Shown here piece by piece: positions 1 to 64,000 of a stretch of 64,000 bases of DNA. Within the stretch, counting starts at the first letter, position 1; every line of letters begins with the position of its first letter. The stretch comes from Sanghuangporus weigelae (lineage: Eukaryota; Basidiomycota; Agaricomycetes; Hymenochaetales; Hymenochaetaceae): the NCBI GenBank assembly GCA_033182465.1, contig CP137324.1:620001-684000 (forward strand), in the 5' to 3' direction. The notes under the pieces are model-generated. The model worked only from the letters and a program-made list of their open reading frames with translations. It had not been told where the DNA came from and searched no databases. A program made the position numbers and the translations under genes.

Positions 1-315
1 ATATCCCGAAGTTCCAGGATGATCCATTTGGATCGCGCTTGACAATCCTCTGCGAGATTAAGAGGCTTTTTGAGGAGTTTAGAAGTAAAGTCGCAGTAAG
101 TCGTTCTGCTTATCTTTTTTATCCTCAGAACCGGTAGCTCATCACGAATCCTCCGTCCCGTGCAGTACCATCGAAGTGTAGGTGTCGACTTTAATAGTCC
201 TGGAGTCGATGTTCTCGCATTTAGTAAAGGCGATATCAGAGTGACGAGGTTACAGCGCCGCGTCGAATGCTTATATCAGGTTGTCTTTACTTATCCGACC
301 CGTAACGATCGATAA
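1..315 (+). CDS. Gene X, copy 1: C-terminal end of an uncharacterised protein (cut by window edge)
   Basis: Only the last two exons are in the window. Codons start at base 3. An intron of about 70 nt (96-165, GTAAGT...GCAG) separates them, and the stop is TAA at 313-315. The identification as coding rests on its clear match to the second copy at 14239-15201: both contain IPKF..., ...SR..IL.E.KRLF..F..KVA, then (after an intron at the same place) ..VDVLAF/..IDVLAF, DIRVTRL and YQV.FTYP just before the stop. About 19 of 31 residues agree in the penultimate exon. I do not recognise the family. The gene is the outer element of the left arm of the inverted duplication and runs tail-to-tail with the FAD gene at 1183-3429. 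Confidence 0.65.
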
Positions 316-1182
316 TGTTGCATTTAAGCCTCGGTTTGGTGGCCCACTAGGTCGTGTTCTGTTTATGCTCCATAATTTATCCACATGCATGTACGTAAAC
401 AATATGTTCATTCAGCATTAGAACGCCCACTATTATGCCTTCCATGTCTTTGCAAACTCTCACCTTTGTATTCGGGGAGAGAATATATGCTTTTTTTTAA
501 TCAATTGGCCTCTATTCCCGCTTCTAGACCGCGATTTACCGATAAGAATTAGACAAGTTGTTTCAGTATTTCAGTCGTTCTTCAGGCTCGAGCTTTCTCT
601 TTCCCCCGCTTGTATTATAACTGTAAGGAAGCTCCGAGAAGTTCAGCGACGCTCCTTTCAAGACATAACGCAATGAACGCAACGTTCGCGCCTCTGTACC
701 CGTGTCACAATAAAAGAGATCTTGGTCTGAACATCAGTAAAGAAACGTACGGTGGAAACCATCGATGCTAGGTCATAAGTCAGACTTCGGAAAGCGTTCT
801 GATCTGTGATTTTAGCTCATCCAACTTTACCAGATGACGTGAGTGGTGGTTCCTTTTGAATTGCTATTGAAGAGACTCTGCTAATTTCTCACTCTGAGAC
901 GGATGTTATATCACTTTTTCATTCGGACGATGTTTAAAGCTTTGCTATTAAATCGGGGATAAATGCACATTTCAAAATAGGACAAAATAGTTGTACATCC
1001 AGAATGAAAGAAGGCAAGCCATATTGGTGACAGCGAATAGAATGGAGCAAATACCCGGGATCGATCAACTGTATGTGCCCAGCATCTTCAAGAGTATAAA
1101 CTACAGAGTGAAAAGGAAATCAAGACGAGCTTGGAGCTGGTCTTATAAGGCTGTAATCTGTGCGTCCGACACTTTTAGACGT
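316..1182. other. Intergenic, no gene seen
   Basis: This stretch lies between the two convergent genes of the left duplication arm. It is AT-rich with short open frames only. The longest (991-1188) begins at TTG and has no recognisable motif. The matching spacer in the right arm (13794-14238) is about half as long, so the arms have diverged here by insertion or deletion. Confidence 0.6.
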
Positions 1183-3429
1183 CTATGAACGGATCAAGCC
1201 AAGTTTTTTGCGTATATGGAAGAGAAGCATCTTCGATAGCATATGGGGCGTTAGCAGTGCGGTGTGTGGTGCCATGAAGAATCGGACTTTGTAAAGCACG
1301 CTGTCTGCCTCCTTATCCTGTTCAGTGATAAGAAGAATTAGCTCCATTGCAATGGGTGCCAAGCCCGAGAGAGGGGGAGGGAATGAAACAATGAAACATA
1401 CCAATCCTGCCATTTCCATGAGGGTCTTTCCGAAACCACCCATCAGCCATTCGTCACTGAGCTTTTCGCCCTTGCAAGGGATCGTAGTGCTAAACTGATA
1501 ATCTACGAAGTTGGTTGAGTGGACAAGCTAGGCTGGGGTATTCATGCCAATCATGCTGACCTGTGGGTTTGGTTCCTTGCCAAACACCTCGGATTTTGTC
1601 CGCGTGTATCACAAAGAAGTCACGACCGAAGTTACGGGGAATCTTCGTTGACTCAGAGATCGGCGAGGACTTCAACATGCTATCCAGAGTCACTGCCCCG
1701 ATTGTAGCTTTGGAACAGCCTTGCCTGTACACACGGTTCAAGATGTATCATGGGACTGGAGATTTAAATCGAGAGAGGTAGACTTACCCATATGTTGGAT
1801 TGGGTCGCTGTACGGCATCTCCGATTGCGATGAAGTTGTGCGGTATGTAAGGAGCCTTTTCATATAGAATCCAAGAAGGAGATGCTGTGCCGAGCGATTA
1901 ATCGGGCCCTTTTCGTCGTATAAAACAAAGCTTACGATATTTTCCTGTGGACACTTCTACCTTGTCACTTTGTTCCATAAGGACGTCAAAAAAGGGGTAA
2001 ATCCAGTCGGGAACCTTTTGGTGATCTTTCTCTAGATCTCTGAACCAGGCTTTGATTTCTGTGACGTCAGATGGTGCCGGCGGTTCGCCCCATCCTCCAA
2101 ACGATGTATCAACTAAAAGCTTTCCCGTTATTGCTGCTCGCAGAAAAGTTATGCATATACTTACTGCGTTCTCCTTCAACCCGGCTAAACATGAATAACT
2201 TCTGCTCTTTTCCGGGAATAGGGAAATAAGTATACATCCAAGGGACATTCTTGTAACCTCCGGGAATAGGTAGACGATCGCGAGCTTCAGGAGGCACGGG
2301 CCATCTAAATCTGATATATTTTTGGTGAGTGTTGTACGAAATCCTCAAGTCATCCCATGAGATCGCGTTGGATGGGGCATAGAGCTGGAGACTATTTGAG
2401 TTGACCGGGTCGGTGGCAATGCGACGAAGCCACTTGAGTCCTGCCTGCGATGCACCTGTACAATCTAGCGTTGTTTTAATTAACGGCGGGTAGAAGCAAA
2501 CAGTACGAGATAAGAATACCAATGACAAGTGTTGCCGGGGTGTCTTCCGTATTACCATCCGGCAAGCGAACAGAAACAGACGAGATAGTCGTCGGATCTC
2601 CGGACGCAGTGTTCAGGCCAGTCACGGTTCCAACCTGAGCGCGAATTCGGTCGGAATAATTCAAGACGAGACGACGGAGTATGCGCTCGTACAACTCGCG
2701 ACTCGCGAAGAAACACTTTCGTCTATTTTCACCGGTGTCTTCTTGACTCGGAGCAGCCATGAAATGACGCCCATGGGCGTGGCAGTTGAGATCATAATCG
2801 GCTATGCTAGAACAGGTTGGATCAGCGATTATTATGATGGCAGGAAAATTGCTTAATCACATTCCATTGGCTTTTATAAACTCGTCACCGACGTTCGGGA
2901 AGTACTTGCTCAGCGCTTCGAGCGCGATAGGGTGGAAGGCTGGTTTCGCATATATCAGTGTATGTGAAAAAACATTTTTATCAGTTACTTACCATGGTGC
3001 GCATTGTACTGAGCAACTCTGGAACGGACGTGCTCTCTGCTATTCTCGATATAGATGCCTTTCTCATCGTAAGTGTTGCTCATCCCTTCTTCGGTCAGTA
3101 CCCAGGTTTCTGGCTCGATGATGAGCACGTTCTCGAAATGGTCAGAAGCAATCAGCGCGGACCACAGTCCAGCGATACTGACACGGAACGTCAGAATATC
3201 TGACAAGCAATATCCAATTTTCATCATACCTTCCGCCACAGACAACCGCTGTTCCGCTCATTCGTTTATCTTCGGGCCTAGCATGCTTTGGTCCAAGATT
3301 ATCGATATCATTGACAACAGTAAACTTGCGAGTGAAGAACTTGTCAAGAAACGATCCAGTTATGCGCCACGCAATGAAGGTAGCAGGAACGGCGAGGGTC
3401 GTCGCAAGTAACTTAGGTGAGATATCCAT
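1183..3429 (-). CDS. FAD-dependent epoxidase/hydroxylase-like oxidoreductase, copy 1
   Basis: A multi-exon gene whose start ATG is at 3427-3429 and whose final exon ends ...KKLGLIRS. It begins with a hydrophobic N-terminus (LLATTLAVPATFIAW) that could anchor it to a membrane. A Rossmann FAD motif (CGGSIAGLWSA, acidic end IIEPE) follows near residues 64-85. A DCTGASQAGLKWL segment comes mid-protein, and a late GD-type FAD ribityl-binding motif region is followed by GCSKATIGAVTLDSML. This architecture is that of the LasC / squalene-epoxidase / aromatic-hydroxylase superfamily. It is not canonical ERG1, whose N-terminal and substrate motifs are absent. Substrate is unknown. Copy 2 at 11539-13793 shares sequence and intron positions, including one that splits the Rossmann motif. 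Some exon junctions near 1750-1900 were not resolved. Confidence 0.8.
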
Positions 3430-3480
3430 GAACGGTCAAGAAATCGTAAAGACGGAAAGTTAGCAAGCACGGACGTTCGC

Positions 3481-3486
3481 TTTATA
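3481..3486 (-). promoter_or_regulatory. TATA-box candidate for FAD gene copy 1
   Basis: TATAAA on the minus strand about 52 bp upstream of the ATG at 3429. Copy 2 has TATAAA 39-44 bp upstream of its own ATG, so the core promoter element appears kept in both duplicates. The rest of 3430-3674 holds no gene. Confidence 0.4.
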
Positions 3487-3674
3487 CGGTCTTACTGTAC
3501 TTGACGACACAAACTCTTTTCTCCTTGTGATGATAAGAAAGGACGAACACTTCAGTCGAGAAGACCCCAACCGAATCAGCTCTCGTACCATCATCAACAT
3601 CTTGAGGCCGCCCATCTCTTGATCAGAGCGGGGATGCGGCCCATTGTATAGAGTAAATGTAGATAGAGTCATTT

Positions 3675-4620
3675 TTAGGATTTCAAATACCAGGGAATTC
3701 GCGCAAAGACTCCTTGTAGGTCTATCTTGCCGGTGATTCTGAAACCGGTGAGTGACCGTCGCAGAAGGCCCCATTCAGCATCAAAAGTAGCAGCTCCTGC
3801 GATATTCATACGCCAGATGTAAGTGATATTTGACATATCTATACTCAAGAAATGCGTCAGAAACGGACTTGATCATACTCGTACTCTCACGTTAAGACTC
3901 CTTTCATCAGATCTAGAGTGTCACTTCAAATGCTTGGTTGTAGACTTCGCCGCATCCGGAAAAATACTCTGCCTTCCCAGGACGTGACGTTATCCACTCA
4001 TCGTGGGCATTTGCAATTACCGTGATATTCGCTGATTAGGCCATCGGCATATTCACGGGCGCCAAAGTATCCGCAATAGTCAATGTATACCTGTTATCAC
4101 GATCAACCATAACTGCTCCAGCTAACATACATATTTCTTCATCTCGCAGGCAATCCCAGCTGCAGTTACGTTGTCCAAGTCAAAGTCTTTTCTGGATGCG
4201 CTCGGTAAAATAAACATATCAGTATGAATCCTCTGGCTCATCATCAAATTGGATTGGGGCGTGCGTTGTTGTCGGAAGAGATTATCCGAGCGTTCAAGGG
4301 CATTTATTTACTCCAACTCATCTTCAACCCGGCCAAAGTGCTTCCAAGCGGTGCAGCATGCATTCATAGATTGCACTGGGAATGCGGAATCCCCATTGCA
4401 TCATAGGGTGAGCACTGGCAAGTGCGCTCGCAACGCAGGAGTTATCCAATGAGAGCATCGGCTCGGGCGTTTCGTCAAGGATTTTCTCAGGGGCTCCACG
4501 AACCTGTATATCAATTCAATAGCCATTTGGACGGATAAAAATAACCTGAAATCTTTTCAACCCAGCATCTCGACGGGCCTGTTGGTTTCTTCTGAAAGGC
4601 CGAGAAATCACAGATTCTTT
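3675..4620 (-). pseudogene. Decayed multi-exon gene of unknown family
   Basis: The minus strand shows protein-like runs that switch frame and are broken by stops. Examples are RFQVRGAPEKILDETPEP (about 4563-4450), DFDLDNVTAAGIACEMKK (about 4185-4135), AGAVMVDRDNRYTLTIAD and ITVIANAHDEWITSRPGK (about 4025-3970), and a possible C-terminus ending IPWYLKS* at 3675. Some GT...AG pairs fit real introns (for example about 4505-4550), but no set of introns restores one frame. The simplest reading is a dead gene. I do not recognise the family, and an intact but unusual gene cannot be fully excluded. It lies between FAD copy 1 and CYP51 and has no counterpart in the right arm. The rest of 4621-5045 shows only scattered fragments. 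Confidence 0.45.
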
Positions 4621-5045
4621 CGATTGATACGTTGGGGTGTAGGTGAGCGACATGTCTCGATATATGCCTTAGTCAACGTTGAACAATGGCGAAGCGACAC
4701 TTTATGGCTTCATGCCAGACGGTTCCAGCTTCCCGATGACTGTTACTCATTCACGCAAATTCTGAAGGGGTGGCTCAGCGAGATCCCCAGTTATTCCCTG
4801 ACTTGAACTGAACAGGCGGAATCGTATGTTTCGGTTCAGCCCCTCGTCACGTATCCATGCAGCTTTATATCGATACTACGACGTCTCTTTCGATCCAGGA
4901 ATGCCGTAATGCGCAAGAATTGCTTAGGAAACCGGGCCATCTTTATGCGTCTATGCTTTTATTATCCAATGCTTCTAGATTGCAAGTAACGTAACAGGAG
5001 AAAATCATATCATTGATGCGTCCAAGGAAGCGTGAGGTAATTCAG

Positions 5046-7118
<2,073 letters not shown>

Positions 7119-7364
7119 CGCTCGCCGACGTGTACAAAGTACGACTTCGAGGTGGTGGGAGATGGTGAGGAGCAGCTCTGGCCTGGGAGCAGTTTACTTA
7201 TTTTTTCGCGCGTCGGGTTCTCAAGCTCAAGGTCAGACCATTTATTTACAACGTCAATATTCATTTCGGCTTTTGCCGTGCTAATCACCATCTTTTTATT
7301 TCCGCGCAATTTTGTCGGACAACATCTGACTGGTTCAGTACACTCAACAGCCAATCAATTTACC
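7119..7364. promoter_or_regulatory. Bidirectional promoter region, CYP51 / nucleolar protein
   Basis: 246 bp separate the two start codons, so both promoters must lie here. The CYP51 side contains CTCACCATCTCCCACCACC on the minus strand, which loosely resembles SREBP-type sites (ATCACCCCAC), but the match is weak and I do not claim it as a binding site. Confidence 0.4.
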
Positions 7365-9032
7365 ATGTTCAAACGAGTCACCAAAAAGCAGAAGAAACGA
7401 GAGCAAGAAGAGGAGCTCGGTCTTGATGATGATACGAGACAGATGTTCGGGCTGCAGGACACCGACAGCGACGAATCTTCCTCACAGTCGAACTCGGAAT
7501 CGGACGATGAACTAGATCGCGGCGAGGCCGAAGCAGACATAAGAACAGAATGGCTTGCAGCTGAGGGCTCGAGCTCAGAGGACGAGAATGATAGCGATGA
7601 AGAGGGGCTCGATCTCGAGAGCATAGATGACGACCCGCCTATATCTCTCGCCGAAGCTGTGAAGAACCCTATTTATCACATTTCGTCGGAGAAGCTCAAC
7701 GATGAGCGCGCATGCATAACATGTCCCAAGAAGCTACTGAAGAATGAAAAGATGGTGGAACTGCATCTTTCATCTGCGGTAAGGTGGTCGAATCCTTGAT
7801 TCGTGTATTTATTATCTACACATATTGATTGTTATTCATGATTTCACGTTGCCGGATTTCTGTAGGCCCATGTCAGACGATTCAAAAAATTCTGCGAATT
7901 GGCGAAAAGGCCGGATAACCGTTCAGAAGATCCCAGACGTATCTCGGCCGCCATCTCGAAGAATCCGACGGCAGTCACAAGTGCAGAAGGATTATCGAAA
8001 CGCGGTCTAAAGCGAGTAAGTATCGCACTCTCACGACCCGCAAAATTTTTTGACTTCCCCAACTCAATACAATCTTTCTTTTTATATCTTCACCAGAAAC
8101 AAAAACTCGAAACGATCAAACGAAAACGCGAAACGACGAAACATATCATCGAGCGTAAAAAGCGGAAACACGCTAAGAAAGAGGTTGAGGCTGAGACTGG
8201 GACAGGCAAAAAGGCGCAAAGTGCGGGAAAGAAGAGAGAGAGCGACGTCGGCACGAGCAAAAGCAAACCATCAATTTCTCGATCCGACAAACAAGCCTCC
8301 GAACGACCGCGAAAGAGGCGCAAGGTTCTGGATTCTGACGGACATGAGGCTACTCGTGAAAATGCCGATGATGACCACGGCGGTGATAGCACGAGAACCG
8401 GAGAGCAGACGGAAATGATGGTGGGTGCAACAGCGGAGTCTAAGCCACCAAAGATGAAGACGAAGGTAATCAAGGTTAAAGACAAAAGTAAAAGCATTGC
8501 CAAAGCCAAAACTAGTCCCGGGAGCGAGAACAGCGGGAACCACGCCGAAGCACAAGCCACCGACTCAACGTCGACACGGCGACAGAAGGATAGGACCAAG
8601 ACTGTCAGGTTCTTTGAAGACGACGGTGCAATCGACGATAACAGTGAAGACGCTCGCACAACGAAGAAACGCGATTTGAGGAGATTAAAGACGAAAGGGA
8701 GAATTGGTCGAGAAGGTGCCGGGAAATTCGCTAAGCTCTCCAATACACGACCCGCGAAAGACAAAAGTCAACGAAAATCACAGACGCAGGGAGTCACGGC
8801 CCGCAATTCCTTCCTTCCAAAGAAGTCGGCTCGCTATTTTGATGAACCGGAGGATGGAACATCAGTCGGGCCGAAGAAATCCTCCATGAAGAAGCAGCTT
8901 AAGAAGACGAAGTCGGAAGCGAAAGGCTTGAAGCGTAACAACTCGGCTAAGGGCGATGGAGAGGACCGACTACAGAAGGCAGAAAGCAAATGGAGAGAAA
9001 AGGCAGGAGACGATCTTGTTATTTTCGACTGA
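7365..9032 (+). CDS. Lysine-rich, probably nucleolar protein with a U1-type zinc finger
   Basis: Three exons, with introns starting at the GTAAGG after ...LSSA and the GTAAGT after ...KRGLKR. The N-terminus (MFKRVTKKQKKR) leads into a Ser/Asp/Glu-rich acidic stretch. A C-x2-C-x13-H-x5-H finger follows (CITC...HLSSAAH), whose second half is built across the first intron. After it come ISKNPTAVTSAEGLSKRGLKR and then a long Lys/Arg-rich tail with many basic nuclear-localisation-like clusters (RKKRKHAKK, RPRKRRK). Acid-plus-basic low-complexity composition and one U1/matrin-like finger are typical of ribosome-biogenesis factors. I cannot name the orthologue, and nucleolar location is an inference from composition. 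Confidence 0.8.
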
Positions 9033-9208
9033 ATGTAAAATTTGCAGGTCCGCGTATCTCGTCCTTGTCGTCACTGAATTACTGAAATGTCTTTCATCCA
9101 TTCCGTTGGTCCGATAAAAAAAATGAAGTCCATGAAAAAGTGAAGTAAGAATGAACAGGGGAAGAAATACAATAACCAAAATGAGAAATGCGAGATAGAA
9201 AAACAAAT

Positions 9209-11056
9209 CTATGCGAGACTGCGTAATACAGCATCAGTCTTTTCGATAACCTAGACGCCGGAAGAAGATTCGAAGCAAGGAGCAGAAGCATCGATTAGCG
9301 CCACATTACAACTGGAGTAACCTATTCCAACCATACCTGGTGTATATCAGGCCGTTGAGCTGGGTCAGGCTTCAGCATGAAGTCAATGAGATCCCGCAAG
9401 CCCTGCGAATACGCGGAATCTCGCGGATGTTTATATGCAGCATTCATAACTGCCATAGCAATCGACCCTCCTTGTTCAGTCGTTGCTTGTGTCTCAAAGG
9501 GGGAATGGAGATACGCAAGAGCGTAAAGTGTACATCCAAGTGACTAGGTGAGAACATCAGCTATGCATACGCACGTGAATGATTCAATACCAGCTGAAAC
9601 AACGAACCCATATGTCAACTTTTTCGTCAAGTGTAATGCCAGTTTTCACATCAAATAGCTCCGGTGCACGATAAGCCATCGTACTCTGCTCGGCAGCTAT
9701 GTCCTGGATTGTAGTAAGTCAACATGTCAGCAGCTGAACTCCGTGAACGGCAGAAACTTACCTGTTGCAAAAGCGCCTGTTGCCGGTTTTCAATCTTTAT
9801 GCGAGCCTTGACTGCGCTACCGAAGTCCATTAGGATCGGAGTGCCGTCGTCAGCAATCATGACATTCCTTCCCAATTAACATAAGTCGATCAAACTGAAA
9901 CGGTTGTTAAAATAGATACTCTTACCCAGGCTTCATATCTCTATGTGCGTATGGGACAATCTCCATTTGACTCGGATCCCCGTCATTGAGCTCTTGATGT
10001 GCTAACTCCTCGTCGCCATCGAATACGACATCTCCTTCATCTTCTATCGCATGTTCAGTTACTAACGGAACACTGGACCCGCCGTCGTTCCCATAACTGT
10101 ATCCACCTTCCCCATCGCCTTCAGGATGTGGCAGCAAATCGTCTTCATCCTCATCGTCGCTTCCATGATGTACTACTGGTCTACTAAGTTTTCCGTTCTG
10201 TTTTGTTCGTGGCCGGGCTGATGCGGGAATACTTTCTGTCCGGTGTTGAGCTGATGTCGATGCTTGAGTCTGAGAAGACTTGGTGGCACGGAAGGTATGC
10301 ATCGCGCGGACGGCTTCACACGTTCCGCGGAACAGACGGAGCATTTCAGCCTCCGAGAAGTGCGTCCCATTTATGAGGTGTGCATTGATCGCGTCTTGCA
10401 AGTTTCCTCGCTGGGAAACAGATGAGAAGATATGGACATTGATATGCAGTAAGAAGCACACCTTATAAAGAGGTAAGAAGAGATAAACTATCTTTCCCTC
10501 CCCGTCAGCATCTTGGACGACCGCAGAATCCTAAGAAAATTGAGCTGACAGAGACAACATTCAAGGCACGACCAACATACATAGATACGGATAATGTTTG
10601 GGTGCCTGCAGCGTTCTCAGCGAATGGAGACTGATGGCAGTAAGGATACATACTTGAAGCGCCTATAGGCCTCTACTTCTCGCATTGCTTCCTTGACGCC
10701 TTCTGAACCCGTGGGGCAGCGGATCTTCTTGAGAGCAAACTGACGCTAGAACTACGATTGAATGACGCTCTGTATGTTTCAGGCGGTACCACAAGACCTA
10801 CGCCACTAAGTTCATCTTGAACAAGGTATACAAATGAGAATCCACCCTCCCCGAGAACCTTGACGATTTTGACTAGCAGATAAAGTGTCAGCTGGCGAGC
10901 AGGCGGACAGCCAAGCACAAGTGACGAACATGTTCGTCCGTTGATTTTTACTTTTGCCGATTGGTGACATAGACAAGAGGTGAATGCATACAATGCGTCT
11001 TTTGCGCGCTCCTTTAGACCGTCGAGAGACTGTAGAAGTTGAGGGGGGAAGGCCAT
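9209..11056 (-). CDS. ENV7: NAK-family Ser/Thr kinase, STK16 / Env7 orthologue
   Basis: Golgi/vacuole membrane kinase family. The N-terminus has a cysteine pair (CLCHQ), the usual site of acylation in STK16/Env7. It is followed by the glycine loop LGEGGFSFVYLV, the ALKKIRC lysine region and the EAxAL-type helix. The catalytic loop HRDMKPGN and DFGSA follow, with a late activation segment (MAYRAPELFD), DIWSLGCTLYAL and the C-lobe. The last intron precedes VIEKTDAVLRSLA*, ending at 9209. Between helix alphaE (AVRAMHTF) and HRDMKPG there is a roughly 100-residue insertion rich in Ser, Gly, Asp and Glu, longer than in animal STK16. Start ATG is at 11054-11056. It sits at the right end of the duplication spacer, divergent from FAD copy 2. 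Confidence 0.9.
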
Positions 11057-11538
11057 GGGTGGTGCTGGTGAGCTGGTGTACGAAGTGTGAGAACGTCACG
11101 CGTTAGAGAACGCGAGAGGCACCGGCCATCGGATCAGCCGCGCTCCGGATTTTGTTTGAACGGCGCCGCGTGCCGGGGACTCTTTTTTTCCTTCTTTACA
11201 TACAACGGTCACTGAGTCCATGTTTCAACGTTTCTTGACACGGGTGACCATGATTTGTAGTATTTGCCAAACTCAAGTTATCGTAGTTCCATCTGCATGT
11301 AATATGATGGACTACGTCTGATTCTGATACTGCTGTTGCGCTCGGCGCTAGACGCGGACAACTGGTGTAATTTGATGATTCCAAATTGCCCTTTCTACAG
11401 GTAAAGTCTCGGTCAGGGTCTTTTCAATTATGTTTTCCCGTTTCTCGTCATCAAAGAATAATATATTGATTCCGGGTCCGGACGCGACCGTTCATATAAA
11501 GAAGCACCTTGGCCTACCCACTTTTCTACCTTGCAGCC
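11057..11538. promoter_or_regulatory. Divergent promoter region with TATA box, STK16 / FAD copy 2
   Basis: 482 bp between two divergent start codons with no gene inside. TATAAA at 11495-11500 lies 39-44 bp upstream of the FAD copy 2 ATG. GC-rich sequence near 11110-11185 is close to the kinase start. Confidence 0.45.
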
Positions 11539-13793
11539 ATGGATTACTCTCCACAGCTGGCTGCTACAGCCCTTGCCCTCCCCGTTACGTTCGTTGCATG
11601 GCGATCACTTGGCTCATTCCTTGATAAATCTTTCACTCGCAAATTCACTGTTCTACACGACCTAGATAAGCTTGGCCCAGCGCATGCTAGACCTGACGAG
11701 AAACGGATGAGAGGAACAGCTGTTATTTGTGGCGGAAGGTATGTAGACGTCGAGCTTTGCGCGTGTAAAGTCGAGATAATCTGACTATCCAATAGTATTG
11801 CCGGTCTTTGGTCTGCGCTTGTCGCTGCCGACCACTTCGAGAACGTGCTCATTATCGAGCCAGAAGCATGGGTATTCACAGAAGAAGGAAGAAGCAACAC
11901 ATATGATGAAAAGGGCGTTTTTATCGAGAATAGCAGAGAGCACGTCCGTTCAAGAGTTGCTCAGTACAATGCCCATCACGGTAAGTAAATTTAGCGCCGA
12001 ATGTGTCACTATGGCACTCCGATCTCATGAGACGACAGTCTTCCAGCCCATTGCTCTGGATGTGCTGAGGAAATACTTCCCGAACATCGATGACGAGATT
12101 CGAAGAGCTAACGGAATGTAATCAAGTCTTTTTGCTACTCACATCTCACCATTGCTGATTTATTGTGATTCAGCATATCCGATTACGAGCTTAATTGCCA
12201 CTGCCACGGACGTCATTTTATGGCCTTGCCCAGACAAGATTTTCCGGATGGAAAGCAGCCAAAATGTTTCTTCATGTCCCGCGAGCTATACGAGCGCTTA
12301 CTTCGCCGCCTCGTCCTCAACTATTCTGATCGTATTCGCACAAAAATTGGAACCGTAACCAATCTAAACACCGACCCCGCCGATCCGATGACTATCTCGT
12401 CCGTTTCTGTTCGCTTACCAGATGGCGATACGGAGGACATACCAGCAACGCTCGTCATTGGTATTCTTTCTCTCACAAAATTTGTAAATCTATCACTGTT
12501 GGCTGACGAAGATCAAATTAGACTGTACTGGCGGGACGCAAGCTGGACTTAAGTGGCTTCGCCGCATTGCGACCGACCCCATGAATTCGGAAGGTCTTCG
12601 ACGCTATACCCCATCGGGAGCGATACCATGGGATGACCTGAGACTTGCGTACAACACGGCTCAGAAGTACATCCGATTTAGGTGGCATGTCCCGGAAGAA
12701 GCGCGGGGGCGCTTACCTATTCCCGGAGGTTACAATAATGTCCCTTGGGTGTATACGTATTTCCCGGTCCCTGGGAAAGAACAGAAGCTATTTATGTTCA
12801 GTCGGATTGAAGGACATCGCAGTAAGTATAGTATCTTTTCTAATGAGGATAATGGTAATAACAGCGTTCTTAGTTGATATGTCCTTTGGAGGATGGGGTG
12901 AGCCGCCGCTCCCGATGGACATTTCGAAGATCCCGGACTGGTTCAGGGACTTAGGCAAAGACCATCATAAACCTCCCGACTGGGTCTATCCTTTCGTGGA
13001 AATTTTGATGGAGCAGAAGGACAAGGTCGAAATTGCGACAGGCAGATATCGTAAATCCAATCTTACTTATTTCAAAGGAATTGCTTCTAACTCCTGAGCA
13101 TAGCGTCGCTTTCTTGGGTTCGATACGAAAAGGCTCCTTATGTACCACATAACTTTATTGCTATTGGAGATTCTGTTTTGCAGCCTAATCCCACTTTTGG
13201 GTGAGTGTTTTTGTCTGCAACGAAGACCCATATCTTAACGTGATGTCATAGTCAAGGCTGTTCAAAAGCTACCATCGGGGCAGTCGCATTAGATGCCATG
13301 CTGAAGACGCTGCCGTTCGCTGAATTAACAAAGATACCACCTAGTTTTGGAAGAGACTTCTTCACAATGCATGCGGACAAAATCCAGAGTGTATGGGATG
13401 GTACTAAACCCATAGGTCGGCCTTCTAGCCTACATTAAATGAGAAAGTGATAATAACACCTACATTCTAGATTACCAATTCCCTACGACGACTCCGAGCA
13501 AAGGCGAGAAGCTCAGTGACGAATGGCTGATGGGTGGGCTCGGGAATGTTGCCATGGAGTTAGCAGGTCTGGTATGTTATATTTCCACAGGCTATTATTC
13601 CTTTCTACTTTTCTGTTTGAGAATGGTGAATATTCAATGTTTTCTTTCCTCCATGCAGGATAAGGAAGTGGACGCTGTTCTTTATAAAGTCCGTTTCTTC
13701 ATGGAGCCACAGACGGCATTGATGACGCCGTATATAACGTCGAAGATCTTGTTGTTCCAGCTCCGCAAGAAGCTCGGCTTGATGCGGTCGTAG
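11539..13793 (+). CDS. FAD-dependent epoxidase/hydroxylase-like oxidoreductase, copy 2
   Basis: Paralogue of 1183-3429 in opposite orientation. The start ATG at 11539 gives MDYSPQLAATALALPV, a hydrophobic N-terminal segment. The Rossmann motif CGGSIAGLWSA is at about residues 64-74, with its Ser codon split by an intron, and IIEPE follows. Later come SRELYERLLRRLVLNYSDR, DCTGGTQAGLKWLRR, IPGGYNNVPWVYTYFP and SFGGWGEPPLP. The FAD motif IGDSVLQPNPTFG-QGCSKA is followed by a C-terminus ending KKLGLMRS. All signature elements of the LasC/squalene-epoxidase-like flavoprotein superfamily look intact. Aligned stretches of the two copies match at roughly three quarters of positions or better by eye. 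Substrate is unknown; the CYP51 neighbour suggests sterols or triterpenoids, as inference only. Confidence 0.85.
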
Positions 13794-14238
13794 GTGTTGC
13801 TCGAAGAAAAATCTCGGGCTTCTCATTTTTTGCGGATTTATGATACGATGATCTTGGATACATACACTTTGTTCTACTTACACAGCTTATTCTTCTACTT
13901 ATCTGGTTCTCGCTTTGGGATGTATTTCTCATCAGCAAGCATCATTCTGTGTCATAAACGAGCCTTAGACAATAAAGTCACTCAGTCATTTCCTATTCCG
14001 TCGTGACTGGTCTAACTTGGCCTATGCCGGGCGTCATACATACTTACATAAGGAAGGAATATCCGTCTATATCGATTAAGGAATAAAGAAAGCCGAAAGG
14101 GTGATGGATGATTAAGCGGACAAGTAAAGCCGGGCCATTGATCTTCAGATAAGAGTAAAAAGCGAGAATTCTAGTTCAGTGGTGCGCGCGATTAGTCCAG
14201 AGCCACCGAGTCACCATAACGAAACCATATAAGGAACA
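13794..14238. other. Intergenic between convergent genes, no gene seen
   Basis: Shared 3' region of FAD copy 2 and gene X copy 2. No convincing open frame, repeat or RNA gene was found. Confidence 0.6.
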
Positions 14239-15201
14239 CTAATCCTCGACGCGAGCCGGGTAGGTGAACATCACTTGGTAGGTCATTTCCGACCTCCTCT
14301 CGAGTCTTGTCACCCGTATGTCGTTGTCTCCAAAGGCGAGAACGTCGATCGCGGGTCTGCTTGCGACCTCGCTCTTTCTGCGTCTTTCCTGCGATGTACG
14401 ATGAGCAGCTGGTTTTTGGATGGGGGCATGGGAAAAGAACGTACCGCGACTTTACCCTTAAAATCCAAGAAGAGCCGTTTAACCTCTTTCAAAATGTTTC
14501 TCCTTGAGTCAAAAGGCTTCTCCCGGAACTTGGGAATGTCGACACGCGTACTGAATACTCCATACGATTCATACCCCTTCCACTATAAAGAGACGCAACT
14601 CAGTCTACAGCTGCTCTTCTCGGAGGCTTTAATATGTGCTTACCTGAAAGCATATAACGATATGTATAGAAGGGAGATTCAATGGCTCATTCGAGACTGC
14701 GTCGGGAGTACCAACGCAGCATCCGACGTGCGGATACGTTCCTAGATAAACCGTGTCTTCCAGTGGGTAGTTCACGCGTTCGTCTGCACGAAGCCTCGGA
14801 GGGTAGAGTGTGTTCTGAGGGACATTAATGTTTTTGATCCCAGGTGCGGGCCCGCTGAAAAGCTTCCGAGCAACCCCACTGGGCCTACTCGGAGAGGCAT
14901 ACGGGCTAGAAACACGGCGGATTCTGTCGCTCGGGCTCCTCAAAGAGCTCGAGCTTGGAGAAGGTCTCTTGATAAACATGAGATCCTCTGGATTCCCCTT
15001 TCGGGGAGGAGTGGCTTGTAAAGACCGACTCGGAGGAGACGTCGTTGGACGAGTGGGTGGTGGAGTTTTCATTTCGGCGCGTAGCGCATCATAATTAATG
15101 CGACCTTCGCCTTTGTACCTAACACCCTTCGGGCGCAAAGGCATGATGGGATAAGGAGAGCTTGCGATCTCCCGCTCGGTGTCACTCTGCCTTCTGGGCA
15201 T
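14239..15201 (-). CDS. Gene X, copy 2: uncharacterised basidiomycete protein
   Basis: Three exons (15201-14644, 14582-14445, 14388-14239), all in phase 0, give a protein of 281 residues from ATG at 15201. An upstream TTG at 15216 is not a likely start. The N-terminal half is Pro/Ser/Arg-rich and probably disordered (MPRRQSDTEREIASSPYP; TPPPTRPTTSPPSRS). The C-terminal third is conserved with copy 1 at the window's left edge: FSTRVDIPKF, SRRNILKEVKRLFLDF, AIDVLAFGDNDIRVTRL and YQVMFTYPARVED*. The alternating hydrophobic pattern there suggests a small folded domain. I do not recognise the family. It is convergent with FAD copy 2, as copy 1 is with FAD copy 1, so the pair has been duplicated together. 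Confidence 0.8.
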
Positions 15202-15936
15202 TCTCGGTTTTATCAAGAAGATGAGAGGTGTCTAAGGAAGGTAGTGATGCGGATTCGAGGACGATGCAAGCTGTAGCCAGACAGCCAAGATCGACTCAAA
15301 GGTGTCAATGAAGATGGGAATATGAAGGTGGGATGCGATGAATGGTGAAGAGAAAGTATGCGAAAGCAGCCGCATATTTATACTAACAGGATGTGGCCGG
15401 CCACAGTACCTTAAGTCAAATAACAGCGGCTGCTCTTTGGCTTAGAATGCACACCGCAACGTGAAGATGGGCATTGTGGCCTGGTCCAAGTGAAACAGAA
15501 CGTAAGCGTCGAATCTCATAGAAGGATAGAATGGCGACACCATTGAATCGTATAGGCATCAACTAAAGCCAGAATGAAACTCCTATACTCGGCTTACTAC
15601 GAGGCGTAAATCAGAGTAACGGATGTGTTCTTTAAGAGGTGGTTTCAAAGCCGGTGTCTTTCGACGATATTGACCATAGGTTTGTTTGATCATTATTGTG
15701 CTGCATGAGCAGCTTTTTCCGTCTTAAAAAGGCTCAAAATCAGGAAATGATAGAGTATTTATCGATCGCCTGAATCATGTAGTCAGCTGAGCTATGCTGA
15801 AACAAATTGTCAAAGTGCTTCGTGTTATTTGTCAATTTCATGCAGAACGACCGCGTTTTTACAGAAATAATGATCTGCCAGTAAAGAGGCATTATATATA
15901 AAGCCGTAATTCGAGCTTCAGAATTGCTTTCATACC
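15202..15936. other. Intergenic, no gene seen
   Basis: The upstream region of gene X copy 2 and 3' flank of the DUF427 gene. No open frame with protein-like composition, no clear terminal repeats and no tRNA boxes were seen. Confidence 0.6.
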
Positions 15937-16888
15937 TTAGAGACGGTCAAGCATTTTCTTTGGCTGGAGGCCACCCGAGAAGATTGACTGAGGCTGTTCC
16001 TGCTTCTCGCCATCAACTGAGACGTTGACCTTTTCATCATAAAAGGCGACAAGTCCTTTGATGTCAATGCATTCTGCGAGTGGAGTACGATACCACCAAA
16101 CAACGTTCTCCGCTAGCTTTCCGCTGTCGGGTAAAAGTACTGAGTAGTATGACGCTATTCCCTGCTCTCAATACCACATCAGCGTCGCGAGCTTTAAAGG
16201 TGTGCTAATAGACCAGACCTTGTATGGACACTCCGTTGTTAATTTCGTTGGCTCAAGAAGATCCATTCTACAATCTGTCTTAGGAATGTAAGTCCGAACA
16301 GGAAGACCCGTCTCGAATAACAGACGCGGTCTTTCCGAGTTCGCAACTTCCACGCCGTCAATTTCCACGCGGATGTGCCTCGAAGACTGAAGAACTTCAA
16401 TCCTCTGGAATAAACACAAAAAGATTATTTCGGGTACAACTTCGTTCATATAAGCACAAACCAACCTTGTACGGATCTTTAGGATGCACGAAGATCTGTT
16501 CATCCTCCTCGAACCAGGCATCCATCGATGCAAAGATAATTTTAGATAAACCTGAAAGATCGCCTTCGTCTTTGTAAGTAACGACCGCCTTTTCCGCGAC
16601 TTTCTCGCCGACGACGATATCAAAAACTTCTTTTTGAGCGGAATCCGAAAATGAAGGTCTCAGGTATTCTTTTTTAATGTCTGTGGTCGAAAAGAAATAC
16701 GTCGGATAATACGGGTGCTCCCATCTTTCAAAACTGTCAGGAAATGCTACAAGAGTCTGCTCGTCGATTATTACATGTACGTACACGAGCTTAGCTGCCC
16801 TCGTGTCCACGATCCATTTACCTCCAAATAACACCCTCACACGCTTGAGCGAGGGTTCGATGTGCGGCTTGCTGAAAGGCGGGGACAT
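15937..16888 (-). CDS. Tandem DUF427-domain protein
   Basis: Two DUF427-type beta-rich modules follow each other. Module one has RVRVLFGGKWIVDTRAAKLV ... YPTYFF. Module two has HIRVEIDGVEVANSERPRLL ... GLPVRTYIPKTDC ... CPYKGIASYYSV ... VWWYRTPLAECIDIKGLVAFY. The end is QPKKMLDRL* at 15937. Motif order and the CPYKG..YYSV / AFY blocks are diagnostic of DUF427, whose biochemical function is unknown to me. The start ATG at 16886-16888 is the first good one. The intron between CPYK and GIASYY must begin GTCTGG, an atypical donor, and ends GAGCAG. The next gene is divergent, with 238 bp between starts. Confidence 0.85.
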
Positions 16889-17022
16889 GGGAGTTGACTA
16901 TAAGGCGAGACGAGAGGAACAGATTGATCATCCCAGTGACTCGGGTTGGTCATGCGGGTGAGACTGAGGCGGAGGCGGAAAGAATAAAGTGAAGTCATCT
17001 TACGTAAAGATTAAAATGTAGA

Positions 17023-17038
17023 GCCACGTGATCGTGGC
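17023..17038. promoter_or_regulatory. Inverted-repeat promoter motif GCCACG-TGAT-CGTGGC
   Basis: Perfect 6-bp arms around TGAT, containing the E-box CACGTG, 89-104 bp upstream of the ATG at 17127. The same core with different but still complementary arms occurs at 22262-22283 upstream of the other disordered-protein gene. This is a plausible bHLH (Cbf1/Pho4-like) site. Confidence 0.45.
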
Positions 17039-17126
17039 GCGTCGTGTCAAGTTTGTTTGTGTACGGTACGAGCGCTCAGATTTATCATCTTACCATCATT
17101 CACCGAATAAACGTCATACGCTAGCA

Positions 17127-19441
17127 ATGAGCTGGGTCATCGGGGACAGTGAGGATGAAAATGAATTTGTCATACGTGAGTTTTTTTTGTAAAATGCTAC
17201 AATGTTGAAATCCAATACATTCTTTTAGCACCGAATCGTCCTGTCGAAACTCACTCATCGATTTCTGACTTCACTTCATGCGAAATTGTGCTTCCCACGA
17301 ACGTATCTGTTATATCCGATTTCACGAGTGCTACTTCGACGAAGACTGCGGACACTACTCTTGACTCCATCATTGTTCCTTCAACATCCGTCGAAGTTCC
17401 CGTAAAGCCGAAGCGTCCCAAGCCACGTCCGGCTTACAAAGGAGCTAAGACAGCCACAGTCACATCTAATCAGAGCAGCTCTTCGGCTTCCATGATCGCC
17501 ACTGTTATCAACCAGACGAGCATGGCGTCGGTGGAGGGACTGCATCTAGACGCAGGCTTCTCCTTTGGTATTGCTGAGAGTGCGAAAACGCGAAAACGCG
17601 CTTCCACAGAAGATCGAATCAACACATCCAAATCCGATAGCAGTCCAAGGAAGCCTAGCTCAGTCATTGAAGGTTCTTCCAAGGGTTTGATCAACCTTTG
17701 TTCATCGGACGCGGAACCAGAATCTTTTGTGGTCCATTCAAAGCGAGTGGGCACGCGAAAACCTTCGGAAGAACATCGAAGGTCCAGCACTCGACGATTG
17801 GATGTGGCTATCGGATCCGATGCACCTTTTCCGTCAAGCTCCCATCCTTCATCATCAGTAGTCCATGCTGCACGGCTCCCGTCTCCTCCACCTTATACTG
17901 GTGAGACGTCGCTTTCGTCGCCCTTTGAACCCCGAAAGAAGAAACGAAAGGCACCAGTAGAGAACTTTGACTTCTTGGAAGATAGTGTGGTAATTGGAAA
18001 TGTTAACAAGTCTAAGTCCATCTCTGCCCCAAGGGAACAGGGGCCGTGCGCGAAAAAGCACAAAGAAGAGAAATCCCGGCAGAGAAGGGGGAGGGCCATA
18101 GCTGAAGGCGACAGCACCTCGCACGGAGAGCCATCGAAATCAAGAAAGCGCCAGTCAAAGGTAAAGGACAAAGCACCGGAACAAGACTTCAAAAGTAAAG
18201 AGTTTGTCGAGGATTCGGAGGACGACGACCTCCTGCTCGTGCCCGGATCATCCAAAGCTACCTCCCGGATTAGCTATTCTGATCCGGCCAGCATAGAGGT
18301 GTCGGCGCGAGCATCAATTGACGCATCGATACAACCCTCTGCGTTCTCTCCGGCTAAAACGATGATGTCTTCGACGTCTGTTCTACCTTCTGCTTCAATG
18401 TCTGTTCGGCCATCCGCAGTTGTTTCCGAGTCTCCCTCCACACACATATCTGCTCCTCCACCCTCGCCTTCTGCTCCACGGTCCAAGAAGTCCAAATCAA
18501 AAAAGAAGAAAGAAGTCTCAGTAGACCGAAGCTCAAACACCATACGCACGAGCGATTCACCGGACTACGTCACGACTAATCTCGACTCAGGTGGACCTGT
18601 TATCGCGCCAGAGAAAGGATCAGAGAAGTCAAAGACGAGGTCTTCTGTTTCACCAGATGGCGAGGAGAACCTGAAAGATTTACCCGCTTATGATCATTCC
18701 GATTCGGCGGAGCAATGCATCCCCGTAGTCGGAAAGTCGCGTTCAAAGGAGATGAAAGATCGCAAGAAGCAGCGAGCGATAGTTTCATCAGACGAGGACG
18801 AACCGGAAGCCCAGTCATGCACTAAGATCAATCCGGTTGAAATGGAAGTTGACAAGACAAGGATGAAAGAGAGTGCTATGAGCGCAGATAAGGTGAGTTG
18901 GGTCTGGAAAAAATGTCTGGACTTCCATTCCATTCAAACTCATTTACTTCCGACTGGACTAAACCTATAGGAGAATCAGGTCGTGCCAACCCCAAAAGAC
19001 TCACATAACAAAGTGCCTGAACCTTCGCCTCCTACGTCTACGGTTGGTGTACAACTTCGGACGTCCAATCCGAAATCACATTGCTCGACACCAAAAATTC
19101 CTTCACGCAAAGACTCGATGTCCGCCCTTATTCGACGTGTAAGCTCAAAAGTGCAATCTCCACTGGGAACACCTTCGCCAGTACACATGTATAGCCCGCT
19201 TGCAAAAGCATCTCGCACAGTACTCAGTCGTATTGCACCATTACACCCTAACCGACGGACTCCACCGCCTCCTCCACCGCGCCTCCCAGCTCCTAAGAAG
19301 AGCAAGAAAATGCTAGAACTTGAGGAGAAATGGGAGATGGAACTTGCGGAGAGCGTTGACGGGTGGTCATGTATGACTGATGAGGAACGCGCAGTCTTAA
19401 GGAGGGCGAAGAGGGACGCAGAACTTGGTTATGATGACTAG
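17127..19441 (+). CDS. Large serine/lysine-rich disordered protein
   Basis: Exon 1 encodes MSWVIGDSEDENEFVI. After a 53-nt intron one long exon runs to ...SAMSADK, and a final exon ends ELGYDD*. Most of the protein is low complexity, rich in Ser, Lys, Pro and Glu with many basic clusters (KPKRPKPRPAYKG, PRKKKRKAPVENFDF, KSRKRQSKVKDK) and acidic Ser patches (VEDSEDDDLLLV, SSDEDEPEA). The C-terminus is the most structured-looking part: a proline run (TPPPPPPRLPAPKK) and a probable helix (LELEEKWEMELAES...WSCMTDEERAVLRRAKRD). The composition suggests a nuclear, phosphorylated chromatin or replication protein. I do not recognise an orthologue, and function is not claimed. Start chosen because the N-terminal exon keeps frame across a clean GTGAGT...TTTTAG intron. 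Confidence 0.75.
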
Positions 19442-19586
19442 AGTCCTGGTCTTGTTGCTGTTTATTCGCTGTTTATTCGCTTTGTCGTTTTGTACTAATA
19501 TTGCTGTTGTAATTTGCTATCGTTACGTGCACCAAAATAATTCTTGCTCCTACTCTTGGAATGACCATTTGTAGGTAGAGCGACTC

Positions 19587-20456
19587 TCATCGTTTTGCAT
19601 TCACAGTATTCTCGATTGTAAGTTCTTCGTTCAAACGAGATATCTCTGAGAAGGCCATTCTCAGTTTGTCAAGGTCGACGTCAATACTTTCCGCACGATT
19701 TTTCATCTACAAAGCTTCTTGTAAGCCAATATCCAAAGTTCACGGTTGAGAGAGACTAACAGCAGAAATAGTGTCGCTCGCTGCAATCAATTCGTGATGG
19801 TGATTGTAAACTAACGATTGACGCTCGCTTTCTAGCTGACGAATTTCTGGAAAATGAAAGAGAGCGAGAACATGATTGTCAGTACGCAAGTCAGCTAATT
19901 CATTGACCTCATACCAGATAAGAGTCCATTGTCCTTCTTTAACAGACCTGACAAGGTGGAGGTAGTTATAAGTTGTTCATAATAAGTTTTCGCATCGAAC
20001 GCAGGAGAATCTATTTATAGCTAGAGCTTCATGCCTTGACCAAGAATGAGAAAATGAGCACTCACCAGGATCCATCGGGTCCAATGGTTTGCTGGGACCG
20101 CTCAGCGGAGGAGGTGGACCCACTCCGAGTCCATAATGTTTTCTCAGCAGGTCTCGTGCTCTGCCTTTCCCGGCTGGCTTCGCGGAAGCATTGAAGTTTT
20201 CTGCGGGTTGATCATTCCAACCACCGGGAGTTGCAGCTCGCTGGCCGCTGCCAGGTGAGTTGGAAGGATCAGGTCCAGGACTGATTGGAGTACTGGCTCG
20301 ACGAGGCGTACTAGGTGCAACAGCAAGTGTAGAGCCAGGAGAAGATGTTGAAGAGTGAAGATCGGGACGAAGAGGCGACGGTGGCGGCCGTGGTATTGTT
20401 CGCGACCGCGAAGGAGTGCTGTGAGGTGCTGAAGATGCTCTATTCGTTGTTGACAT
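19587..20456 (-). CDS. VPS51: GARP/EARP complex subunit Vps51
   Basis: Tethering factor for endosome-to-Golgi transport, which binds a t-SNARE through its N-terminal region in yeast. The first exon is Ser/Pro-rich and ends in the family block ARDLLRKHYGLG. Further exons give DSPAFDAKTYYEQLI, then IRQLESERQSLVYNHHHELI, then MKNRAESIDVDLDKLRMAF and a terminal helix ending ENTVNAKR* at 19587. These are the Vps51/Vps67 domain hallmarks, and the protein is short (about 225 residues), as in fungi. The start ATG (20454-20456) lies only six bases from the TA that flanks a MITE, so the 5' leader and promoter are transposon-derived unless transcription starts within those few bases. Confidence 0.88.
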
Positions 20457-20464
20457 GGTCGTTA

Positions 20465-20850
20465 CAGCGTGTTCAGAAAACCTTGACAGTGTCAACTTTT
20501 CATATATATTTTTTGCTCAGGGTCCTGCCTTATGGGAAAACCTCGGCTGCCAATTTTTGTGTGCAGTTATGCTATTACACTTCCCACCACAGCTTATCAT
20601 CCCTCTTGCAATACTGGCAGAGACAAGCATTGCAAGCCATGTTGGTATTAAGTAGGTCATGCACTGTGCAGGACACAGAGTTCCCAGTCTGAATTGTATT
20701 ATATTGTGTCTCTTAAACATAGTAGATAGTGTCGATCATTCGGGTTCACGCGGAAGTTGTGAGTGTGCGGCTTTCCCAAACCGGACAGCCGAGGCTAAGC
20801 GAAAAAAATATATGAAAAGTTGACACTGTCAAGGTTTTCTGAACACGCTG
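20465..20850. mobile_element. MITE 1, TA-flanked, Tc1/mariner-like ends
   Basis: 386 bp flanked by TA on both sides (20463-20464 and 20851-20852). The terminal inverted repeats begin CAGCGTGTTCAGAAAACCTT and continue for about 50 bp with a few mismatches. No transposase is encoded. TA target duplication and a CAG start fit the Tc1/mariner superfamily. The near-perfect ends suggest fairly recent insertion. Confidence 0.85.
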
Positions 20851-20856
20851 TAAGTA

Positions 20857-21476
20857 AGGTAGAGGAAGTATAAACTCGACTAGCCGTGACGCGACTCGCA
20901 TGACCCTGACCTGCCTCATTTGGCATCACAACACAACACTTTAATTCAGCCTCCCACAACACACAAACACAAATTTGGCCTCCGTACATCTCTGCAGATT
21001 GTAAATACCTACAGATGTATGGTTTTATTTTACAAAAATATTAAGAATTAGTCCTCCAATTAAGGAAATAAGTTTTTATATTCTAAATGGCTCAGAACTT
21101 ATTTTCCAACATCCTGGTGAAGTTTAAGAAAAAATTGAAATTTTGACCCAAGAATTTTGCCGCTTCCCGGAAGGATCCGAATTACTAATATGCCCAAATA
21201 TAGTAATATTATCTATGACTAACACGTATTAGTAATAACTAATTCTGGCTGGCTTCGTGGGTGATGGGAATAGAGAGTCAGACTGAAAACAAGTCTTTTC
21301 AGAGACCTCCAGACACAGCAGCAGACTACAGCTGAAGTCTCAGTGGTTTTCAAGTATCCGGGAAATTTTAACTCGAGATTTTTGCCGCTAGGGACCTTCC
21401 TAATTGGGTTAGATCAGGGTTTCTCAGGGACATCAGTCACATGTGACAGCTAGTCGACTTTATACTTCCTCTACCT
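20857..21476. mobile_element. MITE 2, TA-flanked, different terminal repeats
   Basis: 620 bp flanked by TA (20855-20856 and 21477-21478). The ends read AGGTAGAGGAAGTATAAA then (C/G)TCGACTAGC, giving roughly 28 bp of inverted repeat with one mismatch. The interior is AT-rich and non-coding. It begins just two bases after the TA of MITE 1. The ends are unrelated to those of MITE 1, so these are two families inserted side by side. Confidence 0.8.
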
Positions 21477-22486
21477 TAGGAAGGATCCGTCAACGTCGAT
21501 CGCAGCGATCTTGTGGTCGATCCTCCAGTTATGGCATGACCAGATTCGCAAGTGCAAATTAATTTAAATATTCACAAGGAAATTAACAGCCAAAGTTAGC
21601 ACAGCAAATTCTGCGTCCAAAGTTACTCATTCATAGAATATTATGGTACGGCCATCTTATCGCCTTCTTGAATCCAAAACCTGCTCAAGGAATTAATACG
21701 CATTTGATGTTATTCTCAAGGTCTAGTCTCGTACTCTTTTCAGTCTTCACACCTCCCGCTTCCATTAGATGGAATCTGAAAGTCTCGTTCCTTGTGAAGA
21801 TTCTTCTCGGTTGTACAGCGAAAACTCTAGTGTTATAGGTATCATTGGGGGAGCATCGCCCGGCAACGTCCTCTAACTTTGGTTATCGCAGATCGGACCC
21901 ACACAGATCCAGGACAATAGAGTTTCATGACGATCGAGTCAAGATAATGACTGAAAGGAGTTGACAATGATTATTAGGACAGGCATATCAATCTGACTCC
22001 AGCTTCATCGTGGAGAAGCATCAGACCCTGATCCTCATCCGGCCAAGTGAGTGGAGATGGTTACCAGACGATAGAGAAATCCACGAGACTTTACGTCGAA
22101 TCTTATTCAAAATTAAATTCCAGGGAAGCAATGAGCATTCGTTATTATCATGGATCCGAGCGAAAGCAGTACAGGATCATGATGACTGGTGAAAGAGCTC
22201 CTTCTGGACAGATACCCACGATAGCCGTAGCAGAGCGTAGACAAAGACGATTTGTTTGGTAACGAGCACGTGATCGTGCTCGTGGTAGTAGATCAGCCTC
22301 GCGGCATCTGAGAAGTCGTGCCTTCCCTTCCTCTGCCCCATCACATCCCCCACTTCCCTCAGGCCACCATCGCGACGCGTTTTTAGCTCAAGCGCGTTGT
22401 GGTCTCTCGAAAAGCTTCGTTCATTCTTTCTGCTTTTTCTCTCTTATCCATCTAGGACTCTTTTCGTCATCTAGCATATACGATCA
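21477..22486. other. Upstream region of the 22487 gene; possible small spliced gene
   Basis: About 1 kb without a firm gene. A plus-strand open stretch ends ERRQRRFVW* at 22262 and contains AMSIRYYHGSERKQYRIMM. A good intron (GTGAGTGGAG...AATTCCAG, about 22047-22123) would join HPAK to EAMSIRYY. I could not connect this to an upstream ATG in one frame, so it is listed as a possibility only (about 21768-22262). Confidence 0.25.
22262..22283. promoter_or_regulatory. Inverted-repeat promoter motif ACGAGCACG-TGAT-CGTGCTCGT
   Basis: Perfect 9-bp arms around the same TGAT centre as the motif at 17023-17038, again including CACGTG. It lies about 205-225 bp upstream of the ATG at 22487. Arms differ from the other copy but stay complementary, which argues for selection on the palindrome. 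Confidence 0.45.
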
Positions 22487-24173
22487 ATGCGCTCTACCCA
22501 AAACACTCAGCTATCTTCATTGTCTCTCGTGCTGCCACGCCCCCCTTTGCCAAAGAGGACTTCGTCAATTCGCTCCTCATCCGAGTCTTTCTCTTCGCCT
22601 TGTACTCCTCGCAACAGCTTAGGTCTTCCTTCACCTACCCTCTTCAAGCTTGATTCGGCTGCTCCAAGGCGAAGTACCGACAGTTGGAATAGCTCCATTC
22701 ATGATGGTGTCGACGATGACATGGACTGGGAGTGGACCTCGGAACAGCTCGTGCTCTTGAGCAAGGTGAGTTATCTATGCAGCTGGACAAGGGGAAACGA
22801 CATTTTAATCGCCAGCACGTTCTTATGCAACTTAGACTCTTGACGCACTACCATCCCACCTGTTCAGTCCATTCAACGGCTCCGTTCCACCGCCAAATAT
22901 TTTAGACAAGATTTCACGCAGCATTATCTACGCAAAGGATCCATTGGAATGGCCCCACTCCATACGCTCGACTCGCATCAAGCTTCTCAAACTTGCACGC
23001 GGTCGTGTGCACGAGAGTGGGACCTTAGAAGGTAGACAGTCGACTGATTCAACTCCCGAGATTCTTCAGCCTACCACCAATGTCCCCAAGAAGCCGCTTT
23101 ACAGGCAGTCGAGCATGGACTTTCTCAAAGGCAATACATTGAAAAATGAGAAACATATTGATCGGTAAGTCATGGCCGTGATCAATTGGCGAATAAGTCT
23201 GATTGTGTGCTTCATAAGCTTGTCGACGCGTCTTCAAAGAATTGAGCAACTTATCTCAAATCCAGCATGCTCACACGAGCAGATTTCATCCGGTACTCCT
23301 TCACCTCATCTGACGCAACGCCGCCCGCTCAGCATGGGTGAGCCGCCGTGCGCTCCGAAGACTCCGAAGACGGAGGACAATACTGCTGCTGGATCCCGGC
23401 CGTCCCTCTCCGGTAGCCGAGGATCCAGGCTGCGCCGCACTACGACCACTCTAACAGGTCTACCGACAATCCCTTCAGGTGTGGCCAGTGATTACATCTC
23501 CGCTGATAGCACGTATGCTCCGCGCGCGCCCAAGGTGAAACGTTCTGAGTCATTCAGCTCACCCAACTTTTACGGTCTTGGCCATTCGCTTAAGCGTGCT
23601 CCGTCGTATGGGAGCGTTTCAAGTAGGATGAGTATTGATGATCAGAAGGAGAACGATCCAGAACTCATCCATTTTGCCTCCGAGCTCGATATCTATCCGT
23701 CCAGTGACGAAGAAGAAAAGACAAGAAGCCAGAACATCAAGAAACAAAAGACTGCTGGCGCTTCTCCGCAGCTCCAGGCTAAGAAGTCAAAGGCGCTATC
23801 GAAGACTGGTTCGACTGCTACGATTAAAGCTAGCGGGACTGGTGCCCAAAGGAAGGAAGTGCGCTCTCGCAAGTCGTCAGCCAAGAAGATTCCGTGCACA
23901 TTCGGCGCGGAGCTTCCAAACCCTCAGACGGCGCCTACCCCGCCTGTAGAACACGCCAAACCTCTTCAGATCGAGCAGTCGTTTGCGCTCCCAGCTGAAA
24001 ACATGGAACTTCCCCCTGCGACTCCAGACAGACGTCTGCGCCGTGTCAAGACCACGAATTTCCCTCCTCGAATCAGGAGGCGCATTTCGTTCGGCCATTT
24101 GTCCGCCCCTGCCGAAACCAACGAGTCGATTGCCACTGGTTCCGGGCTCGAGAGCGCGATTCAACTGTGCTGA
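22487..24173 (+). CDS. Serine-rich disordered protein, uncharacterised
   Basis: Three exons. The first gives a Ser/Pro-rich N-terminus and DDDMDWEWTSEQLVLLSK. The second gives TLDALPSHLFSPFNGSVPPP, a likely helical segment, and RSTRIKLLKLARGR. The third begins STRLQRIEQLISNP and ends ESAIQLC* at 24173. Recognisable features are two short folded-looking patches (the DWEWTSEQL..L..TLDALP block and STRLQRIEQLI) set in long basic, Ser/Thr-Pro-rich disorder (for example TPATPDRRLRRVKT-like sites). Numerous SP/TP sites suggest CDK-type phosphorylation. I do not recognise a named family. It shares the CACG-TGAT-CGTG promoter motif with the disordered-protein gene at 17127. Confidence 0.75.
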
Positions 24174-25270
24174 GCCTTACTTCGCCCAATTTCACCCAAG
24201 CCACAGTTACAAAACACAGAAGGGACGAAAGCGTCCCAAGCAGGTGATTGAATAACTACATCACCACAATATCAGTTCATGGGTTCTTCACAATCATGGA
24301 CTCATAAATCCCAATTATCTCATTCATCCGTCCACTGACTCGCTAACACATCGCTCCTTTTTTCCTGAATTCCTCTAACTCACATCATTGACCTCATATC
24401 GACGCTCCTTTCACTTTTGGATTATCAACTCCCAACTTCTACTTCCGCCATCGACTGGCTTCGATTATCGCTGGCTTTTATATTCCTGGATCTTCTCGAA
24501 ACCGAAACGGATTTCCTCGCTTGTACTTTTACTTCGCGGACAGCGCTCACATTTTATCACTAACTTTTTGTTAGTGCGTTGTCCTACTGACCCACACCTT
24601 TCTCATTTTCGTCCATCTTTCGTTCTTTTTCTTTCTTACTAACAATCTCTGTTGCCGCAGAAGAAAAATCTCAGTTCAAGATCTATGTACTTTGGAAATT
24701 CCTGGCGCCGCCAGTCATCTTGCTTACTCCTCCGTCCTTTTTTTCTATCGATTTTCACTCACTTCGATTCTTCTTCAATGTCATTCGCACCTTTCATTCA
24801 TTTTCTTTTCTCAACTTGAATCCGATACTTCACTCCTTTGATGCTTGAATATCACGTATTCATCCCACCTTCCTTCCTTTATCTCTGTGTTCACTTCGGC
24901 CCATAACTCATCACCGTCCGCTTATAATGCGATTCCTTTCTTAATCAATTGTTCCTGTTGCATACTGTGTTGTCCAAAAGCATGTAATCCGCAAATTGAA
25001 AGGTAAATTGCATTCGTTCCTACGTTCTCAGCAACCTAGGATTTGACGTGGGTAGAAATATGCCATCCTCTGCGACGGAAAGAGTGTAGAGATGGTTGCA
25101 ATGAAAAGAAGCACGGTGATTGGTAAGACGGAGCTGCTCTACAGTGAATCTGCTAATAGATTCGAGTTCATGTCAGGATCGGCTCTTAATTTAGCTTGAT
25201 TCAACATACCCCAACACAAAGGAGAGGACAAGGCTGCCTGGAAACGTCTACGCAGCATCGGCTATCATCT
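24174..25270. other. Pyrimidine-rich intergenic region, no gene seen
   Basis: Strongly C/T-rich on the plus strand between two convergent genes. Short open frames (such as 24388-24642) have biased composition from the pyrimidine runs and no motif. No terminal inverted repeats were recognised. Confidence 0.55.
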
Positions 25271-25565
25271 TCATTGCGTTCCGCTTGCACCTTGTCGTCG
25301 TGCCTCGATCTCTGCGCGTTTTTGAGATAGAAGTTCCGCGGCTCGCAAGTCCCATTTGTATGCCCAATATCCTCCATAGCCAAAGACACCCATCGCAATG
25401 GCGTGCCCCGATAAGTCTGAAATAGACCGGAGTCAGAGTCAACTCGACTCATTGGAAGTAACTGCACATACTGTCGAAAAGGTTGCGCTTCTGGATACCA
25501 AGTTGGCCGAAACGAGCTGCAAGGCCCAAGGCGGAGAAGCCGAGAATGTTGGATAGGAGAGCCAT
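25271..25565 (-). CDS. Small (79-residue) single-span membrane protein, probably mitochondrial
   Basis: Two exons join RNLFD to NLSGHAIAMG across an intron GTATGT...TTTCAG that splits an Asn codon. The N-terminus MALLSNILGFSALGLAARFG is hydrophobic with one Arg. The middle GHAIAMGVFGYGGYWAYKWD forms a glycine-rich hydrophobic span. The tail RAAELLSQKRAEIEARRQG is a charged helix. Size and layout resemble small accessory subunits of the inner mitochondrial membrane (complex I type), but I cannot name the protein. Start ATG is at 25563-25565; the upstream in-frame GTG is unlikely. Its promoter (215 bp) is shared with the divergent TPR gene. Confidence 0.7.
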
Positions 25566-25780
25566 GGGTGGATGTGCCTTGTATGTATGGTGAGGAAGCG
25601 ATTGCGAAGATGATGTCGATCGTGACAGAGTCACGCCAGTGTTACGGCGCGTATATGTCACACGCTATTTAAGCACCTCGGCGCCTGGTGGTCGTCACAT
25701 TTCATCTTGTGTTCTGTTCTCACAATCTTCTATCTCTTTGATCTATCGCGAGGTCCTCTTCCGAGACCACTAAGTTGAAT

Positions 25781-26836
25781 ATGGCTGAGAACGGACTAGA
25801 GATTCTGAAAATCGAGGATGAAATCCCTCTAGAGAAGATGGAGACATATCTTGAGGGCAAACAAATCAAGACAACTGGGGATGCATTGTTTAGTACGGAT
25901 CCCAAAGCGGGTGAGTCAGAGGGTCTTCGGTACTGTGATCGTGGCTTCCTCATACTGACTGCAACTCTGAAGCTTTAGCAAAGTATCACAAGGTACGGCC
26001 CTGCCATGTCTCTGAGTCTTACTTCGCTCATATTAAAGAACAAGGTCTTGCTGCATTGGAAAGGCTTGGTTCGGTAAATAGTCTTTCTTTTATGCCTTGC
26101 TCTAATCTGATAATTACTTCAGACAAAACCCTATGGCTGTCAGTGGTGATATAAGGGTGAAGAGTCAGGTGCGCCACTAAGTCCAATGGCCTACGCCACC
26201 TCCTCACTTCCGCCCAAAGCTAGATGAGGAGCTCGGGAAGGTTTACTCTAATATGGCTGCATGCCATCTCAGGCTTAACAACTATCAGCGGACGATAGAG
26301 ACCGCGGATCAGGTGCGTTGACTTGGTGATCTGTGAAGAGGTTGCTCTAAGGGGTCAAGCGTGTTTTATTTGCTTGTAACATCGGATGGCACTCCGAAGG
26401 CCTTAGCGCTGAACAAAGACAACTACAAGGCAGTCTTCCGCAAGGCTAAGGCGTTAGGCGAACAAGGCTTTTTTGAGAAGGCTGAGCCACTGTTCAATGA
26501 GCTTCTTGAGAAAAATTCTGTCGGTGAGTTCTCGATCATGCTTCTTTCCGCAGACTCTTGAAGTGACTGGCGACGTTCCTAACCGAATCTCAGAGGCGCC
26601 AACAATCAAGGCTGAGCTAGAAGCCTTGCGTGTAAAAGACAAAGAACGTGAGCGGCGGGCAGCCAACAAATTGAGAGGTCAGCTTGAGCGTCTTATCGTG
26701 CGTGCTCCCCGGGCTGAAAGGTGACTTTACAGGCTTCTTGAACAATAAAGATATCTTCGACGCCGAGATCAGACCGACCCCGGAAGGTGAGGCCTCGACG
26801 TCGGAACCGGCGAAGATTGAAGAGGTCAAAGAGTGA
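25781..26836 (+). CDS. TPR-repeat protein, FKBP38/TTC9-like co-chaperone type
   Basis: Many small exons. Order: MAENGLEILKIEDEI, then GKQIKTTGDALFSTDPKALAKYHKVLLHWKGL. TPR helices follow in LDEELGKVYSNMAACHLRLN-NYQRTIETADQALALN, then KDNYKAVFRKAKALGEQGFF and KAEPLFNELLEKN. A charged helix (RVKDKERERRAANKLRG) and FLNNKDIFDAE complete it, ending EEVKE* at 26836. The arrangement (three TPRs, basic helix after them) matches the C-terminal half of TPR immunophilins, but there is no PPIase domain. It may bind Hsp90/Hsp70 C-termini; this is inferred from family. Internal junctions near 25975-26130 were chosen to keep frame and are less certain. Confidence 0.8.
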
Positions 26837-27038
26837 TGAGTCATGTATCAATTATCAAACTTGTTGTCGCTGTCGTGTGCAATGTGCTCTGTTCTATTTT
26901 TTTTTCGGGATGCCGGGTTGTCTTGATAGGGTCAAATGTCTATCTGTCTAATAAGAAATCTATATATGTACGTATATTCTGGCAAAATATGGATAAACTA
27001 CCCGTGACGTGACTACCCGTGACTCACCGTGTTCTCAC

Positions 27039-30000
27039 ATGGCCACTTTCGCGGAGTTGCAACTTGACCTTCTCTTCCCTCGCTCTACTTCTACCGTGAC
27101 TCGTTGCCTCAAAAACACCGACGTGAATACTGACCTTATCGATATGCGTCATGGAAAGCAACCGTCATGCAAGAGGCCTATCATGGCGTATCCTCCATGC
27201 GTATCACGGTCGAGTCTTCTCGCTGATAGACTATTTGATACAATCATCGGATGCGGCGACTCATCCTGATATAGATCAAGTCACACAGTCAGAAATTAAA
27301 GAGGTTCTTCGAAACCACTTGATCAGAGACTCGGATTCACAGGCATACCGAGACTTGCTGACGGGGTCCATTGTGGCTGAATCGGGCGTAAAGCGCGATT
27401 TACGTTTGCAGATGTCTACGCCCTCATCGTCTATGATAGAGGTAGGCCCCGCGTATCAGCTTAAAATCTCATCCATCTTGTATTAATCCGACACCTGATT
27501 CTCTAATTAATGCCAAGATTGTCGAAAGAGCACACGCTCGTCTTTTTGCTCGGAGCCGCAAACCGTCGAATGTCATCACTACCGGTTATCGATCCGTACG
27601 TTCTGCTCTGGAATCTTTTCGTACTTCACTCGCTGCCATATCTGATGCCATGCTGACAGGCCGAGCTCTTTGCGGAGACTTCGAAAGGCGGTGCCGGCGG
27701 TGCTAGACAGGGTGTCACAAACTTCTTCGTCAATACACTAGTCACAGCTTTACAAGCCCCGGAATGGTGCTTGCTTCTCAAGCGGTACGTGTACCTTCCT
27801 TGCGTTGCGAAAATGCGATCCCATGTTCTGATATCATACTCATCGATACACTAATAGAGTTGGCGATTCTATCATTTTGCATCTATTGACCGGAACGTCT
27901 GTTTACATCGCGCTGCCTAACGACTGCTATTGCCAGATAATCGGTCCACCCCTGCTTTACTCTGTGCCTCCTGAATCTTTGCCGAGTAGAGACTCTTCGA
28001 AGAAGGACAACAGTCACGAAGTCGATACACGATGGGTTCTCCCTCGGAAACGAAAACGCACAGATGAAAATGCAGAAAGTTTCGCAAGGCCTGCTAAGCG
28101 TCGGAGAAAGAGCCTTAAACCTTCTGGACCCTCAAAAGTTAAAGATGACATAGCGACGCTTATTGTAAAGAAGTACGCCTACGATTCTCCTTAGAAGACG
28201 TTACTAAAAGTAAATTGCTGTAAGTTGTTCTGCTGCTAAGATACCGATTGCGCGAGCGACTGTGTTCTACGCGAGAGGTCCTCGGCGAACGAACTCAGGA
28301 CAAGTTCGTCTCGGTTTGCCCCCAGATCGTAGGTTTCTCACAAGTTGAGTTTGTCGCCGTTCTGATGATTCTGTAGACGTTTTAAACCGTATGGAGATGA
28401 AAGGATGGCGCGTTTCTAAAGGGCTTCTAGAGCCTAACGGAAATGCTAAGACCAATCTAAGACCCGACGACCGAAACGGGGCGTCCGAAGCACGTCATCT
28501 CGCAAAATATATTTTTCCCTTTCAGTATGGTCTGGATAACGTATTCTCCTTCCATGCACATCGATTGCGGAATGAAATATTTGCACGATTCAAACTCATG
28601 AATAGAGAAAATGAGATTGATGTGGGTGCTTGTGTCAACTCATTTTCAGTCTCTGTTGGACTGACAGTTGTTCAGAGGAAGGGTGCCTGCAAGACGCCTG
28701 CACGCTTGAAAGGTGTCTTACCCGTGCTCTCGCAGCTTTACGATCGACATACGAAGTGTGGCTATAAGTCATTGCTTAATAGAATTTGTCCATCCAAAGT
28801 GCGTTTATAGAGTTACACTCCACCTATATTATCGGTGTGACGTTCGATATTAGCTAAGGTCTGACTATACGGACACAAAGGCGGATAGCAGCGCGATTTT
28901 GGAGCTCATTTCAGAAAATGCCACGGAAGAGCTACAAACGCAGATGAACTATACAATGAGCACAATGACCGCGCAGTCGACATTTAGCCGACAAGGCAGA
29001 GGCAGTGTACGCAGCAATGCCATGGAGTCACTGTCCAAAGTGCAATCTCAAGTGAAGTTGAAGCCGAAGTTCGCAGAATTCATTTGTAGCTACACGGAAG
29101 TTTACCTATATGTCTGTGCTGTAACGAAGTCGGTCATCCCTCATTCGTTATGGGGATGCGAGAAGAACCGTAAGATAGTATTCAGTCGTAAGTGCGGCCA
29201 TATGCTTTCTTCGGGCACCATTGTAATTCTTTATCTCAGATGTGAAGCAGTTGATCTGCAATCGACGAAATGAGATAATGACACTGCATAGTGTCATGCA
29301 GGGAATCAGCACAAATGAATGTGACTGGTTGTTACCCCCGAAACCATCTCATGACCTGAAACAGTCCGAGGCCGAAATGCTGAAACGTCGAGAACTACTT
29401 CAGGAATTCATCTTCTGGTACTTTGATCAGTTCTTGTTACCTTTATTGCGAGTGAGTAATTTCCTCCTTCCTTCCTAAAGCTTCTCATCGGTTTCACCTG
29501 CAGACTACCTTTTACATCACTGATTCTTCCGTGTATCGGAATCGAGTGCTGTACTTTAGGCAGGATGACTGGGATGTCCTATGCCGACCACTTCTAGACC
29601 GGTTAGCAACAACGACATTTGAACGTATTCACCAAGTAAGTTGTAGACTCCATTTACTACTGGTACAGTAGGATTGACTTGTTGAGTAGCACGAAGCCGA
29701 AGAACTCTTGCAACAACGCAAGCTAGGATATTCATTTGTTCGCCTTTTACCGAAGGAAAGTGGTGTCCGGCCGATAGTGAATCTGCGCAGGAAGAGGAAG
29801 TCTGCGTCCGACAGTCCTTTCGATCAAGGACAATCGATAAATCAGATTTTGTCGGCCGCTTTTCAGATTCTGGGATATGAACAGGTAAGATTCGTGCTTG
29901 AGTAAACTATATCCAGTCTGATCATGTGCCTTTGTAAACAGAGGATGCAAGCAGAAAAGCTGGGAGCATCTGTCTTTGGCCCTGATGGAATCTATCTTCG

Positions 30001-32212
30001 TTTAAAGGAGTTCAAGGCTAAGATCGCAAATGAATCAGGCAAACTGTGAGTCAACTGAAGAGGTTCGATGATGTATTCTAATCAGTATCGTTCAGACCGA
30101 AGCTATACTTTGTCAAAGTAGATGTGCAAGCCTGTTTTGACACGATTGAACAGAGCAAATTACTTGGTATTCTGAAAGATCTCATAACAGAGGTAATCAT
30201 TTCTCTTTTTTTTTTATAGATGATGTTGTGAATATTGTCACCATGAAGGATGTCTATATGATCCAAAAGTACGGCCAGATCACCCCAGCGGCTGGCCGGC
30301 TCCAGCGGAAGTTTGTGCGAAAGGCCATGCCAGAATGTATGCATTTCCAACGTTATTTCCCGTTCCTGGACACTGAAGCACACAGATGAGCATCCGCATT
30401 TCCTAACATACGCTAAACAGCTTGCTGGTCTCCTCAGGCACGCAATTTTTGTTGACCAAGTTGTCTATCCATTTGCTTTCCGAGACGAGATCATTCAACT
30501 TCTGGAGGACCACATTACCACAAATATTGTCAAGGTACAGTGTTCACTAGATTGTTTGCACATATGTGACTATTCTCGATGAATAACCTACATTTAGATT
30601 GGCGAAGACTACTACCGTCAGCGCGTTGGCATTCCACAAGGCTCTGTACTCTCTACATTATTATGCTCATTTTTCTACGGTGATCTGGAGCGGAACGTGC
30701 TGGACTTCGTGGCAGATACATCCAAAAGGAATGTCCTCCTTCGTCTGATCGACGATTTCCTCTTCATAACGACAAACGTGGGAGATGCTCGTCACTTCCT
30801 AGAAGTCATGAATCAAGGTGTGTATGAATGAACATTGCCTTTGACGGTTTGAAACGGTGAGGCTTACTGGTGCTCGAAGGCCACCCCGAATATGGTTGCT
30901 TTATCTCCAGAGAGAAGACGCTTACGAATTTCGAACATCATGTTGGCGATATTTCGCAGCACAGCTTGAGCACTGTGATGCACCCAGACAGGAAGCGTGC
31001 GTTGCCATCATTCGTATCATTGGCCGACTTTACTGACTAGTTGAATAAGTCTTCCCTTGGTGTGGATATCTGATTCATACAGAAGAATTGTCTATCATGG
31101 CCGATTATTCTCGATTCCATGATAATTGTTCGTTCGTTACCATGCCGAGTGATGCTTTTACTGAGACTTGATCATCCAGACCTCACGGACTCGTTGACAA
31201 TAGAACGTTCCCGCCGACCAAATACTGCTTTCCTGCATAAAATGCTTCAGTGCGTAATTATTTGTTATAATGTTCTTGAATATGCGTCGACGATCATATT
31301 AAGGATTTCAAACGCCAAGACTCATGCGATTTTCACTGATACCGCCCATAACACCCCGCGTGCGGTCCGCGTTAATGTATATCAGGCATTTGCTCTCACC
31401 GCGATGAAGATGCACGCCTACATCCGAGCTGTGAGGCACGATACCGGCGGCTTGGCGTTCGTGCTACATGGTAGATCTGCAGAGTCAGACTCTGGGGATC
31501 GTGATCTCCATACCGAAATTATTCCGGAGCGCGATACTGGAAATGTTAGGAGTGTCGCGAGAAGGAAGACGTTGAGAGCAGAGGGCGCTTTCCTGCTGAG
31601 TAAGTCTTTTGTGACTATTTGGCTTGTGGTATGCGATTGGTAACGGAGGATCCATATTACAGAGGTAATCCGGCACTGCATCCGATATACTTATGCGTCT
31701 ATCCGGAATAAAACTCTGGGAACGCTTGCGCGAGAAACAGGTGGAAAATGTGATCTTACTCAGGACGAAGTGACTTGGTACGGATTGCTCTAGGTCCCCT
31801 GATAATGTCAATAAATGCCTGGTCCGCGAGAAAGGGACTTCTTGGTAAGGAAAGAAAAACTTAGCACGCTTTTTGGACTCAATTCTGGACAATTCGGATC
31901 ATCTGTCCAAAGGCATGGATGAAAATGGGGCGAATAATTAGGATCAGGCATTTATTAGCATTACCGGGGGATCTATTGTTGTCCTCTTCCCCTTCATTCA
32001 AGTTTGTCTGACATAATGGTAATACTGTCAGGCTGGGAACACACGCATTCCATAGTATACTCTCTATCAAGCGTACTGTATACGTCCATGCGGGCGTGCT
32101 CGGCGCCTTACATGCTGACCTTGTGCAACCCCGTTTCCACTCTGTAAAGAGACGCTTAGCGACTGTTGCTCGGGAGAGTCTACAGAACATACTGAGGGAC
32201 ATTCGATTCTAG
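27039..32212 (+). CDS. TERT: Telomerase reverse transcriptase catalytic subunit (TERT)
   Basis: A host gene with more than a dozen introns. The N-terminal domain includes GVTNFFVNTLVTALQAPEW and VGDSIILHLLTGTSVYI..IIGPPLLY (GQ/TEN region). The CP/QFP region contains SVIPHSLWGCEKN and VMQGISTNECDWLLPP. The T motif contains FIFWYFDQFLLPLLRTTFYI. Motifs 1/2 contain SFVRLLPKESGVRPIVNLRR. Motif A is YFVKVDVQACFDTI, B' is VGIPQGSVLSTLLCSFFYG, C is LLRLIDDFLFIT, D contains ISREKTLTNF and E is FPWCGYLI. All three catalytic Asp residues are present. The CTE contains THAIFTDTAHNTPRAV and ends after EVTW | LGTHAFHSIL ... ILRDIRF* (32210-32212), across a 254-nt intron (31778-32031). The T motif and CTE separate it from retroelement RTs. 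The first exon boundaries (27039-27300) are unresolved. Confidence 0.92.
31793..31973. mobile_element. MITE 3 inside the last TERT intron
   Basis: 181 bp flanked by TA (31791-31792 and 31974-31975). Imperfect terminal inverted repeats of about 33 bp start GGTCCCCTGATAATGTCAAT on the left and GATCCCCCGGTAATGCTAAT on the right (reverse complement). Both continue AATAAATGCCTG(G/A)TCC. The element accounts for most of a 254-nt intron that would otherwise be about 70 nt. More mismatches than in MITE 1 suggest an older insertion. Confidence 0.75.
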
Positions 32213-32469
32213 GTTACGGGCTACATTTATTACTTACCAGTTAAATATTCGTAGAATTCGCAACTATGTGAATTTACAACTCAATTGCACATTACTCTCT
32301 ATCATCTGCACGGAATTTCCGATTGGATAAGCCCAAGTTCAGGCTCACTGTTCCAAACGTTTTGTCTTCGCCATGTAATTCAGAAAAAGTCATAAACAAG
32401 TCACGGGATCCAGTGCACAGATTGGCAGCATTGGCTGCCACTTTATGCACTGGATGACGATGACAAGAG

Positions 32470-33535
32470 ATGCTTCTGCGCAGCAAATTACCAAGCTTAC
32501 GCATAGGTGATTCGACACTGTTATTGTCGCCATCGCGAGCAAGTGCGATCTCCATTGCCTTATATACACGTAGGACCACGCGTCTCAATCATTCGAAGGT
32601 CGCACGTTGCTTTCCATCAACTTCTCTCCGCCCGTATAACTACGCTTCGCATCTCCACCAGCGAGACTTGTCAACCACTGCACAACTGAGAAACGAGAAC
32701 GCAGAGACAAACTTGAAGATGGGTGAAGGTTTCTACAGCCTAAAGACCGATCTGCCAAGCGGACAGGTCTACGATTTCGAACAGTTGAAGGGGAAGGTCG
32801 TTCTCATCGTCAACGTCGCTTCTAAGTGGTACGTCTCATTCATGGTATCTATCGAAGATGCTGAAGAAGAATGTGTTGGTATAGTGGGTTTACACCGCAA
32901 TACAAGGGTCTGGAAGCGCTGTACCAGAAGCACAAGGATAAGGGATTCATCATCCTTGGATTCCCATGCAACCAGGTGAGCTGTCGTTCGTTCACTTCTC
33001 TGAATCGCATCAGCCTTCACGCCTGTCCTCGTCTCGTGCTGCTTCGTACTTACATTGATGGTTATGCGCGTAGTTTGGCGGGCAAGAACCAGGCTCGGAC
33101 GCTGAGATTGCGCAGTTCTGCGAGCTGAACCATGGCGTGACGTTCCCGCTTATGAAGAAGTCCGACGTGAATGGTGATAACACTAACGAGGTGCGATGAA
33201 ATGTCCTCCTTTTCCATTGCATGGCTTTCGTCAAACTGAACGCGCATATGTAGGTGTACAAATGGCTGAAGAACGAGAAGTCGGGTATTCTCGGCTTGAC
33301 GCGTATTAAGGTTCGTTTCGTGTATCCGTATGCGTGTGAATGATTCTGACTCTGAACTGGACGGGCTGTGTAGTGGAATTTTGAGAAGTTCTTGATCGAC
33401 CGAAACGGGAAAGTCGTGCACCGTTGGGCATCGACAACGTCTCCTGAGTCGATTGACGCTGAAGTAAGCAAGGTCCTTCCGTGCAAAGTACTGAACTGAA
33501 ATTACTGCGATTTGTAGATTCAGAAGTTGCTCTAA
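32470..33535 (+). CDS. GPX: Cysteine glutathione peroxidase / thioredoxin-dependent peroxidase
   Basis: Reduces peroxides using thioredoxin or glutathione. Core motifs are [17 protein letters not shown] (peroxidatic Cys, not Sec), GFPCNQFGGQEPG (Gln and resolving-Cys region) and [18 protein letters not shown] (Trp/Asn of the tetrad), ending EIQKLL* at 33535. The catalytic Cys codon is split by the first intron (TG | 32829-32884 | T). Two starts are possible. ATG 32470 gives a basic, Arg/Ser/Thr-rich leader of 83 residues that looks like a mitochondrial presequence. ATG 32719 ([13 protein letters not shown]) gives a cytosolic enzyme. Fungal GPX genes often yield both forms. Confidence 0.92.
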
Positions 33536-33825
33536 TGTATAATACATGTGATGCTGTGTACGATTACTGTTACTTATCTTGAATGACGGAATGAAAAGCG
33601 CCGATCTGAAAAGAAGAGTGACATCACTGGCTGTGCTACGATCGACAACTTACTCCACCGCTGATCGACGCTACTCCAGCTGAAATTGGACTAGTCTTTG
33701 ACCAGCCTAACATTATAAAATGTCTTATGGAGCCCCGCAACTCCTCTATCTAGCTCCCCTTGTCGTGCGTCTTTCATCTTGCTACTGAGGACCGCGATTA
33801 TTTTAAACCAATCCTACTCGTATCC

Positions 33826-35145
33826 ATGGCTGCGACACTTGCACCAAACGCTGGTCTATCCACGCCCATGTCAGAGAGGAGTGTGTACTATGATGCTGAT
33901 GCCGATGTAACAAATGGTGAGCATGTCGCTGACGATTTCCCTTCATCTACTAACATTGTTCCTCCTCCTTCGACCATAGATGATATCCAGAACCGAAAAG
34001 AAGGTACAGATGTGATCCGTAAGCCATCGGTTGCTGCTGGTGCGCTGGAACCTCGTAACCCCGCGGGCGGAGGTATACTTGCGAATAAACATGAGGGAAG
34101 CGGGAATGTCAAACCTGAATCAGACGTGGGCGCGACAAGAAATGTAGCTCCTGGCAACGTGAGGGATCGCGGTTATGCTCAGCCTTCAAGTCCCGTCACA
34201 GATACAAAGGAGAAATATAATGCAATTGCTACTCCCCCATCAAAGATGGACCAGAGGGACCAGGCGCAAATTCATGATCCGAGTCCTGCGTATGACGGAC
34301 ATGGAAATGCTGCCGGTGCAGGCGATGTGAAGGCCCCTCTCCCAGCAGACGAGAAGACTTCTTATGGTCCGTCGACTGGACGCAAAGTATCTAAGAAGAA
34401 GAAAAAGTCGATGACATCCGACGAGTCCCAGGTACCGCATGCTCCCGCACCTGCGCCTGCACTTCCGCCTCGGACCACCGAGCAAGCTGATGTGAAAGCT
34501 CCTCGTCACTCGAATGAGGAGAGGCCCCATGCTTCAGGCGCGTTTGCCAAAGGCGCAGGTGTTACCGGACCAGACGCCATCCCAGGCGAAGTTGATGGTC
34601 AACACCAGCGCACTGCGACTGCTGAGAGCCAGATTTCTGAGGGAGCGATGAAGAAGATTACTAAATATGAAGGTATATTCCATTCAGATTAAAAAGAAAT
34701 AACAGAATTTCGCTGATCATTTCTTGTAATGTTACTTGCAGGGAAAGACGCGAAGCGCCTCATGAAAGTGATCAAATCCGAAGGCAAAGCCCAGAAAAAC
34801 AACCTCAGCGCTTTCCTCAAGGAACTCTCCAAAATGCAATCTGTGCAGAAACGTGCTTCGAAAGACGAGTCCAAGGCACTCAGCGCGAGTAACAAAGCCA
34901 CTGCACGCGCGTATGACAAACACTCTAAATATATCGCATCAAAGGCAGCATACGAGCAGGCCGAGGCGGATGCGAAGACGAGAAAAGAGGCGCTGGAGTC
35001 CGCGAGAGTCCATGCACAGGAGACGACTGCAGGATTAGCAGAGAAGACGAGGGAGGCGGAGGAGCTGAGGATGGCGAAGTCGGTAGATGATCGTGAGAGG
35101 GAGGCAAGGCTTGTCCATCTCTCGCAGATTGGGAAGCAGAATTAA
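33826..35145 (+). CDS. Disordered N-terminus plus C-terminal coiled-coil protein, uncharacterised
   Basis: Two exons joined across an intron that starts GTATATTCC after ...ITKYE and ends TTGCAG before GKDAKRLMKVIKSEGKAQ. The N-terminal 280 residues are Pro/Gly/Asp-rich and low complexity, with one lysine cluster (GRKVSKKKKKSM). The second exon is almost wholly charged helix (LSAFLKELSKMQSVQKRASK, KAAYEQAEADAKTRKEALE, TREAEELRMAK) with heptad-like spacing, predicting a long coiled coil, and ends SQIGKQN*. I do not recognise a named family. Start at ATG 33826; an earlier in-frame TTG is ignored. Confidence 0.75.
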
Positions 35146-35428
35146 ATGTGCTAGGTGAAATGAACTATGAGCGATCGTGCTCTTCGATACCTGACCCCAT
35201 ATTCGGTTTTCCCCTTTCAATTGCTCTTTATTATTGGTGTCAACATTTAACGTCTTTTTTATCTCTGTAGGGGCATCTGATTCGTTGTAACGTATTCTCA
35301 ACACCATTCACTTTATAAATTTTCGTCATTTCCTCATCTGTATCCTCTTCTCAGTAATGTACTGTTGTTACGAATTTCATCCTTGTATACCATGTCTCGC
35401 ATTCGCAAATTCGTTAGACCCTTCTAGT

Positions 35429-36967
35429 TCAGTCAAGTTGGATCACGCAGCATCCTCGGGCTTCTGATCTTGTGGACTGTGGCTGCTCATCCGAAATAGG
35501 CTCCAGGATACACACTTCGGTGTTGACAAAGTCACGAATGTCATACCCGTATTCCGGCTTGTGAATTACTCCAGCCTTAACCAGGGTCCTAGACAAAGAC
35601 AAAGAACGCGTCAATGTAATTCTATCTCCAAACCAGATTCGACAGCCATAGGAAGAGGAGATACATACACACTCGTATCTTTAACAACCTTCTCCGGGAT
35701 GACAGAACAATCTCGAGGATAGGCAACAGTCTTAAGCCACTCCCTCACATCTGCCTCATTATAACCAAATCTTTCCTTGATGAAGTCTACGCTTGGTCCT
35801 TCTCGAGCTTCTGGAGTCGAGAAAGAGTTGACATAGGAAGAGAGAGAAGAGAGAAAGGCTTTGAGTGCGTTAGGAGGAGCACGTTCCGAAGAAGGATGGG
35901 CAGCGATTAGCCAGGACGGCCAGGGAGTAGGAACACTCCCTATCTGTACCGCACGTGGGATGGATAGTTGATTCATAAACAAGACTGAAAGGCCATGGTA
36001 AGAAATACTCACAAAACGCACTGAACCACTGTCGCGGAATGGCTTCGTAGTGAACCACTCCCACATGAATCTGAATAATGTCATTTAGTGACCGGCTATA
36101 TATCTTGTTCAATAATACATACGCGCTGGTGCTGCCATCGTTGACGGAGGCTATTAATCCGTGAATGTCATTGTTCTCTGCAACAAAGAGTACGAGACAT
36201 ACTTTTAGCTTGAAGCGTCATTTAAAAGAAAGGCTTACCTTTGAAATCGAGCGATTCTGGATCCCAGCCCTGTTGAAGAGCCATGACCAGAGCCATTGTC
36301 TGGCTCCCACTATTTTACTAGCCCCTTAGGTATTGCACATGCGAGGAGCACGGAAGCTGGATGTATGCGCACCTCCCAGGCCTAGAGATACCCATAGTCG
36401 TACCCTTGAGGTCTTCAATAGAATTATACTTCGTGTCCTTTCCTGTGATCACAGCCCTATGTTAATTAAGAAAGTTGATTAATCAAACATGATGTTCAAC
36501 TATGGCTTGCTCGGACGCATATACTCACCAGTTGAGCGGGGTAGTGACGTAGCTCCCAACAAGCTTATAAGCAGAGGATCCGCGTGCGATACCAGCGATC
36601 AGAGGGTCAGTTAGCGCACTGCATTTGAGCATCATGTTGTGCGATCTTGTTAGAGACGTTCGACCCTCTGCAGCGAAGGCAGACGCACATAGCTACGTCG
36701 ATTTCGTCATCCGCGAGGCGTTTGATGAGCTGCCCTGTTCCACCTAATATTGGTCGTTTCAGCCAAACAACGTATGAGATTATAACACTACGAGGATAAA
36801 TACATACTTGGACACTCGACGAGGGTGAAAGTCTTTCCTTTGTCATCGTCGGCGAATTGGAGGAGTGGAGAAGAGAAATGTTCACGGACTACATAGGAGA
36901 ATTCTCGTTACCACCGAAGAACTTGAAGATCGAGAAAAGGTTCACCATAACCGACTCGAAGAACCAT
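35429..36967 (-). CDS. Ca3427-like type 2 periplasmic-binding-fold protein
   Basis: Substrate-binding-protein fold related to the Candida Ca3427 and bacterial nitrate/sulfonate/thiamine-precursor binding families. The start MVLRVGYV-REHFSSPLLQF is assembled across an intron from ATG at 36967 (GTGAAC...ATGTAG). Then come KTFTLVECP, GTGQLIKRLADDEIDVA, DLKGTTMGISRPGSGSQTMA, NDGSTSAFMWEWFTTKPF, GSVPTPWPSWLIAAHP and the C-terminal FGYNEADVREWLKTV. The cysteine-containing end is RGCCVIQLD*, in which the CCVIQ tail could be lipid-modified (not certain). Ligand is unknown, probably a small cofactor-like molecule. It is head-to-head with ATG15, 229 bp between starts. Confidence 0.85.
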
Positions 36968-37196
36968 TATCGATATCCGTATTGGTTGTGAATGGTATTT
37001 CAAGTCGTCTGCCACCAAGGCTTGAGATCGTCGTAGTCCGAAAGGAAGTCGAAATGCTGAATCAGTCTCGCCGATGATCGACGATCTGTTCCTGTGAGAT
37101 CGACGCTCTGACGTAATATCTATACTATCTGTTTCCGTTCCTTCCGCGCTGTGTTTCAGTTTCAGAATCCAATCCTCTTGCTTAACGCCGCCATGC

Positions 37197-38978
37197 ATGT
37201 TCGGGATGCTGCCATCCGCCCTCGTCTCGTATCTCTTCAACTGGCTCTCTGCCTTTTCATCGCTCAACAACTCAGGCAATTCACAGCTAGAGACTAATCA
37301 ACTTACTTTTCAACTACGGCATTTCCATGCTCACAGCGGCGCACGTGTCCTCTTTGCCGATGTATCTCCTGGAATCTTGGCGAAGGGAAACACAACATCG
37401 GAGAACGCGTTCACAATTAAGACACGTCGGCGGACGACACATAAGCCGCGATCACATACAGACTTCCCCGAGGCACGAAGACGCTCGATGATACATAAGG
37501 AGAACGTACCTGTTCCTTGGAATGTATTGGAAGTCGAGGCACCAGATGTTGAGCACAGGGATTCGTTATTGACAATGGCGAAGATGACATATGATGCGTA
37601 TGTGCTTTTGAATATGCGTTTTATGGAATCTTGTTAAATTATGTGTCTGCTATAGATATCTGGAGCCGACAGACAAGGATTGGTATGACCTTGGCGACAA
37701 ATGGACAGACGTATGTATCTCAGTTGGCTCAGGGCGTCGCATGCAATAATCATGATGAGCAGAACCACCCTTTCGGCTGGGAGCCAGATGCAGATGGCTT
37801 CCGAGGTTATGTCTTCGCTGTAAGCGCAACCTTTTTCATCAGCGATTAATGCATCTAACGCGATGACAGACCGAAGATAACTCGACGGTTGTCCTCAGTA
37901 TCAAAGGAACTTCCGCGTCATTCCTTGGTGGTGGAGGTCCAACCGCAAAGAAGGATAAACTAAATGGTGCGCAAGTATCTCTAGTGTTCCGGAGTCGTCT
38001 ACTCATTCTGAATGGGCTATTCTCTCCTCCGGTTATCAAGATAATCTGTTATTTAGCTGCTGCTGCGCTCACATCGACTGGACATGGACGGAAGTGTGCG
38101 ACTGCTATCGTGGAGGTTGGAACTGCGATCTCAACTGCCTACAAGATGCTCTTATTGAGGAGAGCCTTTTCTATCCGATCGGTACTGTGAGTTTAATCAG
38201 TTTCTTATCTTTGACCAACAAGCTGAAGTGCTGCGCACCTCTCAGAATCTATATTATAACTTAACCTACCTGTACCCAGATTCGAACATCTGGATAACGG
38301 GACATTCACTCGGTGGTGCACTAGCATCGCTACTAGGGGTGACCTTTGGTGCTCCCGTCGTTACATTTGAGTCACCCGGCGAGAAGATGGCGTCCGAGCG
38401 ATTGCATTTGCCTCAGCCTGTGAGCAAATTCCTGTTGTCTGCTTTGAGATGTGTGCTGATGCTTATTGCTTATTGAACCGGGTATATAACAGCCCTCGAC
38501 CCAACATATCACACACGTATATCACACAGCCGACCCAATCGCGATGGGCACATGTACGGGCATCCTCTCCTCATGCGCGATCGCTGGATACGCCTTAGAA
38601 TCTCGGTACGGAAGAGCCCTTCTCTTCCCTTGCTACTTCTCACACTGATCCCTTCGTTTTGGACTTGCCAATCATATAGATGTCATCTTGGCGAATCAAT
38701 CGTCTACGACACAATTTCAAACCTCTCCTGGGCCTCCGACGTACGAACACATTCAATCAAAACAGTTATCGAAAAGATTTTGTCAGTGCCTTGGGCGCCT
38801 GCTATCGAACAGGGGAGAGAAGTACCCAAACCTCGGAGAGAAGAGGACTGTATAGTGAGTATTCCTCTTTCGATTGGCTATTATAATAGGAGTTTTGTGG
38901 ATAACTATGAATTCACGTTCACTATCTCAGGATTGTTTCAAATGGGAGTTTCAAGAGCCCACGAATATGACGAATTAG
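37197..38978 (+). CDS. ATG15: Autophagic body lipase Atg15
   Basis: Vacuolar phospholipase that breaks down autophagic bodies. The N-terminus [20 protein letters not shown] is a likely signal anchor. The lipase core follows: [52 protein letters not shown] and [10 protein letters not shown] with paired cysteines typical of Atg15. The nucleophile elbow is [16 protein letters not shown] (GHSLGGA), followed by [16 protein letters not shown], then [13 protein letters not shown] (catalytic Asp region) and [11 protein letters not shown] (His region). The last exon [15 protein letters not shown] ends at 38978. A second ATG (37193) opens a frame that stops early, so 37197 is preferred. Introns are short and numerous. 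Confidence 0.9.
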
Positions 38979-39176
38979 ATAATCGCTGTGCTACTGCACG
39001 CTTGGTTGATGTTTTCCTTAATGGCGATGGTCTTGTGAAAGCTTACTGTATATCTAACATCAATATATTGAACATTATACGCGACAATCTATAATAATAA
39101 TGCATCCAGAGAATAAATTAACCAATGCGTGCGTACGTGTATGTTGTGTATGTTGTGTATCTAGTATGTTTGTTTC

Positions 39177-40753
39177 TTAAGATCCCAAGACTATTCGCTC
39201 CTCTACGACGAGGACCTCTTGTCGTTCTGGGTAAATCGCAGTCACGATTTCGCGCTCTCTCCATTGGCGACTTCTACCCGATCCTGCGACAGCAGTTGAT
39301 GGAGGTGTGAGGGTATATTGGACGGAGAGCGCAGAGAGTACACCTCCGTATGCGTGTGAGATACCAGTATCGATGATGATGACTTTACCATTGCAGCGAG
39401 AAGTTATAGCCTTGATAAGCAGGAAATCATTAATAAACCGGCATATGAGTCTACGGAAACGGACGACGAACCGTGAAGTTTGGCGTATGGCCCATGATCA
39501 ATCTCCTAACCCCCGTTGTTCTCAATACCTCGCCGACTTCAGGACATACTGCATGTTCGGGTTGTAATGCCCACCCTCGGTACCACAGCGGTCCCTCCTC
39601 CACATATAAGCTCTTCTCTTCTTCACTTGCATCGTGCGGTAGGCCCGCGTACGGGTGTGGCGGGTGTGGTGGAGGGAACGGCCGAGTTTGTAAGCGCCGC
39701 AGGAGCGTTGCTCCGAGGTCATTGATTGCAGAGGGGTAGGGGGATAAATGAGCGTAGGAAGGCGAGAGGCCACCATGCACGAAGCTCAAGTACGCAGTTC
39801 CTAAGGGATCATCCAATTGCTCTTCTCCAAAGTCCCGATTTGACACAAAGTCAATGGATGAATGCCCCAAAGACGGATCATATGAAGCGGAAGAAGGGAA
39901 GGGAGAGTCAGGACCCAGAGGCGGATATAAGGCTACGCGAGAGGTGATGCTGTAGTTAGCTGCCCAAGCACGTCCTATTCGTCCTGTTTGGAGCATCTTT
40001 TGGCGGGCGGCGACTGAGCCGAAGGTGGCTATTTCCTTTGCTTCGACGTATCTGCGGCGAAGAGTCGTTAGAGTCTCGAGAGGAATGGGAAAGAATCTGC
40101 GCACCTCCAGTCGGCTAATGGAACGAAAGTTGTATTAATATGGTGAAGTCAATAGAGCAGATAATAAAGAAGAGCATGATACGAACCTAGTAGATTCATC
40201 CATTCGTGATTCCCCAAGTGCGAGACGACGTCCCCGCCAGCGGCACGCGCTTGTGACCGAAGCCGCTCCATCCAGAGAAACAGTTTGATGGTATCAAGTC
40301 CTCTGTGCATCCGCATGCACCAAGACGTCCATGCCATCAGTTCAGGATCCATAAGTGTCTCAGCGGAATGTTAGAGAGGAGAAAAACAATAGCAATTCAC
40401 CGATCAATAATGTCGCCGGTTTGGACGAACAAATCCACCTTGCCCGACCAATTACCCTCCTCATCGACGACATCCGACATTTGCAAAACGCGGAGCGCGT
40501 TCGGGTAGTCCCCGTGCAAGTCTCCTACTGCAACTATCCTGCGTGTATACTGTGCTTCTTCAGATTCAGACTCTGTACTGAACACGCTCTGCGCCGTTAC
40601 GTCATCGTTCTGAACATCATACTGAACTTCATCATCGGTGGGTGTTGGGGAGTGACGAATGGGAGCCCCGAAAGTGCTTTGTCTGAAAGCGACGAATACT
40701 GCCGCGAGGAGGAGGACGGCTGGGAGGAATCTGCTGAGACGTATTCGAGGCAT
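39177..40753 (-). CDS. Shewanella-like PPP-family metallophosphatase, membrane-anchored
   Basis: Calcineurin-like phosphoesterase with all PPP metal motifs: VAVGDLHGDYPNA (GDxHG), VQTGDIIDRG (GDxxDRG), SHLGNHEWMNL (GNHE), FVHGGLSPSY and MGHTPNF. The N-terminus MPRIRLSRFLPAVLLLAAVFVAF is a signal anchor or signal peptide, so the enzyme is probably in the secretory pathway or at a membrane. The domain order and the long loop between GNHE and HGGLSP fit the Shewanella-like (SLP) group found in fungi and plants. C-terminal end VVEERIVLGS* at 39177. A MITE lies about 120 bp upstream of the start codon. Confidence 0.88.
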
Positions 40754-40805
40754 CCTGAGGTGCTATAACTAGTATAAGTACAAGACAAAAAGATGATGTT
40801 CGACA

Positions 40806-40815
40806 CACGTGATCG
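40806..40815. promoter_or_regulatory. CACGTGATCG motif upstream of the phosphatase
   Basis: Ten bases identical to the core of the inverted repeats at 17023 and 22262, 53-62 bp upstream of the phosphatase ATG. Here the palindrome is incomplete (CACG-TGAT-CGCA). Confidence 0.3.
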
Positions 40816-40873
40816 CAGGATTCACAACCTAGAACTTATAGAAGAGACGAGACTTTCAAGGCCTTTTTACTTA

Positions 40874-41541
40874 CAGTCATTTACCGGTCCTTTAAACAGT
40901 ACCGTTCCTTTGAACACTCGAATTTTCTCCCTCAATTCTTCTTTCCTTGTCACGAAAAAAATCACACAGATGCAGAGAATATGTACCAATTATAATACCA
41001 AATTTCAGAAGATTTGAGTGAGGCGTTCAGTGTAGAGAAATTATGCACTGGCTAATTTGGTTGTATTTGGTTGAGTTTAACTTGCAACAATTGCTCTTGA
41101 GCTTGTTCTGGCCCATTTACATAGAAGATAGCTGTACATATCACTAAAGTATTGCCATGGGTGCGTCTGTGCAAAGTTTGAAGAGAAAACAGTTACTCTA
41201 CGAATTAATGCAGGGGAAACAAACAGAAAGTGTGACAGATGGGAGGAGGGATTTTTACATGCTAAGATCGGCGGTCATATTTTGCCGTACCGAGAACTAG
41301 CACCGTGACGGCAATTTCTAATGTCACATGGTGTTCAAAGGAGCGGTTTTTGTGACATTCTTGCATCTTTTTTCTTTCACCTCTAATAATTTTTCCTGTA
41401 CAATTTACAGCTTTGAAAAATTAGTAAATGTTGCCCTCGTTAAGGGCTATCAGAATATGTACTTGAAAGTTATAAATCTTCTGTGTGGTGAACTGGGTGA
41501 GTGCATCTGTATTGGGTGTTCAAAGGACCGGTAAATGACTG
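40874..41541. mobile_element. MITE 4, TA-flanked
   Basis: 668 bp flanked by TA (40872-40873 and 41542-41543). Ends read CAGTCATTTACCGGTCCTTT then (A/G)AACA, about 25 bp with one mismatch. Sub-terminal copies of a related block are found in inverted order inside (ACCGTTCCTTTGAACAC at about 40901 and its complement at about 41331). The interior is AT-rich and has no transposase. TA duplication and CAG start suggest Tc1/mariner type. Confidence 0.8.
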
Positions 41542-41543
41542 TA

Positions 41544-42301
41544 CTTTGCCGCGTCAAAGTCGTGCTCGCTACCACGAATCATCCCTTTTCTTGTATTGGT
41601 CGGGTCGAATCAGACGCACATCTTGACAAAAAGCAACTCTACGTTCCTGAGTTTGCTTTGGGCACACTCAAATTATCGTTCGGTTGATTCATCTCTCTAT
41701 CTACAACATCAGCCAGATTTTTCAAGCCGGCAGTCTCTGGCTATCGCTATCGCGCCACGACATGTTGTCGGTGGGTGAAGTGGAGTCCCTGGCTGGTGTG
41801 GTGCATTGGAATTTACATAAGTAGTCTTTCTAGGAACACACAAAGTCGTTCGGATGCCCGGGACGAGCAAATTGTTGTCGAAAATTCTCGAAGCTTATTG
41901 GGGTAGGAAAGGAAAACTGCACTATAAGTATGTTTTTTAACTGTGGAAGGAGGCTGTTCGAAACGATCGTGTCATGTAAAGGCTGTAGGATGCACTCAAT
42001 TTCGAATTGTCTGTCTATTTTCCGTCAAACAACTCCAGTAGAGTGAATGCGTTAGTATCAATTGTCTCCTGCTATCACCACCACCTCGAGCTATGTACTG
42101 GCGCATCATAGGGTCGTCGATCACAGCTGCCAAATAAAGTAAGGGATCGGTCGTAACAAAGCCGCTATCCAGCCGAGGTCTTTGAGCTCTTAACTAATAG
42201 AAGTCGTCCTTTCTTTCTTTCTTCCTTCTTACCTCCACCATCATCGTCATATCTTTGTTTTCTCGCTTGTGCTTGATTATATCATTTGAAGATAACGAAC
42301 G
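41544..42301. other. Upstream region of neutral trehalase, no gene seen
   Basis: No convincing open frame. I looked for stress-response elements (CCCCT/AGGGG) near the trehalase start and saw none that I would claim. Confidence 0.5.
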
Positions 42302-45300
42302 ATGGCACCGGCTCTTCAGCACCCACCGAGCGTGGGCTTCATTGACGAGAAGACGGCTCAAGTTCATGAGGATGCTGCTGCGTATTACGGTAGTGGAGAA
42401 TATTTCAGTCGGTCTCGTACTTATTCGCATGTAAGTAATTTGACACTCTCAGTTGCGATGCTTTACGGAGGACGTGCGTTGTGGCATAAATGGCGACGCA
42501 CGTCGTTCGTGGCGTCAGCCCACTCTCCGTTCCGCGCGGAGCCATCGTCTTCATGTTCTGACTTGTTTACTGTGTAGTCGCATCTGCATGGCTACAATCC
42601 TGTCCGCCGACCTGTCTTCCAAGAGGACATTCACTCTCGCTCGCGGCGTTTGTCGCACGATGAGAAGCCAACTGCCCCGCGCCGCTTCCTCATCGACGTC
42701 GAGGAGACTATCCGCGTAATTCTTGAGCAGGAGGATACGGATGGAGACTTTCAGATTAGCATAACCGATGCGGGACCCAAAATCCTTGCGCTTGGAACTG
42801 CGACGAGCAATGGCTTCAAGAGCTTTGATGTTCGGGTACGTACCGAGAATTCGCGCTGGTATGGGGAACGGTGCTAACTCGCCCGTACCGGATGTCGAAT
42901 AGGGTACATACATGCTGTCAAATCTCCTGCAGGAGCTCGCTCTGGCGCGGGACCATAATCGGAAGCGCATTGTTCTCGACGAGGCACGCCTCACTGAGAA
43001 TCCCGTCGATCGGCTGTCACGTATGATCAAGTACTCATTCTGGCACTCATTGACCCGCCGGATTGATGGTGATGGCCTGGAGATTATATGCGCGGATCCG
43101 AAGAATCGTACAGGGCGTTCCAATCCTCGGATCTACATTCCTCACGGCGAGCCTGCGATGGCGGAGTACTATAGAAAAGTGGCAAGAGAGAAACCACATT
43201 TAAATCTGGACGTGCAGGTCCTTCCGCCCAAGCCTGATGATCAAAAATTTGTGAAGAGCTTGAATGATAAACCGGGTATTCTTGCGCTTGCTATGAACGA
43301 AGTCGACGACGGCAAAGGTGGTAGGACGTTGAAAGGCATTCCTTTTGTGGTCCCAGGTGCTAGATTTAATGAGGTAAATATAGAGCCTGATAAACATTAC
43401 GTGAAACTAACAACCTTCCTTATAGTTGTATAACTGGGATTCCTACTTTATTTCTCTTGGTCTACTTGTTGACGGCCAAATAAACATGGCCAAGGGCATG
43501 GTTGACCACTTCATTTTCGAGATTAGGCACTACAACAAGGTATCATATTTTCCAATTAGTGATTGTCGCCAAATTTTTCTAATGTATCCAAGATTTTGAA
43601 CGGCAGTCGGAGCTATTACCTTTGCCGCAGCCAGCCACCCTTCCTTACCGATATGGCGCTCCAAATTTACAACCAACTTGATCGTTCAAACGTAGACGAG
43701 AATCGTGCATGGCTAAAACGCGCCATTCAAGCCGCCGTCAAAGAATACCATACCATTTGGATGGCCGAACCACGTCTAGATCCGAAGACTGGGCTCTCCC
43801 GGTACCGTCCTGATGGACTCGGTATCCCACCCGAAACAGAGTCTACTCATTTCACGCATATCCTCGAACCTTATGCGGAGAAGCATGGCATATCTGTTCT
43901 GGAGTTCAGCGAGAAGTATAATGAGGGTGTATTGCATGAGCCGGAACTTGACGAGTACTTCTTGCACGATCGCGCTGTTCGTGAGAGTGGACACGATACG
44001 ACGTATCGGTTCGAGAAACGTTGTGCAAATCTTGGTACGGTCGATCTCCAGGCACTTCTGTACAAGTATGAGGTCGATATTGGAACTGCCATTCGAGAGG
44101 TCTTCGATGACGAGCTTGGGATGGAGGAAGACTTCCCCCTGTCTCCGTTCCCTGTAACACCTGAAGCATTCAAGGATCCGAACAGGAGAAGTTCGACCGT
44201 TGCCCCTCAGACTAGTGAGGAATGGTTCCAGCGCGCTGAATGGCGTAGAGGGATCATCGATAAGTATCTCTGGAATGAGAGCAAGAACTTATACTTCGAC
44301 TACGACACCGTCCAGGAGAAGCAAATCCTGTACGAGAGCGTTACTGCTTTCTGGATGCTTTGGGCTGGAGCTGCGAGTGATGAGCAGTGTTGGAGGCTTG
44401 TGTATGTCTTCTGTCTAGTTCTGTTCGAATAGCGTGCAACTAACGAGGATTAATCTTGCAGCAACCATTCTTTGAAGAAATTCGAGGTCATAGGAGGTCT
44501 GGTGTCTGGTACAGAGGAGTCGAGGGGCAAGATCTCACTTGATCGTCCGAACCGGCAGTGGGATTTCCCGTAAGTCCAATTTCATTCATGACGTTGAAGA
44601 CTGCACTGACCTCTTGTTGTGATGTAGGTATGCCTGGTGAGTTTTTATGTCCGATGGCTCGCCATTGGCCTCTTTCTTAATTCACTCTGCCCCTCTTAGG
44701 CCGCCTCACCAGATCATGGCATGGGTGGGACTAGAACGGTACGGATATTTGGAAGACGCCCAACGATTGGCGTATAGGTTCCTTTACATGTGCGTATTCT
44801 CAAGAAGTTGGATTTGAGTTACAACACGTGAACTCACCCGGAACACGCATTATGCAGGATGACAACCGCTTTCGTCGACTTCAATGGTGTCGTACCTGAG
44901 AAGGTGTGTGCTTAAACTTTTCTTCATTTCCCGTATTCCAGCTTGGCGACTTCGGCGCGCTGGCTTTACGTTCTAGGAAGTATGACTAACATCGGGTTCT
45001 AAAACGCAGTTTGATGCGGTGAAGCTCTCTCATATGGTCGACGCGGAGTATGGAAACCAGGGTGTCGACTTCAAGATGGTTCCTCGCGAAGGTTTCGGAT
45101 GGATGAATGGTAAGCGTGGTTTCGTCCGATGTATTTTACATATGTATATGGTGCATGTTGCATGTGCTCATGGAATTCTCTTCTTTGTGTTCGCTTCGCG
45201 AATAGCGGCGTACCAGGTCGGGTTGTCGTTCTTGACTACGCACATGCGCCGTGCCATCGCGGCATGTACGAGCCCTGAAGTATTCTTCGGACACGCTAAA

Positions 45301-45390
45301 TCGATTGATATTGTGCCTCAGGCCCGAGAGCAAACGGACGCTCTCGGTCTTGCGATGGAGGCGCTCTCGATTTCAGCAAACTCTGGATGA
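42302..45390 (+). CDS. NTH1: Neutral trehalase
   Basis: Cytosolic GH37 enzyme splitting trehalose to glucose. The N-terminus carries [17 protein letters not shown], with RRLS as a classic PKA site like the regulatory site of yeast Nth1. An EF-hand-like calcium loop [12 protein letters not shown] follows at about residues 100-111. Catalytic blocks: [20 protein letters not shown] (signature 1), [43 protein letters not shown] (signature 2) and EGFGWMN near the end. Many short introns. Signature 2 needs a 9-nt exon (44628-44636). In this signature the usual Gly-Trp-Ala reads Ala-Trp-Pro. The stop at 45390 follows SISANSG. Confidence 0.95.
44628..44636 (+). other. 9-nt microexon in trehalase signature 2
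   Basis: The bases GTATGCCTG lie between an intron 44570-44627 (GTAAGT...GATGTAG) and an intron 44637-44699 (GTGAGT...CTCTTAG). Including them gives QWDF-PYAW-PPHQ, which matches the family's QWDYPxGW pattern. Skipping them loses the conserved Tyr and Trp. Confidence 0.7.
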
Positions 45391-46333
45391 ACGGATCAGT
45401 CGCACATAGAGTCTGCCCTTTAGATTTATTTATTCGGTGATATCTTGGAATCCGTCAGCACCTACTTCAACGCTAAGCTCTTCATCGTAATGCTTCCGCT
45501 TTCTTGAACATAAATAGACATACAGTAGATGAAGCATTCATGCTTCCCATTCATGATGTTCTCGCCTCAATTGCTTTGCTCTAGACGTCCTCCACTTTTG
45601 CATGCCAATCGTTTTGCACCCTTTTGTTCTCGTCATCACCACTTCCTTCTTCCTCTCATCCACCACCTTTCATTCATTCTGTAGTCTAAGAAGAATCAAT
45701 AATGTATTTGAATGCGTCAATTCTAGCCATTTCGTCTGGAAGGTTTCTCGGCGCTCAGGTTGCACAGTACCATATGGTCTTTGGTCATTCTTTCTTCTGC
45801 CGTTCGCTTGTTCGGAGTCTCCAAGGTCTCCGACAAGGTCTGTGCATGTGGCTAGTTCCAATGGCGTTAGATCTCTTTACATCGAGGTTCTGGTTACAAA
45901 CGTCTACAGCTTCCGCTTCTAGGCCACAGGTGTTCTTGTATTCACGTGTGTCAATTCAAGTTGTGTCCGTGAATGAGCAGACGTCGCACATGCGTAGGAA
46001 ACATCAAAAACTGGTTTGCTAGAAGCCTTTGTTGAGATCTTCTGCAATAAAGAATATGAATAGCGAAGCGATGCCTAGAAATTGGGGGTATTTGCATATT
46101 CATCCGCAACTTTCGCGCTCGAGAACGTACAATTCGACTGATTTCCAAAAATGCCCTGATCCGAGGGACATCATATACTATACACGCAGTCAATAAAATA
46201 GTTAATACATGCCAGGCGTACATACAAAATACATCGCATAAACATAGCACCAACTTTAATCCTATGAACCATCCAAACCTGCCACCAGGATTGAATGTGC
46301 ATAAAAAAACTCTAGCTCTGGCAGCACGGCTTG
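45391..46333. other. Intergenic between convergent genes, no gene seen
   Basis: Two overlapping plus-strand open frames (45602-45922, 45702-46022) and a minus-strand one lack motifs and protein-like composition. I regard the stretch as 3' regions of trehalase and the arrestin. Confidence 0.5.
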
Positions 46334-47959
46334 TCAACGGATATGATGCCCGTAGAATCTTTGGTTTCCGTTCTCAAGGTATCCCATTGAATTATTGTAG
46401 TTGCCTTCAGCGGGCTTGACATACCCAGGCGGAGCGTGCGAACGCGGAATTACACCTGGCGCGTTGTCTGTAACGATTGAAATCTTCTCAGCGAGAAGAG
46501 GTTCGTTCTTCGGTGTAGAATGTTCGGGTGCGAAGCCTGCTGTTGAGAAAGGGAAGACGGAGACGTGGTACTGTGTAACATGCATGCAGATGGATGCACA
46601 GTTGAGCATCGAGGATTGGATCACTGAAAAAACAGACGCACACGAAGTAAGAGCCGAGGAAACATGAATTCAGGTTTCAACGTCTTAGGTACGTCGATCT
46701 CGCCTTGCAAAACACGGACGGCATCCTGCGGAGCACCCTCCTCACTCGGCCACCAGTACGCACGGCTTACCTGCTCCGGGAAAGTATTATTACTGCGCCG
46801 AGGAGCCGCGTCGTCTGTAGCCGTTGACCCGATGGCTATGGTACGTGTTAAGAAGATGTTCTGTGCGGAAGGCTGAGAGAGTAGATCTAGCGCTTGAGAG
46901 TCTGTGCCCTTGAGAGTGAGGAAGAGCGGGATGGGAGATCCGAGAGCATACGAGAGCTGTAGTAAAGAAAATGTCAGTTCAAGAGAATTTGGTGGACCGA
47001 CAAAAAACACACAGGAGATCCTAAAGCAAGCTAGTATTCGCAATGATTCAGTGTAGATAAATATACATCTAATAAACGACTAACAATCATTTCCACTTTG
47101 ACGTGTTTCGAGTCAAATAATATACCAGTGACACTGACTGGAGGTAGAATCTTCCAACCTTCTGGGTCTGCTTCGGGTCCGAGCAGTGAACTTCCCTCGA
47201 GGTAAGCTGTAATGCGCAGAGGGGATGGTGGAGATGCGACCCATCGCGGAACATACACAAAAGATGTACTTAAACTATCACACAATTTGTCGCTGATTCA
47301 TAAAGTAATCAGATAACGACTCACGTCTGGTTCACTTTGAGCATGCCTCTTTTCACAGTAACAATGATCTTGTAGTCAATGTATGCTGGACTTGCTCGTT
47401 CGCTAAAAGTCGGTGGAAGTGGATAATTCTTCCCCGGTTCCTTCGGCGCGGTTGAAACATGAACTTCCTTGGGTAGACCCATTGAGAAAGGCCAGGTATG
47501 CGATCCAGACAGCTTGCTTGCAGAGGGAGAGGGACTCCACAGATTTGTGGATAGATCAAGGAAAGGTATGGATTCCTGTCCAACAGTAGTAAACTCCCCT
47601 AAAATCTTCAGGAAAAAACCACCGAACTTAGTATAGGATCATTAGATGAGAGTGAAACCTACATTTATCGTTACACCTTTGTAGCTCTCTGGCTTATCGA
47701 GATTTATCTTAACTTCACCAGAGATCTCGTCATCGTCTCTAAATACCGGGAGGACTTTGGCCGAAACAGCACGACTCGTAACATTGAGATTGAGCCATGG
47801 TTTTCCCTTCCCTGTCTCAAGAGAATAGGAATGCTGCGTCCGGAATGCTGCACTACTACTGGCAGTTGGACTTGCAGCTTTGGTATTGGCATCCGAGTAG
47901 CTCGGCAGCTGTTCATGCTGTTCAACTCCCTCGCCGCTGAGTAACAGAGCAGGAGCCAT
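46334..47959 (-). CDS. Alpha-arrestin-like protein 1 with PPxY motif
   Basis: Arrestin-fold adaptor of the fungal ART type, which in yeast brings the ubiquitin ligase Rsp5 to plasma-membrane transporters. The N-terminal arrestin sandwich is seen in KPWLNLNVTSRAVSAKVLPV, EISGEVKINLDKPESYKG, HTWPFSMGLPKEVHV and YIDYKIIVTVKRG. The C-terminal sandwich is seen in ITAYLEGSSLLGPEA...GWKILPPVSVTG, LGSPIPLFLTLKG and YHVSVFPFSTAGF. The C-terminal tail contains PPGY (a PPxY ligand for NEDD4/Rsp5 WW domains), and LPSY lies near the N-terminus. Start ATG is 47959; an upstream TTG in frame is ignored. Paralogue of the gene at 51115-53877; 314 bp of promoter shared with LST8. Confidence 0.85.
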
Positions 47960-48273
47960 GGTCGATAAGGTAGACAACGAGTCCGAACGACAATCTTTAT
48001 TGACCTCGAGTAGAGAGATTGAACCTACTTCAGCTACACTCAGGAGCCAGGACCTGCGTTCTGGACAGAGAGAGGCTGTAGATGATAAAGCCAAGTAAGA
48101 CGTGATACTCCCACATCTTGGTCCCTGAGAGACTGAATTAGAAAATAAACTAACTCATCATTTTTCCGTTTGGGAAGAAGCCATGCACGTGACCGACAAA
48201 CTGAACTTGACCGGTGCCGTCACGGTGCGCTTCATCTTTTTCTCTTCTACTAATGTACCCATAGCGTCTTAAG
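47960..48273. promoter_or_regulatory. Bidirectional promoter, arrestin 1 / LST8
   Basis: The start codons of the arrestin (minus) and LST8 (plus) are 314 bp apart with no gene between, so the two are candidates for joint regulation. CACGTGACC at about 48186 is an E-box-like site. Confidence 0.4.
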
Positions 48274-50520
48274 ATGCCAGCGCAGACGACGAATCAAAGC
48301 AATACAGGTCGACAAGATCTTTCTGTCATTCTCGTCACCGGGTCGTATGATCACGAGATTCGTTTCTGGGAAGCATGGAGCGGAATCTGTTCAAGAACTA
48401 TAGCGCGATCTGGCGAACAAGGCGTGAGCAACTCTTGACGCGTTGTCGCCGATGCACAGAACTGACACAGACTACAGCAAGTGAACAGACTGGCCATTTC
48501 TCCGAAGTAAGCTGGGAAGAAGCTCAAATAGTGGCAGAGCGTCGTGGCTAATCCGCATATAGCAAGCGCCTCCTTGCCGCTGCCATTCATAAGAAAATAA
48601 ATATATATGAAGTGGCCAACCTCTCGAATACTGTCGTGCGTACTAAGTAATACGGTACATACTGTATCTTTCTCAAGCATCTGCGTCAGATCCAATGTTT
48701 CGAAGGCCATACCGGAAATGTTACCGCTGTTCAGTTCCACGCGGAAGGGAAATGGGTAGTTTCCGGCAGCGAAGACGGAACTATCAAGGTGTGGGACTTA
48801 AGGTACGCTGCACTCATTTTAGCCCCTCGGATAGAGAAACTGAATGGCACGTAGGAGCAATACTCCCCATCGGAATTACGACAACGGCGCGCCAGGTTTG
48901 TTTCAATTAACGAATTGTGACCGACAGCTCTAAAAGCATCGTTGCTCAGTCAACGATGTGATGATTCATCCGAATCAGGGAGAGTTAATATCTTGCGACC
49001 AAGCCGGGAGTATCAAGCTCTGGGACCTTTCGGAGAACGTTTGCATGCTCGATCTCGTTTGTCGCCTTGGCGTCTTCCTGCTCTCCTGTGCCAAACTGGC
49101 TACTAATAGATCTTGTCAACATAGGCACCAGCCGGTGATGTTCCAATTCGGTCCGTGACGATCGCCTCGGATGGATCGTGTCTAGTTGCTGGCAACAATA
49201 AGGTCAATGACAGTATCTTTGAGTCAAATTAAAGCTTATTGAAAAGGAAACTTTCGCACAGGGCAAATGCTATGTCTGGAAGATCAACGAAGAAAGCTCA
49301 GATCTTCCGAGGTTCCAGGCGATCACGAAGTTCCAGGCGCATAATAAGTACCTTACACGTTGTCTTCTCAGCCCCGACGTGCGGTGAGTAATTATCGGCA
49401 AACTCCTCATATTCCACCCAGTTCAACTGATTTGCTATTCTGTAATATCCTATCGCAATCATCTTATTGCTCAGGTATCTTGCAACATGTTCTGCAGATA
49501 CAACAATCAAGATCTGGTCGATCGGACGAAACTGGGAATTCAAGCTTGAGAAAATTTTACAGGGCCACCAACGATGGGTCTGGGACTGCGCCTTCAGCGC
49601 GGACTCGGCGTATCTTGTAACCGGTATGTATCCCTTTCTTCCTCCATCTCTGCCGGATGGAGCTTCGCGCATGGAGCTCCCGCTCCAGGTTAATAATTGT
49701 CTATCCATTCGGCGAGGACGGGTATCTCTGACGATCAAAGCTGCCGAACATAACGTCGTTCGTCCGCTTCTTTTCTGTCTCCGTCATGCTTGCTTGCCCA
49801 TTCGCCGAAAATATCTGTTGACCGCATGCTAACTCATCCTGTTTTCTCCTTTCCCCCTGCATCTTGCGCTCGCCATGTTTCTTACGTCTTCCTTTTCTTA
49901 TTCACGTGTGGTGATCTGGCGCGAAACAACGTAATTCATGGCTCGATGATCGGTCGGTCGACACTGAACGTATCTGGGGGCGTCCACATGCACTCACTTC
50001 CTCGATCGGCTATACGTACGAACGTACGCTTTGCACGCGCGGGGTTTCACAGCTTCTTCTGACCATGTGGCGCGCCTCTGGGAGATGGCTTCCGGCGAGA
50101 CTGTGCGACAGTATAACGGACATCATAAGGGTATGTTACGTTGTGCATATTCTGTTCTTTCCCCTCCCCTCCACACCCTTTTTTGTATCGGTCATTATTC
50201 CCCCTTTCCTCCCAGCTTTCTTTTTCCTCATCTTGTACGCTTCCGCTTGCGTGTCCTGGGTCTTGCGAGCTTCTGCTTCTTGCCGCCCAAAGGCTGATGT
50301 TGATGGAGATGGAGAGATGGGGAGGTGGGGAGCGCTAACAAAACACCTTCTCTCACACTTCTTTTTCAACACACCTCTTTTCTTTCTTCTCGGCATCTTT
50401 TCCCATCGGAACTTCGCGAGATGCATACAAGAGTTTTAACTGATCTGTCTTCTTTTTTGATTGGAACGGTTTATTGTAGCTGTGGTGTGCTGCGCGTTGC
50501 ATGATGGTGCCGGGTATTAA
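48274..50520 (+). CDS. LST8: TOR complex subunit LST8 (WD40 propeller)
   Basis: Stabilises the TOR kinase domain in TORC1 and TORC2. Seven WD repeats in order: [20 protein letters not shown] with [45 protein letters not shown] with [31 protein letters not shown] with IKLWDL, then [27 protein letters not shown] and [12 protein letters not shown]. The last exon (50480-50520) codes [13 protein letters not shown]. Family length and motifs are complete. The two last introns are exceptionally long: 49624-50052 (429 nt) and 50131-50479 (349 nt), while the others are near 55-100 nt. Both are supported by frame and by the conserved WD sequence on either side. Confidence 0.93.
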
Positions 50521-51114
50521 GTTACATAGCTTCCCCCCCCCCTCTTCCTCCCGGGGAGTTCTTACGTAGACCTCTTTTCCCTTTCTCTGTGCACTGGACA
50601 TGCATATGTATGTATGTATTATGTAACAGTAAATCTATGGTTTTTGGTTTTTGGTTTTGTCTTTGAACAAACTGTATACAACTGTACAAGTGGGTTTACT
50701 TATGCGATTGCTGACTGAATATCGTTCTGTGTTCGTGTATGTGTATGATTGAGTTAGGTTTAGAGGAAGAATTCTCATTCTTATTGATCGATTCTCTGAC
50801 TCCGTCTACACATGTACGTACGAACGTGACTATCTACAGAAAATAGCGCTCCTGCATCGATGTTTTTCATTGAGGAAAGAGACAGCCCGAAAAGGAAAGA
50901 AAAAAAGATGCTGAGATTAACGAGCGGGTAAGTTACATAGGTACAGCTTGTGGAAAATGCCATAGTTGATGGGTAAGTAGCAGTACAGTATGTACAGTGT
51001 GTACATACGTCGTGTGTTAGTGTTCGTTTACTTGTAACTTGGGATGTACGAACAGGAGAACGTGTAGAAAGCAGAGAAAAACGGCAGAGATTCACCATCA
51101 CTCACTCACTCAAT
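50521..51114. other. Intergenic between convergent LST8 and arrestin 2
   Basis: No gene. Contains a C homopolymer near 50527-50540 and a GGTTTTT-type repeat near 50638-50660. These are 3' regions. Confidence 0.55.
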
Positions 51115-53877
51115 TCAATCCATGCTACCCGACCCACTCACCGTGCTCGGCCCCCCGCTTTCGAACTGGTTGAAGAGCCCCCACACGACGGGCTTCTTCA
51201 CGCGATCGGCGTGTGCGGCGCGCTGCGCGTGCGCGTCTACTTCGGGCGGGACGCGCGAGCGCGGGGTGGAGGACATGGTCGCTGTCGTGCTCGCTGATGC
51301 TGCCAGCGCAATTCCCGGCGGGAGCGTCGGAGGTGAGTGAAAAGGAAGATGGAGGGGTTGGGAGGAAGAGAGCGTGCTCCCTGACGAGCCCGGTGAACCG
51401 AGCGTCGATGCTGTGGGCGAGGAGGCGCTGTAGGGGAGCGTGGCGATGGAGATTATTGAAAGGAGGAGAGGTTCGTGGGTTAGTCTGAGAGGAGTCGTGG
51501 AGGTCAGCGAGGATAATGTCGAGGGGGGAGAAGGGGAAGAGGGTCCTGCGGAGTAGGGAGAAGTGGGCGATGCGGGCGATGAAGGAAAGGTGGAGGAGGG
51601 AGCGGGAGCGAGTTCGAAGCCTGGAGCTTGAAAAGGGAGGAGGGCAAGTGCGTACTAGAGTCAGGAAAGCCACAAAAACGTCAGAAAATAAATATCGATA
51701 AAAAATGAATCATAGAAACACAGAAAAAAAAAGTAGAAATGAAGATCGGCCTTTATTGCACATCCAATCAACGAGCAAAATGACGCTTACCTTGACGCTA
51801 AACCCACCAAACTCGAAACTCGGTACGAGGTCCTTGGGGAGAAGGATCTCACCCTCAAAGTGTCGGCTCCGCATTCTCCCCACCGCCGCCGTTGACCCGA
51901 CGGAACCACTGCGGTCGCGATTGGCAGCGTTAATATTAGTGCTTATACTACTATTGCCACCGCCAGCTTGTCGCGGCCACCAGACGGCACTTGTAATCGG
52001 AGACCTTGCACCATGCAGCGCAAGCTTCGGTCCAACCTTGGGCACTTTCTCTCTTTGCTTCTCCTTCTCTTTAATCTTACTCTTCTTCTCCGATCTTGAT
52101 CTTGATCCAAAAGACAGCGAAGAAAAAGCGGACAGCGCAGATAGCGATAAGGATAGCGTTGACGTTGACAGTGTCGTTGTTGATCCGGATGCTGTTGTTG
52201 AAGTGGAAGAGATAGGTGGCGAGGACATGCTAGAAGCAGCCACTGACGCAGTAGCAGATGGATGGCTATACAAGGAAGAAGAAGGTAATTGTTGTTGCCT
52301 TGATCTTGCCAGCGAGGCATTTTCCACACTGTCAGCTCCACCATTGCCCGCGCTAACAGCAGCGCCAGCGGGTCCCGATCCAGAAGCAGAAACGGAAGCG
52401 AAGGAAGATGCCACCGCCACCAGTTCACTCTGCGGGACCGCACGTGGTAAGTATGCTCTTGAATTGAAATTACTCGGGGTAGACGCAGTGACGCCTAGAG
52501 ATCTATCTGCAGGTGAACTCTCGAAACCGCTCTTCCAGCCCTTGTGAGAAGACTCAGGACACCCAGTCTCATAGCATACTTCTCGGATGAGGTGCACAGA
52601 GATGTTTTGTGGGGCGAAGACCAGATCGAGGGCCTGCGAATCGCTGCATGTGATGGTGAGCATGAGCGGAAGTGGATGTCCACGCGAATAAGTCAACTAT
52701 CAGCAAAGGGCAAGGGCAAAGAAGATAGGTTAGATGTCGGATAATTTGTTTTACTGAAGAAAGGATCCGCACTGGTAGAGCCAAGGCGAACTGTTCGCAT
52801 CCATTAATACGGAGGATAAATTGCTAGAATGGGCAATAAATGACTCACAGTGCATATGGCTTCGACCATGCGCACACCAAAGAGCTTTCCACGGACGAGA
52901 ATGGGTGGAAGAACCGTCCAGCCGTCAGGGTCACCGTTCGGATCGACGAGTGGTCTGTTATCCTGGTATGCTAGCTGCCGAAATAGCGAAGGTGCCGGTG
53001 GACGTGTGCGCGGTGCAAAACCAAAGTGCGTGCCTAGTCTGCATGGAAGGATGTTAGTTACCACACGCCGTGGGACGGAGAAGACGCGTCAAAGACTTAG
53101 GGGAGGGAAGAAAAGTTTGAGAAAGAAAATCAATATGGCACTTGGTGTGACTCGGACAGCTGGAGTGGAATGGAACTCAAGAGATCGTCGAAAAGAGACG
53201 TACTTGCTATCTATTCGTAGAGGACCACGGCGGATACGGACTGTTATCTCGTAGTTGATGAACTGCGAGGCACCCTTTTCCGAGAAGGAGGGCGGGAGAG
53301 GGAGAGTGACGGGCGGTTGCTTTGAGCGCAGGGTAACCAAGCATGTCGACGGCAACTGGATAGAGAAAGGGAAGGAGTATGGCCCGACGAGTTTGGAATA
53401 GGCTTTCTCCTTCGCTTTGCTCGAGGTAGGAGCCGGAGGAGGAGGAGGAGAGATATGACTCGACGCGCGCGGGTCGCCCATGTCCGTGTTCCATATGACG
53501 CGAGTGAGCTCCCAAAAGACACGAGGATCTGGCGCGTTCGCGGCCATGATGGTTCCAGAGACGGTGACGCTGATGCCGAGGATAGTCTCTGGCTTGCGCA
53601 TATCGAGCTCGAGCTTACCCTGGATGGACTGGCCCTCGAAGTAGGCTGGAAGGAAGCGGGGCGAGCCGACATTTGAGATGAGCTTGAGAGAAGCCCAGGG
53701 AGTGTTTCTAGAGTCGAAGAGGGAGTATACGTGCTCGACTGGAGGGCGAGAGGAGTGATGGGGGAGAACGGAAGCGCGCCGGGTGATTGGCGAGAGAGGA
53801 GAGGGAGAATGTGAGTACGACGGCGGCGGACGAAGAGAGGACGCGTCGTTGTGGAAGAGCGTGTGGTCATTGTGCAT
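51115..53877 (-). CDS. Alpha-arrestin-like protein 2 with PPxY motif
   Basis: Paralogue of the arrestin at 46334-47959. The N-terminus has LRPPPSYSHSPSPLSP, where PPSY is a PPxY motif. Then the arrestin N-domain follows: WASLKLISNVGSPRFLPAYF, GQSIQGKLELDMRKPETILG, YSFPFSIQLPSTC and INYEITVRIRRGPLRID. The C-domain contains DPDGWTVLPPILVRG, HPLPLMLTITCSDSQALDLV and YALALLPFQAPGF. A Ser/Thr/Ala-rich insertion of about 200 residues lies between these last blocks. The end is Ser/Pro-rich with VKKPVVWGLFNQFE and a stop at 51115-51117. A short frame on the same strand ending at 51125 is out of phase with the arrestin exons and was not used. Start ATG is 53877. It is convergent with LST8 and divergent from NUP58. 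Confidence 0.82.
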
Positions 53878-53950
53878 GGCCGATGAGTAGGAGATGACTG
53901 GGAGGATGCTGCATGGTTGTGGGGAGAGGCAGAGTTATGCGGAGACATTC

Positions 53951-53987
53951 AAGTAGTAGTAGTAGTGGTAGTAGTAGGTGGTAGTGC
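53951..53987. repeat. AGT trinucleotide microsatellite in a divergent promoter
   Basis: Interrupted (AGT)n run in the 190 bp between the start codons of arrestin 2 and the nucleoporin. Confidence 0.8.
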
Positions 53988-54067
53988 ACAGCGCATGGAG
54001 CAAATAAACGTGATCGACGCTTTCCTCTTTGCAACAACTATGATCGACGCTTTCCTCAACAACAGCC

Positions 54068-57000
54068 ATGTTCTCTCAAGGTTCGGGCTTTACATTTGGT
54101 CAGCAACAGCAACCTCAGCAACAGCAGCCATCTACTGGTCTATTTGGTTCATCTACAAACCAGCAACAACCTCAACAGCAGCAACAACAACCTTCAACCG
54201 GTCTATTTGGCCAACCCACTTCCACCGGTACCTCTTCTTTCAACTCAATCACAAATCCCAGTTCGCGTATACTTATCCATCCTATAGGCTTATTTGGCTC
54301 GAGCACGAGCGCCGCTCAACCCCAGCAGCAGCCCCAACAGCAACAATCCTCTTCTCTATTCGGGAACACCCAACCCACCACCAGTGCCTTTGGTGGCTTC
54401 GGCGCGTCCACATTCGGAGGAGGTCAGCAGAACCAGCAACAGCTACAACCACAAGGAGGCGCTTCTTCTCTCTTCGGCCAGCCGGCGCAAACCCAAGTTC
54501 AGCAGCAGCAGGCACAGTTTCAGCAACAGCAACAGCAGCAGCAGCAATCGACCGCGTGGGTCCTCTTCCGTAAATTAATTCCGGCGAAGCATGTGTGTTA
54601 CTGAGCCTCCATGTGTTCGTTTGTTGCATTTACAGGGCCGCGAATGCTGGTGCACCTCTGTTCACCAAGACCACCAAGTTCAACGACCTCCCGGAAGACG
54701 TAAGGAAGAAGTTTGAACAGATCGAGTGCGTTCATTGCTATTGTGTCTCTCCGTTCATGACTCACTCACGCACACATGCATCCTCAATTCAATTCCAATC
54801 TCAACTCGTGTTCGGACGCTCGCTGGAATTTTAACCCTGATTTTCCGCCATCGTCGCGGCACGGCCTCGTTTCCCGCATTTTCAATATATTCCTTTATAC
54901 CTCCGCTGTCAAAAATCAATCATTTTAGTGCACATATCCAGGGCAGGGTACAAATCTCGACAGAACTAAAACAGCACAAGCTCGGCGACGAGCCGCAAAA
55001 GGGCGCGGAACAGATCAGGATTGTCCACAAGGTACACACCTATTCTTCCTTTTAGTATATTTCAATTCTTTTGCTTTGCATTCTGTTTGTCTGTTCTTTT
55101 TGCCACCTCACTGGCTACTTGCCAGCATGGGCGCCAGTTCCGTTGCGTCGGGACGTACGAGATTTGTTTCTTTAAAACCACTCCGCATGTGTCTTGCTCT
55201 TCCTTTTCTCTTCCTTTTCCTACGTACTGAACACATCCTGTCTTCGGAGATAAATCTCGAGGCGCCGGAGGGACGCCCGCGTGTGTAAGGAAGGAGGCCG
55301 AAGAAGCTAGATGAGCATGAGCTAACGGACGGAGAGTTGGAGAGTTGGTATACTCTCCTCACACGCGCGCACGCGCACATACTCGAATGTGAACCACTGA
55401 TGTGGTTGTGGACGCGTTAACCCATCTGGAGCCTCAAGCTTCGAGAGAGCTTCCTTGCACGGGGTCCGCGCGTTACTTCTTCGTCCCTTCATTCTTCTTA
55501 TGTCTTTTTTTTCTCTCACCGCCGGGATTCTTTCCTAATACGCAGTTGAAGACTCAACACCGCCGATGGGCTGACTATTCTGTGTCGCTTATTTCGGATG
55601 AGTCTTAATACCCTGATTAAGAAACGCAGAGCTTAATCGCGTGGGTTGTGATCGAGCGGATTTTGCAGGGATTGAATTGTTTGAATTCGGCTCTCATGTT
55701 ATGTTCCCGCGAACGACCTCGGGTATTTCTGTTCCCGTCTTTTTTTCTTACCAATGGATGGATGCTTTGATTTGATACTTCCCGCTCGCCATCTCAGACA
55801 TTTCTCCTCAACCCTTCTTCGAATCTCATAGATCTCGTTGCCTAACTTTTACTTTACTAACGAAATCTTTCTCTCACTTCTTTTCTTCTTTCTACCCGGA
55901 CAGGACCTCGTCAACAGCATCAACAAGCTCCGATCGGACATCGCTGCGATGCGCGAGCTGCGTGGGCGGATGGACCAGGCCGTGCAGGACACCATCGCTG
56001 CGACGCGGATCATTGATGCCTTCAAGGCCAGCCAGAGTGGACAGAGCGCGCAGAGCCAGCAGACGGTGTGGTTGAAGAACTATGCTGGGTTTTCTCTTGA
56101 GTACGTGCTTTTTTTTCTGCTTTTTATTTTTTTGCGTAAAGTTATACACATATTTGATGTTCTGATGACTTTTTCCCCTATGTTTTGCTTTACTGCTGTT
56201 TGTCTGGTGTCTAGGTTCTTCACGCGCGTTACGGAGCAGCTTAAGGAGCGGTTACAGTGGTTTAATAATACCCTCGAGGTGAGGACGTTGTTCTATCGTT
56301 TGCATGCATGGATCACGGTTGTTCTGACCTGACCATTGATATTTCTTTCTCTCCATTTTACCATCTCGACATTCTTTCAATCAAAACCAAATCGACTTTT
56401 CGCACGAACGCACGCGCTCTTTATCGGTTTTCGCCATATTATGTTTTTCGACGATCACTGGGATAACGTACTCCGTTCGATATGTTCCCGCGTATTCCGT
56501 GTTCGTATTCTCACTGGAAATCCTCACGGGACCGATATCCGTTCTGTTCTTTTCTCGGCACGCTGATTGACATGTGGTTTTTCTTTTTCCTTTCGAATTC
56601 GGAACGGAACCGGACGTAAAACTTGGCTCGGCCTGGGATTTTACTTGTGAATATGGTGAATACGGTTCCCTGCATGCTGTTGGTCCGTTGGTGCTGTGTT
56701 GCGGACCTGTGGTTTGGTTCGGTGGTGCATATGGATCGATACTTAAACGTCATTCTCTTGCATGGACGGATGGGTGGTGTTTGGGGATGTCCTATCTTCT
56801 GTCTCTGTCTCCTTTTCTGTGGGATGCTCGCAATTCTTGCGACTCTGCGTTCCCGGTGAATGTCAACGGGACGTCTTCTGGCGAATTGTGAATTTCGACG
56901 ACATGCGAAACGAGTGATATCCTCGTGGGATTGTACACGTATCTGGCGATATGGTATGATATGATTTGGAACGTCCAGCAAATCGAACGAAAGCTCGTAT

Positions 57001-58028
57001 CGGAAGCGAATCATGTTTCGATCACGCCGCAATGTGAGGTTTCTTTTCTTCCATTTTGCGATTTTTTGTCATCCGTTTACATAAGCCATCATGACTTTCA
57101 CCTGCGATGTGCTTCTCTTATCTTCAACTTCTTGCTAAATGCGTTGATGTGCGCGGTTCGTCCTGGCATTCCGCCTTTGAATGGTGTGGTGTCTGCCACA
57201 TCATGTCGTTATCACCAACCCATGCGGAACCGCAATTTTCGTTTTGCTTTGGAACACGCTTTGATTGATTGACCTAAATTTACTGACAATGTCCTCTTCG
57301 CGCGTTGGTTTTTTCCGCGCAACATATACTAAATGGAACTTGGAACTATCCACCTGTTTAACAACGGACCTGATGACCGTCTGGCCACGTTGTCTCCTCC
57401 GTTTTCTCCGTCTTTACCCTTGTTTGCGGCCGCTGGCTCGCTGGCTCGTTCGTCCATGACGATAACGACAACTATGACTCGAACGCTACTTCGCGCGTTG
57501 TGCTGCGCATTTGGAACACACCATGTGGCTTTTGCTGCTTGGTTGTTTCGCGTAACGCCATCTCTTGATACCTCTCGGATTCTTTCGCGGTCCAAATGGA
57601 ACGGACTTTGACTTCTATCCTAATCAACATACAACGGGACATGACATAACCGCACTTCTCCCCCCCCCCCTCCCTCCTCTGACTTCCATTCGGGACACTC
57701 GGGCACTTGCCACCGTTATTGACATCCGCGATTCCGCTATGCTGCGGACCAAATTTTCCAAACCCAACCAATTCCAAACCCCATCACAACACTAATAAAA
57801 CAAAATACTGTAGCCGTAACCTCCACCCTCCAAGCGCAACACGCCTCCTTCGTCGCACTCGCGGCCAAGACCGCCGCGCTCGACGGGGAGCTGCAGAAGT
57901 TGAAGCATACGTATAGGACGCTGTGGCGTGCACGGACGGGCAGCGCGAGGGATCCGTTCAATGAGCTTGATAGAAGTACGATTGTTGGTGGAGGGGAGCT
58001 CGGGATCGAGGGGTTGAGCGTTAGTTAG
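54068..58028 (+). CDS. NUP58: FG nucleoporin of the p58/p45 (Nup49/Nup58) type
   Basis: Central-channel nucleoporin that forms a coiled-coil trimer with Nup54 and Nup62. The N-terminal exon is an FG-repeat domain (GSGFTFG, repeated GLFG, SLFG) mixed with long polyglutamine tracts. The coiled-coil part follows: APLFTKTTKFNDLPEDVRKK, HIQGRVQISTELKQHKLGDE, NSINKLRSDIAAMRELRGRM, FFTRVTEQLKERLQWFNNTL, QIERKLVSEANHVSITPQ and TLQAQHASFVALAAKTAAL, ending GLSVS* at 58028. Conserved blocks fix the introns 54556-54635, 54726-54929 (204 nt), 55032-55903 (872), 56101-56214, 56279-56978 (700) and 57034-57813 (780). An exon of only 55 nt (56979-57033) sits between the last two. These introns are ten times longer than is usual in the window. 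Confidence 0.92.
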
Positions 58029-58365
58029 TTAGTTGTGAAGTGGCTGCTTGTGTTTTGTTTGTTTTTCGCATGTGATGTTTAATTTGTCTATTATCCATTA
58101 TCATGATAGTTGCTCGATAACTACTATGTTTGACATGCATTAACAGACGCGTTGTGATGGTTTAAGAGCGTCCGTGAAGGCGTTTAGATGTCCTTGCAGA
58201 GATCGTCGACATTGAGATATTTATTGTATTGTTTAAAGTTTGATACTTGGAAGTTGTGGGAACTGGTAACCGTATGTGGGCGAAGTAGTGACGCGTCAAG
58301 AGCCTTACACCACAGCTCATTCATTGGCAAAGGAGTGACACATTGACAATATTGGTACTGAAGTC
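58029..58365. other. Intergenic, promoter of YIPF6
   Basis: 337 bp between same-strand genes: 3' region of the nucleoporin then the YIPF6 promoter. No other feature seen. Confidence 0.5.
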
Positions 58366-60012
58366 ATGGACCTACATACACCGAACACAGCGACTTCTCA
58401 ATTCATCCAAGCAGGTGCGTAGCACGGGTACTTTCTTCTTTGTGTCGCGATTCTTACAAACTCCTTCCTCTTTTTTAACGGAAACAATGTGCTTAATACT
58501 GAAATGCTATGTGTATGTGTAGACGATGACGACTACGACGAGGACGCGCTCCCGTCTTTCGGCGGCGAGCTCAGCCAGGACCAGAATGGTACTGCAGCAA
58601 CGAGCCCGGGGGGTAAAGGAAAGGGCCGTGCACAGCCTTATAGTACCTCTGGAGGAGGAGGCGGAAGTTCGAGTGCGAATGGCCAGGGGTTGTCTGGAAA
58701 TATTGGTTCTGGAGGTGGGGTGGGAGGAAGAGATGGTGCTGGACAGCAGGGATCGAGGAGGACTGTTGGAGGTGTGAGAGTCGAGACGCGGTGAGCACAG
58801 AGATCACATTGCTTGAAATAAGGGTGTTTTGAATAATGTCTGATGGTATGAAGATATACGGGCGTTGATACGCTTGACGAGCCTGTGACTGCTACGATCG
58901 TGAGCATCTTCTCTAAACAAGTCGCAGTGAAGGAACTTGAAGTAGAGGGGACTTACTGAGTTACCAACCGTTTTGGATAATAGGCAAGAGACCTACGGTC
59001 CATCTATACCAAGATCGTTCAGGTGCTTTATCCCTCGAGGTCTGGTGCTGGACGCGAAGTCTTAAGGTAAGCACGTAGCCTGCATCTGTATTTCCATGCA
59101 TGTTAAATCATATCATGCTTTTGTCTGGTTGAATCAAAAGGGACTGGGATCTATGGGGCCCGTTGATTCTGTGCCTAGTCCTGGGGATTCTACTAAGTCT
59201 AAGTGTAAGCACCTATTCCTTTCGCCGGTTATTTCCCGTGCCATGTGCTAGTTTTTCTAACTAACTCAAAATCCTTCTTGACTTGTGAATCACGGCCATG
59301 AAGGCACCGGCGGAACAGTCTCTCGGAGTGTTTACGGCGGTGGTCGTCATTGTCTGTCTAGGTTCGGTAGTCGTAACTATCCAAGCCAAGGTAAGGAAGA
59401 AATCTTTCCCCCATTCCTTACCGCTCCAGCATTCTAATGCCAGCACATCACTCACTCACTCAATCACCCATCCTCGCTTCCTTCCCTCTTAATCTTCTTC
59501 TCATACAGCTTCTCGGCGGCCGAGTGTGAGTCCGGAAAGACATCCACCCCTTTATTCTATCAGATTCTACTCATCCGTTTTCCCCTTCATTCCTGTATGG
59601 TACGGAATCTCAGATCGTTCTTCCAAGCATTGTGTGCATTGGGATACTGCGTCGCCCCGCTGGACGTCGCGGCTCTGGTATCCTATTTCGTCCGCACCAT
59701 ATGGGTGCGCATCCCTGTTTCTCTGGGCGCGTGGGCTTGGTGCATATGGGGTCAGTCCAATTTCTAGCACTGTGTTGCATGTGCATGCCGTTCCTCATGA
59801 CTGATTGTGTGTTTTCCCTCGTGAATAGCGTCAGTGAACTTCCTTGATGGTACCAAAATCGAGCAACAGCGCATCTTGCTGGCTGTATACCCACTTTTGT
59901 GAGTTGGTTATGTCTCTTCAGTCTAGTCATGTTTGCCTGATTGATTTTTTTGTGTTCCGCTATTTCAAGGCTATTCTATTTCATTCTTGCCTGGATGATC
60001 CTTATCCAATGA
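58366..60012 (+). CDS. YIP4: Yip1-family Golgi membrane protein, YIPF6 / Yip4
   Basis: Multi-span protein of the Golgi that binds Rab GTPases. The N-terminal cytosolic part (MDLHTPNTATSQFIQADDDD, acidic then Gly/Ser-rich) is joined across an intron at GCAG|GTGCGT. The conserved block LDEPVTATIARDLRSIYTKI and VLYPR...LRDWDLWGPL is the YIPF6 signature. The Yip1 domain follows with five hydrophobic spans: LILCLVLGILLSL, TAVVVIVCLGSVVVTIQ, LLGGRV-SFFQALCALGYCV with PLDVAALVSYF, VSLGAWAWCIWASVNFL and LLFYFILAWMILIQ*. The ending at 60012 on the last membrane span is normal. About seven short introns. Convergent with RPN1 (254 bp). Confidence 0.9.
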
Positions 60013-60266
60013 AGACCTCGACTTATGTAGAACTTCCCTACACCTCAGGCGTTAATTTATCTATTTCCTATGTCGTGGTAGATCTTGCACAGTGTCGGCT
60101 CTCTCAGTACTTAAGTCTGGAAAATATCCCTCTCAACCAGCCAAAGCAACAAGATAAGTTGAAGAAAGAGAAAAATGCAATTGCACAATAATTAAGAATG
60201 CTATCTACTCGCATCATTGTTCATGAGGAACTATTACACGACAAAATGCGCATCAGTCCAGCACCT

Positions 60267-63200
60267 CTACAGCTCCATCTTGTCCTCCTCCCAGCCAGGA
60301 TTTTTCGTGAGTATCACGAAGCCCTCAAGCACAGCAGCATAAGGGATGTATTCCTCCGTTGCCAGTTCCGCACGCTCGCGCGTACCGAGTCGTACGGGTG
60401 TTTGATGTGTCTGAAAGCCGGAGATCGTGCGTGGCTTGCCTGCTTGCCCGACGACGTCGACCGCTTGGCCCACCCGGACTGTTACAGGCATCGACTTGAG
60501 CGTCTCGTCGAGCGTTATTAGGGAGCGTGGGTACATGGCGGTTACGAGGAAGTAAAGCATCCAGTGGCATTTGTCGAGGATGACTATAATCCATTGTACA
60601 CGTCAGCGGAACATACTCACGGTCGTGAAGAACCGTGACTTACAGGATTTCGCATCAATGAATGCAGTGAGTACAGTCAGCAATCCAGCCACAGCAGGCC
60701 GGCTCATAATCGCGCGGTCGCAGAAGAAAGGGTTGACCGTTAAGGTACCCTTGCCCATGTGCACAAGCCCCTGGGCCACGCGGACCATGAACAAGCAATC
60801 GGGCTCTTTGTAGTAGTAGCTCGCCAGCTGGCGCAGCATTTGAGCGAGACGCGCGTTGTTCGTCCCAGCGCCGACGAGACCCATGGCGAAGATAGCGTTG
60901 AGTGCGACGGCGAGGTCGTTGTCGTGGCTGTACTTGGAAAGCGTGTCGAGGATGGGGAGTTGTGGATCTGAGGCGCTTATGAGACCTAGGGCGAGAGGCA
61001 CGGCTTTACGGATGACAGGTTCGCCGTAGTGCATCTGACAAAGCATTGAGATTAGCAGAAGGGGAATTTAATGATCATATATTGATTTACCAAATGGTTG
61101 AATTGTCGGATAGCCATTTCGGCGCCGACATCCTCACCCATCGCAATGAGCGCGACACCGATTGTCGCAAAGGCCTGACAGGTGTCGTCCTCCTTGCCGT
61201 CTTCCTTCTTCTCGATGTGATCCGCACAATGATGCATCATTGCTTGTACTTTGAGGACATTCGTCGATCCCGCCCACGAACAGATCTCTACAAGAATCTG
61301 AGCTTGCTTGGAGACATTATGCTCAATTGCTTTGAGTGTCTCCAACGTGGCATCAGAAGCTTCCTGCTGGCCTAGATACAGAAGCGCGAGACCCAAAGTC
61401 ATGAATCGCGTCCATTTCTCGTCCAGCGCGAGCTCTTCTCGCTCCATTAAGGCTTGAAGGATAGTGGCAGCAATCTCACCATTACAACTTCCGACAAAAA
61501 TGAAACCGAGCGCGAGAGAGACTAGCGAAGCTATCTCCATCGAATTTTCCTCGTCAGCGACAATCGGCAAAAGCAACGAAGAGAGGTCTTCTCGTTGCGA
61601 ACCGACATACGCGAGTCCTAACCCAACGATGGCACCAGTTTTCAGGGGGACGGACTTGCTTTCTATGTGCTCGCCTAGCAGAGCAAGCGCAGCGTCCGCT
61701 TCGGTCCGCACGCCGCAATTTAACATACCGGTAGCAAGAAAGGCGCCAGCCTGAGCGCAATCGTGTCAACGATGGTCCAGTGAACATATTCTAAGTCGTG
61801 AACTTACTTTGATATATTCCTCCGGCGAATAGGTATAACGGTCGACGTGACTTAGCCCGACATCTGTGTCCCAAAGCAAGCTTAGACCAAGCGAGGCAGC
61901 AGCACTCATCATGCCTGAAAGAACAACATAAGCAAAAGCACAGCAGAGGCACTAAGTAAGGAACGCACCGTGGTCTTTATTCTTGTAGATCCAGCTGTCT
62001 CCTTCCGGTGCATCGACCATAAGCTTGTCATTGCAGAAACCAGCATTCACGAACGCGTTCACGAAAGACCCGGCCAAGTTAGCTCGAGCAGAGTCAATAT
62101 TCGACCCGGCTGCCGCTACAAAGCTAATCAAGACTCCTAGCCATATTTCAGACACGGAAAAGACGCACGTTGATTTTCGAGATGCGTTTTGTAGATATCC
62201 TCTAAACTCTTTGGCTCTAAAGCCCCAAGCTCCTTCCCAAACTCTTTGAAGTGTTCCGAGAGATGGGTATTGCTTAGGCACTCCATAAGATCTTCCTCTG
62301 GCTCCGTTCCATCCTCTGACTGGATCCATTCTAAAGGCACTTGAGCACGAGCAAGCAGGAAAGCCAACTGGCGCTTCATGACTCTGAAAGCAGCGGCGAA
62401 AAATTAAATCACAATAAAGCGATAGCTAGGTCTTTCATCAACTCACTGGTTACCAGCATTCTGATAATTTTGGGAGATGAGTTCACGATCCCAAAGGCGC
62501 AAAGCCACGACCATGGCTTCGGGAAATCTACCCCGTAGAATGTATAAGTCATGTACCGTCCGGAGAAAAGCTTGATCGTCTGGAGGTGCTAAATATGTGA
62601 CGCAGCTTTTTGCCACGGTTATTTCAATTCGAGTCTAAACGAGAATGTCTAGAAGACATACCTCAACATATATTGACATACACGCGCATAATTGTTGTCG
62701 TCAACTAGTCCCGTTAGACGATCCGCAATTTCCAACTCCTCGAGCAAGTCAACAGCATCTGGTTCGGCGTTGTGTAGCAGCAAGAATTTCGCGCATTCGA
62801 CGCCGAGTGAACGAAGTTCTTCAACGCTCACATCTTTGTCTGCTTGCTCCTCTTCCTTTTCGAGTCTAATAACATACTCGGAACCAAGCTCGGCAGCCAA
62901 GTGGCGAATGTACTCGTGGCCCCACGATCCTGGCTCAGAAGGCTTTGAAGACATAGATGAAGCAAGAAGACGGTATCTTAGAGTCCCATGGGGCTCTGTA
63001 TCCGAATATGTCATAGCAAGGACAGACAGAATGTCAGCAAAGAGGCTCTTGTCCTCTGACGCAGGCCAGGTATCGAGGAGCGCCTGAAGGTCACGATAGT
63101 GAGGCCGAAGGAACTTAAGAGGTTTGGGAACTGAAGTCATTGACGATGTGGAAGTTCGAATAAGTGTTCGTAATGTTTCCAGAGCAGGACGGTAAAGCGT

Positions 63201-63507
63201 TGTGTCGGGCTCCTGCATACATGTTCAGCTCGTTAACTTAACCTAGCTAACTATTCGCACCTTCAGACGCTCGACGAGCATCTCGAGCTCATTCCGAAGC
63301 TGCAGGTCCTCTTCTGACTATTCATAAAGATCAGCCGCAAGTCCAAGAAATCAGTTGTATTCATACCAATTCCTCGCCCTCGCCCTCTTTGGCCTTAGAC
63401 GCGTCCTTCGTGCCCTTCCCATCGAGCTGAACATCCTTCTCCTCGTCTTTCTTCTTCTTCGGGTCCTGCGCAGGTACAGGTGCGACGGGAAACGAGGTAT
63501 CAGGCAT
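60267..63507 (-). CDS. RPN1: 26S proteasome regulatory subunit Rpn1
   Basis: Largest base subunit of the 19S cap, scaffold for ubiquitin-receptor proteins. The start [20 protein letters not shown] and Lys/Glu-rich N-terminus are followed by [56 protein letters not shown] and [19 protein letters not shown]. The PC-repeat solenoid follows ([53 protein letters not shown] and the later [15 protein letters not shown]). The diagnostic C-terminal block has [11 protein letters not shown] and [18 protein letters not shown], stop at 60267. The ATG at 63507 gives the family's usual N-terminus. Divergent from the partial gene at 63755 with 247 bp between starts. Confidence 0.95.
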
Positions 63508-63754
63508 TTCAAAATAAAAGGACAAAGTCACCGAGTGAGGACAGGGAAAGTTACACGAATCGCGAAAGTCGACGCGTACGCATGTGCTGATCTAAGCAAC
63601 ATCACATGACGTAAATGTTCACCGCGTCAATGCGTCGATCCCTTGCCTGCTCCGCGCTTATGTGACACGCACAAACCTACAAGTACTGCAGCACCGAATC
63701 TGCATGCCCTCTGCGCGCCTTTTCAGTTAAAGCGCACATACTCTGGACTCTACC

Positions 63755-64000
63755 ATGGTAGTTCTTGACACTAATCCGTATGTACTCTTATTTTATCGCA
63801 CTGACAGCTCTAAATGTTTTGATTTTATAATCTAGACTTGACAAGACGAACGATACGAGAATCGCGCTACCACACACAGAAGACCAAGATTGGGAAGATC
63901 TTCCAACGATGCTGGATGATATACCCATGGCGCGTCGTATTGATTCGTCCGAGAGCCTTGCTAGCTCCCAAGCACCTTCGAAGTCGGCTTCCAATACTCC
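63755..64000 (+). CDS. 5' end of an unrecognised gene, cut by the window edge
   Basis: Exon 1 MVVLDTNP is joined across an intron (GTATGT...ATCTAG) to LDKTNDTRIALPHTEDQDWE with DLPTMLDDIPMARRIDSS, then a Ser-rich stretch runs off the window. The splice keeps frame (Pro codon split CC|A). Too little is present to name it. It shares a promoter region with RPN1. Confidence 0.6.

Follow-up and report, generated by a model that had tools for sequence, protein, structure and literature searches.

A probable old inverted duplication of a two-gene unit on both sides of a CYP51-type gene

Introduction

Two similar gene pairs that face each other across a block containing a CYP51-type gene raise the question of how such a layout arose and whether it still acts on the genes it encloses. 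Here, this arrangement lies at the start of a 64-kb stretch of DNA, the whole of which was analyzed and is called the window below. An earlier note had described a two-gene unit occurring twice in opposite orientation around an 8.1-kb spacer with CYP51, and had proposed that this can drive inversion of the spacer or a change in the copy number of CYP51. The layout was borne out by the analysis, and the proposed activity was not. In the literature searched, on the level of titles and the first lines of abstracts, this layout is not described. Most probably, it stems from an old segmental duplication in which a convergent unit, made up of a gene called X and a flavin monooxygenase-like gene, was copied in inverted orientation; the copies bracket the CYP51 block.

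Layout of the locus

Along the window, the order is gene X copy A (forward), FAD-A (reverse), the spacer, FAD-B (forward) and gene X copy B (X-B, reverse). Each FAD gene stands tail to tail with a gene X, and the relative orientation is the same on both sides, so that each arm carries at least two homologous genes in antiparallel order, as an inverted multi-gene duplication should. The spacer between the FAD arms covers positions 3430–11538 (8109 bp) and contains a CYP51-type P450, a lysine-rich protein and a kinase.

On DNA level, comparing the 64-kb window with itself by blastn (dust on, E ≤ 1e-3) revealed an antiparallel match between the FAD genes of 2298 columns with 69.8% identity (E 0.0) and three further self-matches of 27–59 columns each; the X pair is invisible in this comparison, its divergence being too high. 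A search for inverted repeats in positions 1–16500 gave 11 inverted pairs, nine of which are FAD-A against FAD-B (109–318 nt, 73–84% complementary), while one of 48 nt pairs X with X and one of 28 nt lies elsewhere. Besides the FAD arms, no repeat of at least 60 nt is present in the window, and the only tandem arrays in positions 1–22000 are two short ones (8097–8143 and 19457–19481). Furthermore, no additional FAD or X copy was detected in the window, other tblastn matches having E 0.28 or worse, and neither an Rfam match at gathering scores nor a tRNA predicted by ARAGORN was obtained.

The FAD and X gene pairs

FAD-A (1183–3429, minus strand) and FAD-B (11539–13793, plus strand) are flavin monooxygenase-like genes, for which spliced models of 10 exons and 574 amino acids each were built. 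The two proteins align without a gap and are identical at 430 of 574 residues; position and phase of all nine introns are common to both genes. The coding sequences are 74.6% identical, leaving arms that differ by about 25%, and their longest exact match is 30 nt. No Pfam model reached its cut-off with the FAD proteins. A profile built from both detected MonCI (5.1e-6) and Lsd18 (1.1e-4) among PDB sequences when the whole sequence was scored, single stretches of the MonCI alignment being weak (best i-Evalue 0.91). MonCI and Lsd18 (LasC) are polyether epoxidases and FAD-dependent monooxygenases, and the MonCI alignment spans the FAD-binding start, the 'VIDCTG/VIDATG' region and the 'IGD...NP.YGQG/YGHG' region. 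Judged by this profile similarity, FAD-A and FAD-B are putative flavin monooxygenases of the MonCI/Lsd18 type; by eye, the fungal proteins have a hydrophobic N-terminus, unlike MonCI and Lsd18. A pattern search for relatives yielded 227 stretches in bacterial and archaeal genome contigs and 144 in viral contigs, none of which was confirmed.

Of gene X copy A, the window holds the last 80 codons and the stop (positions 3–315, with exons 3–95 and 166–315, plus strand), the remainder lying to the left. X-B (14239–15201, minus strand) is whole, with three exons and 281 amino acids, and has a Ser/Pro-rich N-terminal half. Over the part of copy A in the window, 44 of 80 residues are identical (tblastn E 1.2e-16). 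The sole visible intron of copy A occupies the same site as in X-B, in phase 0. The claim that introns are shared in both pairs thus stands in full for the FAD genes, and for X it rests on one intron, because the window begins inside copy A. A query differing from X-B at one residue found no Pfam or NCBIfam match, and the one PDB match of X-B (E 0.59) is at chance level; X-B therefore appears to belong to no known family. The X pair is more diverged than the FAD pair, and its dS was not computable. Since X is the more diverged, the two pairs need not be equal in age.

Non-coding similarity

Similarity between the two sides extends upstream of the FAD genes. A segment at 3519–3574 (minus strand), 90–145 nt before the ATG of FAD-A, corresponds to one at 11409–11461 (plus strand), 78–130 nt before that of FAD-B. 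The local alignment (56 columns) has a score of 18, which was reached by none of 2000 random window segments and likewise by none of 2000 in the reciprocal control. The FAD introns retain a faint similarity: the scores of introns 3 and 5 were reached in 0 of 200 shuffles and those of introns 1, 2 and 7 in 11–16 of 200. Introns 4, 6, 8 and 9 display no clear similarity (45, 31, 147 and 74 of 200 shuffles, respectively).

Between the FAD and X genes, the intergenic DNA of the two sides is not similar (42 of 200 shuffles attained the local score of 13; for 200-nt flanks the counts were 160 and 904 of 1000). Homology running through intergenic DNA is a mark of young duplications and is not needed in old ones, and its absence is as expected at this divergence. 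It also leaves the two genes of the unit unconnected by homologous DNA, and we therefore infer, rather than observe, that they moved jointly.

The spacer genes

The P450 gene lies at 5046–7118 on the minus strand, with approximate bounds set by eye from reading frames. A partial reading of 450 amino acids matched Pfam p450 (1.9e-61), and its best PDB match was CYP51B (4.9e-138). With this query, all 28 distinct PDB sequences that reached E ≤ 1e-60 bear the name 14-alpha demethylase or CYP51. With sterol 14-alpha-demethylases as its best matches, the P450 is predicted to be of CYP51 type. For comparison, an excerpt of PMC9635630 gives one Cyp51 in 180 of 295 fungal species and two in 100 of 295. 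A reading of the gene as self-resistance within a secondary-metabolite cluster was considered, the mining for clusters of CYP51 inhibitors being mentioned in an excerpt of PMC10734572, and was set aside: no biosynthetic core was noticed in the window, which is a weak test.

The second spacer gene (7365–9032, plus strand, exons joined by eye) encodes a lysine-rich protein of about 499 amino acids with an acidic N-terminal part, whose only Pfam hit, zf-C2H2_2 (E 0.025), is under the cut-off. The third (9294–11057, minus strand, bounds approximate) is a protein kinase gene; its piece 9325–9543 matches Pfam Pkinase (9.2e-8), and the larger piece 9925–10530 has no match. In the earlier note, these two genes figured as a nucleolar protein and STK16; of these names, the domain matches bear out a protein kinase.

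The gap at 3430–5040 had been called a dead gene. It was cut into 55 six-frame pieces of at least 22 amino acids over 3430–5060. Seven of these, all from the minus strand, were compared with Pfam, where none reached a curated cut-off and two matched weakly (E 0.04 and 0.2). With the complexity filter switched off, all 55 were also matched to the window; among hits starting outside 3300–5200, the best had E 0.002 over 14 residues and E 0.004 over 66 columns, and these are taken as chance. For a decayed third unit, tblastn of FAD-A, FAD-B and X-B (E up to 10) gave only a 14-residue match in the gap (E 2.6). None of these comparisons, with Pfam applied to 7 of 55 pieces, revealed recognizable homology; such weak matches leave a dead gene conceivable and unsupported.

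Age and selection

Three methods gave dN 0.155–0.162 and dS 1.16–1.46 for the FAD pair, with dN/dS of 0.11–0.13. In an NG86 bootstrap, dS ranged over 1.12–2.14 and dN/dS over 0.076–0.144 (3rd to 98th of 100). The FAD genes are under purifying selection, and with 92 of 196 fourfold sites identical the divergence points to an old duplication. Gene-conversion tracts between the FAD copies, a check suggested in the earlier note, were looked for as clustering of identical synonymous codons, and none was significant (shuffle P 0.12 and 0.26).

Origin of the layout

The interpretation in the earlier note is supported in part, and this concerns its first half: one duplication accounts most simply for two homologous pairs with matching orientation and shared introns. 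A unit of X and FAD, including an upstream stretch of the latter of at least about 145 bp, would have been duplicated once, in opposite orientation, both genes moving in the same event, and its copies would now bracket the 8.1-kb block of CYP51 and two other genes. The bracketing of CYP51 would be incidental, and both FAD genes may have been retained as dosage copies or as sub-functionalized enzymes.

The alternative that survives best, although it is clearly the less likely one, is a route in two steps, in which X-FAD was first duplicated in tandem, after which either one of the units was inverted or the CYP51 block was inserted between FAD genes lying head to head. Tandem duplications are common, and this route yields the identical final layout; the present data do not separate it from a one-step inverted duplication. 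However, it needs an extra step, and the window contains neither a further repeat of 60 nt or more nor, in positions 1–22000, tandem arrays other than the two short ones.

It is improbable that the FAD genes are old members of an expanded family that became neighbors by chance, each with an X-like gene beside it. In such fungi this family may be a large one, and the stronger divergence of the X pair would fit, but the FAD proteins are 75% identical and share all introns, in contrast to 21.4–24.4% identity to bacterial and archaeal plasmid records among the matches listed (20 of 58). Moreover, a second homologous neighbor in mirrored orientation would hardly be expected by chance. About as improbable is the idea of a symmetric module centered on CYP51, in which the FAD pair would have been kept on both flanks, with its shared conserved upstream element, because the two enzymes would serve one pathway of sterol or triterpenoid oxidation and be co-regulated with it.

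Very little speaks for the palindrome as an active switch, in which the arms recombine and thereby invert the spacer or alter CYP51 copy number. Inverted orientation and an 8.1-kb spacer do suit inversion. However, a simple crossover within one chromatid between such arms would flip the spacer without altering the copy number of CYP51. According to an excerpt of the review PMC8072546, yeast can repair a break by means of inverted repeats that have no more than 33 bp in common on either side of it, and this is robust in the absence of Rad51; the longest match here has 30 nt. The same excerpt states that single-strand annealing in yeast is less than 50% efficient already at 3% divergence. In mouse cells, loss of MLH1 raises deletions between repeats diverged by 1% and 3% (PMC9881173, excerpt). 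The long near-identical arms that a recombination-active inverted repeat needs are absent here, and conversion clustering was not significant. Because of their divergence, the FAD arms would be poor substrates, and a notable rate of recombination now is unlikely.

An assembly artefact, in which the two alleles of a region would have been put side by side in opposite orientations, can practically be dismissed: dikaryotic fungi are prone to this, but a coding divergence of 25% with dS above 1, together with intergenic DNA that does not align, far exceeds allelic differences, and self-blastn (E ≤ 1e-3) found no second copy of any spacer gene in the window.

An old inverted duplication thus remains the preferred reading. 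It is a clear case of its kind, with a palindromic layout that is still visible now that over half of the fourfold sites differ. If conserved across related fungi, the layout could serve as a micro-synteny marker around CYP51; on present evidence it has no bearing on the copy number of this azole target.

Comparison with known systems

When small blocks of genes are duplicated in inverted form in eukaryotic genomes, the two copies likewise face opposite ways, have introns in common, are under purifying selection and diverge to an ordinary degree. Unlike these, the copies here enclose unrelated genes including CYP51, and divergence is much stronger in the second gene of the unit.

Trichophyton indotineae offers an example of copy-number change at a CYP51 locus, the amplification of CYP51B, for which excerpts of PMC9211412 and PMC10648874 describe additional copies and repeats of a 2,404-bp sequence. 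In contrast to this, CYP51 in the present locus lies outside the repeated unit, between arms that are inverted and 25% diverged.

Gene Arrangement around CYP51

The gene order around CYP51, mapped from a reading of the window and from spliced models, is palindromic (X> <FAD ... FAD> <X). On one side, gene X-A (plus strand, stop ending at 315, cut by the window edge) lies tail-to-tail with the flavin monooxygenase-like gene FAD-A (1183–3429, minus). On the other side, the spliced models place FAD-B at 11539–13793 (plus) and X-B at 14239–15201 (minus). The spacer holds a gap of 1.6 kb between FAD-A and the CYP51-type P450 (3430–5040), the P450 itself (about 5046–7118, minus), a lysine-rich protein (7365–9032, plus) and a kinase (about 9294–11057, minus). 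The density of genes and their short introns suggest a filamentous basidiomycete. The mirror-image arrangement claimed in an earlier note was a good observation and largely right. It is best explained as an old, inverted duplication of a unit of X and FAD, in which selection has kept both FAD copies.

A repeat search of 1–16500 revealed 11 inverted pairs, 9 of which join the two FAD genes; the same 9 recurred across the whole window at a cut-off of at least 60 nt, where no direct repeat family of 60 nt or more was found. In a self-blastn of the window, the FAD arms form a single antiparallel match of 2298 columns (E 0.0). Besides these, only three short inverted pairs, at 20.4–21.5 kb and 40.9–41.5 kb, were present at E ≤ 1e-3, and the X pair had no DNA-level match at this threshold. 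The FAD proteins have 574 aa each, are identical at 430/574 residues and share the position and phase of 9/9 introns (51–87 nt in the spliced models). For X-A and X-B, tblastn aligned two exon pieces (58.8% and 68.6% identical; joint E 1.2e-16). In the exon models, 44/80 residues are identical within the part of X-A inside the window. The last X exon measures 150 nt and the intron phase is 0 in both copies.

Age and Selection

FAD-A and FAD-B both remain open coding genes, subject to purifying selection. Their nucleotide identity is 74.6% (82%, 89% and 53% by codon position), dN is 0.155–0.162 and dS 1.16–1.46, with bootstrap ranges (NG86) of 1.12–2.14 for dS and 0.076–0.144 for dN/dS; 92/196 fourfold sites are identical. 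For the X pair dN is 0.44, dS not being computable. Intron similarity between the FAD copies is faintly kept in part: for introns 1–9, the observed score was reached by 11, 12, 0, 45, 0, 31, 16, 147 and 74 of 200 shuffles, respectively. The FAD-X intergenic DNA shows no similarity between the two sides.

Upstream of the FAD genes, local alignment identified a conserved segment of 56 columns, located 90–145 nt before the FAD-A start codon (3519–3574) and 78–130 nt before that of FAD-B (11409–11461). Its score of 18 was reached by 0/2000 random window segments in either direction. This segment, kept despite the strong divergence of synonymous sites, is read as a candidate conserved promoter or 5′ leader element common to both genes, and it implies that the duplicated unit started beyond the FAD start codon.

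Recombination between the Arms

The earlier note further proposed that the arrangement could drive inversion of the spacer or a copy-number change of CYP51. This mechanism is unsupported, because the arms are too diverged and the geometry is wrong for a copy-number change: by reasoning, a crossover between inverted arms would flip the spacer, leaving the CYP51 copy number the same. The longest exact match between the arms is 30 nt. According to statements in one review, single-strand annealing in yeast is less than 50% efficient at 3% divergence (PMC8072546). The same source describes inverted-repeat repair where the homology flanking the break was only 33 bp per side; this repair was robust without Rad51, so that rare events at the 30-nt tract may occur.

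The earlier note proposed looking for gene-conversion tracts between FAD-A and FAD-B; no significant tract emerged. Among conserved codons other than Met/Trp, 216/408 are identical; 5000 shuffles gave no significant clustering of them (densest 15-codon stretch, P 0.12; longest run, P 0.26). Exon 2, the most similar exon (36/54 conserved codons identical), was not flagged by these tests.

Other Features in the Window

The inverted arms at 20462–20520 and 20795–20853 (59 nt, 94.9% identical in self-blastn, 392 bp end to end) carry by eye a TA at each outer end, and the element looks like a young MITE-type element. Adjoining it, more diverged arms (82.5% identical) at 20855–20909 and 21424–21478 span 624 bp and possibly represent another MITE. 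The third pair (40872–40898 and 41517–41543) is an inverted match of 27 nt with 96.3% identity in self-blastn. Pfam further identified DUF427 (16400–16897, minus), a glutathione peroxidase below the cut-off (32464–32976), a metallophosphatase (40400–40762, minus), a trehalase (43563–44429), an arrestin-like protein (53092–53934, minus) and proteasome/cyclosome repeats (61055–61765, minus); the piece 55832–56329 had no Pfam match.

Encoded Proteins

The CYP51 identity of the P450 is sound, as judged from Pfam (p450, 1.9e-61) and from PDB, where sterol 14-alpha-demethylases make up 28/28 sequences at E ≤ 1e-60. The kinase gene, a putative STK16 according to the earlier note, contains a kinase domain (Pfam, 9.2e-8), and the lysine-rich protein had no significant Pfam family match. 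Within the gap 3430–5040, no recognisable gene was found by comparing translated pieces with the window and part of them with Pfam. Gene X matched no family in Pfam and NCBIfam, searched with a query carrying one wrong residue, or in PDB.

For FAD, Pfam gave sub-threshold matches only, the best being FAD_oxidored, and NCBIfam nothing close to the cut-off. A FAD profile against PDB matched the polyether epoxidases MonCI (5.1e-6) and Lsd18 (1.1e-4) over the whole sequence, whereas individual stretches of the MonCI alignment lack significance on their own (best i-Evalue 0.91). By tblastn, FAD-B matched 58 of 72,556 plasmid records, 39 of them from Streptomyces, with 21.4–24.4% identity among the 20 of 58 matches listed. 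"Flavin monooxygenase of MonCI/Lsd18 kind" thus serves as a working name, and the FAD proteins may, like MonCI and Lsd18, catalyse epoxidation.
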